Of a DNA stretch of 64,000 bases, positions 1-64,000 are shown piece by piece (the first letter of the stretch is position 1; each line of letters starts with the position of its first letter). The stretch spans positions 15,692,001-15,756,000 of the forward strand of contig OX419762.1 of the NCBI GenBank assembly GCA_948567375.1, in the 5' to 3' direction. A model generated the notes under the pieces. It saw nothing but the letters and a program-made list of their open reading frames with translations. It did not search any database and was not told the DNA's origin. Source of the DNA: Lunularia cruciata. Its lineage: Eukaryota; Streptophyta; Marchantiopsida; Lunulariales; Lunulariaceae. Made by a program: the position numbers and the translations under genes.

Positions 1-800
1 CCCTGGTGATTCTACATGAGTCGTTGTATAATCCAAGGATCGAAACCTTCTACTAAGTACCTACTGTAGAATCTTTGGCACCAACGAGATATACTGACAT
101 GCACGTCGACGCAGGTTAAAACCATCTGGAGGGTAATCTGACAAACTGTATACAGGGATCTATACTAACCCATGAGTTTCTGGAGACTTGATAATTTGTT
201 CAATATGTGAATCTCAATGGGTCCTAAACACTCACCCTCTCCTTTACCAGCGACCTTGAAATGTGTAGAGGTTTACAAATCCGTCTAGGGACATCTTACA
301 AGTAACTGGATTACAATCTTCAAAATCGGGGCATTGATAGAGGTTCCCGATTGTGAAGATTGCAGCTACTCAGCCTGTATCTATGATGTACAAACCACAT
401 CGTGGTGAAATATTGACAAATAGCTGCTTCGCATGATTGATCTACAGAGCACACAAGGGTTTGTGAAATATTCTTACATGCAGCTCACATGTTAGATCTA
501 CGAACTACTTCGGAGGTGAAGAGTAAGTAATAATAGCATGCTCCTATTGCTCATGCTAGAATACACACCACCTTTGTGATGAACTATCAACATGTTCGTC
601 CTTCAAAATTGCACTTGAGCATTGATGCTCTTTTATTCAAGTGCAACTATGCTGAAATTTTTTCACGTCTGTGAAACTTACATGACTGTGTACGTCAGAT
701 ACTAAGGCCCATATGCTTCGCTGCCTGATATCGGAACCGACTCACAGCTTCAAAATGGTTCATCTTGAAATCAATGAGGTCCTGGAGGTGTAGGAGAATG
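1..800. other. 3' flank of NPF copy 1, no gene recognised
   Basis: Downstream side of the minus-strand NPF gene. No coding region is supported. Two inverted repeats could form hairpins: an imperfect one at about 313-361 and a stronger one at about 609-643 (TTGCACTTGA paired with TCAAGTGCAA). The second lies 160-190 bp past the NPF stop codon and may fall in its 3' untranslated region. Confidence 0.35.
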
Positions 801-3480
801 CTATAGATTGCTCTTTGGTTGAGGCTCACCTTTTCCCAATCCAGAAGTACGCGAGTGCTCATTGACGTTGGTTTCTTGTCGATCTCGGAGAAGATCCTGA
901 AGCTTCTGAGGCTTCTGCCAGTCTGCACAATCTGCTAAAAGAGCCGTCGGTTGGGAGGATTGTTCTGGCTGCGGGTAGTCGACGAGGAGAGATCTGGCTT
1001 CACTAGAACCCTCTGGAGCACTAGTACTGGGCACTTGTTTATACAGGTGTAACCTTGATACAAGGACGTAAATGGAGAAATTGATTGCGGACATGCTAGC
1101 CAGCAACCAGTAGTACTTGTCCAGCCGACTTTCGTTGACATTTTTCTGGAGCCAACCGATGCTTCCTTTGGTTCCGGTGAAGCTGTTCACAGCAGTAACG
1201 ATAGCGTTACTGGAAAAGTATCCGACAGCAATCGTGCAGGCCATAAGAGAGGTGCCCATAGATTGCATGTTGTGTGGAGCCTCGGTGTAGAAGAACTCCA
1301 GCTGTCCGGGGTACACAAATGCTTCCCCTAAAGCAATGATGACATACTGTGGTACCACCCACCACATAGAGAATGGAAGCACTGTGAGAGGGTCATTTTC
1401 TAGGTGCATCTGTTTCACCACACCGAGCCGCTTCCTCTCCACCAAAGCAGCGACAACCATGGAAAGAAAAGGAGAGATCATCCCCACTCCTATTTTCTGC
1501 AAAACAGTCATTCCTTTTGCCTGGCCAGTAAACCGTCTCATTACTGGCAGAAAGAATCTGTCATACATGGGTAAGAATAGTATTATGGTCAAGTTAAAGA
1601 CAACCGACCCAACACTTCCTTGTGGAACTATGAAGCTTGGCCCCAAGGATCTGTCTGTGGTTGCTGCTTGAGCTACTCCGAACGTCGTAGCTTGCGCGAG
1701 GACAGTCCAGTAGAAGATTGTGAACAGCCATACTGGAAGTAATCTGAGCAGCATCTTCACATCCTCGACTTCAGAAATAGTGGCGTATCTCCACGGACTT
1801 AGCTTCTCTTTTGAATTGCCACTATACGTTATTGGTAGTTTTGCCGCTTTATCTAGAAATCTGCATCCGAAATGGTAATCATTCACTGACAATTTGCTAA
1901 AATTTTGGCAGATACGCAACGTTACAATGAAAAATCAAAATGAGCTATTTCTCTCTATGCAGAGAAAAAGGCATGGTAATGAGGTTATACAATCTCATTT
2001 AGTACTATATGAGAAGTGCATGTTACTCCTGGAGTAATCTGGAAGGGTGCTCTAAGAGAGGAAAATAGTTCCAAGTCTTCAAAACGACTTACCGCAAGCT
2101 CTTTGTCCGAATAGGAAATCTCTTCTCTCCCATACAGCGCAGATGATCATAATACTTAGACACCTCTTTTTCAGTTAGAGGTTCCAGATGCCAGTTATTG
2201 ATAGATGCAACAATGACCCTGGCGATGATAAAGAGAGGACTCCCCTTGGGAACCCTATACCTGAAGCGACGTCGTAAAGAGACGAGAAGGAGCACAGCCA
2301 GGAACATGATGATGATCAGAATGCCATAGCCCCAGTCCCAACCAACATTATCCTGTAAATAGATCAGCGAAGTTGCCGCTGTCAAGGAACCAATTGTCGT
2401 TGCCCAATAGAACCAAGTGAAGAAACGTGGTAGTTGCTGGCTCTCCTTAGGGTCGTCAGCTTCAAACTGATCAGCTCCAAACCCTGATCCAGTGGACTTC
2501 ACTCCACCAATTCCCAACGCTATTAAGTACAAGCCCACATAGATGGATGCGAGACCCCATCCGTGAACCGGCTTGCAGTTGGCAGGGTCGTGGCACTCAT
2601 CTTCTTGGTTATTGAGAGCCGGTATCACCACAGAGAAGACCATCGTCAGAAAACCCTGCAATCCGTTACGAAATAGAAAATGCTTAGCCATCAGAGTTGT
2701 AGGAGACGTTCCCCAAGATACTCTTCTCATGGGTTTACATAATCAGGCCCTCGAGACCAAACAAGTGATATGTGTACATGAACGTTGTAGGCCTTGAGAG
2801 CTTCAAATTTAAGCCCAGGTTTGAGGGTATACTTACAAGCATCTGAATAATGGCCGAGCCCATCAGGGTGAAGTACCGTCCCAGAAAGGTGTCAGCAACG
2901 AAACCTCCCAATAACGAAAACAGGAAAGAACTGCCCATAAAGTTCGTTACCATATTGGCAGCATATGGCAATGGGAGTTTCTTGTCTTGGACAAGGTAGG
3001 TCACAATATTGAACTGCGCTCCAGATGTGGCCACCTTCTCAGTAACCTCGATTGCTGCATTATATCAAAGTCGGAAGAGACAGTTGTAAGAATATGCATC
3101 ATATTCCGATGCTCAATTCTCAGAACGGATTCAGCCGGGATGCATGATTGAATGGAAGGAGATTTGCATACCACATATGTAAGGAGTGATGCTCCATCCT
3201 CCAGTGCAGGCCTTGTTGGCTGGTCGCCCTTTATAGTCCACGGTTCCATCGTATGTTCTGAGCTTCGCGTGCTCTTCAAAATCAGCAGCTCTCCCTGGAT
3301 CAATCTTGGGCTGCCAGATTTACGGGCAAAAGACATTGGTACAAAATTAGACTGCAAAATAAGCTCTCTTGCACTCCATAAATCATGAAGCTTCAATAGC
3401 ACTTAATGTCATGCAGGACTAGCTACATTGTTAGCGGTTGTACAAACCTTGGATAATAAAGGCGCACTAGCGGACTCCAT
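801..3480 (-). CDS. NPF (NRT1/PTR family) proton-coupled transporter, copy 1, five exons
   Basis: Predicted plasma- or endomembrane transporter of the major facilitator superfamily; NPF members move nitrate, peptides, hormones or other solutes with protons. Exons on the minus strand: 3480-3448, 3310-3172, 3054-2837, 2655-2093 and 1860-801. All introns are GT-AG and phases are consistent, giving about 670 residues, somewhat longer than the usual 550-620. Visible motifs: GTVDYKG before a GGW segment, an EVTEK version of the proton-coupling ExxE[K/R] motif in TM1, LPLPYAANMVTNFMG, LLGGFVADTFLGRY, the family signature FGADQFE, FFTWFYWATTIGSL, FLDKAA opening the second half, and LGEAFVYPGQLEFFYTEAP in the C-terminal half. 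The short first exon (MESASAPLLSK) is the least certain part. Substrate cannot be told from sequence. Paralogue of the gene at 49,027-51,916. I see no disabling mutation. Confidence 0.88.
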
Positions 3481-4959
3481 GATGACAAACAGCCGAAATT
3501 TGAATTTGTTGGTTTCAATGAAAGCAATAAACCCGAACTTTGGTGAAGGCAGAACCTTGTGAAAGTTCAGATACACAATCAAATTGTGCACTTGATTGCT
3601 TCCAACACTCCTACATCATGTCTATAACTCACAGCTTGAGTATCTACATTGTGATATACATTGCGTACTATACAGCTCCAGACTACCATTATATGGAGTC
3701 GAAAACAAGTTTCTATGGAAATGTACGTCCCCAGTTTTGGAGATAGATTGTACAAGGTGTAACATATGCATGGACATCCGTTTATACAAAGTAATGAGAC
3801 CAGTGACCTGATCAGAAGACGACTGCGGCTATACTAAGTTACAAAGACTGTTCATGTTCAGCACTGAGCTACCAAATTGACAGACCCAGAGAGTTGGAAG
3901 AAAATGTACAGGAATGAACTCCACTCGAAATATACAGGGGAACTGAAACACTCCAAGAGACAGAAAGATATTTTTACAATGACGAAACCGAGAATTGCGT
4001 CTTCAAGATCTTACAAATTTACATCATATATCATGAGCCAAAATCCGGAGCAGAGAGCGCTCGGGACTTCGCAATAAGAAACGTGCAAATGTGAGAGGGA
4101 AGAAGAAAGTCGAGAAAGAATGCAAGTGCCCACCCCAGTAAGAAGAAACAAGAGAAAGAAAAGCAAGAGAGAGTAGGGAGAAAGATGGATGTTTCCCGAC
4201 TACAAACATTAAACCGAAAGTGGAAATAATGAAGAGCGAAATCACACGAGAAGAAGCAGCAGGTGAGGAATGATAAGACAAGTCGAGGACAAAGTAGAGG
4301 GTAGGAGTGGAGAGGGTGGAAAAAGGAGAAAAAGTGGAGGGGAAGGATTGAGTGGGGATGCCAGAGGTTAAAACGACCCAGCAGACAGACCCTGTAGCCA
4401 AACATGACGGTCGAAATGATGGAATAATTCGCGCAGGACAGGCCGGAAGGAGGTGGTTTAGAGCATGACCAGCGCTGGAGAGAATCTTGCAGTACTGTAC
4501 TCCTCATTGTTCACTGTAGATTGATCGTTTACCAACAATGCGGGGACTACTGCATGCATTCCTAGCCCCAGGTCAAATCTTACAGTCTCCACCCTCGACT
4601 GGTTTTTCTTAACACCTACTTTGCAGAGGCAAGGATTCTTGGGGCATTTAGATATCAATAAAATACACATGCCCTCGGACGTGGGCAGGGATCTGGTTGT
4701 CAGACCCACCTTCAAGGCTGGACTCCTATGTCTAAAATTCTAAAACAGGCAAAAATCTGGATCCATAACACAAACGACTCACGCTGGAGAATCAGTCTCA
4801 AAAAATATGCGTAAAACATTCCAACACTGTGGTGTACCCAACCACAACACAACAAAAATCGAACACTACATATCAATGCTTACTACATTCTCATTCCTCG
4901 CTCTTATTTTAATCCCTTTCACATCTTTCATAGGTGATAATCTCCCTCAGCTTTCTACA
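3481..4959. other. upstream region of NPF copy 1, no gene recognised
   Basis: This stretch precedes the first exon of the minus-strand NPF gene and probably contains its promoter and 5' untranslated region. Open frames here are short, low-complexity and match no family I recognise. A purine-rich tract lies at about 4,080-4,350. Confidence 0.3.
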
Positions 4960-5390
4960 CACGATGCAAAAAGGAGACCACATAGAACACAAGAAGGATG
5001 GACAAGGGAGAGACTAAAGAGGTAGAATGAGACTAGACTCCAGTAGTATTGATATGAGAAATCTGCCCTACCACACTTAAGATCTCCAAACTATGCAAGT
5101 CATAAGATCTATATACTATTGGAGCATTCGAAAAGAAATCACCTAGAGTGATTACTCTCTTGTGGATTGCACTAGCCAGTGCTCTCTATAGAGCATTGGA
5201 CATACATTATCCAAAATATGAGAGTGAGAGTGGTACCCCGGCGGACGTACTACATACACAATCCCCATGCACTCCTCCACAAAGATGTCTAATGCCATGT
5301 CCATTGCTCCATATAATTCCAAAGCTAGAAGTACAAAGAGATGACCTCACCGCATACCCTGAATACTTAAAAAACTTACATGCTATTATT
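4960..5390 (-). mobile_element. 3' fragment of the R2-like non-LTR retrotransposon
   Basis: Sequence matches the 3' end of the minus-strand copy at 40,329-44,770: the 3' untranslated motif near 4,970-5,050 and the end of the endonuclease-side ORF at about 5,060-5,385. In translation the conserved string GVPLSLSYF is readable, with frameshifts around it. Only the last ~430 bp is present, the typical 5' truncation of a target-primed retrotransposon. Dead copy. Confidence 0.75.
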
Positions 5391-6312
5391 CCTCTCACAA
5401 CCTATCCAAGATAACGAATAATCATTCCCTCCAAAACTAAAATTAACAAAGCAATCTACCGTTGATCCCTTTAAAGAGACAGCGAACTCTAGCGATAGAG
5501 TCCAATAAGTAATTATTGAGCCTCCTTCATCCCATCTGAAGAGAGAACACAAGGAAACGAAAGAAGACAAGAAGTTTGATCGTTACGAAACCACTTTCCA
5601 CTGATCGACCACCTTCCGGTTTTGTCTTCTGGGACGGAGTACAAAGGCTGTCACCGGTGAGTTCTGACAGTCTCAGCTCTGTCCTCCAGTCCAGAACACG
5701 AGCGGTTTCAGTTGCATTCGCCCCGAGGTTTCATTTGTCTACCAGTAAAGGCATATAGCCGTAGAATATGTTTTTTAACCCGACCCGTAACCTTTTACGG
5801 TTACGTTTAGGCGATGGGGTGTCTTCATTCATAAAATATTTCTGATTTTTTTTAATCTAAACATTAATGTTGTATGGATACTCGCAACTCTGTAACTGAA
5901 ACCTCCATTGTAACTGCGTTTCAATCTTTTGGTTTTACGACAGCTACTTTCCGTCCAGAAAGTGCATCTTAAATAACCGCCTCAAATTGGGGCAGTGATG
6001 AAGAAAAACTCAATAACCGGATATTAGAGGTTTTCAGTTATGAGTAAACCTATCAGTGTAGGTTACAAGGCAAACTACTCGATCTGTAGTGAGACACGCC
6101 GTGTCGCCCAAGAAATCAGAACAATGAACATGCACATTACATAAACTATATATCCTTAACCTGTTCGAGAATTTGTGTGTTTAGTAGTTTAATTTGGTGT
6201 TTAGCTTACTCTAGATTATCAAGGACAGGTTAAATTAAATCAGGAATTTTAAAGAGTTCCATCCACTGGAAAAAATTAGAAAATATGGACTGTTTCACCC
6301 TCTGGAAAGAAT
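5391..6312. other. no gene recognised
   Basis: No supported coding region, RNA gene or repeat copy. Composition becomes AT-rich towards the 120-bp tandem repeat that follows. Confidence 0.3.
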
Positions 6313-6655
6313 TCAGAAATATTAATTCATAATTAAGACTCAAAACTAAGAGAAAAATATGCGAAAGTTAGAATTACACATATTTAACTCTAGTTCAAAA
6401 TTCTAGATAATTGTTGAGGGTATCTAAATAAGATAGAAATATTGATTCATAATTAAGACTCAAAAGTAAGAGAATAATGGTCTAAAGTTATGATTACACA
6501 TATTTAACTCTAGTTCAAAATTTTAAATGATTGTTGAGGGTATCTAAATGAGGTAGAAATATTGATTCAAAATTAAGACTCGAAACTAAGAGAAAAATGG
6601 TCTAAAATCATGATTGCACATATTTAACTCTACTGTAGTTCAAAAATTTGAATTA
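6313..6655. repeat. 120-bp tandem repeat, about 2.8 units
   Basis: Three successive units begin near 6,316, 6,436 and 6,556 with AGAAATATTGATTCATAATT-like sequence, each containing CACATATTTAACTCTAGTTC and a TTGTTGAGGGTATCTAAAT segment. The period is 120 bp and unit similarity is high by eye. AT-rich, non-coding. Confidence 0.85.
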
Positions 6656-8104
6656 TAAGAAATGTTGAGAATGTTTATCTTTTGGAACATCTAGCGAAGA
6701 ACCTTCCAGAGAAATAAATGTCACAAGAGGATCTTTTTTCCAAGATACAACTAGTAGCAACTCTATTTGTTATGGTTATATACTCAGAGTTTAAATAATA
6801 ATTAAATTCCTGATAAAAATAAAGGGAAATAATGTCTTGCAGTTGTAAATCGGTTTGAACTTATGATTTAAGTGTAAAGATTGATCACCATGTTATACAA
6901 GTGCAATCACAACGGTCGAACTGTGATAATCTGCTTTGGATTTATTCAAAAAAGAACTTGATTTGCGTTTTCTAAATGCTATCCTTGCCTTATGTACTTG
7001 GCAGATGTGTATTGATTTAAGTAAATACTTTGTGTGTTGATTTGAATTACGGTATTTTAGTTCTTTTGATTTCTGGAAGTTTGTTCCTGTTAACCATTAT
7101 CGACCCTATGATGAGACATGAACATTAAAATGTGATATTATTTCTGTGTTCGTATCACGTTACTCTTGCATCTCGGTATTCCACGGCTTAGTTTTCCGTT
7201 TCCAAATCTGCAATTTCGTCTGCCCCAGAACGGAGACTGACGGAGAAATGGACGGATGTGCGACTGCCGAGCACACAGAAATTTGCGCAATGGGAACGGC
7301 AGTCCATTGCGTTAGAGGCCTGGAACAAATCGCTGATATGTCCCCTCCTGGTCGGGATGCATGACACAACGAAGGGGTTTCAATTAGAGATTTATGGATA
7401 TCCATCATATATTAGGGATTGGATTTTAAAGAATTATGGACACATGGGTGGTCCATTTGGTGAGTGAGTACCCATAGCTGTCAAGAGCAAAAGGTTACCT
7501 TTTACGAGTTTGGTTATATTTTACGGTTGCGGGCCCTTTACCAGTAAAATATAGAACCTCGGGCCGCATGCACTACCCTAAATCTATAATTGAAACCCCC
7601 TATTCTTTTGGACTTTTCTCCTCTTGTACATCAATCAAAGACTATAAACTATTGTGCTCTTTTGGTGCAGCGGGATCATTATCTCATTACGTCTCAATAC
7701 ATTTTCTTGTTTTATTTTCAAATTTTATTGGGCTATTTATGCACACTGTTCAACATTTATGTGACATAGTTCAGCGGTATGTTTAGGGATCCTTTTCTTT
7801 ATTTATCAAATATATAAAGAGGATTTTATATTTTATTTTTTATTTTTTATTTTTATTTTTATTTTTATTTTTATTTTTTACATATTCAAAAAAATGTATT
7901 CGCTTTATATGCTTTGCTTTAGCACAATAGTTCTATGGGATATTCACTCTTTTCTTCTTAGACCTTGTGCTTGCGCTTCCCACTTTTATACTTTTTGATC
8001 CAGTATGTTGTGTTTTCTTTTCCCCTTGGGATGTATCATTTGATTAGATTTTCACACTTGTGCTAATATGAACATTGTAGTGATGAAGTACCTGAAAGTC
8101 ATTC
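6656..8104. other. AT-rich intergenic sequence with a simple repeat
   Basis: No gene is supported. A (TTTTTA)n-like low-complexity run lies at about 7,826-7,882. Short open frames around 7,146-7,470 overlap on both strands and resemble nothing I know. Confidence 0.35.
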
Positions 8105-10060
8105 CACTTTGAAGGTGTTTTGGAGTAATGACATTAAGCTTCTGAAGTCTGTGGTACTAAGGAATTTGCAGAGACGAGTATGCTGCAAATGCAAGGTATG
8201 GAGCCCACGTGCAGTTCTCACTCCCTCAGTCCACTTGAGTTCAATTCCCAACAGAAGGTGTGAGAATGTTAGGCTCTCCACTATGAGTTGAGGAGTACTA
8301 TAGCACATTCATATTTGACACATTAGTGCAGTCTATAGCCCATGTTCACTTGCTCACTAGGTTGGGGAATGCACATGCAGCCTATTACATCTTCGTATGT
8401 AGCTATCTCTCCTGAGCCTCCTTTCTAGCTCGTACATACCCTCCCATAGAGGCACTTCTGCCACACTTACACACTTTTGACAACACCATATACCATACCT
8501 TCTCCACTCTCTTAGGGCCATGTTTGCTCCACAACTAACAAGGGAGTGGTATAGGCTACAAATAGCTCTGCTGGTAGTTATGGGAGGATATGGTCTCATA
8601 CTGCAAGAGATCATTGCACCAACAGCCTTTATAGGTGCATGGGCTTTATTGGGCTTGCGTTTAGCTGATAGGTTCTTACATCATGGTCGTTCCTTTCTTT
8701 TGGCACCTATCATGATAGTAGATTCAAGTACTTGTGATTTTCAAACTTACCTACGGTTGGCTTGTGATCTTTTACCAAGTCCTACACTATAGCACTCCCA
8801 ACATTTCCCGACTTGTTACAATAGACTCTAGGAAGATTCAGGTAGACATTAGTGAGTGTATGCACACCCACACCCTCACCAACATCCTCATTGATGCACC
8901 ACTTTTTGATAGAGCTAGGATTCTTTCTTGTGGAGGGAAAGGCTCCAAAGCTTGACTCCATACCTCCCCTTTGATAGAGGATTTTTGTTTCACATTTGAG
9001 GAGTTCTCCACTATGCTCCACTTATGTTTAGGTCTCCCTCATCCAACCTTGCTAGGGCTTCCAAACCGAAGCGCTTGTGGTTCCACATATGGCATACATC
9101 TATTATGGTGTGTTATATGCAAAGAGACCACTAGAGTTCATGATACCATCCGAGATACAATGGCTCAACTCTTTTGATCCATGCAATCCCAAGTACAAAT
9201 TGAGTAGTTGTTGGATTTACCAAGACCATCTCCATGCAAAGTAAGATCAGATATCCTCACATTCATAAAAGGTTGCCGTACTTTGTATGATGTGGTGGTT
9301 GTGAACCCCTTATGGTTAGAGACACTAGCATGTTGTAATACCAAGAGCTAGCCATATGATCTCGATATGAAATTTGGTTTGGTAACATCTCAAATGATGT
9401 TATACATGATGGTCAAAATAGATCAGATAGAAATATCATCAAAAGAGTACTTCTACTAATAGGTCAAAAACCGCAATAGACTTGAAAACCTTAGAACCAA
9501 TCGCTAGACATATGATTTAAAGGTGAGAATTGGTTTGGTAACATCTGGAAGGATGTTACACATGATGGACTAAAAGATCAAAAAGAGGTATCACCAAAAG
9601 GGGACTTCTACCAATAGAATAGGAACTGAAATATGCTTGAAATCTTTGAAGGCAATTTTGGAGGCCTAAACGGATGAATTAGGCCTCAAAAATGTGTAAA
9701 TTGATGACATGTCACCTATCTGTGTGCCTAATCCTATGGTGGAGCTTCCTTGGAGGAGATCCTCTTTGTCTATATAATAAAGAGAAGGTGCTCCTTTGGG
9801 AGCATCTAATGTTTGAGTGTGAAATCTATATTTTCTCTCTTCTCTTGTCCTTGGAGTATTATACATGTACAAGCATTTAGGCAGGAGTAGTGGCATTTAT
9901 TGTAGCTCAAGGAAAGGAGGATCATTATGCACCTCAGCTCGCATCAGATACCTTCATCACCCTTTTGATGAACTACTTAGGAAAGTAGCACAAGGTTCTC
10001 CATAGAGGAGAGGGACAATGGCTATCTCCCAAGCCATGCTCACCTCCTACTTTTGAGAGA
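8105..10060 (+). mobile_element. old, diverged R2-like retrotransposon fragment, split by a solo LTR
   Basis: Broken translations align in order with the C-terminal half of the R2-like protein at 57,986-61,385: a KCKVWSP segment (about 8,190), HLLTRLGNAHAAYYIF (about 8,350), GGYGLILQEIIAPTAFIGAW (about 8,585), a CGSTYG...HDTIRD finger region (about 9,085-9,165) and an RSDILTF...DVVVVNP endonuclease core (about 9,245-9,315). Reading resumes after the solo LTR at 9,334-9,863. Many stops and frameshifts and low identity mark it as much older than the two long copies. Confidence 0.75.
9334..9863 (+). mobile_element. solo LTR, TGTAATA family, inserted in the old R2-like copy
   Basis: Begins TGTAATACC and ends GTATTATA, and is flanked by the perfect 5-bp direct repeat CATGT (9,329-9,333 and 9,864-9,868), which supports integrase-mediated insertion. 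It contains a TATA-like promoter sequence, TCTATATAATAAAG, at about 9,769-9,782. It lacks part of the sequence present in the 733-bp copy at 42,095-42,827. No internal region remains, so it is a solo LTR left by recombination. It interrupts the endonuclease region of the surrounding non-LTR element and is therefore younger. Confidence 0.85.
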
Positions 10061-10734
10061 GAGTCTCAATCACACTCTAAACTCTAAACTTCACTTCATA
10101 CATGAGTTGTAGCCATTGAAATGCCCACCACACCTAGGTCCTCCTCCCTTACCTACCAAATATACCTTTAGAGGACCTCTATCACATGGTCAAATAGTAG
10201 TTTTTGGGTTGCTTTATGGCTTCTTTCTTTCCTATGTGATGTGGTTTTGGTTGTTTTGGTGGTCTTGATCTTGCTGTGGTGTGTGTTCCATTCTTTGAGC
10301 TCCATTCTTGATTTCCACTTGGCACTTTTTGGCACTCTTTACTCCTTCTTTTTCTTCCTATGGGAAATATATTTTTGTGTGGTGTGGTACTAAAACAAAA
10401 TTTCCAAATTATAGTGGAGTAGTGCTCATTATCATTATTATCAAGCACTATTCCACCAAGTACTAACTAAAATGAGCCAGTATTAGTTAGTAGCTATATA
10501 TATTATCTTATGTTTAGAATGACGGCCCCTTATTGAGAAAAAATTATTTTCATCTGCTGCCATTATGAGGATCTAGTTATGAGTCATTGTAGATAGGTAT
10601 TATGGGTAAATGAATGGCAGTTGATTATTTTTTATTATTCAGATCAATTAAGGTTTTTGTTGAAATGACCATAAACATGAGCATGAGCAAACTAGAGGAA
10701 AGGTAGCACAAAATTTCCAATTTGACAAAGTGAA
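10061..10734. other. no gene recognised
   Basis: Possibly the decayed 3' end of the flanking R2-like copy plus unrelated sequence. I see no coding region or structured element. Confidence 0.3.
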
Positions 10735-10860
10735 AGGTGACCACATAAGATAACAAGGAGGATAGGAAGACCCTATCGAGCAAAGCCTTACAAGGATAAA
10801 ACACAAGAGGTAAAATGGGGCTAAGCCCAAATAGTATCTATATTAAAATCTATCTTATAT
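10735..10860 (-). mobile_element. short 3'-end fragment of the R2-like element
   Basis: Contains the family's 3' untranslated sequence: ACCACATAAGA, GGAAGACCCTATCGAG, then ATGGGGCTAAGCCC followed by the start of the reversed C-terminal coding end. It matches 40,331-40,450 and the reverse complement of 61,370-61,470. Severely 5'-truncated. Confidence 0.65.
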
Positions 10861-11099
10861 TTGACAAAGTAGGCCAACATATTCTAGCCCAGACATGTTA
10901 AGTACAGAATTCTACACTATTATTTAGTATTCATTCTTTTCTTACTCAAAATAAAGGGGCCTTCAAACTTAATATTGATCAGTTCTTGGGAAGTTTTTCT
11001 CAATCCTAGCAAATTACAATAATGAAATAAAAAGTTAGCGGAGTATTAGCGTGTTGCTAACTTGTCCAATAAACACCCAGAGTCAATGACCATATACAT

Positions 11100-11617
11100 A
11101 GGTTAAATAGAGGTTAGATAGAGTTGTCACCAAAAAGAGTACTTCCACTAATAAGGCAGGAGCCAAAAACATCCTAAAAACTTCAAAGCCAATTTTGAAG
11201 GCCTAAAGGGATGAATGAGGCCTCAAAATAGAATGATTCCCTATCCACATTTAGAATAAATTTGTCTTCTTACCCTTCTATTTGTCTTGTAGAGATCCTT
11301 CTAATGGTACCTTACCCATGTGATTCTGAACTTCCTATAGGAAGATTCTCTAAAGATTCCCTCTAGTCAAACTTGTTTAGCCAACCAAATAGGACAAGGA
11401 TTGACATATAACACATCCATGCAACTAATTTAAGGGTGGAGCTTGTTGACATGTCACAAATCCATGTATCTGATTCAAGGATGGAGCTTCTTTTGAGAGG
11501 ATTCTTTTTGTTGTATAATAAAGACAAGGTGTTCCTTTGGGGCCTCAAAATTGAGTGTTAAAGCTTTATGTTGAGGGTTTCTTCTCTTGAGGGTTCTCTT
11601 ATCCTCAAAATATTATA
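11100..11617 (+). mobile_element. degenerate LTR of the TGTAATA family
   Basis: Shares with the LTR at 9,334-9,863 the block GTACTTCCACTAATA, the AAGCCAATTTTGAAGGCCTAAA segment, the TTGTATAATAAAGACAAGGTG promoter-like region and the terminal TATTATA. The left boundary is unclear and no target duplication could be found. Confidence 0.65.
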
Positions 11618-14600
11618 GCAAAGAAGCCTTTAGAGTTGTGTCTTATGGGAAGGGTAGACATAACCTTAAGATTTAATCTCTTCATAATGAAGTGGCCGGT
11701 TTGGGTTGACTGAATCATCACCTTCAAGACTAATTTGGAATTTACTTGTATTAATAAATTAAATTTTCTATTTGCCATATTGCACCATAGGAGTGACACT
11801 ACATTCTTCTAGGAGTGGTTCATGCTAAGAGGTTAAACATATAACAATAAACAAACTGCAAGATTGTAATACTTCTCTTCAATTTTAGTCAATTTTTACT
11901 CATATTCTCAAAGGAACGACCTATTTGTTACTATTACATGACATTTTGGTTGATACTACGCTAGTACATATATTATAATTTATACAAGTAATAAGAAAAT
12001 CTTTTAAAAATGATGTGAATCAAATAGCACAACTGTTTCATGCTTACGATTGAATATACAAAATAATATGCATTGAAGTAGCACAATTATTGTATGCTCC
12101 AAGTGAACTAATACCAAATAGAAATTGATTAGGAAAATCATAATATTTTGTAGTATAAACTAATGTGTAATGCAAAATCAAATGTATACGTGTAATCAAC
12201 AACCTAAAATTACCAATATTACTATATGAAATATAACTCTAAATCAAGACTAATCTTTGATTTAATCAGAAGGCCAATTATGATATAACCCTATGGTTGC
12301 TTCTCATCAATTCTAATATCAAATCAACTCATGATTAAAGAAATTTGAAACTAAGTAAGAAGACACTAATCTTTAGTATATCACTAACCTTATCTTAAGC
12401 AACTTAATCTTTGCCCCAGTTCTTCCACTTAGCTAACTTAACTTCATAATATGTGTTATTTACTTTAAATAGTCAAAACTAACATTCTAAAACTAAATCA
12501 ATGATGCTAACCCTAACCCTAAATAAAAAAAATTATTTTTATTTAGGATTAGGGTTAGCATACTAACTAAATAATTTGGTTAGTATGCTATTGCATAGTC
12601 TATGCTATATATTACTTAGATTTAAGGTAGCTATATTTGAGGATGTACATTCAAACATGACCATTTCTTTTTACAATCACCAAAGAGGAAATAGAGAGAA
12701 TTAACTTTCATTTCTGTAGTTGCATGTAGTGGTGAAAGAGAAAGTTGATTCTTGTAATGTAACATTTAAAAAAATTCATTTATTTGACAATCTCTCTATG
12801 AAATAATAAAATTTGAAATATTAATAACTTGCAACTTTTAAAGAACTAACCAAGAATCATTTGGTCTTTAATTTAGGCACAACTACACAATTAGAGAACA
12901 AAAAGGTACTTTCATTAACTATATGTACATTGCATAGTCAAGATTACAATCAAAGCTTAGAAAGTATTTTGTACTCTATATGAACCTTGTATAATAGATA
13001 TAAAAGTTAAAATTCTAAAGTATAATTTTAAGTTATTTTTAATTTCATTTGGAAGGGATGACTTGATGTAATAAGCCTTGGGATAAAAGCACTTAATTTC
13101 CAAGTTAGTTAGATTCACACATTTTGCATATATTTTCTTTAGTTCCAAATTCCTTATTATAAAAAATTTACACTATTAGAGAGGTATTTTAAATTTTATT
13201 TTATTTTTTGAAATAACACATTTATGTTATCATTATTTTCCACTAACAGAAATGTATATTTGTTAAATTGTGTTCCTTTATACCATTAGAAGTTTAGGTG
13301 GTCTTTTTCTTGAAAAGATATTGTTTTGAATCCACTATCATTCTTGACAATTTTTTCCTATGATTATACCAAATATTGTAGAAGATTTTGGGAAATTAAA
13401 GGTCTAAATGAAGTGAAAATGACACAATCAAGTTTCCACCATATTATATTAATCAAATATTAAGAGTGCATGAAGACAATATATTAAGGCTAAATCCTCC
13501 TAGTTCATGATATAATAAGTATAAGGAGGGATATAATCTAAAATAATAATATTATTTATTTATAAATAATTTCCATGGTATTGAAAATAATTTATATACA
13601 AATTTCTTCATATGCTTAAAGAATGGGTTGACTAAATAATAGTCTTGAAATTTTCCTAGTTAATATGGTCAAATTAAGATTGTTCATATCAAGTTTGGTT
13701 TTTATTTTTATTTTTATTTATAACTTTATTATATTATAATAAAATTTCAATAAAATACAACATTTTACTCATAATTTTGAATTTAGTATAAATTTTTGAC
13801 AATAATAAAATCAAAAATCATATTTTACTTGTGTGTAATTTATCTGAAAAATATAAAATAAAATCTATGAAAATATTTTGGAAATTAAGCAGTAAAATTT
13901 TTATTATGTAGAAATAAATTGCATGGTATGTCAAGATCTAGGTCAATTGATAGAAATAAAATTTAGAACCAAAATCAAATAAAGACACAGAATAGTCAAA
14001 TAAAGAAATTTTTAAAGAAGTATCTCTAATCATGGTATGGAAGAGAAAAAGATCACTCTCTCGACTTTCATTCATTTCAAAAAACTTACATTCAGATTTT
14101 ATTTGTACATGATTTTATTTAAATGATAAGTAAGATTAAAATATAAAATTATCTTATAATATATCTAATATATAATTATTTTATTCCTTCCATTGTTTAT
14201 TTTATAGTAGAAAATCATTTTTGACTAGAGCCTAGATTATATCAACTAAAATAAAGCACTAATTTAGATAAAATACAAATATAGAAAAATTTGATAAGAT
14301 TATAGTTGAATAAATATTATAACTTTGAAAAAAGATCTCTAACAAAGGAAGAAAAGAGATGATACTTTAAGCATGATGCTTATAGAATATTTTGTTAGAT
14401 TTCCATGTGCTCAAGTTTGGTTACTTTGCTCATATTGTATGATTAACTCTCATTAAGAATGATTGATTTAGAAATTTTTATCATGTTAGAGTTTTTGGTG
14501 GGGTTTGTAATAATATGATGTTATTTAAATCCATTATAATGTAGTAAGTACATGTCAACCCAAAAGGACACAAGTTGTATATGAGTAAAACAAGGCCGAA

Positions 14601-15659
14601 GTTTCACAATACTAACAATTTATTGTTTTGTATTTAACCTCTTGGGTGAAATCATTCATTGAAGAGTAGTCTCACCCCTATTGGTGTACTACAGCAATGT
14701 CAGAAATTACTAATCACTTCAAGAGTCAAGAGGACTCTTGAAGGTGATGTATCACTCGTCACTTTGCCCTAGAATTTATTTACCTTCCAATTAGCCCAAC
14801 CAAATTCTTGCTTACTACAGTTATAACCTTTTTACGATCTACATTGTACACCAACTTAATCAACATCATTTCACATGAGGTAGGTAGACCACAAGAATCT
14901 CACAAATAGTTCACTTGGATGCACAAACTAAATTGGAGTCAAATCTCACAATGATCCTATCTCTTTGTCATCTATGACTGTAACATATTGTCCAACCCTT
15001 CCTAGAAGGCACTACTTTACAAGAATGATTCCCACTACTTAATCTCCTGATGCATGGTACTTACTAATATCCAAGCTTGTAAAGTTGTTCCTGGCTTATG
15101 TAGAGCACATAGAGTTCCTTCTTCTAGTTCCACACAAATGATTCCTTTGCTCCAATGCTTACACCTCTATGCCAAGATTCCTCATGACTAAGTAGGCGGT
15201 CATTCATACAAAGAGCCACCCCACATATATACACCAACTTGATAATCTTGCTCGTAATATGCCATTTATTGCATAAAAAGAATGCAACAAATGATTACTG
15301 TAAACATTTGTGTTGAAGCCCTATATATTTCCTACTTAGCCGCCAAAGAGATCCAATGGCTACAAAGCTAGAAATCTTCTAATTACTTCTCGTCCTCACT
15401 AATCTTATCTTGTCCTAATCTAATCTCCAAGTAGGCACATCTGACATGGTAGTGCCACCTCAATAGATTTGTTGTATCTTCTTGTGTCATATGGTGTGCC
15501 ACTTGGATTTGTATTTACACTAAATTGTATGAACTATTTACAAGTACAAGTGTCTTGGTAATGACTACAAGTGGAGAACAAAATAGGAGATGGACTGAAA
15601 TGCATACTAAGGTTTCCACAACTTGGGTTGTAATATATCATTGAGATTGTGAGTTTTGT
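11618..15659. other. AT-rich gene-free stretch with decayed repeats
   Basis: No coding region supported. It contains a 25-bp inverted repeat with telomere-like units (12,505-12,560), and low-complexity AT runs through 13,100-14,600. The part at about 14,640-15,500 is less AT-rich and may be a heavily decayed retroelement, but I could not identify a domain in it. Confidence 0.35.
12505..12560. repeat. inverted repeat with telomere-like CCCTAAA/TTTAGGG units
   Basis: Arms 12,505-12,529 and 12,536-12,560 are complementary over 25 bp with one mismatch. Each arm carries two adjoining telomere-type heptamers (one slightly altered in the right arm). The loop is 6 bp. Probably an interstitial telomere-like relic or a cruciform-forming palindrome. 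Confidence 0.75.
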
Positions 15660-15762
15660 TGTGCATATGTACATTGCTACACAACACACATTGCTGTCAA
15701 CATCATACACTATAGAAAAACAACTCACACATAAGTCATACATAGACTCTAAAGTGCCATAA
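15660..15762 (-). repeat. terminal block B2 of the minus copy
   Basis: About 103 bp, nearly identical to B1 at 16,201-16,305, including ACTTTAGAGTCTATGTATGA and the GTGTATGATGTTGACAGCAA segment on the minus strand. It lies directly outside A2. Similarity stops at about 15,660, the same relative position at which B2 of the plus copy stops. Confidence 0.85.
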
Positions 15763-16200
15763 TAATCAGATTGTTTACAACTCTCGAATCAACTCAACTC
15801 TGATCAGTACTTGATTTTTCACTCTATAAATTGCCAACAAGTGGGCATTGAATACAGTCAAGCCACACCCATTCTAGCTAAGAGAATCTAGGTGATGATC
15901 ACCGGCCTCTGTCCACCATAGCCAAGAACTCAAAGGCTCAACATCAGAGAAGTGAGCTCTTTGGAGCTACACTTCGAAAGTATACCCTCGGACTTGAGCT
16001 AGGTCTGAAACCCTAATAGTCCCACTGATGGCACACTTGATGATGCAAACGGTGCAAAGTGACGGTAGGCTCCACCATGAAGTCAATACCCCAAACACAA
16101 AATCTGACCGTCAAAAAGTAGTCTCTAAGAAACTGCTAAAATAACTCTAACTACTAGTGTCCAAGCAATCTAGATGCAACACTACAAATAGCATGACAAC
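15763..16200 (-). repeat. terminal block A2 of the minus copy
   Basis: About 438 bp, matching A1 of the same element (25,059-25,508) and the A blocks of the plus copy. Ends CAATCTGATTA in element orientation and is followed at once by B2. Confidence 0.85.
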
Positions 16201-16305
16201 TATCATGCATATATACATTGCTACATAACATACATTGCTGTCAACATCATACACTATAGAAGCACAACTCACACATAAGTCATACATAGACTCTAAAGTG
16301 CCATA
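16201..16305 (-). repeat. terminal block B1 of the minus copy, next to the polypurine tract
   Basis: About 105 bp. Begins directly after the polypurine stretch CTAGCTAGGGGGTAAT in element orientation and is contiguous with A2. It would be the start of an ordinary 3' LTR, but no B block precedes A1 at the 5' end. Confidence 0.82.
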
Positions 16306-16473
16306 ATTACCCCCTAGCTAGCGGTTAGGTCCCTCTAACTCCAGATAGCCATCTACTCCAAGTATATAGTATACCCTATGATGGGCAAAGATCAAAAGGC
16401 CGGGTGCTATGGAGCCCCATCGTTAGTTGCTTGTATGCAATCTATACCATGTAAAGAATGAACTGGCGATAGA

Positions 16474-16773
16474 TCAAGTACATCTAGGACATAACCACTG
16501 TCCTTGAAGAACCACCATGAGGGGAGGAGTCATACATGCCATATGCCATCCTCTCGAACAGCTATCACACACTAACATAGTAGTAGCTCCACCAGAAGAG
16601 CCACATAACATACACCTCAAGCTTGCATGTACAAGTGCCAAGCTTGGGTCCATAGTACCATCAATGTTTGGGAGGTGGCATGGCACACAATTTTGCACAT
16701 GATCCTTCCAAAAAATACCATCATGTCCTTCTAACACAAGGACTCCAGATGGCAAAACCTCATGCACTCTCAA
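16474..16773 (-). pseudogene. integrase C-terminal segment plus PHD finger, minus copy
   Basis: The open frame starts in the integrase tail (VHEVLPSGVLVLEGHDGIFW, then CVPCHLPNIDGTMDPS) and ends in a PHD-type zinc finger with all eight ligands: CMLC, CDSC, WHMAC and CPRC, i.e. C4-H-C3. PHD fingers usually read histone H3 tails. A targeting reader at this position is analogous to the chromodomain of chromoviruses. The finger reads through intact to its stop, while the rest of the polyprotein is broken. Confidence 0.8.
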
Positions 16774-16829
16774 GATAGTGTGACATGTTGAAACATCAAG
16801 TGTCGTCAGTGTTGTCTATTGTAGATATA

Positions 16830-17750
16830 CATAGTCTCCTGGATGAAATTGATAGATGGAGGGTCTATAACCTCCTCCTCAAATAGTAGCATAGCATAAA
16901 ATATCTCTATGCTGAGCAATCGCCAAGTTCTCAAAGGCCATTGGCATCACTCTCCGAAAGATCTCTACCCATTGAGAACATGCACTCATCCATACATCTG
17001 GGTCATCCAAGTCCAAAACTACAATAGCATCTCAACAAATGGTTGCAGGGAAATCTGGATCTCATCCATAGAGTAGGAAGTAAGGGGAGAAGGATGATGA
17101 GGAGGCTTGCTGGCTGAATAAATAGCCCATGGCCAACCAAGGTAATTGGAGATCCCAATCTCCCAAGTGGCCTCTCTTCAAACCATACTTTTGCAATCTT
17201 CTCTTCATGGTCTGAACCACTCTCTCTGCTAAGCCATCTGCCTCAAGGTGATCTCGGGATGTAGTACAATGATCAATCAAAGCCTTGTCACACAAGACTT
17301 GAAACTCCCCCAAGAACTTTGTACCTTGATCAGTCAAAACCTCAGCTGGTGCACCAAAATGACTAAAACTTGATCTAGGAACGAGTAAGCTATCCCTTCA
17401 CTAGACTTGTCAAGAAGTGCCAACAACTCAATCCACTTGGAGAAGTGCTCCACCATCACCAAGACATATCGATGATGTCTCACAGTTAGCGGTAAAGGTC
17501 TAACAAAGTCCAAAATCCAACACCAACTCAATCCCATGATAGGTAATGGGTGTAATTGTGGCATAGGAGCATTGAATGATGCTTTAACTTGCTCACAAAC
17601 CACACATTTGGCAACAAACTATTGTACCTTGGTCTACATACCATGTCACCAATAATGACTCTAGAGTAGCTATATATATGCTTTAATCCAAAATGTCCTA
17701 GCTCCTCATGAGCATGACAAACCAATTGTGGTCTCTAAGATGGAAGTGGT
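16830..17750 (-). pseudogene. DDE integrase region, minus copy, broken
   Basis: Broken pieces read HAHEELGHFGLKH of the zinc-binding HHCC domain, MGLSWCWILDFVRPL (first Asp), LTDQGTKFLGEF (second Asp) and a DHLEADGL version of the catalytic Glu region. Order and spacing match Ty3-type integrases. Several stops and frameshifts. Confidence 0.8.
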
Positions 17751-18189
17751 ACTACTCGCACTCTACCATCCTCCCATACATGCAAAAGGTGTTTTCCCTC
17801 CAACCTGAACCATTTGGCTCGTTGAAGAACACGGTCTCTCTCCTTTGCCCCAACTACAACATCAATGCAAATATAGTATATCACTAAGATATCATCATGA
17901 ATGTCTTGCTAAACTATACAAATATCTTCATTCTCTAGATCTGTGACCTCAATACCTCTTCTTGTATGCACTAAGAGAGATACCACCAAAGCCTCAAAAA
18001 ATATACAAAAAAGGCCGATGCATGCCAACTTGGCACCATCTCCTCATCTGTCTCACCATGCCAATGTGCTCTGCTCTAATCTTGCTGGTTGGGACATGGG
18101 TTTCTACTTAACCCATTTGTATCATGGTTCACCATTCCAGGTCGGTGAACAACCATGAAATCATACTCTTGTAAAATCAGAGCCCATCA

Positions 18190-19400
18190 TGCAAGCTTCC
18201 CTTCCTTGAAAGCTTGTCGGACTCCATCAAACACTTTAGTGGTTGATGATCAGTGATGAGAGTGAAGGGGTTACCAAATAGGTAACATCAGAAATGTGCT
18301 ATTGCCCAAACTGCTGCCAAGCACTCTCTCTCATATGAACTATACTTTGCTTCTGCTGAATTGTTGGAGCGACTAGCATAAGCCACCACAAACTCCTTCC
18401 CCTCATCATCATGTTGGGTGAGCACTGCTCCAAGCCCCAACATCCTCCAATCAATATGAACTTGAAATGGTAGTCCTCTGATTGGTCTTCTCAAAATAGG
18501 AGTAGATGTCAACTCTCCTTGAGCTCTACAAAAGCTCTCTCTTGCTCATCTCCCAAACACCACTCCTTTGTAAGCTTGGTCAGCTTTGTCAAGGCCTTGA
18601 CAATGGCACTAAATCCTCTAACATAGCAGTGATAGAAGTTTACCAACCCAAGGAATGCTTGCATTTTGCTATCACCTCCATAGGCCAAGGTATACGTGCA
18701 ATAGCCTCCACCTTGGTCTACTGAACACCAAGTCCTCCAGGGTAGATAGTGTGACCCAAATACTCAACCTGTTCATGGAAGAACCTACACTTCCCAAGAT
18801 GTAATTTGAGTCCATGAGATCTCAACCTCTCAAACACCTCCAACAACTGTCTCTCATGCTCCTCCATAGTAGTGCTATAGACCAAAATGTCATCAATATA
18901 GCATCAAGAAAAATCCAATCCAGCTAGGATCCTATCCATGACCCTTTGGAACTCAACAAGAACTTTCTTTAACCCAAATAGTAAGAACCTCCACTGATAT
19001 AACCCATCCTTGCCGTGAGGATCAATAGCCTAGAATGTTGTCTTGGACTTATCCTCTTCCTTGATCGGCAATTGATGATATCCCGCTAGAAGATCCAAAG
19101 TACTGAAGACCTTTGCATGCCCAATTGCATCAAAAATCTCCTCCGGTGTAGGCATGGCATACCGATCAGCCCTAGTCTCTCAGTTGATAGGATGGTAATC
19201 TCCACACATCCGCCTATCTGTGTAGTTGCCATGCATATCTTTCTTGGCTGGCATCACTGTCACTGATGCATACTCTCCATGTGAAATCTCCACCAAACTA
19301 GCCTCAAGAAGGTCACTACTCTGGCTCTGAATCAATGTCCTCTCCATATCACTATATCGATAAGGACGCTAGAAAACTGGTGTATTGCTAGTAAGCTCAA
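18190..19400 (-). pseudogene. reverse transcriptase / RNase H region, minus copy, broken
   Basis: Reverse-strand fragments include TSTPILRRPIRGLPFQVH and the RNase H opening HIDWRMLGLGAVLTQHD with AYASRSNNSAEAKYSSYERE (18,512-18,288), and upstream the RT fingers/palm. These match the plus copy at 31,620-32,950 throughout. Interrupted by stop codons. Confidence 0.8.
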
Positions 19401-19667
19401 TCCGTATACCAAGTCCCTTTAAAGCACCCAAATCCTTCATACTAAAGGTAAAACAACTCGTGTAGCTCCTCAAGAACCTCCAAATTCTTTGTCTTTCCTC
19501 TCCTGTAAGCTTGGGTCCAAGATCCGATTCCCAAGTATCCTCTCTAACTCTCGTAGGAGTGGAAGACGTATTGACTGGTTGCTACATTGGGCCCTTGGGA
19601 GCAATAGTGTCATGCCTCCAACCACTAGGGGTCCCAACCTCTGTGTGAAAAACTCTCTCCACTTAGG

Positions 19668-21000
19668 CTACAAGCTCCACATGTCCTCTAGTTGCATCCC
19701 AAGTAGACCAAGGGTGTAATCCAAGTAGCTCACGCTCACCTGGATGGACTCACACATCCCAAGTAGACCACTCTCCTTAGTAGCTATTGGTTGTGTCCCA
19801 AGAATACCATGTCCATTCGGTCCATCGCCCCTATCATGTGCATGAATCGTCTTGATACACACATGGCTCACAAATATCCGAGTGGTCATACCTATCAAGC
19901 ACATCCTACACTGCTTTGCCAAGCCAAGGCTCACAATCCAAGTCAAACAATTCAGGTCCATAGCTTGTCCTAACACCTGATGCTTGGATGCCTCTTACAT
20001 TGTTGGAACAATGGTAATACCGGTGCAAAAACCCATCGTTTGCTCTTTCTCATTGGCATTGGGTTCCACCAATTGCTGTAACTATGAGTCCCAAACAAGT
20101 CTAGGTCCTCCCTCTCAAAAAGCATGAGAGCATAGGAAACTCATGAGTGTAGGAAATGCGGTTGTAGGCTATCCAACTAGGTTCACCACTGCCATAGATG
20201 ACCTATCAGCCATTACAACTATCGGAGACTGACGCCCAACATCCAAGATGTCATCAACAAGGATGTGGTCAAGTCGTTGAATCCCATTATATGCACGTAG
20301 TAAAACCTCTCTAGGTAAGAGGTTCATCCACCAAAGATGAAGATGATGAGCCCGTGATCCCACTCTGGTTGCATCCAACCAACAATGCAACAGGTCCCAT
20401 CCAAGAATGGACTTGATGTGTACTCACCACCACTCTGGTGTGAGAATCACCCGTCAAAGGAATGTTCTCCAAAAGATAAGCTAGAGAAATAGATTGATGA
20501 ACCTGGAGATGTTGTAGTATTCGTAACATCTCCCAAAATACACCAAAACAAGGATTTTGAAGACCTAAACCTCGACCAACATGTGTATGTCCCTAACATG
20601 GCAATCCAAAAATCACCAAGTCCTATGTCTCTCCAGATCATGTGCTCCTAATAAAGAAATGTCTACTGGTAAGGCCTTTTGGTAACCTTCAACTATTGAC
20701 ATCAATAATAACTCCGGATACCAATAGGCCAAGTGTACCACATGATGTATAGAACTTGCATAACAGTCTCATCTCTCTTTACATACAAGTACCTCTGTAC
20801 TTGTATACCCGCATGTAATATAACAACTAGTTTGGTGCTACTCCCACCAAACAACTCCAATAGACATATCCCCTCTACTAGATACTGCCAAGCAATGAGT
20901 GTGGTATCCGAAGGTGTCAAAGTAATCAAATTTGGAGGCTCATCTTCACACTCATCTCTTGATGGTACGAAGGCTCCACTCCAAGCTTGTTGCACCAATT
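19668..21000 (-). pseudogene. C5 cytosine DNA methyltransferase domain, minus copy, broken
   Basis: Pieces in order: motif I region VEGICLLELFGGSSTKL (about 20,880), a PC followed by TAG at 20,593-20,595 where PCQ is expected in motif IV, AYLLENIPL (motif VI, about 20,480), LHLWWMNLLP of motif VIII (about 20,330), and the motif X-like LGQAMDLNCLTWIVSLGL (19,973-19,920). The family transfers a methyl group from S-adenosylmethionine to cytosine. Frameshifts separate the pieces. It lies between the protease and the RT, as in the plus copy. Confidence 0.82.
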
Positions 21001-21099
21001 GATCTGCATGTTGTTACAATGCCTCCTCTGAACTCCACAATGGAACATCCAAGGTGGATGGAACAATATCACTCGTACTCCAAATCCAAGTGATCTCCT

Positions 21100-23617
21100 C
21101 TGGTACTGGAGTATCCTCTGCATGGGCGTTCCCCTCCACCAAGTCACCAGGCCAAGTAACCGCACCACTAAAAGCTAAAACTAATGCTACCATGGTCTTG
21201 AACTATAGTGAGCCAAGACTACCACTACTAAAGCATATTGGTAGGCAACATACCCATCCCTCACCAGACTGCCAACTTGGTCTATAAGAGGCTATTTCCT
21301 CCCAATAGTCAATGCTGAAACCCATGAGGTATAACATTGCTCCCCCAACTAGCACATCATATGACTCAGCTATTGTTGCAATAGCTTGAGCTCTCACCAC
21401 CAAGCTATCAATCGGATGACCAGGCTGAACTTGGACAACAAGCTCCCCATGTATGATGTACTATGTCGAACCACCACTTAGAGATGTCTAGGTCTGAAAT
21501 GGACACCTCTCCACATCGATCTTCCGTAACTCCAAACCGACTACTACAACCTTCCCCAACATAAGAGGTTGCACACAAGAGTCTAAGAAGACTCTGTGTG
21601 GTGTATAGACCTTCCATGAAGGTCTCACCAAGTGGAAAATCCTCCTTTGGTTATCCAATAGGACAACACCAAGTGTGAACTGCACTCTCTCAAAGGCAAC
21701 TAACTCTTCCCGTCTAGCCGCTATTGCCTGCCATAAACCATTGGTCACTGAATGAATCCCACGCTCCTCAACCAAGTCAGCTCCACTACCAACCACCTCT
21801 ACTCTAGTAGTAGGAACCACATCATCCCTACTCTCATAAAGCATGGTAGCCAACCAGAACATTGGGGCTGTGTCAACTCCCAATGTAAACATGTCATTGG
21901 CTAAAAACAAAGGGCACTGTATAATCAGTTGAGCCGCCCCCAACATTGTGCTAGACTTAGTCTATGTAGTAGCAGGTAGTCAATCATGCACTCCATCACC
22001 ACCTACCACACCTGCAATGGGACGTCTAGGAGCCATGGATGTCATCTGCAATGCCTCATATAGCATGAGAGATTGGGGAAGTTTGACCTATCCCCAACCT
22101 CTCCTCTCTATGGATCCAACTCCACTGATGCTCCTCTAGGCTCTAGAGCACGTACTGCACTCCTAGTCACTACTATAGATGCATCCACCTAAGATGCTCC
22201 ACACATGAAGTCCAAAGCATCTCTATGCATATGAGGTGGAAGCCTCAACACCTAAATCTGATCTCCTCTAATGGCCATACTAGCCAATCTCTGCTCCAAT
22301 TGCTCAATCCAAGTTGCCACAACTGTATCAGAAGTAAGGGTTGGTATTGCACTCTACTAGGTGTAGATCCTCTACCACCACCTCTACCACCTTGTCCTCC
22401 ATGAACTAGATCTCCCCTACTACCTGCCATAGTAGCCCTACCACTCCGTAACTCCGGGTCTAGGTCAAAGCATCGGTCACTAGTGTGACCAAATCTGTGG
22501 CAATGCTCACACTGCCTCTATGCTGGCTATGATGCACCAAAGGTATTAGGTCCGCTGCCTTGAGTACACTCTCTCCTATGGTGAGGTCCACCACAAGTCC
22601 AACAAGCAACACCACTACTCACTAGCTGCTATTGACCCAAAAATGAAGGTAAGGGTCTAGCTCCACTAGGCCCTCCACTTGCTCCAGAGGATTTGGGCTA
22701 TCCACCCTGTCCTTGAAAACCAAGTGCACTCTATTGCACTCTAGAAGAAGTCACAGCCGTGGATGAGGTCTCCCTACCAAATCCAGATGTCACCACTCTC
22801 TCCTCCACCATGTTGAGCTCAATATGCTCAGCCAAACCAAAGACCACTACCAAAGTAGGCAAAGTAGCCTGTAACAACGGAGCATCATGAACTCTACGTT
22901 GCAACTCCTTGTCTAGTATCCCATACCAAAATTGGACTGCTTGGGCCTCAATAACTCCCTAAGTGAAACTGATCAGTGGCCTCATGCGAGTGTATGCCTC
23001 GCATAGGCTCTCTCCAGCCTTCCATTGGAACTCCTACAAGCTCCTCAACTTGTCAGTCCGCACTCCCTAGTAGTTCTACCTCAAACATAGGAAGAACTCC
23101 ACCATGGGGTTAAACCCCGGTACCACACCACCTCTTGTAGCAGTACCTCCACTTGTTGTAGCACTATCTCCAACTAGTGCACATCCACTAGCTCCACCAA
23201 CACTACTTGAGCTAGAACAACAGATCTACTCTTGGCCACCAAACTGGAAGTGATAGAGACATAGTTCAAAGACCAATATTGTCTCCATAACTCAATCTCA
23301 TCCAAATGAGCTCTCCTGAACTCATGGTAGTCATCCATCAACGGACCCTCCAGATGTTGAAACAACCCCTTCTATGCCATGAAGAGCGTAAACAAAGTCG
23401 GGTTCTACATCTGATGCAGATCACACCAACTATCAAACTCTTGGATGAAGTCATCCAACTCAATAGTACCCAATGTACCAGAGTAATGCCTAGGGCCTTT
23501 GGAGGCCCCATAAATCTTGTCTATGTCCTACAACAACGGTGCCAACACACCAAGTACACTCTCAACTGAATCAACTCTTGTGTCAAACTCCAACTCAAAG
23601 TCAATTTCCTCCCTCAT
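21100..23617 (-). pseudogene. Gag and protease region, minus copy, broken
   Basis: Gag begins at ATG 23,617-23,615 and shows GASKGPRHYSG, LDDFIQEFDSWCDL and FQHLEGPLMDDYHEFRRAHL, then zinc knuckles near 22,600 and 22,500 (the second reads CEHCHRFGH...DRC). The protease lies in the open frame 21,946-21,488: FLDSCVQPLMLGK, where the plus copy has LLDSGV, so the active-site Gly has become Cys. The flap-side DVLVGGAMLYLMGFSIDYW is at about 21,350. Confidence 0.8.
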
Positions 23618-25058
23618 TGGGACCTAAGATACAGAACTAATACCTAATGCCACTCCGAGTAAACCCACTGCATACTATAGGCTAACTCCTCTAGAATCCC
23701 CAACAAACTCCATCATGACAAAGTAACCGCAACTGCAACCACAAACCGGAACCACAAACAAGAACCACAAACTGCAACCGCAAATCACAACTGCAAGTAC
23801 TCCACCAAGTGCCAACACCAACTAAGTACCACCAAGTGCCAATACCCATGAAACAACACCCACTAATGTAACTCTAATTGAGATAACTACACTAGGAGAA
23901 AGGGCAACTTGTAACCTGCCATCATAACGTGCACTCTCACAATCTACAGGTCATCATTTCCTGTCTCACCAAAGAGAAACAAAGATAGTCTGACTGGTCA
24001 TCACTCTAGCCTCACTACCGAGAGCACACCAGAGCACTAACACTCAAAAGTCAGGGCACCTCACCAAACATGGTGCACAAATAGGAAGTAGAGAATGGAG
24101 GGGGTCCAATCACAAGAAATCTAAACAAAAACTCTCCATCTCATAAAACAACATGGGACTAACTCTACCACCATTTGGCATTTGACATAAGAGAAGTTTG
24201 TATCTAAGTCCTAAGCTACCAAGATCACCAAGAATGGGATCAAACTGCCTCTCTTAGCCAAAGCTCCAAGTGTATAGATAACAGTGGCACAATCACTAAG
24301 ACAACAAGTGAAGGTGGACCAATTGACTAGGGCACCAGTCTAGAAACAAGAGATCTAAGGGTCAACCCTATTGCACACAATCTAGCAAGATGGGCAGATT
24401 TTGCCAACCAATGTCCAAGATCTACTCTAAACTAGCTAGCCTCACGCCAACAAGCTAGGCCCTTCTAGGCCTTTGTAGCCTCTCATAGGCCTTGCCTCTA
24501 AATGCCAAATGAGGCCTTTTTTCTTGCCACTTTGAACCTCCTCCAAAATTTAGCAAAACTACTCCAAGTTGGCAAAAGTCCTCTAAATCTAGCAAAACCA
24601 GAGAAACTCTTCCAAATCTGGCCAAAATCTGACATAAACTCCAATAAAATCTGACATAAACCCTAAATTTAGCTGACTGCCATATCCCCCGCTAACTCTT
24701 CACTCGAGCTAAATTGAAATACAAGTTTCTTCAAATCACAAATTCATAAGAATAGCTTCCCAACTCCACCTTCAATTTTACTTTCTAAGCCTAACTTGCA
24801 ACAAATTGGTCTTGCCTTCACCTCTTGAGCTCAAAATCACAACCACTGCTCAAAAATTACTTCTTCTTTGCTTAAAAATTGGCAAGCGCTTCCGCACACC
24901 GTCTGCCTTATTGCCAAATTTGCATCAAGCAACAAGCTTCTATACACCAAGGAAAAATTGAACTTCAATTGAGCTACCAATGATCCACCGAGCTTGGAGA
25001 TACCACAAACACTCAAAGTTCTTGCACCCAATTTCCCCTTAACTTCACTTCTTTGATG

Positions 25059-25521
25059 TAATCAGATTGTTTACAACTCTCAAATCAACTCAAATCAAAT
25101 TAGTACTTGATCTGTCACTCTATAAACTACAAACAATTAGGCATTGATTACAATCAAGCCACACCCACTCTAGCTAAGAGAATCTAGGTGACGCTCACCG
25201 GCCTCTATCCACCATAGCTAGGAACTCAAAGGCTCAATATTAGAGAAGTGAGCTCTTTGGAGCTGCAGTTTGAAAGTATACCCCTGGACTTGAGCTAGGT
25301 CTGAAACCCTAACGGTCCCGCTGACAATACACTCAATGGTGCAAACGGTGCAAAGTGACGGTGGGCCCCACCATGAAGTCAATACCCAAACACAAAATCT
25401 GACCGTCAGAAAGTAGTCTTTGAGAAACTACTGAAATAACTCTAACTACTATCACTGCAACTCGAATGTCCGAGCAATCTAGATGCGACACTACAAATAG
25501 CATAACAGTTGTAACAACTAT
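25059..25521 (-). repeat. terminal block A1 of the minus copy (5' end)
   Basis: About 450 bp. Matches A2 of the same element (15,763-16,200), including copy-specific variants such as GCTATTTGTAG and CTAGATTGCT. The block starts at 25,508, or 25,521 if a short insertion is allowed, and no B block lies upstream. The next bases belong to the head-to-head junction with the plus copy. Confidence 0.82.
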
Positions 25522-25545
25522 TTATATGTCACGCCATATGTCATA

Positions 25546-25994
25546 TGTCACGCCATTTATAGTGCCGCGTCTAGATGCTTGGACACTGGAGTTCTAGTGA
25601 TAGTAGTTAGAGTTATTTCAATAGTTTCTCAAAGACTACTTTCTGATGGTCAGATTTTGTGTTCAGGGTACTAACTTCACGGTGGGGCCTACCGTCACTT
25701 TGCACCATTTACACTGTCGAGTGTACCGTCAGCAAGACCGTTAAGGTTTTAGAGCTAGCTCAAGTCCAGGGGGTATAGTTTCAAAGTGAGCTCCAGAGAG
25801 CTCACTTCTCTGATGTTGAGCCTTTGAGTTCCTAGCTATGGTGGATAGAGGCCGGCGAGCGTCACCTGTATTCTCTATGCTTGAGTGGGTGTGGCTTGAC
25901 TGTAATCAGTGCCCAGTTGTTAACAGTTTATAGAGTGACAGATCAAGTACTGATTTGAGTTGAGTTGAGTTGAGAGTGGTAAGCAATCTGATTA
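25546..25994 (+). repeat. terminal block A1 of the plus copy (5' end)
   Basis: About 449 bp matching A2 at 34,848-35,288, starting near TGTCACGCC and ending GCAATCTGATTA. A short duplication of ATATGTCACGCCAT (25,524-25,537 and 25,543-25,556) blurs the outer boundary. No B block lies upstream. Confidence 0.85.
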
Positions 25995-27420
25995 CATCAG
26001 AGAAGTGAAGTCAGTGGGAAATCAGGTGCAAAAACTTTAGTGTTAGTGGTATCTCCAAGCTCGGTGGATCATTGGTAGCTCGATTCAAGTTCAGTGTTTC
26101 CCTAGTGTGCAGAAGCTTGTTCAATTGATGCAAATTTGGCAGTTAGGCGGACGGTGTGCAAAAGCGCTGGCCAAATTTTGAGCAAAGAAGGAGCAAATTT
26201 CAAGTAGTAGTTGTGATTTTGAGCTCAAGAGGTGAAGGCAAGACCAATTTGCTGCGAGTTGGGCTCAGAAAGTCAAATTGAAGGTGGAGTTGGGAAGCTC
26301 TTCTCAAGAACTTGTGATTTGGAAAAACCCATGTTGTCAATTTGGCTCGAGTGGAAAGTTAGCAGGGGATTTGGTGGACATCCATCTTTAGGGTTTATGT
26401 CAGATTTTACATCAGATTTTGGTTGGGATTTATGTCAGATTTTGGCCAGATTTGGAGGAGTTTTGCTAGTTAGGAGTTTCGCAGATTTGGAGAAGTTTTG
26501 CCAATTTTGGAGGAGGTTCAAAGTGGCAACAAGAAAGGCCTCATTTGGCTGAATTTCGGTGTTTTGAGGCATATGGCTATGTGCTATGAGAGGCTACCAA
26601 GGCCTAGAAGGGCCAGCAAGCCAGCTTGCTAGCGTGAGGCTAGCTAGTTTAGAGTAGATCTTGGTCATTGGTTGGCAAAATCTACCTTTCCTGCTAGATT
26701 GTGTGCAACAGGGTTTGACCCCTAGATCTCTTGTTCCTAGACTGGTGCCCTAGCCAACTGGTCTATCCTCACTTGTTGTCCTAGTAATTGTGCCACTGTT
26801 ATCTATACACATGTAACTTTGGCTAGGAGAGGCAGTTTGATCCCATTCTTGTTGATCTTGGTAGCTTAGGACTTAGATACAAACTTCTCTTATGTCAAAT
26901 ACCAAATGGTTGCAGAGTCAGTCCCGTGTTGTGTTATGAAATGGAGGGTTTTTGTTTAGATTTCTTGTGATTGGACCCCCTCCATTCTCTGCTTCCTATT
27001 TGTGCACCACGTTTGTGTGAGGTGCCCTGACTTTTGAACGTTGGTGCTCTGGTGTGCTCTCGATGGTGAGGTTGGAGTGATGACTAGTCAGACTACCTTT
27101 GTTTCTCTCCGGTGAGGCAGGAAGTGATGACTTGCAGACCGTGAGAGTGCGTGTTATGATGGCAGGTTACAAGTTGCCCTTTCCCCTAGAGTAGTTATCT
27201 CGGTTAGAGTTACATTAGTGGGTGGTGCTTAGTTGGTACTAGCACTTGGTGGTGTTGGCACTTGGTGAGGCACTTGCGGTTGCAGTTGGTGGTTTGGGTT
27301 TGCTATTGTGGTTACTTTGTCACGACAGAGTTCTTTGGACATTCCAGAGGAGTTAGCCATGTAGTACGCAATGGGTTTATTTAGAGTGGTGCTCGATATC
27401 AGCCTGTATCTCAGGTCCTA
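25995..27420 (+). other. long untranslated leader of the plus copy
   Basis: About 1.4 kb between A1 and the Gag start codon, collinear with 23,618-25,058 of the minus copy. Open frames here (for example 26,232-26,552) are not kept in the other copy and look incidental. A leader of this length could hold packaging or translational signals, but none is identifiable. Confidence 0.6.
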
Positions 27421-29420
27421 ATGAGGGAGGAGATTGACTCTGAGTTGGAGTTCAACACAGGAGCTGATTCAGTTGAGAGTGCACTTGGTGTGTCCACACC
27501 AATGTTGTGGGACATGGACAAGATTTATGGGGCCTCCAAAGGCCCTAGGCATTACTCTGGTATAGTGGGTACCATTGAGTTGGATGACTTCATCCAAGAG
27601 TTTGATAGTTGGTGTGATCTACAGAAGATGCGGAACTCAACTTTGTTCACACTCTTCATGGTATGGAAGGGGTTGTTTCAGCATCTGGAGGGTCCACCGA
27701 TGGATGACTACCATGAGTTCAGGAGAGCTCATTTAGAGGAGATTGAGTTATGGAGACAATATTGGTTTCCAGATTATGTCTCCATCACTTCAGGCTCGAT
27801 GGCCAGGAGTAGATTGGTTGTACATACGAGTTCTAGCTCGAGTAGTGTGGGTGGAGCTAGTGGAGGTGCACTAGCTGGAGATAGTGCTACTACGAGTGGA
27901 GGTACTGCTGTAGGAGGTGGTGTGGTATCGGGGTTTAACCCCATGGTGGAGTTCTTCTTGTGTTTGAGGCAGAACTGGTAGGGAGTGCAGACTGACAAGC
28001 TGAGGAGCTTGCAGGAGTTCTAGCAGAAGGCTAGAGAGAGCCTACGCAAGGCATACACTCGCATGAGGCGGCTGATCAGTTTCACTCAGGGAGTTACTGA
28101 GGCCCAGGCAGTCCAGTTTTGGTATGGGATACTGGATAGGGAATTGCAACGTAGAGTTTGTGATGCTACGTTGTTGTAGGCTACTTTGCTCACTTTGGCA
28201 ATAGTCTTTGGTTTGGCTGAGCGTATTGAGCTCAATATAGTGGAGGAGAGAGTGGTGACATCTGGATTTGGTAGGGAGACCTCATCCACGGTTGTGACTT
28301 CTTCTAGAGTGCAGTAGAGTGCACCACGCCCAGTTGGTTTTTGAGGACAGGGTGGACAGCCTAGATCCTATAGAGCGAATGGAGGGCCTAGTGGAGTTAG
28401 ACCCTTACCCTCATTTTTGGGTCAGCAGCAGCCAATAAGTGGTGGTGTTGCTTGTTGGACTTGTGGTGGACCTCACCATCAAAGAGAGTGTACTCAAGGC
28501 AGTGGACCTGATACTTTGGGTGTATCACTGCCAACACAGAGGTAGTGTGAGCATTGTCACAAATTTGGTCACACTAGTGACCGGTGTTTTGACCTACACC
28601 CAGAGTTACGGAGTGGTAGGGCTGCTATGGCAGGTAGTAGAGGAGCTCCAGTTCATGGAGGACGAGGTGGTGGTAGAGGATCTACACCTAGTAGGGGTGC
28701 AGTACCTGCCCTTACATTTGACACCACTATGGCTACTCAGATTGAGCAGTTGGAGCAGAGATTGGCTAGTATGGCTATTGCTCAAAGGAGATCAGATTCA
28801 GGTGCTAAGGCTTCCACCTCATATGCTGGTGATAGAGATGCTTTGGACTTCATGTGCGGAGTAGCACAGGTGGATGCATCTGCAGCATTGACTAGGAGTG
28901 CAGTACGTGCTCCAGAGCCTAGAGGAGCATCAGTGGAGTTGGACCCACAGAGAGGAGAGGTTGGGAGATAGGTCAGACTTCCCCAGTCTTTCACGCTATC
29001 TGAGGCATTGCAGATAACATCCATGGTTCCTAGACGTCCTAGTGCAGGTGTGGTAGGTGGTGATGGAGTACATGATAGACTATCTACTAGTCAGCCACCT
29101 ACTACTACTCAGACTGAGTCTAGCATGATGTTGGGGGCGGCTCAATTGATTATGCAACATCCTTTGTTTTCGGCCAGTGATATGTTTATATTGGGAGTTG
29201 ACCCAGCCCTAGTATTCCGGTTGGCTGCCACATTGTGTGAGAGTAGGGATGGTGCAGTTCCTACTACTAGAGCAGAGGTGGTTGGTAGGGGAGCTAACTT
29301 GGTTGAGGAGCATGGGATCCGTTCAGCGACCAGTGGTTTATGGCAGGCAACAGCGGCTAGACTAGAGGAGTTGCCAGCTAGACCGGCCTTTGAGAAGCAC
29401 GGTTTACACATGGTGTTGTC
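27421..29420 (+). pseudogene. Gag with two zinc knuckles, plus copy, broken by TAG stops
   Basis: Starts at ATG 27,421, the same site as in the minus copy. The first 186 residues are open: an acidic N-terminus, then LDDFIQEFDSWCDL and DDYHEFRRAHLEEIELWRQYW, a capsid-like helical region, then a Ser/Gly/Ala-rich linker. A TAG at 27,979-27,981 stops it. The same frame continues through RKAYTRMRRLISFTQGV and two zinc knuckles: CWTC...H...C (about 28,450-28,492) and a standard CX2CX4HX4C (28,546-28,587). A Gly/Arg-rich segment and a linker to the protease follow. Stops at 28,033, 28,180, 28,315 and 28,543 are TAG, several where the other copy reads CAG. Confidence 0.82.
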
Positions 29421-29479
29421 CTATTGGATAACCAAAGGGGGATTTTCCGTTTGGTGGGACCTTCAGGGAAGGTCTATAC

Positions 29480-29770
29480 ACCACATAGAGTCTTGTTAGA
29501 CTCTGGTGTGTAGCCCCTTATGTTGGAGAAGGCTGCAATTGTCGGTCTAGAGTTACGGAAGACCGATGTGGAGAGGTGTCCATTTCAGATCCAGACATCT
29601 CTAGGTTGTGGTTTGACACAGTACATCACACGTGGGGAGCTTGTTATCCAGGTTCAGCCTGGTCATCCGACTGATAGCTTGGTGGTGAGAGCTCAAGCTA
29701 TTGCAATAATAGCTGAGTCATATGATGTGCTAGTTGGGGGAGCAATGTTATACCCCATGGGTTTCAGCAT
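29480..29770 (+). pseudogene. retropepsin-type protease domain, plus copy
   Basis: The active-site motif LLDSGV appears at about 29,494-29,511, followed at once by a TAG, then PLMLEKAAIVGLELRKTDVE. The C-terminal hydrophobic motif DVLVGGAMLYPMGFSIDYW lies at about 29,725-29,780. It would be an aspartic protease cleaving the polyprotein. The frame differs from Gag, so either a frameshift mutation or programmed frameshifting separates them; the minus copy reads across this point in one frame, which favours mutation. Confidence 0.78.
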
Positions 29771-30083
29771 TGACTATTGGGAGGAGACAACCTCTTATAG
29801 ACCTGGTTGGCAATCTGGTGAGGGATGGGTATGTCGCCTACCAGTACGCTTCAGTAGTGGCAGTCTTGGCTCACTACAGTCAGAGACCATGGCAACATCA
29901 GTTTTAGCTTTCAGTGGAGCAATTACTTGGCCTGGTGACTTATTGGAGTGGAACGCCCATGTAGAGGATACTCCAGTACCAGAGGAGATCACTCGGCTTT
30001 GGAGTACAAGTGGGATTGTTCCATCCACCTTGGATGTTCCATTGTGGAGTTCAGAGGAGGCATTGCAGTAGCATGCAGATCAG

Positions 30084-31349
30084 TTGGTGCAGCAGGCTTG
30101 GAGTGGAGCCTTCGTACCATCAGGAGATGAGTGTGAGGATGAGCCTCCAGAGGCAATTGCTTTGATACCTCTAGATACCACACTCATTGCTTGGCAGTAT
30201 CCAGTAGAGGGGATATGCCTATTGGAGTTGTTTGGTGGAATCAGCACCGGACTAGCTGCGGTGTTACAAGCGGGTATACAAGTACAGAGGTACTTGTATG
30301 TAGAGAGAGATGAGACTGCTAGGCAAGTCTTTCTACATCATGTGGCACACTTGGCCTATTGGTATCCAGAGTTATTACCGATGTCAGCAGTCAGAAGTTA
30401 CCAAAAGGCCTTACCAGGAGACATTTCCTTATTGGGGGCGCATGACCTAGAGAGACATGGGCCTATTCACTTGGTGATTTCTGGATGGCCATGTTAGGGA
30501 CATACACATGCTGGTAGAGGATTGGGTCTTCAGGATCCTCGTTTTGGTGTGTTTTGGGAGATGTTACGGATACTACAACATCTCCAGGTTCATCAGTTTG
30601 TTTCTCTAGCTTACCTTTTGGAGAACGTACCTTTGATGGGTGATTCTCGCACTAGAGTGGTGGCGAGTACACATCAGGTCTATTCTTGGATGGGACCTGC
30701 TGTATTGTTAGATGCAGCCAGAGTGGGATCACGGGCTCATCATCTTCGTCTTTGGTGGACGAACCTCTTACCCAAAGAGGTTCTACAGTACGCTTATAAT
30801 GGGATTCAACGACTTGACCACATCCTTGTTGATGATATCTTGGATGTTGGGTGCCAGTCTCAGACAGTGGTAGTGGCTGATAGGTCACCTATGGCAGTGG
30901 TGAACCTAGTTGGACAGCCTAGAGCTGCATTTCCCATACTCATGAGTTTCCCAAGCTCTCATGCTTTTCGAGAGGGAGGACTTGGACTTGTTTGGGACTC
31001 ACAGTTACAATAGTTGGTGGAGCCCAACGATGATGAGAGAGAGCGGGTGATGGGTTTTTGCACCAATATTACCGCTGTTCCAGCAATGTCAAAGGCATCT
31101 AAGCGTCAGGTGTTAGGTCAAGCTATGGACCTGAACTGCTTGACCTGGATTGTGAGCCTTGGCTTGGCAGAGCAGCGTAAGATGCGCTTGATAGGCATCA
31201 CCACTCGGACACTTGTGAGCCCTGTGCCTATCAAGACAATTCAGGCACATGCTGGGGGTGATGGACTTAGTGGCCATGGTATTCTTGGGACACATCTAGT
31301 AGCTACTAGGGAGAGTGGTCTACTTGGATTACACCCTTGGTCCACATAG
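30084..31349 (+). pseudogene. C5 cytosine DNA methyltransferase domain inside the retroelement polyprotein, plus copy
   Basis: One frame with only TAG interruptions. Motif I: GICLLELFGGISTGLAAVL with FGG at 30,231-30,239. Motif IV: GWPC then TAG (30,495-30,497) where Gln of PCQ is expected, then GHTHAGRGLGLQDPR. Motif VI: AYLLENVPL (ENV at 30,621-30,629). Motif VIII: RAHHLRLWWTNLLP (about 30,730-30,775). Motifs IX/X: ERERVMGF...ITAVPAMSKASKRQ, then LGQAMDLNCLTWIVSLGL (about 31,040-31,170). The tail segments resemble the DNMT3 type. It lies between protease and RT and would be released or act as part of Pol, methylating cytosines, perhaps in the element's own cDNA (inference). The catalytic-loop stop disables this copy. 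Confidence 0.87.
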
Positions 31350-31499
31350 GATGCAGCCAGAGGACGTGTGGAGCTTGCAGCCAGAGTGGAGGGAGTTTTT
31401 CACACAGAGGTTGGGATCTCTAGTGGTCAGGAGCATGACACTATTGCTCCCAAGGGCCCAATGTAGCAGTCAATCAGTACGTCTTCCACTCCTACTACA

Positions 31500-32960
31500 G
31501 TTATAGAGGATACTTGGGAACCAGATCTTGGACCCAAGCTTACTGGAGAGGAAAGACGGAAGGTTTGGAGGTTCTTGAGGAGTCACACGAGTTGTTTTGC
31601 CTTCAGTATGAAGGATTTGGGTGCTATGAGGGACTTGGTATACGGATTGAGCTGACTAGCGACACACCAGTTTTCCGATGTCCTTATCGATATAGTGATA
31701 TGGAGAGGACATTGATTCAGAGCCGGAGTAGTGACCTTTTTGAGGCTTGTTTGGTGGAGATTTCACATGGAGAGTATGCATCAGCGACAATGATGCCAGC
31801 CAAGAAGGATATGCATGGCAACTATACAGATAGGCGGATGTGTGGAGATTACCGTCCTATCAACCGATAGACCAGGGCTGATCGGTATGCCATGCCTACA
31901 CTAGAGGAGATTTTTGATGAGATTGGGCATGCAAAGGTCTTCAGTACTTTGGATCTTTGAGCGGGATATCATCAGTTGCCGATCAGGAAGGAGGACAAGT
32001 CCAAGACAACATTTTGGGCTATTGATCCTCATGGCAAGGAGGTGTTATATTAGTGGAGGTTCTTACCATTTGGGTTAAAGAACGCTCCTGCTGAGTTCTA
32101 GAGGGTCATGGATAGGATCCTAGCTGGATTGGATTTTGCTTGGTGCTATATTGATGATATTTTGGTTTATAGCACTACTGTGGAGTAGCATGAGAGATAG
32201 TTGTTGGAGGTGTTTGAGAGGTTGAGATCTCATGGACTCAAATTACATCTTGGGAAGTGTAGGTTCTTCCACGAGCAGGTTGAGTATTTGGGTCACACTA
32301 TCTACCCCGAAGGACTTGGTGTTCAGCAGACCAAGGTGGAGGCTATTGCACGTATTCCTTGGCCTAAGGATGTGAGCAGAGTGTGAGCATTCCTTGGGTT
32401 GGTGAACTTCTATCACCGCTATGTTAGAGGATTTAGTGTCATTGCCAAAGCTTTGACGAAGCTGACCAAGCTTACACAAGAGTGGTGTTGGGGAGATGAG
32501 CAAGAGAGAGCTTTTATAGAGCTCAAGGAGAGGTTGACATCTGCTCCTATTTTGAGGAGACCAATCAGGGGATGACCATTTCAAGTTCACACTGATTGGA
32601 GTATGTTAGGGCTTGGAACGGTGCTCACCCAACATGATGATGAGGAGAAGGAGGTTGTGGTGGCCTATGCTAGTTGCTTCAACAATTCAGTGGAGGCATA
32701 GTAAAGTTCATATGAGGGAGAGTGCTTGGCAGCAGTTTGGGCAATAGCACATTTCCGATGCTACTTATTTGGTAACCCCTTCACTCTCATCACTGATCAT
32801 CAGCCGCTGAAGTGGTTGATGGAATCCGACAAGCTTTCAGGGAAGCTTGCACAATGGGCTCTAATTTTATAAGAGTATGATTTCACGGTTGTTCACAGAC
32901 CTGGAGTGGTGAACCATGATGCAGATGGGTTGAGTAGAAACCCATGTCTCAGCCAACAGG
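31500..32960 (+). pseudogene. reverse transcriptase and RNase H, plus copy, broken
   Basis: RT pieces in order: KLTGEERRKVWRFLRSH, FRCPYRYSDMERTLI, ATMMPAKKDM, MCGDYRPINR, KVFSTLDL (stop) AGYHQLP, WRFLPFGLKNAPAEF, the catalytic YIDD at 32,147-32,158 followed by ILVYS, and LGHTIYPEGL. RNase H: HTDWSMLGLGTVLTQHDD, ITDHQPLKWLM and a VNHDADGLSR tail. Typical Ty3/gypsy RT-RH. In-frame stops at the ends of open segments include TAG (from CAG by comparison with the minus copy), a few TGA and one TAA. Confidence 0.88.
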
Positions 32961-33229
32961 ATCAGACCGGAGCACATTGGCATGGTGAGACAGATGAGGA
33001 GATGGTGCCAGGTTGGCATGCATCGGCCTTTTTGTGTATATTTGCAGAGGCTTTGGTAGTATCTCTCTTAGCGCATACAGGAGGAGTTATTGAGGTCACA
33101 GATCTAGAGAGTGAAGATATTGATACAGTTCAGCGAGACATTCATGATGATGCCTTAGTGATGGACTATCTTTGCATTGGTGTTGTGGGTGGCACAGTTG
33201 GGGCCAAGGAGAGAGACCGTGTTCTTTAG

Positions 33230-34330
33230 CAAGCCAGATGGTTCAGATTGGAGGGTAGACACCTTTTGCGTGTATGGGAGGATGGTAGAGTGCAAGTAGT
33301 ACCACTTCCATCACAAAGACCACAGTTGGTCCGTCATGCTCATGAGGAGCTAGGACATTTTGGAGTAAAGCATACATATAGCTTACTCAAGAGTCATTAT
33401 TGGTGGCGCGGTATGCAGACCAAAGTACAACAATTTGTTGCAAGATGTATGGTTTGTGACCAAGTTAGAGCATCATTCAATGCTCCTACGCCACAGTTAC
33501 ACCCATTACCTATCATGGGATTGGGTTACCGTTGGAGTTTGGACTTCACCGGACCTTTACTGCTGATTGTGAGACATCATCGGTACGTTTTGGTGATGGT
33601 GGAGCACTTCTCCAAGTGGATTGAGTTGGTGGCACTTCCTGACAAGTCTAGTGAAGGGATATCTTACTTGTTCTTGGATCGAGTTCTTAGTCATTTTGGT
33701 GCACCAGCTGAGGTTTTGACTGATCAGGGTATAGAGTTCTTGGGGGAGTTTCAGGTCTTGTGTGACAAGGCTTTGATTGATCATTGTACTACATCCCGAG
33801 ATCACCCTGAGGCAGATGGCTTAGTAAGAGAGAGTGGTTCAGACGGTGAAGAGAGGATTGCAAAAGTATGGTTTGCAGAGAGGTCACTTGGGAGATTGGG
33901 ATCTCCAATTACCTTGGTTGGCCATGGGCTATTGGTTCAGCCGGCAAGCCTCCTTAGCATCCTTCTCACCATACTTTCTACTCTATGGACAAGATCCAGA
34001 TTTACCTGCAGCCATTCGTCGAGATGCTACTGTAGTTTTGGACTTGGATGACCCCGATGTATGGATGAGCGCATGTTCTCAGCGGGCAGAGATCTTTCGG
34101 AGAGTGATGCCGATGGCCTTTGAGAACTTGGCAATTGCTCAACATAGAGATACTTTACGCTATGCTACCATTCAAGGAGGAGGTTATAGACACTCAATCC
34201 GTCGATTTCATCTAGACAACTATCTATAGCAAACATCATCGATGACACTTGATGTTTCTACAGGCCGCACTATCTTGAAAGTGCGTGAGGTTTTGCCATC
34301 TGGAGTCCTTGTGTTAGAAGGACGTGATGG
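33230..34330 (+). pseudogene. DDE integrase, plus copy, one frameshift
   Basis: Zinc-binding domain HAHEELGHFGVKHTYSLLKS with CMVCDQ, then the core: SLDFTGPL (Asp near 33,542), LTDQGIEFLGEF (Asp at 33,722-33,724) and DHPEADGL (Glu near 33,808). A frameshift near 33,825 moves the reading frame, after which GLQKYGLQRGHLGDWDLQLP and SPYFLLYGQDPDLP continue. The C-terminal domain is KVREVLPSGVLVLEGRDGVVW. This is a retroviral-type integrase, not a tyrosine recombinase, which matters for the split terminal repeats. Confidence 0.87.
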
Positions 34331-34409
34331 TGTTGTTTGGAAGGATCATGTGCGCAATTGTGCGCCATGCCACCTTCCAAACATTGATGGTACTATGGAC
34401 CCAAGCTTG

Positions 34410-34580
34410 GCACTTGTATGTGCATGCTTGAGGTGTATGTTATGTGGCTCTGCTGGTGGAGCTGCTACTATGTTAGTGTGTGATAGCTGTTCGAGAGGAT
34501 GGCATATGGCATGTATGACTCCTCCTCTCCCGGTGGTTCCTCAAGGACAGTGGTTCTGTCCTTGATGTACTTGACCTATA
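34410..34580 (+). pseudogene. PHD finger at the C-terminus of Pol, plus copy
   Basis: Reads LRCMLCGSAGG, then MLVCDSCSRGWHMACMTPPL and QGQWFCP followed by TGA and CT. All C4-H-C3 ligands are present; the stop at about 34,564 replaces the Arg of CPRC in the minus copy. Such fingers bind the H3 tail and could steer integration to chromatin with a given mark (inference). In DNMT3 enzymes a related ADD finger links histone reading to DNA methylation. Confidence 0.8.
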
Positions 34581-34742
34581 GCTAGTTCATTCTTTATATG
34601 GTATAGATTGCAAACAGGCGACTAACGATGGGGCTCCATAGCACCCGGCCTCCTGATCTTTGCCCATTAGAGGGTATACCATATACTTAGAGTAGATGGC
34701 TATCTGGAGTTAGAGGGACCTAACCGCCAGCTAGGGGGGCAA

Positions 34743-34847
34743 TTGTGACACTTTAGAGTCTATGTATGACTTATGTGTGAGTTGTGCTTCTATTGTGTAT
34801 GATGTTGACAACGATGTATGTTGTGTAGCGATGTATATACGCACGAT
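34743..34847 (+). repeat. terminal block B1 of the plus copy
   Basis: About 105 bp starting TTGTGACACTTTAGAG right after the polypurine tract and running to GTATATACGCACGATA, where A2 begins without a gap. Nearly identical to B2 at 35,289-35,391. Confidence 0.85.
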
Positions 34848-35288
34848 AGCTGTCATGCCATTCATAGTGCCACGTCTAGATGCTTGGACATTGGAGTTCT
34901 AGTGATAGTAGTTAGAGTTATTTCAGCAGTTTCTTAGAGATTACTTTCTGATGGTCAGATTTTGTGTTCAGGGTACTGACTTCACGGTGGGGCCCACCAT
35001 CACTTTGCACCGTTTTCACCGTCGAGTGTGCCGTCAGCGGGACCGTTAGGGTTTCAGAGCTAGCTCAAGTCCGTGGAGTATAGTTTCAAAGTGAGCTCCA
35101 AAGAGCTCACTTCTCTGATGTGAGCCTTCGAGTTCTTGGCTATGGTGGACAGAGGTCGGCGAGCATCACCTGGATTCTCTATGCTTGAGTGGGTGTGGCT
35201 TGACTGTAATCAGTGCCTAGTTGTTGGTAGTTTATAGAGTGACAGATCAAGTACTGATCTGAGTTGAGAGTGGTAAGCAATCTGATTA
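34848..35288 (+). repeat. terminal block A2 of the plus copy
   Basis: About 441 bp matching A1 at 25,546-25,994 and ending GCAATCTGATTA. At the 5' end the same sequence is followed by CATCAGAG and the leader; here it is followed by TTGTGGCACTTTAG, the start of B2. Confidence 0.86.
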
Positions 35289-35391
35289 TTGTGGCACTTT
35301 AGAGTCTATGTATGACTTATGTGTGAGTTGTGCTTCTATAGTGTATGATGTTGACAACAATGTATGTTGTGTAGCGATGTATATACACACG
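35289..35391 (+). repeat. terminal block B2 of the plus copy (outer 3' end)
   Basis: About 103 bp nearly identical to B1 over its full length, stopping at GTATATACACACGAC. Beyond this the sequence is unrelated to the element and differs from the sequence outside B2 of the minus copy, so this is a true terminus. Confidence 0.85.
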
Positions 35392-36304
35392 ACACATAGG
35401 ATAAGTTGATGGTGATTGTGATAAAGTACTCATGCCTTTGTAGATTTGAATGAGGTCAACAAGCTTCCTCTTGTACTTGATGATCCTGTTCAAGATGCTC
35501 TTTGTGCTTCTTTGAACTTGGAGATCATGTGGCTTTGCAATTTGAATTACAAGGTTGTTAGTTGATCATCCATATAGACCTTCCTCTCAAGAACCTCAAT
35601 TTGAGTTTGAAGTCCTTAATCTTTGTCCGATTTGTTGTGTTGTTGGCCATCCATTCTAGTTGGTTCAAGGGTTGAGTCATTGTGTGTTCTATGGTCATGA
35701 GAAGACCCACACATTTATTTGCCAAGTTTTTGTGGCCTTGCTGAAGTTTTGACTTTAGGTCCTCTCATGCCTTTTTGTAATCTTTAGGTCCTCTCTTACC
35801 TTGGTCATTACCTCAAGTTTTGCCATGTTGTGTTCTGACACTGTGTCATTGGCTATGTTGGTGTGTTTGTCTCCTTATAGGGGGGTCATGGTAGAATCTT
35901 CTTCTTTTAGCTTTCACACTTTGGCTTTTTTTTTTTGCATTTCTTCTAGCAATACTTTAATAACTTGCTTTCTCTTTTGTTTATTGGAGACCAAGTTTTG
36001 CTCTTCATTGCATGTAACTTCTTGTTGCTCATGATGGTGTTGTAAGATTCTTGATAGGTACAAACTTATTGGCACAAAGATACTCCTTGTTTGCATCATG
36101 ATACTTAAATATTTCCTTGGCCAAATGGGATGCACGCTGAAGTAGATTGGATGATGAGAGTGACTCAAAAATCTCTCCTTCTCCTTGTTTGTGAAAAAGC
36201 CTATTCCCAAGTAGAAGTGCACAATGAAGAGCGCTATGATTATGGCCACTCCTTGCTCCATGTCCTCCAATAGCTCATTTACTCATTCACTAAACATCCA
36301 CCTT
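35392..36304 (-). mobile_element. possible internal fragment of a TGTAATA-family LTR element
   Basis: Adjacent to the LTR at 36,305-36,962 on the side expected for its internal region, given the LTR's minus orientation. An open frame (36,270-35,914) begins MEDMEQGVAIIIALF about 35 bp past the LTR and ends in a Lys-rich segment. I recognise no Gag domain, so the assignment rests on position. It is cut off by the B2 end of the DNMT element. Confidence 0.35.
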
Positions 36305-36962
36305 TATAATCTTTTGAGGATAAGTGACCTTAAGAGAAACACAAGAGAAGAAATAAAAGCTTCACACTCATTACTCCGATGCCCCAAAGGAGCACCTTGA
36401 CTTTATTATATAGCAAAGAGTATTCACTCAAAGGAAGCTCCACACTTGGATAAGATACATGGATAGGTACCTAGCAGGGAGCTCTACCCTTAGATTAGTT
36501 GCATGCATGGATGACATGTTGGTTCTGGTCCTATCTGGTTGGTCAACCAACCAAATAGGGAGAGGGAAGCCTAACCTTTATGTCCTTTGGGAAGGAATTT
36601 GCACATTTGTAAGGCCTAATTCATCTAGTTAAGCATCCAAAATTGGCTTTGAAGTTTTGACTATTTTTGGCTCCTGCCCTATCAGTAAAAGTACTCTCTT
36701 GGTGATACCTCTATTTGATCTACTTAGTCCATTATCTATTATATTCTTCTAGATGTTATTGAGTCAATTTTCACCTCTAGATAAAATGTCTAGCTATTGG
36801 TATTACATTTTAAGGCTATTTTTGGCTCCTGCTCTATTTATAGAAGTGCTCTTTTGGTGACACCTCTATCTGATCTACCTAGCCCATCATACCTAACATC
36901 CTTCTTGATGTTATTGAGTCATTTTTCACCTTTAGATAATATATCTAGCTATTGGTATTATA
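36305..36962 (-). mobile_element. LTR of the TGTAATA family, minus orientation
   Basis: Matches the reverse complement of the 9,334-9,863 copy: promoter-like TTATTATATAGCAAAGAG (about 36,403-36,420), the AAAATTGGCTTTGAAGTTTTG block and a terminal TATTATA. Two direct copies of a ~160-bp segment (beginning near 36,660 and 36,812, each ending in CTAGCTATTGGTATTA) lie in its upstream half, as in the 42,095-42,827 copy. No matching 5-bp flanks, as expected if it is one LTR of a truncated element. Confidence 0.75.
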
Positions 36963-38710
36963 GCCTCCAGCTCATAAATTTTCCTTTGTGCAAAAGTTGG
37001 AAAAAAACAGCTTGATTGAGGTTGACATACAATGTTTGTTCAATCATGATCAATTTTATTACTACTCATCTAATGAGATCTTTTAGATATTCTATTTTAT
37101 ACCCATTAGTGTACTTCCCTCCTACAAACACATCGTTTATCTTGGCCTTCATATTCTTACTTGGCCTAGTAATGAGGAGTATCAATATGAATTTGCCCAA
37201 ATGGTGTGCAATTTTCTCCAAAGTATTGCTGCTAGTGATCTTCTATTCATGTTATAGGGTTGGGTCTTAACAATTTAGTGTATGTGTTTTTTCTTATTTC
37301 TTCTAACATTGGCATGTCTATAAAACTCTAGTCCCACAATAGGAATTCTAGATTTCTATTCTTCAAGTTATCTGCTCTACAATGCAATCCCCATTTTGAT
37401 AATTTGGGAGGTTTATACATTTTTTTCCACCTTGTGTGAGTAGCCTTTGTTTTGACTACCATCACTTGTTCCGCAATCTTGCAAGTATTCAATTCTACTT
37501 TCTCTCATATTAACCCCCTCATCACTCTTACATTTCTGCACTATGCACTCAAGTTTTCACTCTGCATTATGTCATGGATCTTGGATATCAGTTCAGGAGA
37601 TTCATGCATGAGAGAACATGAAAATTGGCACGAGTGACAAGTAACTTCTTGTGGGGTTTTATAGATCCTAACACCCGGTTACTTCTCCGCTCTCGTGATG
37701 GTTGATGAAGGGTGTGGTCAAACAGACATGTGCAAGCCTCTTGCAAAATGGTCACATATAGTTCTTTGGAGGGACGCTACAAGTTGCAATCATGGATTTT
37801 AAATTGGCAGTGGAATCCTGCAGAACATTGTATTGACAAAATCTCATTGCTCCACAGCTCGTCCGCAAGATCGACAAGCTTCAGACATCATTGGAAACCA
37901 TCATGTATCATAGTACTCGTAGCATGTTTTGTTCAGAACAAATTGTTGAACCTGACTTGGACTTTGATAAGGATAGGGCATGAATTGATTGTGTATCCTC
38001 TTTAGTGCTTCCTTAAGATTTAATCTATTGTCTAAAACATTAATAAAGTATTAAGACCGAGATAAAATGGGAAAAAAATTGTTGTAATGAGTTTAACTAG
38101 TATAAAAATAACAGGTTACTGATATAACTTTGATAATTTTATTTTATTGATATCAATTGCTTTTAAAAGAAGTTATTGAGAAGAAAAAAGAATTGTTGAT
38201 ATCAAAATCTCTCATCTTATATAATTACAAATCTCTTATAAATAATTCAAGCTATATTCTAATAAGAATTTTATGTTATAGTAGCTAAATTCCATCCACC
38301 ATAGGTAAGCTATATTATCGGCTCATATTTATAGTGTTAAAATAAGTAAACTATGAACAGATTAAGGTTTAAACAAGAAAAATGCTTTAAATAGATTAAG
38401 ATTAAGGTTTTAGTATACGTACAATTACCATTCTAGGTTTGCAAGATGAATTACCCCATTATATTATAAGTGTGTGTTATCTTAAAATAGAATTATAATG
38501 GATATTTGTAACTTCTAATATGCTCTTTAGACATCTTTTAAATAGTAAAAGATTATCCATCAAACAGATATTTGGCGAAATCTCACCCTACATGTTTAAA
38601 TTTCTGTTTAAATCAAAAACAAAAAATAGAAAAAATCACGTCACGGTCTCTCTCAAATTTACCTTAAACAGTACCAGGATGAATATGGCCTCCACCAGAT
38701 AAACGTAAAG
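36963..38710. other. no gene recognised
   Basis: AT-rich, with short open frames on the plus strand (for example 37,712-38,005) that match no family I know. No structured element identified. Confidence 0.3.
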
Positions 38711-38766
38711 CTTTAGCACTCTCGCCGGATGAAAGCCATACTCTAACCACTGAGTTAAGTACTCGA
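38711..38766 (-). pseudogene. trnM-CAU: plastid-derived trnM-CAU fragment
   Basis: The minus strand reads TACTTAACTCAGTGGTTAGA followed by GTATGGCTTTCATCCGGCGAGAG. This is the D-arm and anticodon arm of plastid elongator tRNA-Met with a CAT anticodon. The T-arm and 3' acceptor strand are missing, so it is a non-functional nuclear plastid insertion. Confidence 0.8.
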
Positions 38767-39014
38767 GAGCAGCAAGTTTAAATCGGGGAACGTCTGCGCT
38801 GCGCTGCCACCGCTAGGACGCCTTGAGAGAGCAGAAGGTACGGCCAAGATTTTTGCCTACTCTATAAAAATCAATTTAAATAAATATTTTTATTTATGCA
38901 AACAGTTTGTAATAAAAGCTACACATGTGGAGAGGAAGGCCAGAATATGAGCAAGGCAGGTTTTTATTTTATTTTTTATAAAAAAAATAAAAAGTTGCCT
39001 CCGGATTCAGCAGT

Positions 39015-39100
39015 AGTGCCAGGGCTTATCTCAAGATTCAACCACTCATCGTCTTTGGTTTGGTATTGCTACCGCACATGACTTTGAAAGTCATGATGAT
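39015..39100 (+). pseudogene. psaB: plastid-derived psaB fragment (5' end of gene)
   Basis: Translates as [15 protein letters not shown], the conserved start of photosystem I protein PsaB; the preceding bases match the GLAQDPTTRR region with substitutions. It joins the atpA fragment directly. Confidence 0.85.
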
Positions 39101-39222
39101 AGCTCAATTTGCAGAGTTAGAAGCTTTTGCCCATTTTGCTTCCGATCTTGATAAAGCTACCCAAATCAATCAGCTCGAGGTCAAAGATTACGTGAATTAC
39201 TTAAACAATTTCAATCTGCACC
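39101..39222 (+). pseudogene. atpA: plastid-derived atpA fragment (3' end of gene)
   Basis: Translates as [20 protein letters not shown], the C-terminal region of the plastid ATP synthase alpha subunit, followed after a small deletion by bases encoding RLRELLKQ in a shifted frame. Nuclear copy, not functional. Confidence 0.88.
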
Positions 39223-39360
39223 CCTCTGGCTACTAAGATGTTTCAGTTCGCCAGGTTGTCTCTTGCCTGCTTATGAATTCAGCAGCAGTTTAAAAGGCTA
39301 ACCTATTCGGGAATCTCCGGATCTATAGTTATTTTCAGCTCCCCGAAGCATTTCGTCTTT
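39223..39360 (-). pseudogene. plastid-derived 23S rRNA fragment, first piece
   Basis: The reverse complement reads GAAATGCTTCGGGGAGCTGA, then the GATCCGGAGATTCCCGAATA segment and CAACCTGGCGAACTGAAACA, a conserved part near the 5' end of plastid 23S rRNA. Fused to the atpA piece. Its first 66 bp recur at 39,864-39,929. Confidence 0.85.
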
Positions 39361-39373
39361 CTTCTTTTGCGAG

Positions 39374-39440
39374 TAGGGATGCAACGAAGTGGTAGAGTAT
39401 CACCTTGCCGTGGTGAAAGCCATCAGTTCGAACCTGAGTG
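39374..39440 (+). pseudogene. plastid trnV-GAC-like tRNA remnant with altered anticodon
   Basis: AGGGAT...GGTAGAGTATCACCTTGCC followed by GTGGTGAAAGCCATCAGTTCG resembles plastid trnV-GAC. The anticodon position now reads GCC and the 3' acceptor strand does not pair, so it is a pseudogene and not a tRNA-Gly. Confidence 0.7.
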
Positions 39441-39547
39441 GAGTAGGACAAAATAAGTATGTATGGGATTTTGAACAAGATGACCAGTCTCCGTTTATGG
39501 TGACATAAGGCCCTCCCTACAAATCAAATAATATTCCTTCAAGGATG

Positions 39548-39712
39548 AAGTCCAGAAGATGCTAATTATAATGGTGATGGTGGTGTTGATTGTGTAGAAG
39601 CAGGAGGACTTCCTGCTGGAGCTGGATGTGGAGGATATGTTGCTGTAAAACTATTGAAAGAATTAAACGCTTTTTATGAATATAATATTATTTATTTGAT
39701 GTTTTAGGTGAG
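39548..39712 (+). pseudogene. chlL: plastid-derived chlL fragment
   Basis: Translates with small changes as [20 protein letters not shown], then [17 protein letters not shown] and FDVL. This is the ChlL subunit of the light-independent protochlorophyllide reductase. The gene is absent from angiosperm plastomes, so the fragment places the host outside flowering plants, assuming it came from the host's own plastid. Confidence 0.88.
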
Positions 39713-39781
39713 GACTTTCACCATCAAGGATGCAGGACTCAACTGCTTCTCCTAGCAACACAACAGTTATATAGCTCCTGG

Positions 39782-39929
39782 ACAACCCCATTTTCACGGT
39801 CTAGGCTGGTCCCATTTCACTCGCCGCCACCAAGAGACTTGCTTTTGCTTTTGCGTTCTTTTCCTCTGGCTACTAAGATGTTTCAGTTCGCCAGGTTGTC
39901 TCTTGTCTGCTTATGAATTCAGCAGCGAA
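39782..39929 (-). pseudogene. plastid-derived 23S rRNA fragment, second piece
   Basis: The reverse complement reads from the GAATTCATAAGCAGACAAGA region through CTTAGTAGCCAGAGGAAAAG to the AAAACGCAAAAGCAAAAGCAAGTCTCTT region and the GTGAAAATGGGGTTGTCC end. It overlaps the first 23S piece by about 66 bp and extends beyond it, so the two are separate insertions or a local duplication. Confidence 0.82.
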
Positions 39930-40320
39930 GACGTTAAGACCGCGATCCGATACGTCACTTCCGCTTATTCTCAGTGGAAGGGTTTAGGGTCAAAACGAAA
40001 GCAAGATCGAGACGAAACGAAACGAAACGAAACGAAAGCAGAACCCCTTCTGTTCTCACCATCACAGGCCTCTATAGTAAGATAAGTAATAAGTAAGTAA
40101 ACAATAAGTAAGTAAGTAAGTAAAGCCTAAGAGACCGTGGCGGATGTCATTGTTCAATTGGATCTTTTGTAACTTCTTTTTAAGAAGAAAATGGGGACCA
40201 CGTAGAACACATGAAGGATGGGAATGGGAAACTTCTTTTTAAAGGAATGAAGGAACACATGAAGGATGAAGGAAAGTTGGGAACACATGAAGGATGGGAA
40301 ACTTCTTTTTAATGGACTTC
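39930..40320. repeat. simple repeats and degenerate copies of a 3' untranslated motif
   Basis: An (AAACG)n run at about 40,012-40,036 and an AAGT-rich microsatellite at about 40,083-40,122 are followed by three to four irregular copies of GAACACATGAAGGATGGGAA and AACTTCTTTTTA at about 40,200-40,315. These resemble the 3' end of the adjoining R2-like element. Confidence 0.6.
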
Positions 40321-40417
40321 AACAATTCGGGTAAAAAGCAGACCGCATAGGAAAAATGAAGGATGGGAAGACCCCATCAAGTCGTACAAGGGAGAGACAA
40401 AAAAAGGTAACATGGGG

Positions 40418-43400
40418 CTAAGCCCCAATAGAGTCTGTATGAGAAATCTGCCCTACCGCACCTAAGATATCCGAGCTATGCAAGTCGTACGGTCTACACA
40501 CAACTGGAGCATCCAAAGAAACATCACCTAATGTGATTGCTCTCCTATGGATTGCACCAGCCACTGCCCTCTGTAGAGCAATGGACACACGCTGTCCAAA
40601 ATATGCTACAAAGTATGAGAGTGAGAGTGGTACCCCCTGACGCCTAACATGATAAGCTCTCGTGCACTCCTTGACAAATGTGTCAAATGCCATGTCCATC
40701 GCTCCACATAACTCCAAGGCTAGAGGAACAAAGAGGTGACCTTGCTGCATGCCCCTATACTTGGAGACCTTGCGACCTGCTGTTGCACTCGCCGCCCATC
40801 CAAGGGGATGGGTAATCACTCTCTCCAAAACTGTATCCCGCGTAGGGTCTGTGACCATGACATCCGCTACTGTCACCTGATCATCTCGGACCATGTATAA
40901 GTCTGCCCTAAAATGTGTTGTCTGCAAAGCATACAAACGCTCCTTCCAAGCCAAGTATCCACTCTCTCACGCCATAGCAAACACTATGTCTCTAATGACA
41001 TCATGGATAGCTATCCTCTGTCCTCCAAAAGGACACCGTGTCATGTGGACCGCCGCTGCATTTAGTGTAGAACCACACTCACAAGTGAGTAGAGAAGATG
41101 CAGATGGGTCAACCAAACCTAGGCAAAACCTCATTGCTATAGAGAAAGTAGCCGATGCAAGTCGAAAAGCCCTAATGCACGGTCAAGCTAGGATCCACGA
41201 GCCTGCACCCTTGCCATAGCAAGAGTGAAGACGTGCTCTAGTAGCATGAGGAATGGACGAGTCAACTAAGAGAAAATGTAGCGTATGCTCACCATATCGC
41301 TCCATCAAGGAAGACTGTAAACCTCTAGTCCAATCTGACGATAGTGAAGCAAATGGTGGAAAACACTCTCGTGCTCGTTGGGATAGACTATCTCTCATCT
41401 GCCGCAATAACACCTGGAGAGAAAAGGATCCTCCCTCCACCTCTGTCACATAAGTCTCCAAAACCGGCCTATCAACAACCACAAAACGAGAGGAAAGTAG
41501 GGGTGCCGAGAGAGCACAACTACCCAAAAATGCTATAGGTGCCATCTCCTCCATAAAAAGTAAGCCAACCCCACCACATGAGTTTGGTAGAGCCGTCTGT
41601 CTATGCGCCAAATCCCTTGTCACACACTCAAAATTCCCTGGTCCAATAATATCACCAAAGACTCCCATAATCCTCCTATCAAATGCTCTCAGACGTGATA
41701 GGAAGGACGGTGAGGGGGGAATTGTACAGATGAGGTAGGATGGTCAACAAGCAATACTGGAAGAGAGTATACCAAATGCCACCTGCGGATCTCCTAGTAA
41801 TGGAAGGTCATCCACATGGAGAACATCCTCTACAAGGGCAGCGTCCAAGAAGCGTGTGACAAAATCCTCCGATCCTACTAGCACTCCAAGAACACGAAGT
41901 CCATATGTGGATGCAATACACCCCTCTGGAAGCTCAAGGTGGGGAGGGATACCTAAAGGGGACAATGCCCTACACTTTGACACCTTGACTCTCAAGCCTA
42001 CTAGATGTAGCTCGGTAGTCAAGTAGTCAAAGGCATGCCTAATTTGATCTACATGGCCTACAATGTGTGTATCATCTTCCAAGGAGAGAGATACTGTAAT
42101 AATCCAAGGACAAGAGAAGAGAGAAAACACGGATTGCACACTCAAACATTTGATGCCCCAAAGGAGCACCTTCTCTTTATTATATAGACAAAGAGGATCT
42201 ACTCCAAGGAAGCTCCACAATAGGTGACATGTCAGCAAGCTCCACCCTTGGATTACTTACTTGGATGGGTGACATGTCTGGTCTAGGTCCTATCTGGTTG
42301 GTCAAACAAGCTTTGACCGGAGGGAATCTTTTAGGGAATCTTTTAGGGAATCTTCTTGTAGGAGTCTCAGAATCACATGAGTAAGGTACCGTTGGAAAGC
42401 TCTCGACGAGACAAAGCAAGGGGGAGGGAAGGCCAGCCTTTCATTTTTTGGGGGAGGAATATGTATCTTTTTGAGGCCTAATTCATTTGTTTAGGCTTCC
42501 GAAATTGCCTTCAAAGATTTCAGGCATATTTTGGTTGCTACTCTATTAGTAGAAGTCGCCTTTTGGTGATACCTCTTTCTGATCTGTTTAGTCCATCATG
42601 TGTAACATCCTTCTAGATATTACCAAACCAATTCTCACCTTTAAATCATATGTCTAGCTATTGGTTCTAAGGTTCTCAAGTCTATTTCGGTTTCTGCCCT
42701 ATTAGTAGAAGTACTCTTTTGGTGATATTTCTATCTTATCTATTTTGACCATCATGTATAACATCATTCTAGATGTTGCCAAACCGAATTTCAGATCTAG
42801 ATCATATGGCTAGCTCTTGGTATTACAAATACACAACCTAGCATGGCCAAAGTAGTAGATAGGAGAGCTCTAAAGTAAGCCATGGCAAATAAGGGCCCCC
42901 CAAAGGATCTCCTTGACATGTACCAACAGCTGACTCCAAGACGGTGACTCCCTCCCGTGAACCACCATGCTGGTAGTAAAGGGAAGCAGGAGAGCCATAA
43001 AAAGACCACACAAAAGGAATGAGACTCGCCAAGGATCCACCAGCCTCCCTACGCTCTCTAAAGATGGATGCACATGAGACGTTATTAAAAGTGTTCTCAA
43101 CATCCACCTGTAGGATGATCCACTCCGGATGGATATCTAGGAGTGCTCTAATGCCTAGAGATATAGCCTCACATCCTCCAGGTGTAGCTACTCCAAACTG
43201 ATGTGGACTAAGGTGCTATAAAAAATGAGAATGATGCTGAAAGACAATGGTACGACTGACCAAATGTAAGAAGATCTCTCCAATAGTAATTGGTCTAATG
43301 CTTTTTGTGTCCTTCTCCATCACGAGAAGTCAACTAGCACCTAACACCCGACTAACAGACATAGGAATGTCTTCTCTTGCTACTACTGCAGCCACCTGAA

Positions 43401-44323
43401 ACAACTCGGTAAAACCACTAGAAGGATCATCTGCTTGGAAGCAATCTCTAAGGTGCTCATAAACCATCCCTGACAAGCCTCCTTAGGAAAGGCGAAGGGC
43501 ACAACACAATGCTTGTGCAAATAGTGACCTATCAAGACATAAAGGCTGCTCAGGCTGATAATGTAAGACCTCTAGTGGTAGTCCATCTACTACTATAGGA
43601 TGCAATGAGCGTAAAGAAGAGATGGTCTCATCAGTAGGACTCGCTATAGACAAAGGGTGTAGCGCTCGTGCTGCTCTACTAAACTTTCTCGCCTGACCCA
43701 ATATCCTACATCATCGTAATCGAGTGAAATTTGTGTTATCCTGTGGCGATGCTTGTCTCCTAAATCATGTAGCCCTAACAGACTCCCCCTGAAGGGCTGC
43801 CCAATCCCCCGCTTGGAATCGATGAAATCTAGCCACCACCTCTTTATGCCCCGCACGTCCCCCTCTAGCATAACGAAGACACCATCGAGGGAGTAGGAGG
43901 AATAAGAACTATGGTAACTCGTCCAAGGGATCACGTGCCAAACAATCCAATGGTAGGCGTAAAGCTTGTCTAGCCTCATCATGGAGTGTGCGGGGTAGCC
44001 TATGGAATAGACGTGGACATTGAAAACTAGTCTCAAATAACCCCAAAATGCAACCCGCATGAGAAGCTAACCACTCCCACGACTCGATTGGTATCCTTGG
44101 AACGATCAACAAAGGTATAGAAGAAGCATGCGTAATCTCGAGTGTCACTGTTGTCGATGTGGTTGTTCGTCTCACGTGGGCATCCCAAGTGGTCCAATCA
44201 TAGTCCTTGTGCATCCTTCACACATGCGTCTTTACCCCTTGCGAGGTAAAGTGTCAGTGACACTTTGGGCATAGTGTATCCCGCACCGGCTCTAGGCGAC
44301 CCCACATGCGAAGGTGTAGCCAT
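40418..44323 (-). pseudogene. R2-like reverse transcriptase/endonuclease ORF, minus copy, broken
   Basis: Broken homologue of the protein at 57,986-61,385. Pieces: finger-adjacent MHKDYDWTTWDAHVRR (about 44,214), RT with DVENTFNNVS and CQGDPLGGP (43,107-42,840), then after the solo LTR DDTHIVGHVDQIRHAFDYL (from about 42,085), VSKCRALSPLGIPPHLELPE, CGGVGLLFMEEMAPIAFLG (about 41,560), and the endonuclease RADLYMVRDDQ...VADVMVTDP (40,910-40,850). It has only one copy of the 77-residue segment duplicated in the plus copy. It keeps sense codons where the plus copy has TAG (for example a Gln after DEAR and a Trp before KER). Confidence 0.83.
42095..42827 (-). mobile_element. solo LTR, TGTAATA family, inserted in the R2-like element
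   Basis: Begins TGTAATAATCC and ends GGTATTACA on the plus strand; the termini are inverted repeats. Flanks GATAC (42,090-42,094) and AATAC (42,828-42,832) are a 5-bp target duplication with one change. The uninterrupted copy at about 59,710-59,735 shows the empty site. A TATA-like TTATTATATAGAC lies at about 42,177. Two tandem ~130-bp segments occur in its upstream half. Confidence 0.9.
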
Positions 44324-44778
44324 GGCTAGCACAAGAATAGTGATAGTAACACATGCTGCTCCTCTCCATATCTTCCCATATCTTCAAAACCACAACCCTT
44401 CACATCCCAACTCACATAAGAAAATAATCTCTCCAAACCCTAAAATCTATAAGTTCTCATATTTTCAATTTCCATTTCCAAAATTTATTAACTAAATTCA
44501 CATGGAACTTAATCATGAAAACAAAGAGATTTGAAATGAAAATTCACAACCCATCACTCTCAATGTATAATGATCACTCTAAACCCTAAAAAAGCTAAAA
44601 ATCTTCATAACTTTCTACTCCATAGTCTTCAATCTAGGTGCCCATCGAACAGAAATTGAAAAACGAAGAGAATGGACTATTCACTCGATTAATACATGCT
44701 AGAGAGCACTCAGAAATTATAAAAATTGTGTCAGGTCTCTCCCTTTCCTCTCCCGTTGCTCCCCGCGATTAACAATTC

Positions 44779-45112
44779 CAGTAGATTATCAATCTTTTCG
44801 AAATTCACATATTAAATCTACTTTACAAACTCTTGAAGTCCGGGAGGATTGACTCTGGTGCGCCAAAGAACTATCGAGGCATTGGAAAAGACGCTGAACC
44901 AGATCAAGAGGGAAGCGCAGCGCGGCTCAGAGAGCCGAAGGCCTTTGAAATCACACTCGGCGGCAGCCGAGTCTGATTTCAATGGCCTTCGGCCCTCGGG
45001 AATCCGCCTGCTAACCCTAGGGTACCAAGAGGCATTGTTCAAGGAGTTGATACCCGAGGAAGACTGGGTACAAGTTTATAGAGATATTATCTTCACCAAG
45101 ATTAGAACTTAA
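44779..45112 (+). other. unrecognised GC-rich open frame containing a strong hairpin
   Basis: An open frame (44,849-45,112) would encode 87 residues: a charged helical start (TIEALEKTLNQIKREAQRG), then the hairpin-encoded stretch, then [19 protein letters not shown]. Composition is far more GC-rich than the flanks. The symmetry of the hairpin also creates an open frame on the other strand. I do not recognise the family; it may be organellar DNA or a gene fragment interrupted by a hairpin insertion. Confidence 0.3.
44935..44992. repeat. 26-bp perfect-type inverted repeat (hairpin)
   Basis: Arms 44,935-44,960 and 44,967-44,992 pair over 26 bp with two mismatches around a 6-base loop. Both arm ends are CCGAAGGCC/GGCCTTCGG. 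Confidence 0.85.
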
Positions 45113-48100
45113 TTTAGCCGCTGTTTTTAAAAGATCAGAATGTAAAAATATAACATCTCCTCGAAAAGCTTCGCTACCAGGTTCTCTCTCTTTATTAATC
45201 TTGAAATAAGTGAAGTGCATATGCAATTACTTGTGTGGATTATTTTTGACTATAAACTTATTTATGCTTAATTGTATCAAAACGTGACTAAATTAATCTA
45301 TTCTATTTTATCATAGTGCAATGGTGCTTCTGGTTGAGAAAATGTTCTACTAATTATATATATATGCTTATTTATCTCAGTGAAGAATCAAGTGAAAATA
45401 GAAATTTTAAAACCTTTCCATGAAAATATTTAAAAATTAAAAGTATTTTTATTATTAAAACATATTTAGATATTTAGAGATATTCATAAAGATGACATGC
45501 TTTTGAATATTTTGAAATGTGTGTGGTTAGTTCAGAATGTGGAAAGAAAACAATATATAAATTATACTATAAAAACTATCTTCTCATTGCAATTTTTTTA
45601 AATTTTTTGGGTAAATAATATTATTTATAACTTCACGTGCATTCCAATAAAGAAAATAAATTATAAGATGAAAAATTACTATAAATAATAAACTTACTGA
45701 CTTCTTACGTAGATGTTCATAAGTCTGGTGATTAATAATCAGATAATAATCTTGATAATCTTAATAATCTTAATTCTATCTGAAAGTTATTGATATCAAT
45801 GGTTGATGGTTGTATATTAGTTGTACCCTCCAAATTTTATGTAACGTATATCACATGGTTTTAAATGATTACATTTATTCTCTAATTACAAGTGATATAC
45901 CGTAAATAATCCTAATAATATATTTATAATTTATATTATACATATTTTGTACCTGTAATAAATATCTTAGAGTAAAATTGTAAATTCTATCTTATAGTAT
46001 ACATAAATTTATAAATAAACTTATTTTCAATAAAAATTTAAAATTTAAAATTTAAATGATACTAATAATAAAAATAAGAAAATTTATTTTCTATTAAATA
46101 ACTTTTGATTCTGCAACTAAATTAAGAAAACCATATATGAATCAACGAATGAACTAGTTCTAGATTGATTCCTCCTCTTGTCTAATTAACTGTTTAAAAA
46201 TTTAGCACATATAGTACAAGAAATTACCGTAATATAGTAATTATTAATTAAGCTGGTTATTCTAATTACCTTTTCTGTTTATTATCCCTCCCCTGAATTT
46301 ATCTCTTTCTAGTTTTTTTTCTCCTCTCTTCTCGCACATATGAATAGCACACCTTTTATAAGGTTATAAAGTTATGTGCACTCATTAGCGCTTATGAGAT
46401 TCAGCAGAAAATCTTAATTCACAGTTTTAGAATTTAAAGAGGTAAATAAAAATAAATTTAATTTCTTTCTTATTATGAGAAACAATAAAATAACAACATG
46501 TAACAACCTTATTAAAAAGAAGGAATCAACTATGTTTTCTCGGGGATAAACAATGGATAATTGATTGCATCTTGTTCTTCGAGCATAGTCTCGCTGGTGT
46601 CACCTTATTTCATAAGGTGACAACTCTTCACTTCCATGAAGATGTGGGATGTGCGAATGTTCTATCTGGCATACGGCTCAAACTCGTATGTACCCTCCCT
46701 CAGTTTCCGGGTGTTTTCACACCGATTCAGATCTCCTTAGATGGCGAATTCGTTTGATGAACAATCTCTTCGTACACAATAGCTGTTACCGTCAACAGAT
46801 TTCATACTCTGACATTTCCTAGTTTAAACACTTTCTCTTAATCGAAATCGAACACTGGATAACGTTTGCTAATGAAAGATATTCATATTTGATCATATGA
46901 CTTGAGGCAATCTTTCGGGAACATATTGTATATACGTTGGTAGTGCTTCCAAATACTTTCAGGTGACAAAAGTTGGATAGTATCTTTTCCCAAGGTCTAC
47001 CGCAAAAATGATCACACACAAACAGAATCGAACTCTGAGAGTATCTTCGAGGTTAAAGGCAGATTCACTGCACACATACAGTATTGGATATAATGTTGTG
47101 AACATCAAGTCGTACATGTCCATTCTCTCAATAGAAATCTGTTCGAGCTCGTACGTCTATTCGAGGTTCAAGAAAGAGAAAGCTATCTTGAGGAGACAAC
47201 TGGGCACACCTGCACGTTCTATGAGACTCGCAACAAGTGCAGTAAGGTATATAGAAGTGCACGTAACTTCACACAAATCTTCAAATGGCCGATGCGGATT
47301 TAGTTCACGAACCGAACACATATGTAAAATGGCCGATGTCTGCGACCGATCTCTTTTGACAGTGGACGATTTAGTCCAAGTTAGAGTACAGAAATCCAGC
47401 TCCGGAGTATGCTCGAGGGTCTTGAGTCTAACCAGCGAGTTTGTCCTTCTGGCCGCTTTGTCGTTTGCTACATGAAGACCGTGTCCTTACTTCGGAGGAT
47501 CCTTCTGTCTGGGCATTGATCCTCTGTCACAGTGGCAGATTCATGTGGTATTTCAACACTTATTGGTCTCAAACGTTCACGTTGTACTCAGCTACATTTG
47601 TGCCATATGTGCGCTTCGATGTGATTATAAGCAAGAATCATTTCTCACGCATATGGTGAGAAGGATGCCAACTGGATCAGCAAAATTCGAGGTGAGAGTC
47701 CAAGTTCTACAGAGGATATTGTACACCGATAGCCAGTTTTTTCGGCGAATAGGATATCCAATCATCCATCCTCATCTTCGCGGATTACTGTCCCGATAAT
47801 CCAAATTTGTAGAAGTTAGACTCATCCACTGTGAACTTCATATGCTCGATAGAAAATCCAAGTGGTTTACAACCGTCGATGTCAAATTCCTTCACAAGAT
47901 TAGATTGGGCAGTAACTTGTAAGATCTACTTAATAAATTTGCTACTACAGCTTGTGGGTGCGATCCGTACTGTCTAGTTCAAAAGTCCCTTCTCTGTGTC
48001 AGTAACAGTTAAGTCAGGCTAAACCGCTCGCTGAAAAGGGGGACAGAAATCGGTGTACAGATCAAGATACTTATTATATGGTTGTGTTTATGTCCTGAAG

Positions 48101-49026
48101 GAAACTCGAACGTTCTGTGCCTATCGGAAATTGCATTGCAATGCAGAAGCCAGTTTCCTTCCATTGTTAAACGAAGAGGAAGACCTTATCCTGTTCCATT
48201 TTCTGCAGACGTCACGCATGAAGCTGCTATGTCATATGGAGAGTCATATGTCAATAGTTTCTCATTACAGTAATTGATGCTAGACCTTTCTTGTTCTTTC
48301 AAGGGGCCTAAATACTTTATCTTCACTCATAAGGATCGAGTCCCTCATCTTAACGGGAGTTCGAAATAGCTAAATGAATGCGATCCGCTACTGATAGTGA
48401 CAACATGCGTAGATAAAATCCAAGTAAGATGGTTCAATAAGATTTCCTTTGTTTAGATAATTACTACAGGTCAAGAAAAGGTTACTAACCAAGTTTACGG
48501 ACGCACTGGAAGAAGTAACGAGCAGACACACACATACCGCAACTTTTAACGATCTAATGCAAATAGTGACCTCATGAACAGGCTATGAAAGCCAAAGTAA
48601 CCAAGTGCTCATGATGAAATGAGCCGTCTCCAGGGAGAAAAATAATGTGTGAAGGAAAGAATGACACATGATTATGAAGTTGCAAAGCTGAAGGAATTTC
48701 GTCCTACGAATTCATACAAAGAATGCTACTTCATCTGTCTAGGCTCTTTAATCTTAATTCTTCTCTTTATAGTTCACTTAAAATTGGTGTAACGGAGATA
48801 TTTGAGTAAGGGAAGCAGAAGCCTATGTAATGTGTATTGGAGGTATTATCCGGAGCTGCCCCGAAATGATTCAGTTTCTCCCCTTTTTTCATCTTACCTC
48901 CGCGGGCTATCTCGATTTGCAGATCTATTTAAGTAGATCCACCAGTGCTCTGGTACGAACTAATGTATCAACTGACATAATCGATCTAACTAGCGTTATA
49001 TTGCAATTGGAGCACAAATCACTAAT
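45113..49026. other. AT-rich gap without recognised genes
   Basis: 45,150-46,500 is strongly AT-rich. 46,500-49,000 is closer to average composition with short open frames (for example 47,008-47,475) that match nothing I know. A perfect 11-bp palindromic stem lies at about 46,598-46,622 (TGTCACCTTAT/ATAAGGTGACA). The last kilobase is the 3' flank of NPF copy 2. Confidence 0.35.
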
Positions 49027-51916
49027 TTAAGTGCCTGTTGTCGTCTGTTTCTTCAATGGTTCCTTGATGGGGAAAAGTTTGGACGTTTCGTAATCAGTAC
49101 TGGGATCTTGAGCAATTTGATCCGGACGAAGTTCTACATGCATGTTGTTGACGGTGCTCACTTGTTTGTAAGTATGCAGTTTGGCAACCAGAAGGTAGAA
49201 GAAAAAGTTGATGGTCGCGAGGATAGCTAGAAGCCAGTAGTAGTTGTCCAGTCGACTCGTGTTTATGTTCTTCTGAAGCCAGCCGCCATGTTTGCTGCGG
49301 CTTGTCGCACTGTTGACAATCGAAACGATAACACTGCTGGAGAAGTACCCCACTGAGATAGTGCAGAACATCAGCGCAGTGCCCAGAGACTGCATACTGT
49401 CCGGAGCTTCGCTGTAGAAAAAATCGAGCTGCCCAGGATAGACGAATGCTTCACCAATGGCGAGAATGACGTACTGGGGTAAGAACCACCACATTGTGAG
49501 CGGAAGAACGCGTTTCGGGGTGTCCTCCGCGTCTAAATCGTCCACTAGACCAAGTCTTCGGACTTCCACCAAAGCGGCTACGATCATTGAGAGGATAGGA
49601 ATAGCCATTCCCACGCCAACTCTTTGCAGCACAGTGATTCCTTCTGCGTTTCCAGTGAATTTTCTCGCAAAAGGTATGAAGAGACGATCATAGAGAGGAA
49701 GGAAGAGCAGAACTGTAAAGTTGAAGATCACAGGTGTCACACTTCCTGGTGGAACTTTAAAGTTCGTTCCCAGATGTCTGTTCGTTGTCTGTATTTGTGC
49801 CACGGCGAATGTGGTAGCTTGTGCCAACGTCGTCCAGTAAAATATGGTGAAGAGCCATACAGGGAGCAATCGAAGCAGCATTTTGACATCTTCGACTTCA
49901 TTCAGTCCCCTTTGTTTCCATTTATTCGGGCTTTCCATTGTCGTGCTGTTGTTGTATTTCGCAGCCTTATCCAGCCATCTGTGGATGGGGCAACCAAAAA
50001 AAGTTAAAAACCATCTCTGCAGGGTCTTCAATGTACAGGCATCACACGATAATACCTTACCATTCGTGAAAGGCTGCACAAGCATCCACCTCCAACTCAA
50101 TTTTCCATGCTGAATTTGGGGTTCACAGACTGATACGGCAAATATATATGAATGTTGGATATTTGAGTGAGAACACTACTAACTTCCCACCAAATGCCAG
50201 CAAAATATGTCTCGGGCATAATTCTGAACATTGTGAACTGCGTTACATACTGATCAGATCATGCTGACATGAAACAGAAACACACAGAACACAACTCTCC
50301 GAATTCGGGAGCTCGGCCAAATCCTCGGGGAACTCCGATCAAGAGCCACACCAAACATGTGTCACCCAGGTCAGTAGTAAGATCAAGAATAAAGAGAACA
50401 CACACCGCAAATTCTTTGTATGAAGTGGTATTCTTTGTTCTCCTCTCGTCCGCATTTCGTCATAATACTTGGACACTTCCTGCTCCGAAAGAGGTGGCAA
50501 CTTATAGTTTCTGATGGCCGCTACCAATACTCCGAATACAGTAACCAGAGGACTACCTTTGGGAACTCTGTATCTATAAGTGCGTCTTTTAAATATTAGC
50601 TGGAACAAAGATGTAGACATGATTATGAGCAAGATTCCCCAACCCCAATCCCATCCCACATTGTCCTGCATGTAGATCAACAGAGTCGATGCTACCAAAG
50701 ACCCCATCATTGTTGCCCAGTAAAACCAGTTGAAGAAGCTCGGAAGGAGGGGGCCCTCCGCAGGATCACCCTCCTCAAATTGATCAGCTCCGAATGGTGA
50801 GACTGTTGCTTTTATACCACCAATTCCTAAAGCTATAACATATAGTCCTAAGTATATGACTGCTAGTCCTGATCCGTGTACGGCTGTACAGTTCTGTGGG
50901 TCTGGACATGCTTTATCCTGATTGTTCAGACTGGGTATCACTATGGTCAATACCATCACCAAATATCCCTGCAGATTCAACTGATAAATTTAGTCTCTGA
51001 AAAGCTTTACCTATCCTCTGTCAAACTACCGCAACTCTGAAGAATAGAATCTTAACATCGAACTGCCGTTCTTTACATTCTGAGGAACTTCTTAACGTTC
51101 TCCGAAGCTCTAAGACTGATTTGAAGTAACAACTAACACGTAATCACCAGGAGAAGAACCTGAGCTTGAAAGCAAATTCAGTATTATGTACGTAGGGCTC
51201 GGTTGACAGTAGAAACTTACCAGCATCTGGGTGATAACGGATCCAATTATAATATAGTAACGGCCGAAGTATGTGTCAGCCAAAAAGCCTCCTAGAAGTG
51301 GGAGGAGGAAGGACGTCCCAAAGAAGTTCGTCACCATGTTTGCGGCGTACGGCAGTGGGAGTTTCTTCTCAAAGACTAAAAAGGAAACTAGGTTAAACTG
51401 AGCTCCAGATGTCGCAAGCTTCTCTGTAACTTCGATGCCTGCATCATCGTCGGACATTCGAGTCTGTTAAACTTTTGCAACTCTTGAAATTCCGCGATGT
51501 TCTGAAAATTAAAAGTCATGGCAGCTCAGTTGCAATATCCTATCCAAAACCAAATCCCCAGAAATTTCTTTGTTTACAGAAACCCCTCTGGAACTATAAC
51601 ACGAAATCGCAATGAGACGGATGAATTCGGCGGAGAAGGATATAAATAGAACCCGGTACGAATTGTCACCAGCCTATTCAGATATTGATATCGGCAGTGA
51701 TGGATAGGAGATATACATACAGCATATGTAAGGAGTGATTTTCCATCCTCCAGTTTTTGTCTTGTCGGCTGGTTCCCCTTTATAGTCCACCGTTCCATCC
51801 TGTGTAATAAGCCTCCGCTGCTCCGCGACCTCTATATCGTCCTCGAGATCCTCGGTCCTACCCTGCCAGAATAATTGCGATACTTGGTTAAGAGAACGCT
51901 GATGCAGCTCGAGCAA
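49027..51916 (-). CDS. NPF (NRT1/PTR family) proton-coupled transporter, copy 2, four exons seen
   Basis: Exons on the minus strand: 51916-51721 (or 51862-51721 if an upstream first exon exists), 51438-51221, 50968-50406 and 49978-49027, with GT-AG introns and matching phases, about 642 residues from the ATG at 51,916. Motifs as in copy 1: GTVDYKG, GGWKITPYIC, EVTEK, LPLPYAANMVTNFFG, LLGGFLADTYFGRY, FGADQFEEGD, FFNWFYWATMMGSL, WLDKAA, LPVWLFTIFYWTTLAQATTF and IGEAFVYPGQLDFFYSEAPD. The 218-bp and 563-bp exons equal those of copy 1. The start is uncertain: an acceptor (TCTGGCAG) lies at the same place as in copy 1, where a short coding exon is spliced upstream. Substrate unknown; appears intact. 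Confidence 0.88.
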
Positions 51917-54900
51917 TCTGGTGTTATCTGCACTTGCAAACCTCTTACTCGTTCTGATTGAATCTTTGATTTGATCTGCAGATTGCGAAGCTACAGAAAG
52001 CTACATATGCCCATGCCTATTACAGAACCTCATACATGTTGAATTCTTCACACTGTATTGGTTGAGAGCCAGAACAATTGGGCGTATAATACTTCAGAAC
52101 TATATGCTTTCTTGGCTTCAAAACTTGATCCAAGACTTGAGACGTATGGTACAACTTTTTGCACCCGGATACGAAAGGCAGTTGGTAATATTATTAAAAC
52201 AACCATAGAATCATCCAAAAGTTGCACACAAACCGATCGTTGGGATATCTACGGAAGAATCGATGTTGTAATGCCGACTGAGATAGCTAGGAAGAGGGTG
52301 AATGGAATTGAAGGTGACATTACTTTGTTATGTAGTGAAAGATAAAGCAGAAAGCATACCATTCTGACTTCGACAGCGGATTTTCAATGGTGAACCTCAG
52401 GATTGGTGGCCAGTGTCCCCAGTATACCTACACGTCTACCCTCGGACACATGAAGTGCTCGTTAGCGCAACGGACGATTGAGAGTGGAGATCTGACCAAA
52501 ACGTCCCAAAATTCCGGAACTAAAGCAAGATGCTCTTTCAATTTGAGCAAAAGAGTCAAGCATTAGAGCAGCTGTTTAGAACAAATAGAGCTCAAAAAAG
52601 TATTGAGCGATCTCTAGAGCTGAAATCGGTAAAGAAAACAGCACTGACGCAGGTGCTAGCCGCCTCGTGTTGAAGGTACTGGGAATCAATTAAACAAAAA
52701 CTTCAGTAATGCATATGGGTCGTGTTGCCAGGTTACTATACTTGAGCTCAGAGTTCGTGATCAATTTCGAACATATTCGGCCCGTACACCCTGTTTCGGC
52801 GAGAAAGTGTGCACCGTGCAACATAACCTGTTTGGGATGAGGAGAGAATTGGTGCAACAATGACGTAGATCAGGTATCCAGACTGCCTGTCAGCACTGTG
52901 GAGACATAGGCATCTGCTTCTCGTCGGGGTTCTACAAACATGACACAAAGTAGAGGTAGCTGTGGCGCCCGTGCACCTCTAATGATCATGAAGTCTCGTC
53001 ACAGCTGCAGCCTGACACACGAGACAGAGAAAATTATACTTCAGCTCTACATAAAGCATGCCATGACAATGACATCGATCACTCAAAGTGAGCGTTATAA
53101 GTACACAATAACTGAGCTGACTAATGACGAGAGGCACGAATGAATCCAACTTTAGGAGTCTCCTAGATCCCATGCAGCTAGGGAAAGCTGGATAGACCAT
53201 GCTAACTACAGGTCCGATTTAAACCTTTAGTTCATGCATGTAAACGTCATGAGTGACGCCAAGAGTGCAATGCAGGAGTGGTAACATAAGTACGTATACT
53301 CTCTGAAATTGTTAGTACTCGGGAGTAGCTCAAAATGTTACAATTAGGGAAAATGACAAGTGGAGAAAAGATTTGTCTTCAAGTAGTCATTGATCTGTTT
53401 AATTTTACCGTTCGTAATGAACATACTCATACTACACTGTTGCACAAGTTGATTTACAGTGAAACTCCTTTTCGAAACTAACTGAAGTTATTATTATTAT
53501 TACGGTTTCTCATGCGACTATTTCTTGAAACTTTTCTCATTCTCGAAATCATCTCAAGGGAATAATCACAAATAAGTCATGGTTAAATAAGTACATTCGA
53601 CTGAAATAGTAATACTTTGAATCTCATGCCCTTAACCTTGGGATCACCTCGACGGAACTCCTAATCTTCTCCCGATTGAAGACAACTGCACCTGTCCAGA
53701 CACGAACTATCAAGTGCAGGTTGGACAGAACAAAAATTGCTTGTTTATGGTCCTACTATGTATATGTGCTGAACTGGTCCACATGCGTCATCTCACTTAA
53801 GAATTAGGCCACAATTTCAAAATGTGCTCCGCCTAATATTCTCTTCACGACAAACGCATATGGAGTTTGAAATATCTGTGTGTAGTAGACAGATATCTTA
53901 TATCGATACTGATCCTATTGGGGCTCAGTCCCATTTTAGTTCTTACTAGTATTAGCCCTGTGCATCAAAACGACCTTCTTAAACATATATGTCGTCCCCC
54001 TCCCCACTCTTTGTCCCCGTCCGCAAAACCAAGTTCGTCCGTTGTCTCTCTCCCCATCCGTTATCTCTATTCCCGTTAAGTAGCATCGCCCGTTATCTTC
54101 GTCTCCAGACGTAGGTCCAAGTTTCACATCCTTTGTCCCCGTCCCCATGAACACTTCCATCCATCGTCCCCCGTCCCTAGGTACCTACCCTTGTAGTAGG
54201 CGACAATCGCCTCTTGAAGGTTAGTAAGATTGTCTCAACCTGTAGTTACCGTGGTCTATCCAGTACTGCTCTGATGTGAACTGTCGAGGTCTACGCACAG
54301 TGCTAATGCTACATACAGCTGGAACATTCTCTTAAGAGGCATCATGAGGCATCTGACCGCTAATGACAAGTTGGAGACTAAAAGGCGAGCTCTGTTCGAT
54401 CAGGAGTTCAACAAGTGGTATCTGCTGCACTATCATCAATCTTCCACATTTTGGCAGATCCAAAAAGGTCATAGATGGTCGCTAAGTCTATATGAATACG
54501 CTGACGGCTTTACAGCCCAATCGATATAGATTGTGCGTCATCAAGTGCACTCCGACTTTAAGGCCCTCATGAGGACTTGACTGTCCTGAACTTTAAGCAA
54601 AGCTGGTGCAGCTTTTTCATGCAAACGTTCAAGAGCGTTAGAGTTAGAGCGTACGGTAAACACAGGCTCCAGCGCTCGGGCGTTTGAATTCGGGTAAATG
54701 ACTGCCGAATGCTGTGAAGAAAGCACAATGCATCGAAGTACTGTACTATTTACAAGGCGACAATCTTGCGCAGAGAGGGACTCTATAGTACCCCTCGCAG
54801 TTTACATGTGGGTGCTGAAATTCAGCTATATGTTCTTTTCTCTTTGATGTTCATTCCAATGGAGAGGAGCAATTCTAACTTTTGTTTGTCCGGGAAGAGT

Positions 54901-57433
54901 GGAAAGGATCATGTAGTATCTAGATTTTCATTCAGTGTGATTTCTAGTTTTATGTAGATCATTAATTTTAAAATGTGGTGGTGAAAATACATTATAAAAT
55001 GCTCCATCCATTCTAAAAATGTGGGAGATTTTGAAGAAACACATTTCAGGAAATTGCAATATAATGTATAACATTCCAATTTTATTACCAATATTACCTT
55101 AATAAAAACTAAAAAATCAGAAACATGAACAGCGTTAGATCCTAGGGTAAGGGAACAAAACATGACTTACTATAAAATTGCGAGTAGCGTTGATAGTTCA
55201 TTGAAATTCTCTTTCAAATTTTAGTGTTTCATACTGAACTTGGGTTGTAAATTTTAGGCCCCGTCTTGGATTTCAAGGAAACATTCATGCAGAAGTAGTG
55301 CCTCTGGCTAGAGAAACCTTAAACAATGGGATCTTTTGATGTCAGGTTTTATTCTGTTTCAGATTTCATTGTCTGAACAGAGAGAAAACTAAGCTAAGAA
55401 TCGAAGATACGCACAATCTAAAATCTATGAACCTTGCTTGGCAGATCCAAGCAGGATTTTCTGGACTGGAAAATTTACATGTTTATAATATTCAGCTTGT
55501 TATAGGGTGGGCTGCGCTGAGTTTAGGACTATCTCTTTGAATTTCGGAAATGCACCTTGATTTTCTTAAGGATTTGTCCAAGTTTTAGCTCTAATATTCG
55601 AGGACAAACTTTGACTTTGCATTCTAAACTTTGCGGCCTACTTTTAAGTTCGAGATCCCATTTAAAATTACATTGTGCAAAATCCAATTATTCTAGGTGA
55701 CAAATATAAATAATTTATTTAGAATTAACAATTCAATTCCTCGTTAATCAAGAGATTTATTATCACCATACAATAAGGGAACTAATATTTCCACACCCCA
55801 CATATATCCGAGCGGTCGACCTTCGCCGTCACCTTCACCACGAAAATAGGTGACCCCGGATCCGACGGCAAATGGAGGACATCCTGCAAGGGGAAATGTG
55901 GAAATATGAAATGGATGGTGTAGATTTATGAATTCACTAACTAAATTCTAAAAAAATCTAATTAATGAACCAAAAAATTATTACATTCATTAAATAACGC
56001 AATCGCATTATTTTACCAAACACTTTTTAATAATTACATAGTTTAATTCACATACATAAAAGATGTAGATTAAGCTAAGCCACGTCTGTACATGTAACAC
56101 CAAAGAGGACGTACTATTAATTTCTATTGTCATAGGTCTAGTCCATGTGCCATTAAATCCATCTTTAGAATTTTATATAGTCATCACCTTTGAAGTATCA
56201 TAAGATTCATATTGGAGTTTATCGTTGTTCATTTAATGGATCTTCCAATCTTTCTGGTTATCCTATGTGTGCCAGGTTCTTTTCTTCATAGGACAAATTA
56301 AGCATTGCGATACGATTAAAACTTAACATCAATTTACCCCTTCATATTATACTGGTAAAGCTTATGGAATCTTTCCATGCTTTTCAATTCTTGTTATGTC
56401 ATGTGTGTCATCGTCTCTTTCTCTACAATCTCACAGATCTTTTATAAAGCGATGTCTCTAATGCGTAAACACAACCCTATAAATTCCGCTTTGCACATTG
56501 ATGATCGTCATCTGACAGAACAAGTGTGTCGTGGAGTGAAGTGAAGTGAAGTCCTCTTCATTCTCCTGGGGTGATCACTACCTGTATCCGGTCCTAATCT
56601 AATCCCCAAGGCTTGTCTGAACTTGAATGATGATCATTCTCTTATTCGCTCGAATCGTAAAGACGAACTTTTGAACTCACAAATTGGAAACTGAAAAGTG
56701 GGAAGGCATATTTGAGGTGGGAAGCCTCAAATAAACATTTCAACATCGAGGATTGTTCGCATAGCTAAATTTAAAGATCTGTTGCAGTTGGTAGAAAGCC
56801 ATGAGTTCATTTGATATTGGGTTGCGTTTGGTGCAACTGCCCCATACAGCCAGGATTGACTTGCCGGCGCCGGCTCAAAGAAAAAGAAAAGTCTTGTTTT
56901 AAGTGGAAGCTCAGTTTCACCCCAACGAACTTCTCATTTATACTCTCCTCTACGATGTGAACATTCGTATTATAAAATATCTACTGTTGGGTGTCGCCCC
57001 TAACCTCGTAGAGAACGTGTGTTTGCCCGCACAACTTTCTGGTGCAACTAGCCGCAAATTAGACCAAGTAACATATCGAGTTCAATCTTTACTCAATTTC
57101 AATCCCAAGATTTCAATTTCCACATATAACGATTATAACCGCATATGGACAACATTTCACAAATTTCAAATCCAGATTTCGTAATAATATTATCGGTGAT
57201 CGAATAATGATTGAATAAAGTAAAAGTAAGATATCTGTGAATTCCAAAGGTATCTTGCGTAAAGAAAATGATGCATGAGAGGTTACATAACTCAACCATA
57301 TTATGTGAATTTTAGTAGAACCTCAACTTTTAAATCTATTTTGGAATGCTTTGTAGACTTGAAACAGCTTTATATTCGAAGTCTCTTTCTTTAGATGTAG
57401 GTGATTCTCCACTGATATAAGGTAAACTCGACG
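51917..57433. other. intergenic region upstream of NPF copy 2, no gene recognised
   Basis: The first kilobase probably holds the promoter and perhaps a first exon of NPF copy 2. The rest has short open frames on both strands without family resemblance. A C-rich tract with repeated GTCCCC-like units lies at about 53,985-54,175, and a GC-richer island at about 55,800-55,890. Confidence 0.3.
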
Positions 57434-57490
57434 AGGTTCTTTTTAGAGGAGAGGAGCATTTGTTATTTCCCTAATCATACTTATATCCTA
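57434..57490 (+). repeat. direct repeat flanking the plus R2-like copy (left member)
   Basis: TTCTTTTTAGAGGAGAGGAG through TTATTTCCCTAATCATACTTATATCCTAT is repeated with a few changes at 61,930-61,986, beyond the other side of the R2-like element. Probably part of an older repeat, perhaps an LTR, into which the R2-like element was inserted. Confidence 0.7.
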
Positions 57491-57985
57491 TCTTTTGCGG
57501 GGTTTGGAGCTGTGGGAGGAGCTGCGGCGGAGTGTGGAGATGGGAGAGGAGAGGGAGAGACGTGAGACAATTTTGATAAATTCTGAATGCTCTCTAGCAT
57601 GTAGCCTTTGAGTGAATAGTAGATTCTCTTCGTTTTTCAATTTCGGTTCCATTGGCACCTAGATTGAAGACTATGGAGAATGGAGTAGAAAGTTATGAAG
57701 TTTTTTAGTGTTTTTAGGGTTGAGAGCAATCATTATACATTGAGAGTGATGGGTTGTGAATTTTCATTTCTAATCTCTGGGTTTTCATGATTAAGTTCCA
57801 TGTGAATTTAATTTGAAAATTTTGGAGATGGAAATTGAAAGTTATGAGAGTTTATAGATTTTAGGGTTTGGAGAGATTGTTTATGTGAGTTATGTGAGTT
57901 GGGATGTGAGGGGTTGTGGTTTTGCAGATATGGGGAGATATGGAGAGGAGTATCATGTGTTGCTATCACTATTCTTGTGATAGCC

Positions 57986-60900
57986 ATGGCTACACCTTCC
58001 CATGTGGGGTCGCCTAGAGCGGGTCGGGATACACCATGCCCGGTGTGTCACCGACGCTTTACCTCGCAAGGGGTAAAGACCCATGTGGGAAGGATGCACA
58101 AGGACTATGATTGGACCACTTGGGATGCCCACGTGAGACGAGCGACCACATCGACAGCAGTGACACTCGGGATTACACACGCTTCTTCTATACCTTCGTT
58201 GATCGTTCCAGGGATACCGATCGAGTCGTGGGAGTGGTTAGCTTCTCAGGCGGGTTGCATTTTGGGGTTATTTGAGACTAGTTTTCCATGTCCACGTCTA
58301 TTCCATAGGCTACCCCGCACACTCCATGATGAGGCTAGATAGGCTTTTTGCCTACCACTGGATCGTTTGGCACGTGATCCCTTGGACGAGTTAGCGTGGT
58401 TCCTATTCCTCCTACTCCCTCGATGGTGTCTTAGTTATGCTAGAGGGGGACATGCGGGGCATAGAGAGGTGGCGGCTAGATTTCGTCGATTCCGAGCAGG
58501 GGATTGGGCAGCCCTTCAAGAGGAGTCTGTTAGGGCTACACGATTTAGGAGACAGGCATCGCCACAGGATACCACAGATTCCACTCGATTACGACGATGT
58601 AGGACATTGGGTCAGGCGGGAGAGTTTAGTAGAGCAGCACGAGCGCTACACCCTTTGTCTATAGCGAGTCCTACTGATGAGACCATCTCTTCCCTACGCT
58701 CATTGCATCCTATAGCAGTAGAGGGACTACCACTAGAGGTCTTAGATTATCAGCCTGAGCAGCCTTTATGTCTTGATAGGTCGCTATTTGCACAAGCATT
58801 GTGCACTGCCCCTCGCCTTTCCTTAGGAGGCTTGTCATTGGGTCAGGCGGGAGAGTTTAGTAGAGCAGCACGAGCGCTACACCCTTTGTCTATAGCGAGT
58901 CCTACTGATGAGACCATCTCTTCCCTACGCTCATTGCATCCTATAGCAGTAGAGGGACTACCACTAGAGGTCTTAGATTATCAGCCTGAGCAGCCTTTAT
59001 GTCTTGATAGGTTGCTATTTGCACAAGCATTGTGCACTGCCCCTCGCCTTTCCTTAGGAGGCTTGTCAGGGATGGTTTATGAGCACCTTAGAGATTGCTT
59101 CCAGGCAAATGATCCTTCTAGTGGTTTTACCGAGTTGTTTCAGGTGGCTGCAGCAGTAGCGAGAGGAGACATTCCTATGTCTGTTGGTCGGGTCTTAGGT
59201 GCTAGTCAACTTCTCGCGATCGAGAAGGACACGGGAAGCATTAGACCGTTTGCTATTGGAGAGATCTTTTTGCATTTGGTCAGTTGTACCATTGTCCTTC
59301 AGCATCGTTCTCACTTTTGACAGCACCTTAGTCCACATCAGTTTGGAGTAGCTACACCTGGAGGATGTGAGGCTATATCTCTAGGCATTAGAGCACTCCT
59401 AGACATCCATCCGGAGTGGGTCGTCCTACAGGTGGATGTTGAGAACGCTTTTAATAGCATCTCACGTGCATCCATCTTTAGAGAGCTTAGGGAGGTTGGT
59501 GGATCCTTGGCGAGTCTCATTCCTTTTGTGCGGTCTTTTTATGGCTCTCTTGCTTCCCTTTACTACCAGCATGGTGGTTCACAAGAGGGAGTCACCGTCT
59601 TGGAGTCAGCTGTTGGTACACGTCAAGGAGATCCTTTGGGGGTGCCCTTATTTGCCATGGCTCACTTTAGAGCTCTCCTGTCTACTACTTTGGCCATGCC
59701 AGGTTGTGTATTTCCCTCCTTGGCAGATGATACACATATCGTAGGCCCTGTAGATCAGATTAGGTAGGCCTTTGACTACTTGACTACCGAGCTACATCTA
59801 GTAGGCTTGAGAATCAAGGTGTCAAAGTGTAGGGCATGGTCCCCTTTAGGTATCCCTCCCCACCTTGAGCTTCCAGAGGGGTGTATCACATCCACAGATG
59901 GACTTTGTGTTCTTGGAGTGCCAGTAGGATCGGAGGATTTTGTCACATGCTTCTTGGACGCTTCCCTTGCAGAGGATGTTCTCCATGTGGATGACCTTCC
60001 ATTACTAGGAGATCCGCAAGTGGCATTTGGTATAATCTCTTCCAGTATTGCTCGTCGACCATCCTACCTCATCTGTACAGTTCCACCCTCACCGTCCTTC
60101 CTATCACGTTTGAGAGCATTTGATAGTAGGATTATGGGAGTCTTTGGTGATATTATTGGAACAAGGACTTTTGAGTGTGTGACAGGGGATTTGGCATGTA
60201 GACAGACGGCTCTACCAATCTCATGTGGTGGGGTTGGCTTGCTTTCTATGGAGGAGATGGCACCTATAGCGTTTTTGGGTAGTTGGGCTCTCTCGGCACC
60301 CCTACTTGCCTCTCGTTTTGTGGTTGCTGATAGGCCGGTTTTGGAGACTTATGTGACAAAGGTGGAGGGAGGATCCTTTTCTCTCCAGGTGTTATTGCGG
60401 CAGACGAGAGATAGTCTATCCCCACGAGCACGAGAGGGTTTTCCACCATTTGCTTCACTATCGTCAGATTGGACTAGAGGTCTACAGTCTTCCTTGATGG
60501 AGCGACAGTGTGAGCATACGCTACATTCTCTCTTAGTTGACTCGTCCATTCTTCAGGCTACTAGAGCACGTCTATGCTCTTGCTCCGGCAAGGGTGCAGG
60601 CTCGTGGATCCTAGCTCGACCATGCATTAGGGCTTTCCGACTCGCATCGGCTACTTTCTCTACAGCGATGAGGTTTCGCCTAGGTTTGGTCCACCCATCT
60701 GCATCTTCACTACTCACTTGTGAGTGTGGTTCTACACTAGATGCAGCGGCGGTCCACATGACACGGTGTCCTTTTGGAGGACAGAGGATAGCTACCCATG
60801 ATGCCATTAGAGACATAGTGTTTGCTATGGCACGAGAGAGTGGATACTTGGCTTAGAGGGAGCGTTCATATGCGTTGCAGACGACACGTGTCAGGGCAGA

Positions 60901-61385
60901 CTTATACTTGGTCCGAGATGATCAGGTGACAGTAGCGGATGTCGTGGTCACAGACCCTACGCGAGATACAGTTTCGGAGGGAGTGATTACCCATCCCCCT
61001 GGATGGGCGGCGAGTGCAGCAGCAGGTCGCAAGGTCTCCAAGTATAGGGGCATGCAGCGAGGTCACCTCTTTGTTCCTCTAGCCTTGGAGTTATATGGAA
61101 GCGATGGACATGGCATTTGACACATTTGTCAGGGAGTGCGCGAGAGCTTATCATGTTAGGCACCAGGGGGTACCACTCTCACTCTCATACTTTGTAGCTT
61201 ACTTTAGACAACGTGTGTCCATTGTTCTACAGAGGGCAGTGGCTGGTGCAATCCATAGGAGAGCAATCACATTAGGTGATGTTTCTTCGGATGCTCCAGT
61301 TGTGTGTAGACCATACGACTTGCATAGCTCGGATATCTTAGGTGCGGTAGGGCAGATTTCTCATAGAGACTCTATTGGGGCTTAG
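57986..61385 (+). pseudogene. R2-like protein: C2H2 finger, reverse transcriptase, Cys/His knuckle, restriction-like endonuclease
   Basis: One frame of about 1,130 codons with four in-frame stops (58,340 TAG; 59,318 TGA; 59,765 TAG; 60,854 TAG) and one frameshift near 61,095. Domain order: an N-terminal C2H2 finger (CPVC, then H and H four residues apart, about residues 14-36); a 231-bp in-frame tandem duplication (58,606-59,067); RT motif A VLQVDVENAFN (about 59,425), motif B GTRQGDPLG (about 59,615) and motif C ADDTHIVG (about 59,722); then CGGVGLLSMEEMAPIAFLG; a CECG...H...C knuckle followed by THDAIRD (about 60,720-60,820); and the endonuclease core RADLYLVRDD and VADVVVTDP (about 60,893-60,965), a PD-(D/E)xK-like pattern. 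Target-primed reverse transcription is the expected mechanism. This copy is inactive. Confidence 0.84.
58606..59067 (+). repeat. 231-bp in-frame tandem duplication, two units
   Basis: Units 58,606-58,836 and 58,837-59,067 are almost identical and encode the same 77 residues (GQAGEFSRAARALHPL at the start, APRLSLGGLS at the end). The minus copy at 43,490-43,700 has a single unit, so the duplication is specific to this copy or its recent source. Confidence 0.92.
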
Positions 61386-61484
61386 CCCCATGTTACCTTT
61401 TTTGTCTCTCCCTTGTACGGCTTGATGGGGTCTTCCCATCCTTCTTTTTTCCTACGCGGTCGCCTTTTGTCTTCTTTTGCGGGG

Positions 61485-61929
61485 AATTAGAGAATACCCC
61501 CTCTATGACGGAGAGTATATGAAATAGTTTGTAATACAGTGGTATAATACATAGACCCAGGTTAAGATTGTGCAATCGTTGATCTACCAATGCCACTTAT
61601 CTGTTAGGTCTGAGTGGATATTATTATTCTCACGAATAATGACCACACTTTGTGTAGCATAATGGTAGCGAATCCTGTATGAGAAAAGTCATTGACACTA
61701 GTAGAGATACTGGTGGGAACAACAGCGATCATTCCCTCAACCCTGTGTATAGTGGTCTTCCGTACCCTTGAGGTGAGGTAATGATCGCTGCTGTTCCCAC
61801 CCGCTATCATTACCTCAAGGGCAAGGAAGATCACTATACACCTTGGTTATCCCTTGAATATCTTTGTCTATTGAGATTTTTGAGTACATAAATCAATACG
61901 GTGTAAATTTTCTCAAAGTTGTAATATGA
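61485..61929. other. non-coding segment with a compound hairpin
   Basis: No gene. Contains overlapping inverted repeats: 61,713-61,733 pairs with 61,780-61,800 (21 bp, one mismatch), and 61,746-61,785 pairs imperfectly with 61,806-61,840. The two pairings are mutually exclusive. A short ATTATTCTCACGAATAAT hairpin lies at about 61,624. Confidence 0.7.
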
Positions 61930-61986
61930 AGTTCTTTTTAGAGGATCGGAGTATTTGTTATTTCCCTAACCATACTTATATCCTAT
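61930..61986 (+). repeat. direct repeat flanking the plus R2-like copy (right member)
   Basis: Partner of 57,434-57,490; sequence diverges immediately after TATATCCTAT. Confidence 0.7.
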
Positions 61987-64000
61987 TATTGATAACATGT
62001 ATCCATTGCTTTACAATGTGCTCAAGCTTTGGATTTATCAATTTTAGGAAGACCCAACATGGACAGGGTTCTTCTTCCCTTCATATCATTGGAAGTTCTC
62101 TATCACACAATTTAGGTATAGACTATTCTCTCCTCATCCACACAATGGACGAATTGTGCTTCCGGCTTAGCCAAATATGCAGAGCTTCCATTTACGTGGT
62201 TCAGCAAACAGATTAGGTTTGATGTTTGCTGCCCTTCTTCCAAAGCTACAACGAGCTAAGTGTATATCTTTTAAATGATGGTCCACCCATATTTGCGAAT
62301 ACAATTTTAAATGCTCCCATTTATGAAAATTCCCATATATATATATATCCAAAATATCACCTTATCATATCAATCCAAAATGTAAACTTTGCTAGTTCAA
62401 GATTTTGAACAACCCTCGTGCATCAAACACCAAGTTGAGGAAATCGAAATATATGGATTGCAGCCGGTTCAAGAAACCTACAGCAAGGCAATTACCTTGC
62501 CGCAAAATTTAATTTAAATCTTGAGGTAGATTCACCTGGGAAACTCAACTAAGCGTCCATTCGAGTATCCATGCAAATTCTCGAGAGGTTCCTGCAAAAC
62601 CACGAGTTCGCCAAGGGGTCTTCCATAGGTGTTCAACACCTTTCCCAGTTCTACAGTGGTTCTCGATTTTATCATATGTCTCCATTGGCAGAAGTTGCCA
62701 CACAAGACAGGAACTCTCCTACAAAATCTAGATGATGATCAATTCCTCTGGTGATCTTATCGTACCCGAGATCAAGATTTCCGAAATGGATCTGTTCATT
62801 TGTGGAAGTCCTAACCATCGGGTAGGATCGAAGGTTCTTAGAAAGCTGACAAGTATAGAGTTCACTCTCTGACTTTATCCTCTTATCGGTAGTCTTAAAC
62901 ACTTGTATACCTTTTATGTCGTGTCGCACAATTTGCAAATGTCTTGTAGTAATAGTGAAAATTGACATTAATTTGGGGACATGCAACACATCTCCCGTTT
63001 GTTAGTTTTTCACGAAGAAGAAGAGAACTCGCCCTACTTGAGCCTGTCGTTGGCTCATTCATTTCCCTATTGAATCTACGAGATCTAACTAGTAATATTT
63101 GGGTGATATCAGATGAGCATTTTGCGGATTCTTCTTCACCATATTTACGGTGCAAAGCAACGTTTAAAAGGGATACTGCATTCTAGTTAAGAAAATAATT
63201 TAGATGTAATCGAATTAGCATGAGGGTCTAGTAAACTGGACCTTTCTGCTAATTAGCCATATAAGGATATAACTGAATTTTCGATAAGAATCTTTATGCA
63301 GATCAATCCTGTACTTAAAAAAAGATAAACATGTAAAGGATTTATAATTTAACGATGCAAAGCAGCAACAAAACAAAAACCACTAAACATAGCCCCTAAC
63401 CTAAAAGCGAACCGGAGTAGATATTTTGCATGAGAGCAGCAACTCTTTGACATTCCTATTTTATTCCAGCTTGAGTAATATTTTATTAGTATATATCTGA
63501 GTTAATATTCTTAAAATACTTGGACCCGCTGCCAAGCACACTCCACCACCCCGATTTAATATATAGGACCCATAAATAATCTCACTGTTTTAACTCGTAT
63601 TCTTTTAATTTGAACTAGTAATGATTCATGTTTTGCACTTTAACATTACACTTTAAAATATTGGTAAAACTGTGAACGACCTTGAAATGAACGTTAATGT
63701 TGGCCCTCAACAGCAAAAGGTTCTACTCTACCCATTCTGAGGATCTTCGAAGATACGATATTCCCTCTTTTAAGATGTTAATCTCGTTTTCTTTCTCCTT
63801 AAGATTATCTTGACATTTCCTTCTTTCATGTGGACGGGACGTCATTTGGCCTGAGGATATAGTCCCGATAATAAGAAGAATGCGATGGCAAAAAATAATC
63901 AGGTAGTTCAGTGGTTGGTGTACACGTACATTGTACGTGAATGTAATACGTATATGAGCATTAATCTATGGGAAGTTTTCGAGATATGGATATCAGAGTC
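61987..64000. other. no gene firmly recognised; possible decayed copia-type fragment
   Basis: Minus-strand open frames at 62,672-63,155 include DVLHVPKL-like sequence followed by a segment ending SELYTCQLS, faintly like the protease-to-integrase linker of copia elements, but too weak to assign. The last 800 bp is AT-rich and featureless. Confidence 0.25.

Follow-up and report, generated by a model that had tools for sequence, protein, structure and literature searches.

Why should a retrotransposon carry an enzyme that methylates DNA? DNA methylation is a main weapon of plants against retrotransposons, and the question is raised here by a window of 64,000 nucleotides from the liverwort Lunularia cruciata (contig OX419762.1, positions 15,692,001 to 15,756,000). 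Two Ty3/gypsy-type elements, A and B, lie head to head in it, and in both a cytosine methyltransferase of DNMT3 type stands between protease and reverse transcriptase (RT). A first-pass annotation had reported a cytosine DNA methyltransferase (DNMT) inside a land-plant Ty3-like retrotransposon. Its observation was confirmed and its interpretation was largely right; the leaky UAG, the PHD finger and the repeat structure are additions to it. Our results make it likely that A and B belong to a high-copy bryophyte family of Ty3/gypsy type, in which Gag, protease and DNMT3 would be translated up to a leaky UAG, and RT, RNase H, integrase and PHD finger by readthrough. Domain content and order, copy number, leaky-stop motif, split repeats and 4-bp duplications are read directly from the DNA; enzyme activity, readthrough and PHD binding are predictions from it.

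Organization of the elements and type of the methyltransferase

The two elements are 85-89% identical, and both have the terminal pattern A1-coding-B1-A2-B2. Their parts are as follows, with the basis of each assignment after the semicolon.

25,546-35,394 (+): element B, whole, with TG...CA ends; repeats, ends and the same ends in other copies
25,542-25,545 (no strand): target-site duplication CATA, left of B; sequence
25,546-25,994 (+): repeat A1 of B; 91% identity to A2 over 419 columns, plus 29 identical bases
27,514-29,400 (+): Gag region of B; tblastn with residues 1-604 of Marchantia protein P0081
28,453-28,491 and 28,546-28,587 (+): two zinc knuckles in Gag of B; CCHC scan
29,484-29,900 (+): aspartyl protease region of B, approximate limits; tblastn with P0081 residues 605-1271
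about 30,162-31,187 (+): DNMT3-type cytosine methyltransferase of B, with stops inside; PF00145, PDB DNMT3A and tblastn limits
31,464-31,472 (+): UAG CAG UCA of B, type I leaky-stop motif at the Gag-PR-DNMT / Pol boundary; sequence and other copies
31,826-32,302 (+): reverse transcriptase (RVT_1) of B; PF00078, 105 bits
32,489-32,878 (+): RNase H of B; PF17919 and PF17917
33,311-33,808 (+): H2C2 zinc-binding part and DDE core (rve) of the integrase of B; PF17921 and PF00665
34,434-34,568 (+): PHD finger at the integrase end of B; PF00628, E 9e-11
34,733-34,741 (+): polypurine-tract-like AGGGGGGCA just 5' of B1 in B; sequence
34,742-34,848 (+): repeat B1 of B; 96% identity to B2 over 105 nt
34,845-34,854 (+): internal B1-A2 junction GATAGCTGTC of B; sequence and other copies
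34,851-35,288 (+): repeat A2 of B; repeat alignment
35,288-35,394 (+): repeat B2 of B; repeat alignment and sequence
35,395-35,398 (no strand): target-site duplication CATA, right of B; sequence
15,657-25,507 (-): element A, whole, more decayed than B and head to head with it; repeats and ends
25,059-25,507 (-): repeat A1 of A; repeat alignment and sequence
19,905-20,747 (-): methyltransferase of A, frame-broken; tblastn with L012 and P0081
19,576-19,584 (-): UAG CAA CCA of A; sequence
16,477-17,343 (-): C-terminal part of the integrase and PHD finger of A; tblastn with P0054
16,206-16,307 (-): repeat B1 of A; repeat alignment
15,763-16,200 (-): repeat A2 of A; repeat alignment
15,657-15,763 (-): repeat B2 of A; repeat alignment and sequence

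Downstream of the DNMT, the Pfam matches to RT, RNase H, H2C2 and rve integrase follow in that order, which is the order of Ty3/gypsy elements. The first-pass annotation had correctly placed the DNMT between an in-frame protease and RT. The protease was recognized by alignment to P0081; no Pfam protease match was obtained on the window itself, and in the relatives P0096 (akin to P0081; Pfam) and P0023 the domain is an aspartyl protease.

Read with X at the stops, positions 29,514-31,349 matched PF00145 with a score of 25.6 bits (E 9.9e-6) and so passed the curated cut-off of 22 bits, while the separate open pieces of the DNMT of B stayed under that cut-off (best 12.5 bits). Motifs I (LELFGG), IV (GWPC-stop), VI (LENVP) and VIII (GSRAHHLRLWWTN) stand in the normal DNMT3 order, as had been noticed at first pass. 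The stop that had been placed at the PCQ position is a TAG where stop-free copies of the genome have CAG (11/12) or CAA (1/12), and it thus fits a C-to-T change. The second copy claimed at about 21,000-19,668 is present on the minus strand by tblastn, but its frame is broken, a straight reading gives no Pfam match, and motif IV lies outside its matched segments.

Among PDB sequences, the DNMT of B was closest to DNMT3A (E 4.2e-11), with DRM2 at 1.2e-3. A profile of 21 relatives gave 69-85 bits for DNMT3A/3B, 41-50 for DRM (the two best chains are labelled only 'DNA methyltransferase' and we take them to be DRM), and up to 28 for DNMT2 and HhaI. The host genome has a DNMT3 gene (L013) and a DRM gene (L014), both assigned from motifs; the DRM has the rearranged motif order, and the element DNMT is unrearranged. 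In a tree of 21 rows, limited by its long branches, the 15 retroelement rows fell on one side of a branch marked 75/94 (not starred), and host DNMT3, host DRM and human DNMT3A were placed together (90/92). By motif order and PDB matches, the element domain is of DNMT3 type, closer to DNMT3 than to DRM, DNMT2 or bacterial enzymes.

Several other origins were rejected. A chance match of short motifs is ruled out by the PF00145, PDB and protein-relative matches. The first-pass annotation had allowed for a host-gene fragment present in only these two insertions; the domain occurs in thousands of copies, and this number, together with host DNMT3 and DRM genes of different sequence, rules such a fragment out. 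A bacterial or phage origin was rejected as well: HhaI and HaeIII score far below DNMT3, and the 11 viral-contig loci that encode relatives do so at 29-57% identity over short segments.

The domain might now act on RNA, as DNMT2 enzymes do, or serve as a nucleic-acid-binding part of Gag instead of a DNA methyltransferase, and its place inside the Gag polyprotein would suit such a role. So would the behavior of the Klebsormidium nitens enzyme, which produced no methylation in yeast, a result called inconclusive by its authors (de Mendoza et al., 2018; PMC5890265). However, DNMT3 matches best and DNMT2 much less well, and the Pro-Cys and Glu-Asn residues are kept, so that this role appears quite improbable. 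A DNA methyltransferase is the reading we prefer.

Other features of the window were recorded beside the elements. The 38-bp spacer between A and B (25,508-25,545) contains TGTCACGCCAT, a copy of the A1 start. A POT/PTR2 transporter gene occurs twice, at 801-2742 (-) and 49027-50989 (-), about 48 kb apart with the DNMT elements in between (Pfam E 4e-35 to 2e-48 over four open frames). A second repeat in inverted orientation, 40400-44288 / 57848-61403, is 93-96% identical and has open frames, three of which gave no Pfam match; a perfect 231-bp tandem duplication lies inside its second arm at 58605-59066. In addition, a piece of a bacterial-type large-subunit rRNA gene at 39656-39970 (-) (Rfam RF02541, 60 bits) probably comes from plastid or mitochondrial DNA inserted into the nuclear genome.

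Leaky-stop motif, PHD finger and split repeats

The boundary between the DNMT and Pol carries the same signal throughout the copies examined. Twenty-four genome copies, most of them picked for long open frames, all have UAG CAR YYA at this place (20 UAGCAGCCA, 3 UAGCAGCUA and 1 UAGCAGUCA). The DNMT frame is continuous into the UAG in 23 of the 24, and beyond it the frame is open for at least 59 codons, reaching the end of the stretch examined in 10 copies. The related element L012 has UAG CAA UCA, after which Pol continues in the same frame. UAG CARYYA is the type I readthrough signal of plant viruses (PMC5382211). The Gag-PR-DNMT / Pol boundary thus has a type I leaky-stop motif, at which readthrough would be expected. 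Since the DNMT lies upstream of the leaky UAG, its predicted level is that of Gag, and less Pol would be made.

The integrase ends in a PHD finger of the C4HC3 type. All eight ligands are present in 20/20 genome copies, and they are also kept in L012, P0054, P0101 and P0102; 11 of the 20 integrase-PHD pieces are free of stops, one of them (L071) in two segments. The nearest solved PHD fingers include those of CHD4, KMT2D, ATXR5, KDM5A and DPF3, several of which bind histone H3 unmodified at K4. The mark that the element finger may recognize can be guessed from its resemblance to these readers. A PHD finger has also been described in the Ginger1 DNA transposon, which has a Gypsy-like integrase (PMC2836005).

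The ends were checked in ten further copies, of which seven have both ends in the stretches covered; the stretches of L022 and L028 are without the left end, and those of L029 are without A on both sides. In all seven copies with the left end covered, the element begins with A1 without B, and A1 starts with TGTCACGCC. The right end is GACA in 10/10 copies and has the arrangement B-A-B in nine, the right stretch of L029 having one B and no A. Identical 4-bp flanks were found in six of the seven copies (ACTC, CATA, GAGG, ACTT, AACC, TCCA), the flanks of L025 being unmatched (CTTA vs ATCA). In the window, B has CATA on both sides, and the flanks of A agree in 3/4 bases (CAAC vs AAAC). The TG...CA ends and short target-site duplications of Ty3/gypsy elements are therefore present, and together they indicate that the outer ends behave like integrase ends. 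However, a Ty3/gypsy element has the same LTR at both ends, and here A1 alone stands on the left and B1-A2-B2 on the right.

The internal B1-A2 junction is GACA-GC-TGTC (GACAGCTGTC) in seven of the nine other copies in which it is covered, with the variants AACA-GC-TGTC in L039 and AATA-GT-TGTC in L025. In the window it reads GATA-GC-TGTC in B and GATA-GT-TGTC in A, and GACAGCTGTC is also present in L012. To judge from these bases, the junction looks like two integrase-type ends joined with two bases between them. It would be either the site at which a circular form is cut or a means of restoring ends lost in the RNA, the role proposed in DIRS elements. Inspection by eye recognized no classical tRNA primer site 3' of A1. 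DIRS proper was rejected as a class: an rve integrase takes the place of the tyrosine recombinase, for which the Pfam scans gave no match, and target-site duplications are present, which DIRS elements are not known to make. A chromovirus was likewise rejected, given the PHD finger at the integrase C-terminus and the lack of any chromodomain match in the Pfam scans.

Copies, relatives and constraint

The family is abundant in the 565.8 Mb (74 contigs) of genome searched. A 22-mer of the DNMT, with up to 2 mismatches, gave 2,009 + 1,964 = 3,973 matches, and a 20-mer over the B1-A2 junction gave 1,114 + 1,166 = 2,280, with no match for the reversed-pattern control of the former or the control of the latter. 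If the copies were full length, 2,280 junctions at 9.85 kb each would amount to about 22 Mb, or 4% of the genome. A genome search with the PF00145 profile gave at least 123 scored matches among 2,161 first-look candidates, the number being a minimum; the matches lie mostly over about profile positions 48-120, in open frames of up to 1,428 aa.

Relatives were found in other bryophytes, in agreement with the earlier suggestion of a land-plant branch, with named matches in Calypogeia, Marchantia, Riccia and Sphagnum. By label, 80 protein matches comprised 14 from Marchantia, 5 from Sphagnum, 3 from Calypogeia, 1 each from Riccia and Closterium, 1 labelled as a bacterium and 55 without an organism label; a second set of 22 comprised 14 from Marchantia, 1 from Sphagnum fallax and 7 without an organism label. 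No protein named Klebsormidium was among the matches listed (80/80, 22/22 and the best 120 of 175), most of which have no organism label. In P0101, RT, RNase H, DNMT, integrase and PHD finger follow one another in a single protein, and in P0155 the DNMT also comes after RT and RNase H (its place read from the sequence). In the family of A and B it comes before RT; the DNMT therefore stands at two different places in the wider group, and the domain would have changed place or been captured twice. L012 (CADCWO010000201.1) is publicly deposited as a contig of a cyanobacterial MAG. It is a DNMT-Gypsy element whose open frames are long and whose identity to element B over protease and DNMT is 39%, and it is probably a eukaryotic contaminant. 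Its ends overlap by 127 bp, so that it closes on itself, which a collapse of repeats in the assembly would also explain.

Half of the copies examined (12/24) are free of stops over the aligned DNMT, one of them (L032) aligned in two pieces, and all 12 keep Pro-Cys-Gln and Glu-Asn. The motif I region is altered in some of them (FGR in L018; STR for STG in L027 and L032). Across 23 aligned relatives, 29-77% identical to the reference row, no exception occurs at P139, E183 or N184, and C140 is present in 22. Pooled over the 66 pairs of stop-free copies, which are not independent, pN/pS was 0.370, vs 0.68 (sd 0.03, lowest of 60 draws 0.61) for random placement of the same substitution types in the same CG context; the other five readings of the same bases gave 0.50-1.12. 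Without the two-piece L032, the value was 0.441 (55 pairs) vs 0.68 (sd 0.04, lowest of 60 draws 0.59).

These ratios are only moderately low, and for the most similar pairs they approach or exceed 1, which young copies would be expected to show. Both points, together with the dead state of the two window copies, could be taken to mean that a host DNMT3 was caught once and has been carried without function, persisting through recent amplification of one source. However, neutral decay would have erased the catalytic residues that are kept across such divergent relatives, and the in-frame ratio lies under all 60 null draws in each of the two runs. Carriage without function is thus very improbable, and a domain under constraint remains our preferred reading.

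Insertion was recent in 6/7 copies, as judged from their A1/A2 identity of 97.1-99.3%. L025, with 89.4% and unlike flanks, is perhaps old, or perhaps a recombinant of two elements. A and B themselves are dead, with stops and frameshifts. Compared with three stop-free copies, C-to-T change reached 19-20% at CG and 13-14% at CHG in B, and 32-33% and 29% in A, vs 3% (B) and 6% (A) at CHH; the reverse change was 2-4%. This bias points to long CG and CHG methylation of the elements, in the germ line, and the window copies would be relics whose damage came mostly from the deamination of methylated cytosines at CG and CHG.

The strong loss at CG and CHG relative to CHH would also agree with an enzyme that methylates and silences the copies, lowering their load instead of hiding new ones, an idea of self-limitation or host benefit also raised elsewhere (de Mendoza et al., 2018; PMC5890265). 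However, the host has DNMT3 and DRM genes of its own, and such decay is the outcome of host methylation in any plant; nothing links it to the element enzyme in particular. Host methylation at CG and CHG in plants is the work of MET1 and CMT. Self-limitation is accordingly unlikely in our view, and we return below to an enzyme that serves the element.

Known systems and possible function

The closest published system is KnitGypsy-Dnmt3 of Klebsormidium nitens, a Gypsy element with a Dnmt3 and DIRS-like repeats, for which purifying selection has been reported (de Mendoza et al., 2018; PMC5890265). Like the family described here, it has a DNMT3-type enzyme inside the Gypsy polyprotein and DIRS-like repeats, which stand here in the order A-coding-B-A-B. 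The likeness is drawn from reported features, since no Klebsormidium-named sequence was among the matches listed. The two differ in several respects: the host there is an alga and here a bryophyte; K. nitens has fewer copies than Symbiodinium (PMC5890265), whereas thousands occur here; a leaky UAG separates DNMT and RT here; and a PHD finger follows the integrase here, a word absent from the main text of PMC5890265, figure aside. The same paper describes DIRS and LINE elements with DNMTs in Symbiodinium. SymbioDIRS-Dnmt3 shares the DNMT3 in a retrotransposon polyprotein and the A-coding-B-A-B repeats, but has a tyrosine recombinase instead of a DDE integrase, and its DNMT was acquired independently according to the authors (PMC5890265). 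The first-pass annotation had cited this paper correctly for DNMTs in retroelements and too broadly for their activity, because de novo CG methylation in yeast was shown for the SymbioDIRS-Dnmt3 enzymes only (PMC5890265).

Other comparisons are more distant. Chromoviruses also have a chromatin-reading module at the integrase end, which is a chromodomain there and a PHD finger here. An orchid Gypsy with an AlkB m6A demethylase (PMC9289625) is similar in being a plant Gypsy with a captured nucleic-acid modification enzyme, and different in that the enzyme is an RNA demethylase, in an additional ORF, in an angiosperm; angiosperm LTR elements were screened there for extra domains, and the word DNMT is absent from the retrieved text. 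DNMT elements of streptophytes and dinoflagellates are cited as Copia and DIRS in PMC12344493, and the portion of that paper at hand has no mention of Gypsy, liverwort or bryophyte. The main text of a study of liverwort genomes (PMC9985172) contains none of the words methyltransferase, methylation, integrase and PHD, and the retrieved part of a Marchantia paper (PMC9516144) mentions DNMT3 and not retrotransposons. Among the open-licence titles and abstract openings listed, with subscription journals and preprints largely outside them, none reported a land-plant retrotransposon bearing a DNMT or a Gypsy integrase bearing a PHD finger. As a DNMT3-bearing Gypsy with such repeats is known from Klebsormidium, the family represents a land-plant version of a type already published, for which the leaky stop, the PHD reader and the target duplications are described here.

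Gypsy elements without a DNMT transpose well, and the enzyme is therefore not essential for a Gypsy. What it may do here can be outlined in steps. The methyltransferase is probably made at Gag level and packed into particles, and the enzyme of stop-free copies is probably active. Tentatively, and with a little less than an even chance, it might methylate the element's own new DNA or the landing site, and the newcomer would thereby bear the mark of resident heterochromatin instead of being left to detection by the host. By analogy with the named readers, the PHD finger could bind the histone H3 tail, probably unmodified at K4, and steer integration, in the place taken by the chromodomain in chromoviruses; this pair of steps, too, is slightly more doubtful than probable.

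A wider scenario, possible but rather unlikely, would trace these parts to a single event in early streptophytes, in which a Gypsy lineage took up DNMT3 and then retained it through charophytes, mosses and liverworts as part of a mobile chromatin writer-reader kit. In it, Gag-packed DNMT3 would write 5mC on the incoming copy, the integrase PHD finger would pick H3K4-unmethylated chromatin, and the DDE integrase would use the palindromic circle-type junction GACA-GC-TGTC by a DIRS-like circular or end-restoring route. Were this true, the approximately 4,000 DNMT copies could have a real influence on the host methylome.

The family is also a naturally occurring example of a DDE integrase that works together with DIRS-like repeats, and it suggests that transposon genes are among the DNMTs counted in annotated bryophyte genomes. 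As relatives of it occur in Marchantia, a model liverwort, what a transposon gains by methylating DNA becomes testable in a tractable land plant. It seems that a genomic parasite brings along tools of the very silencing system that is used against it.
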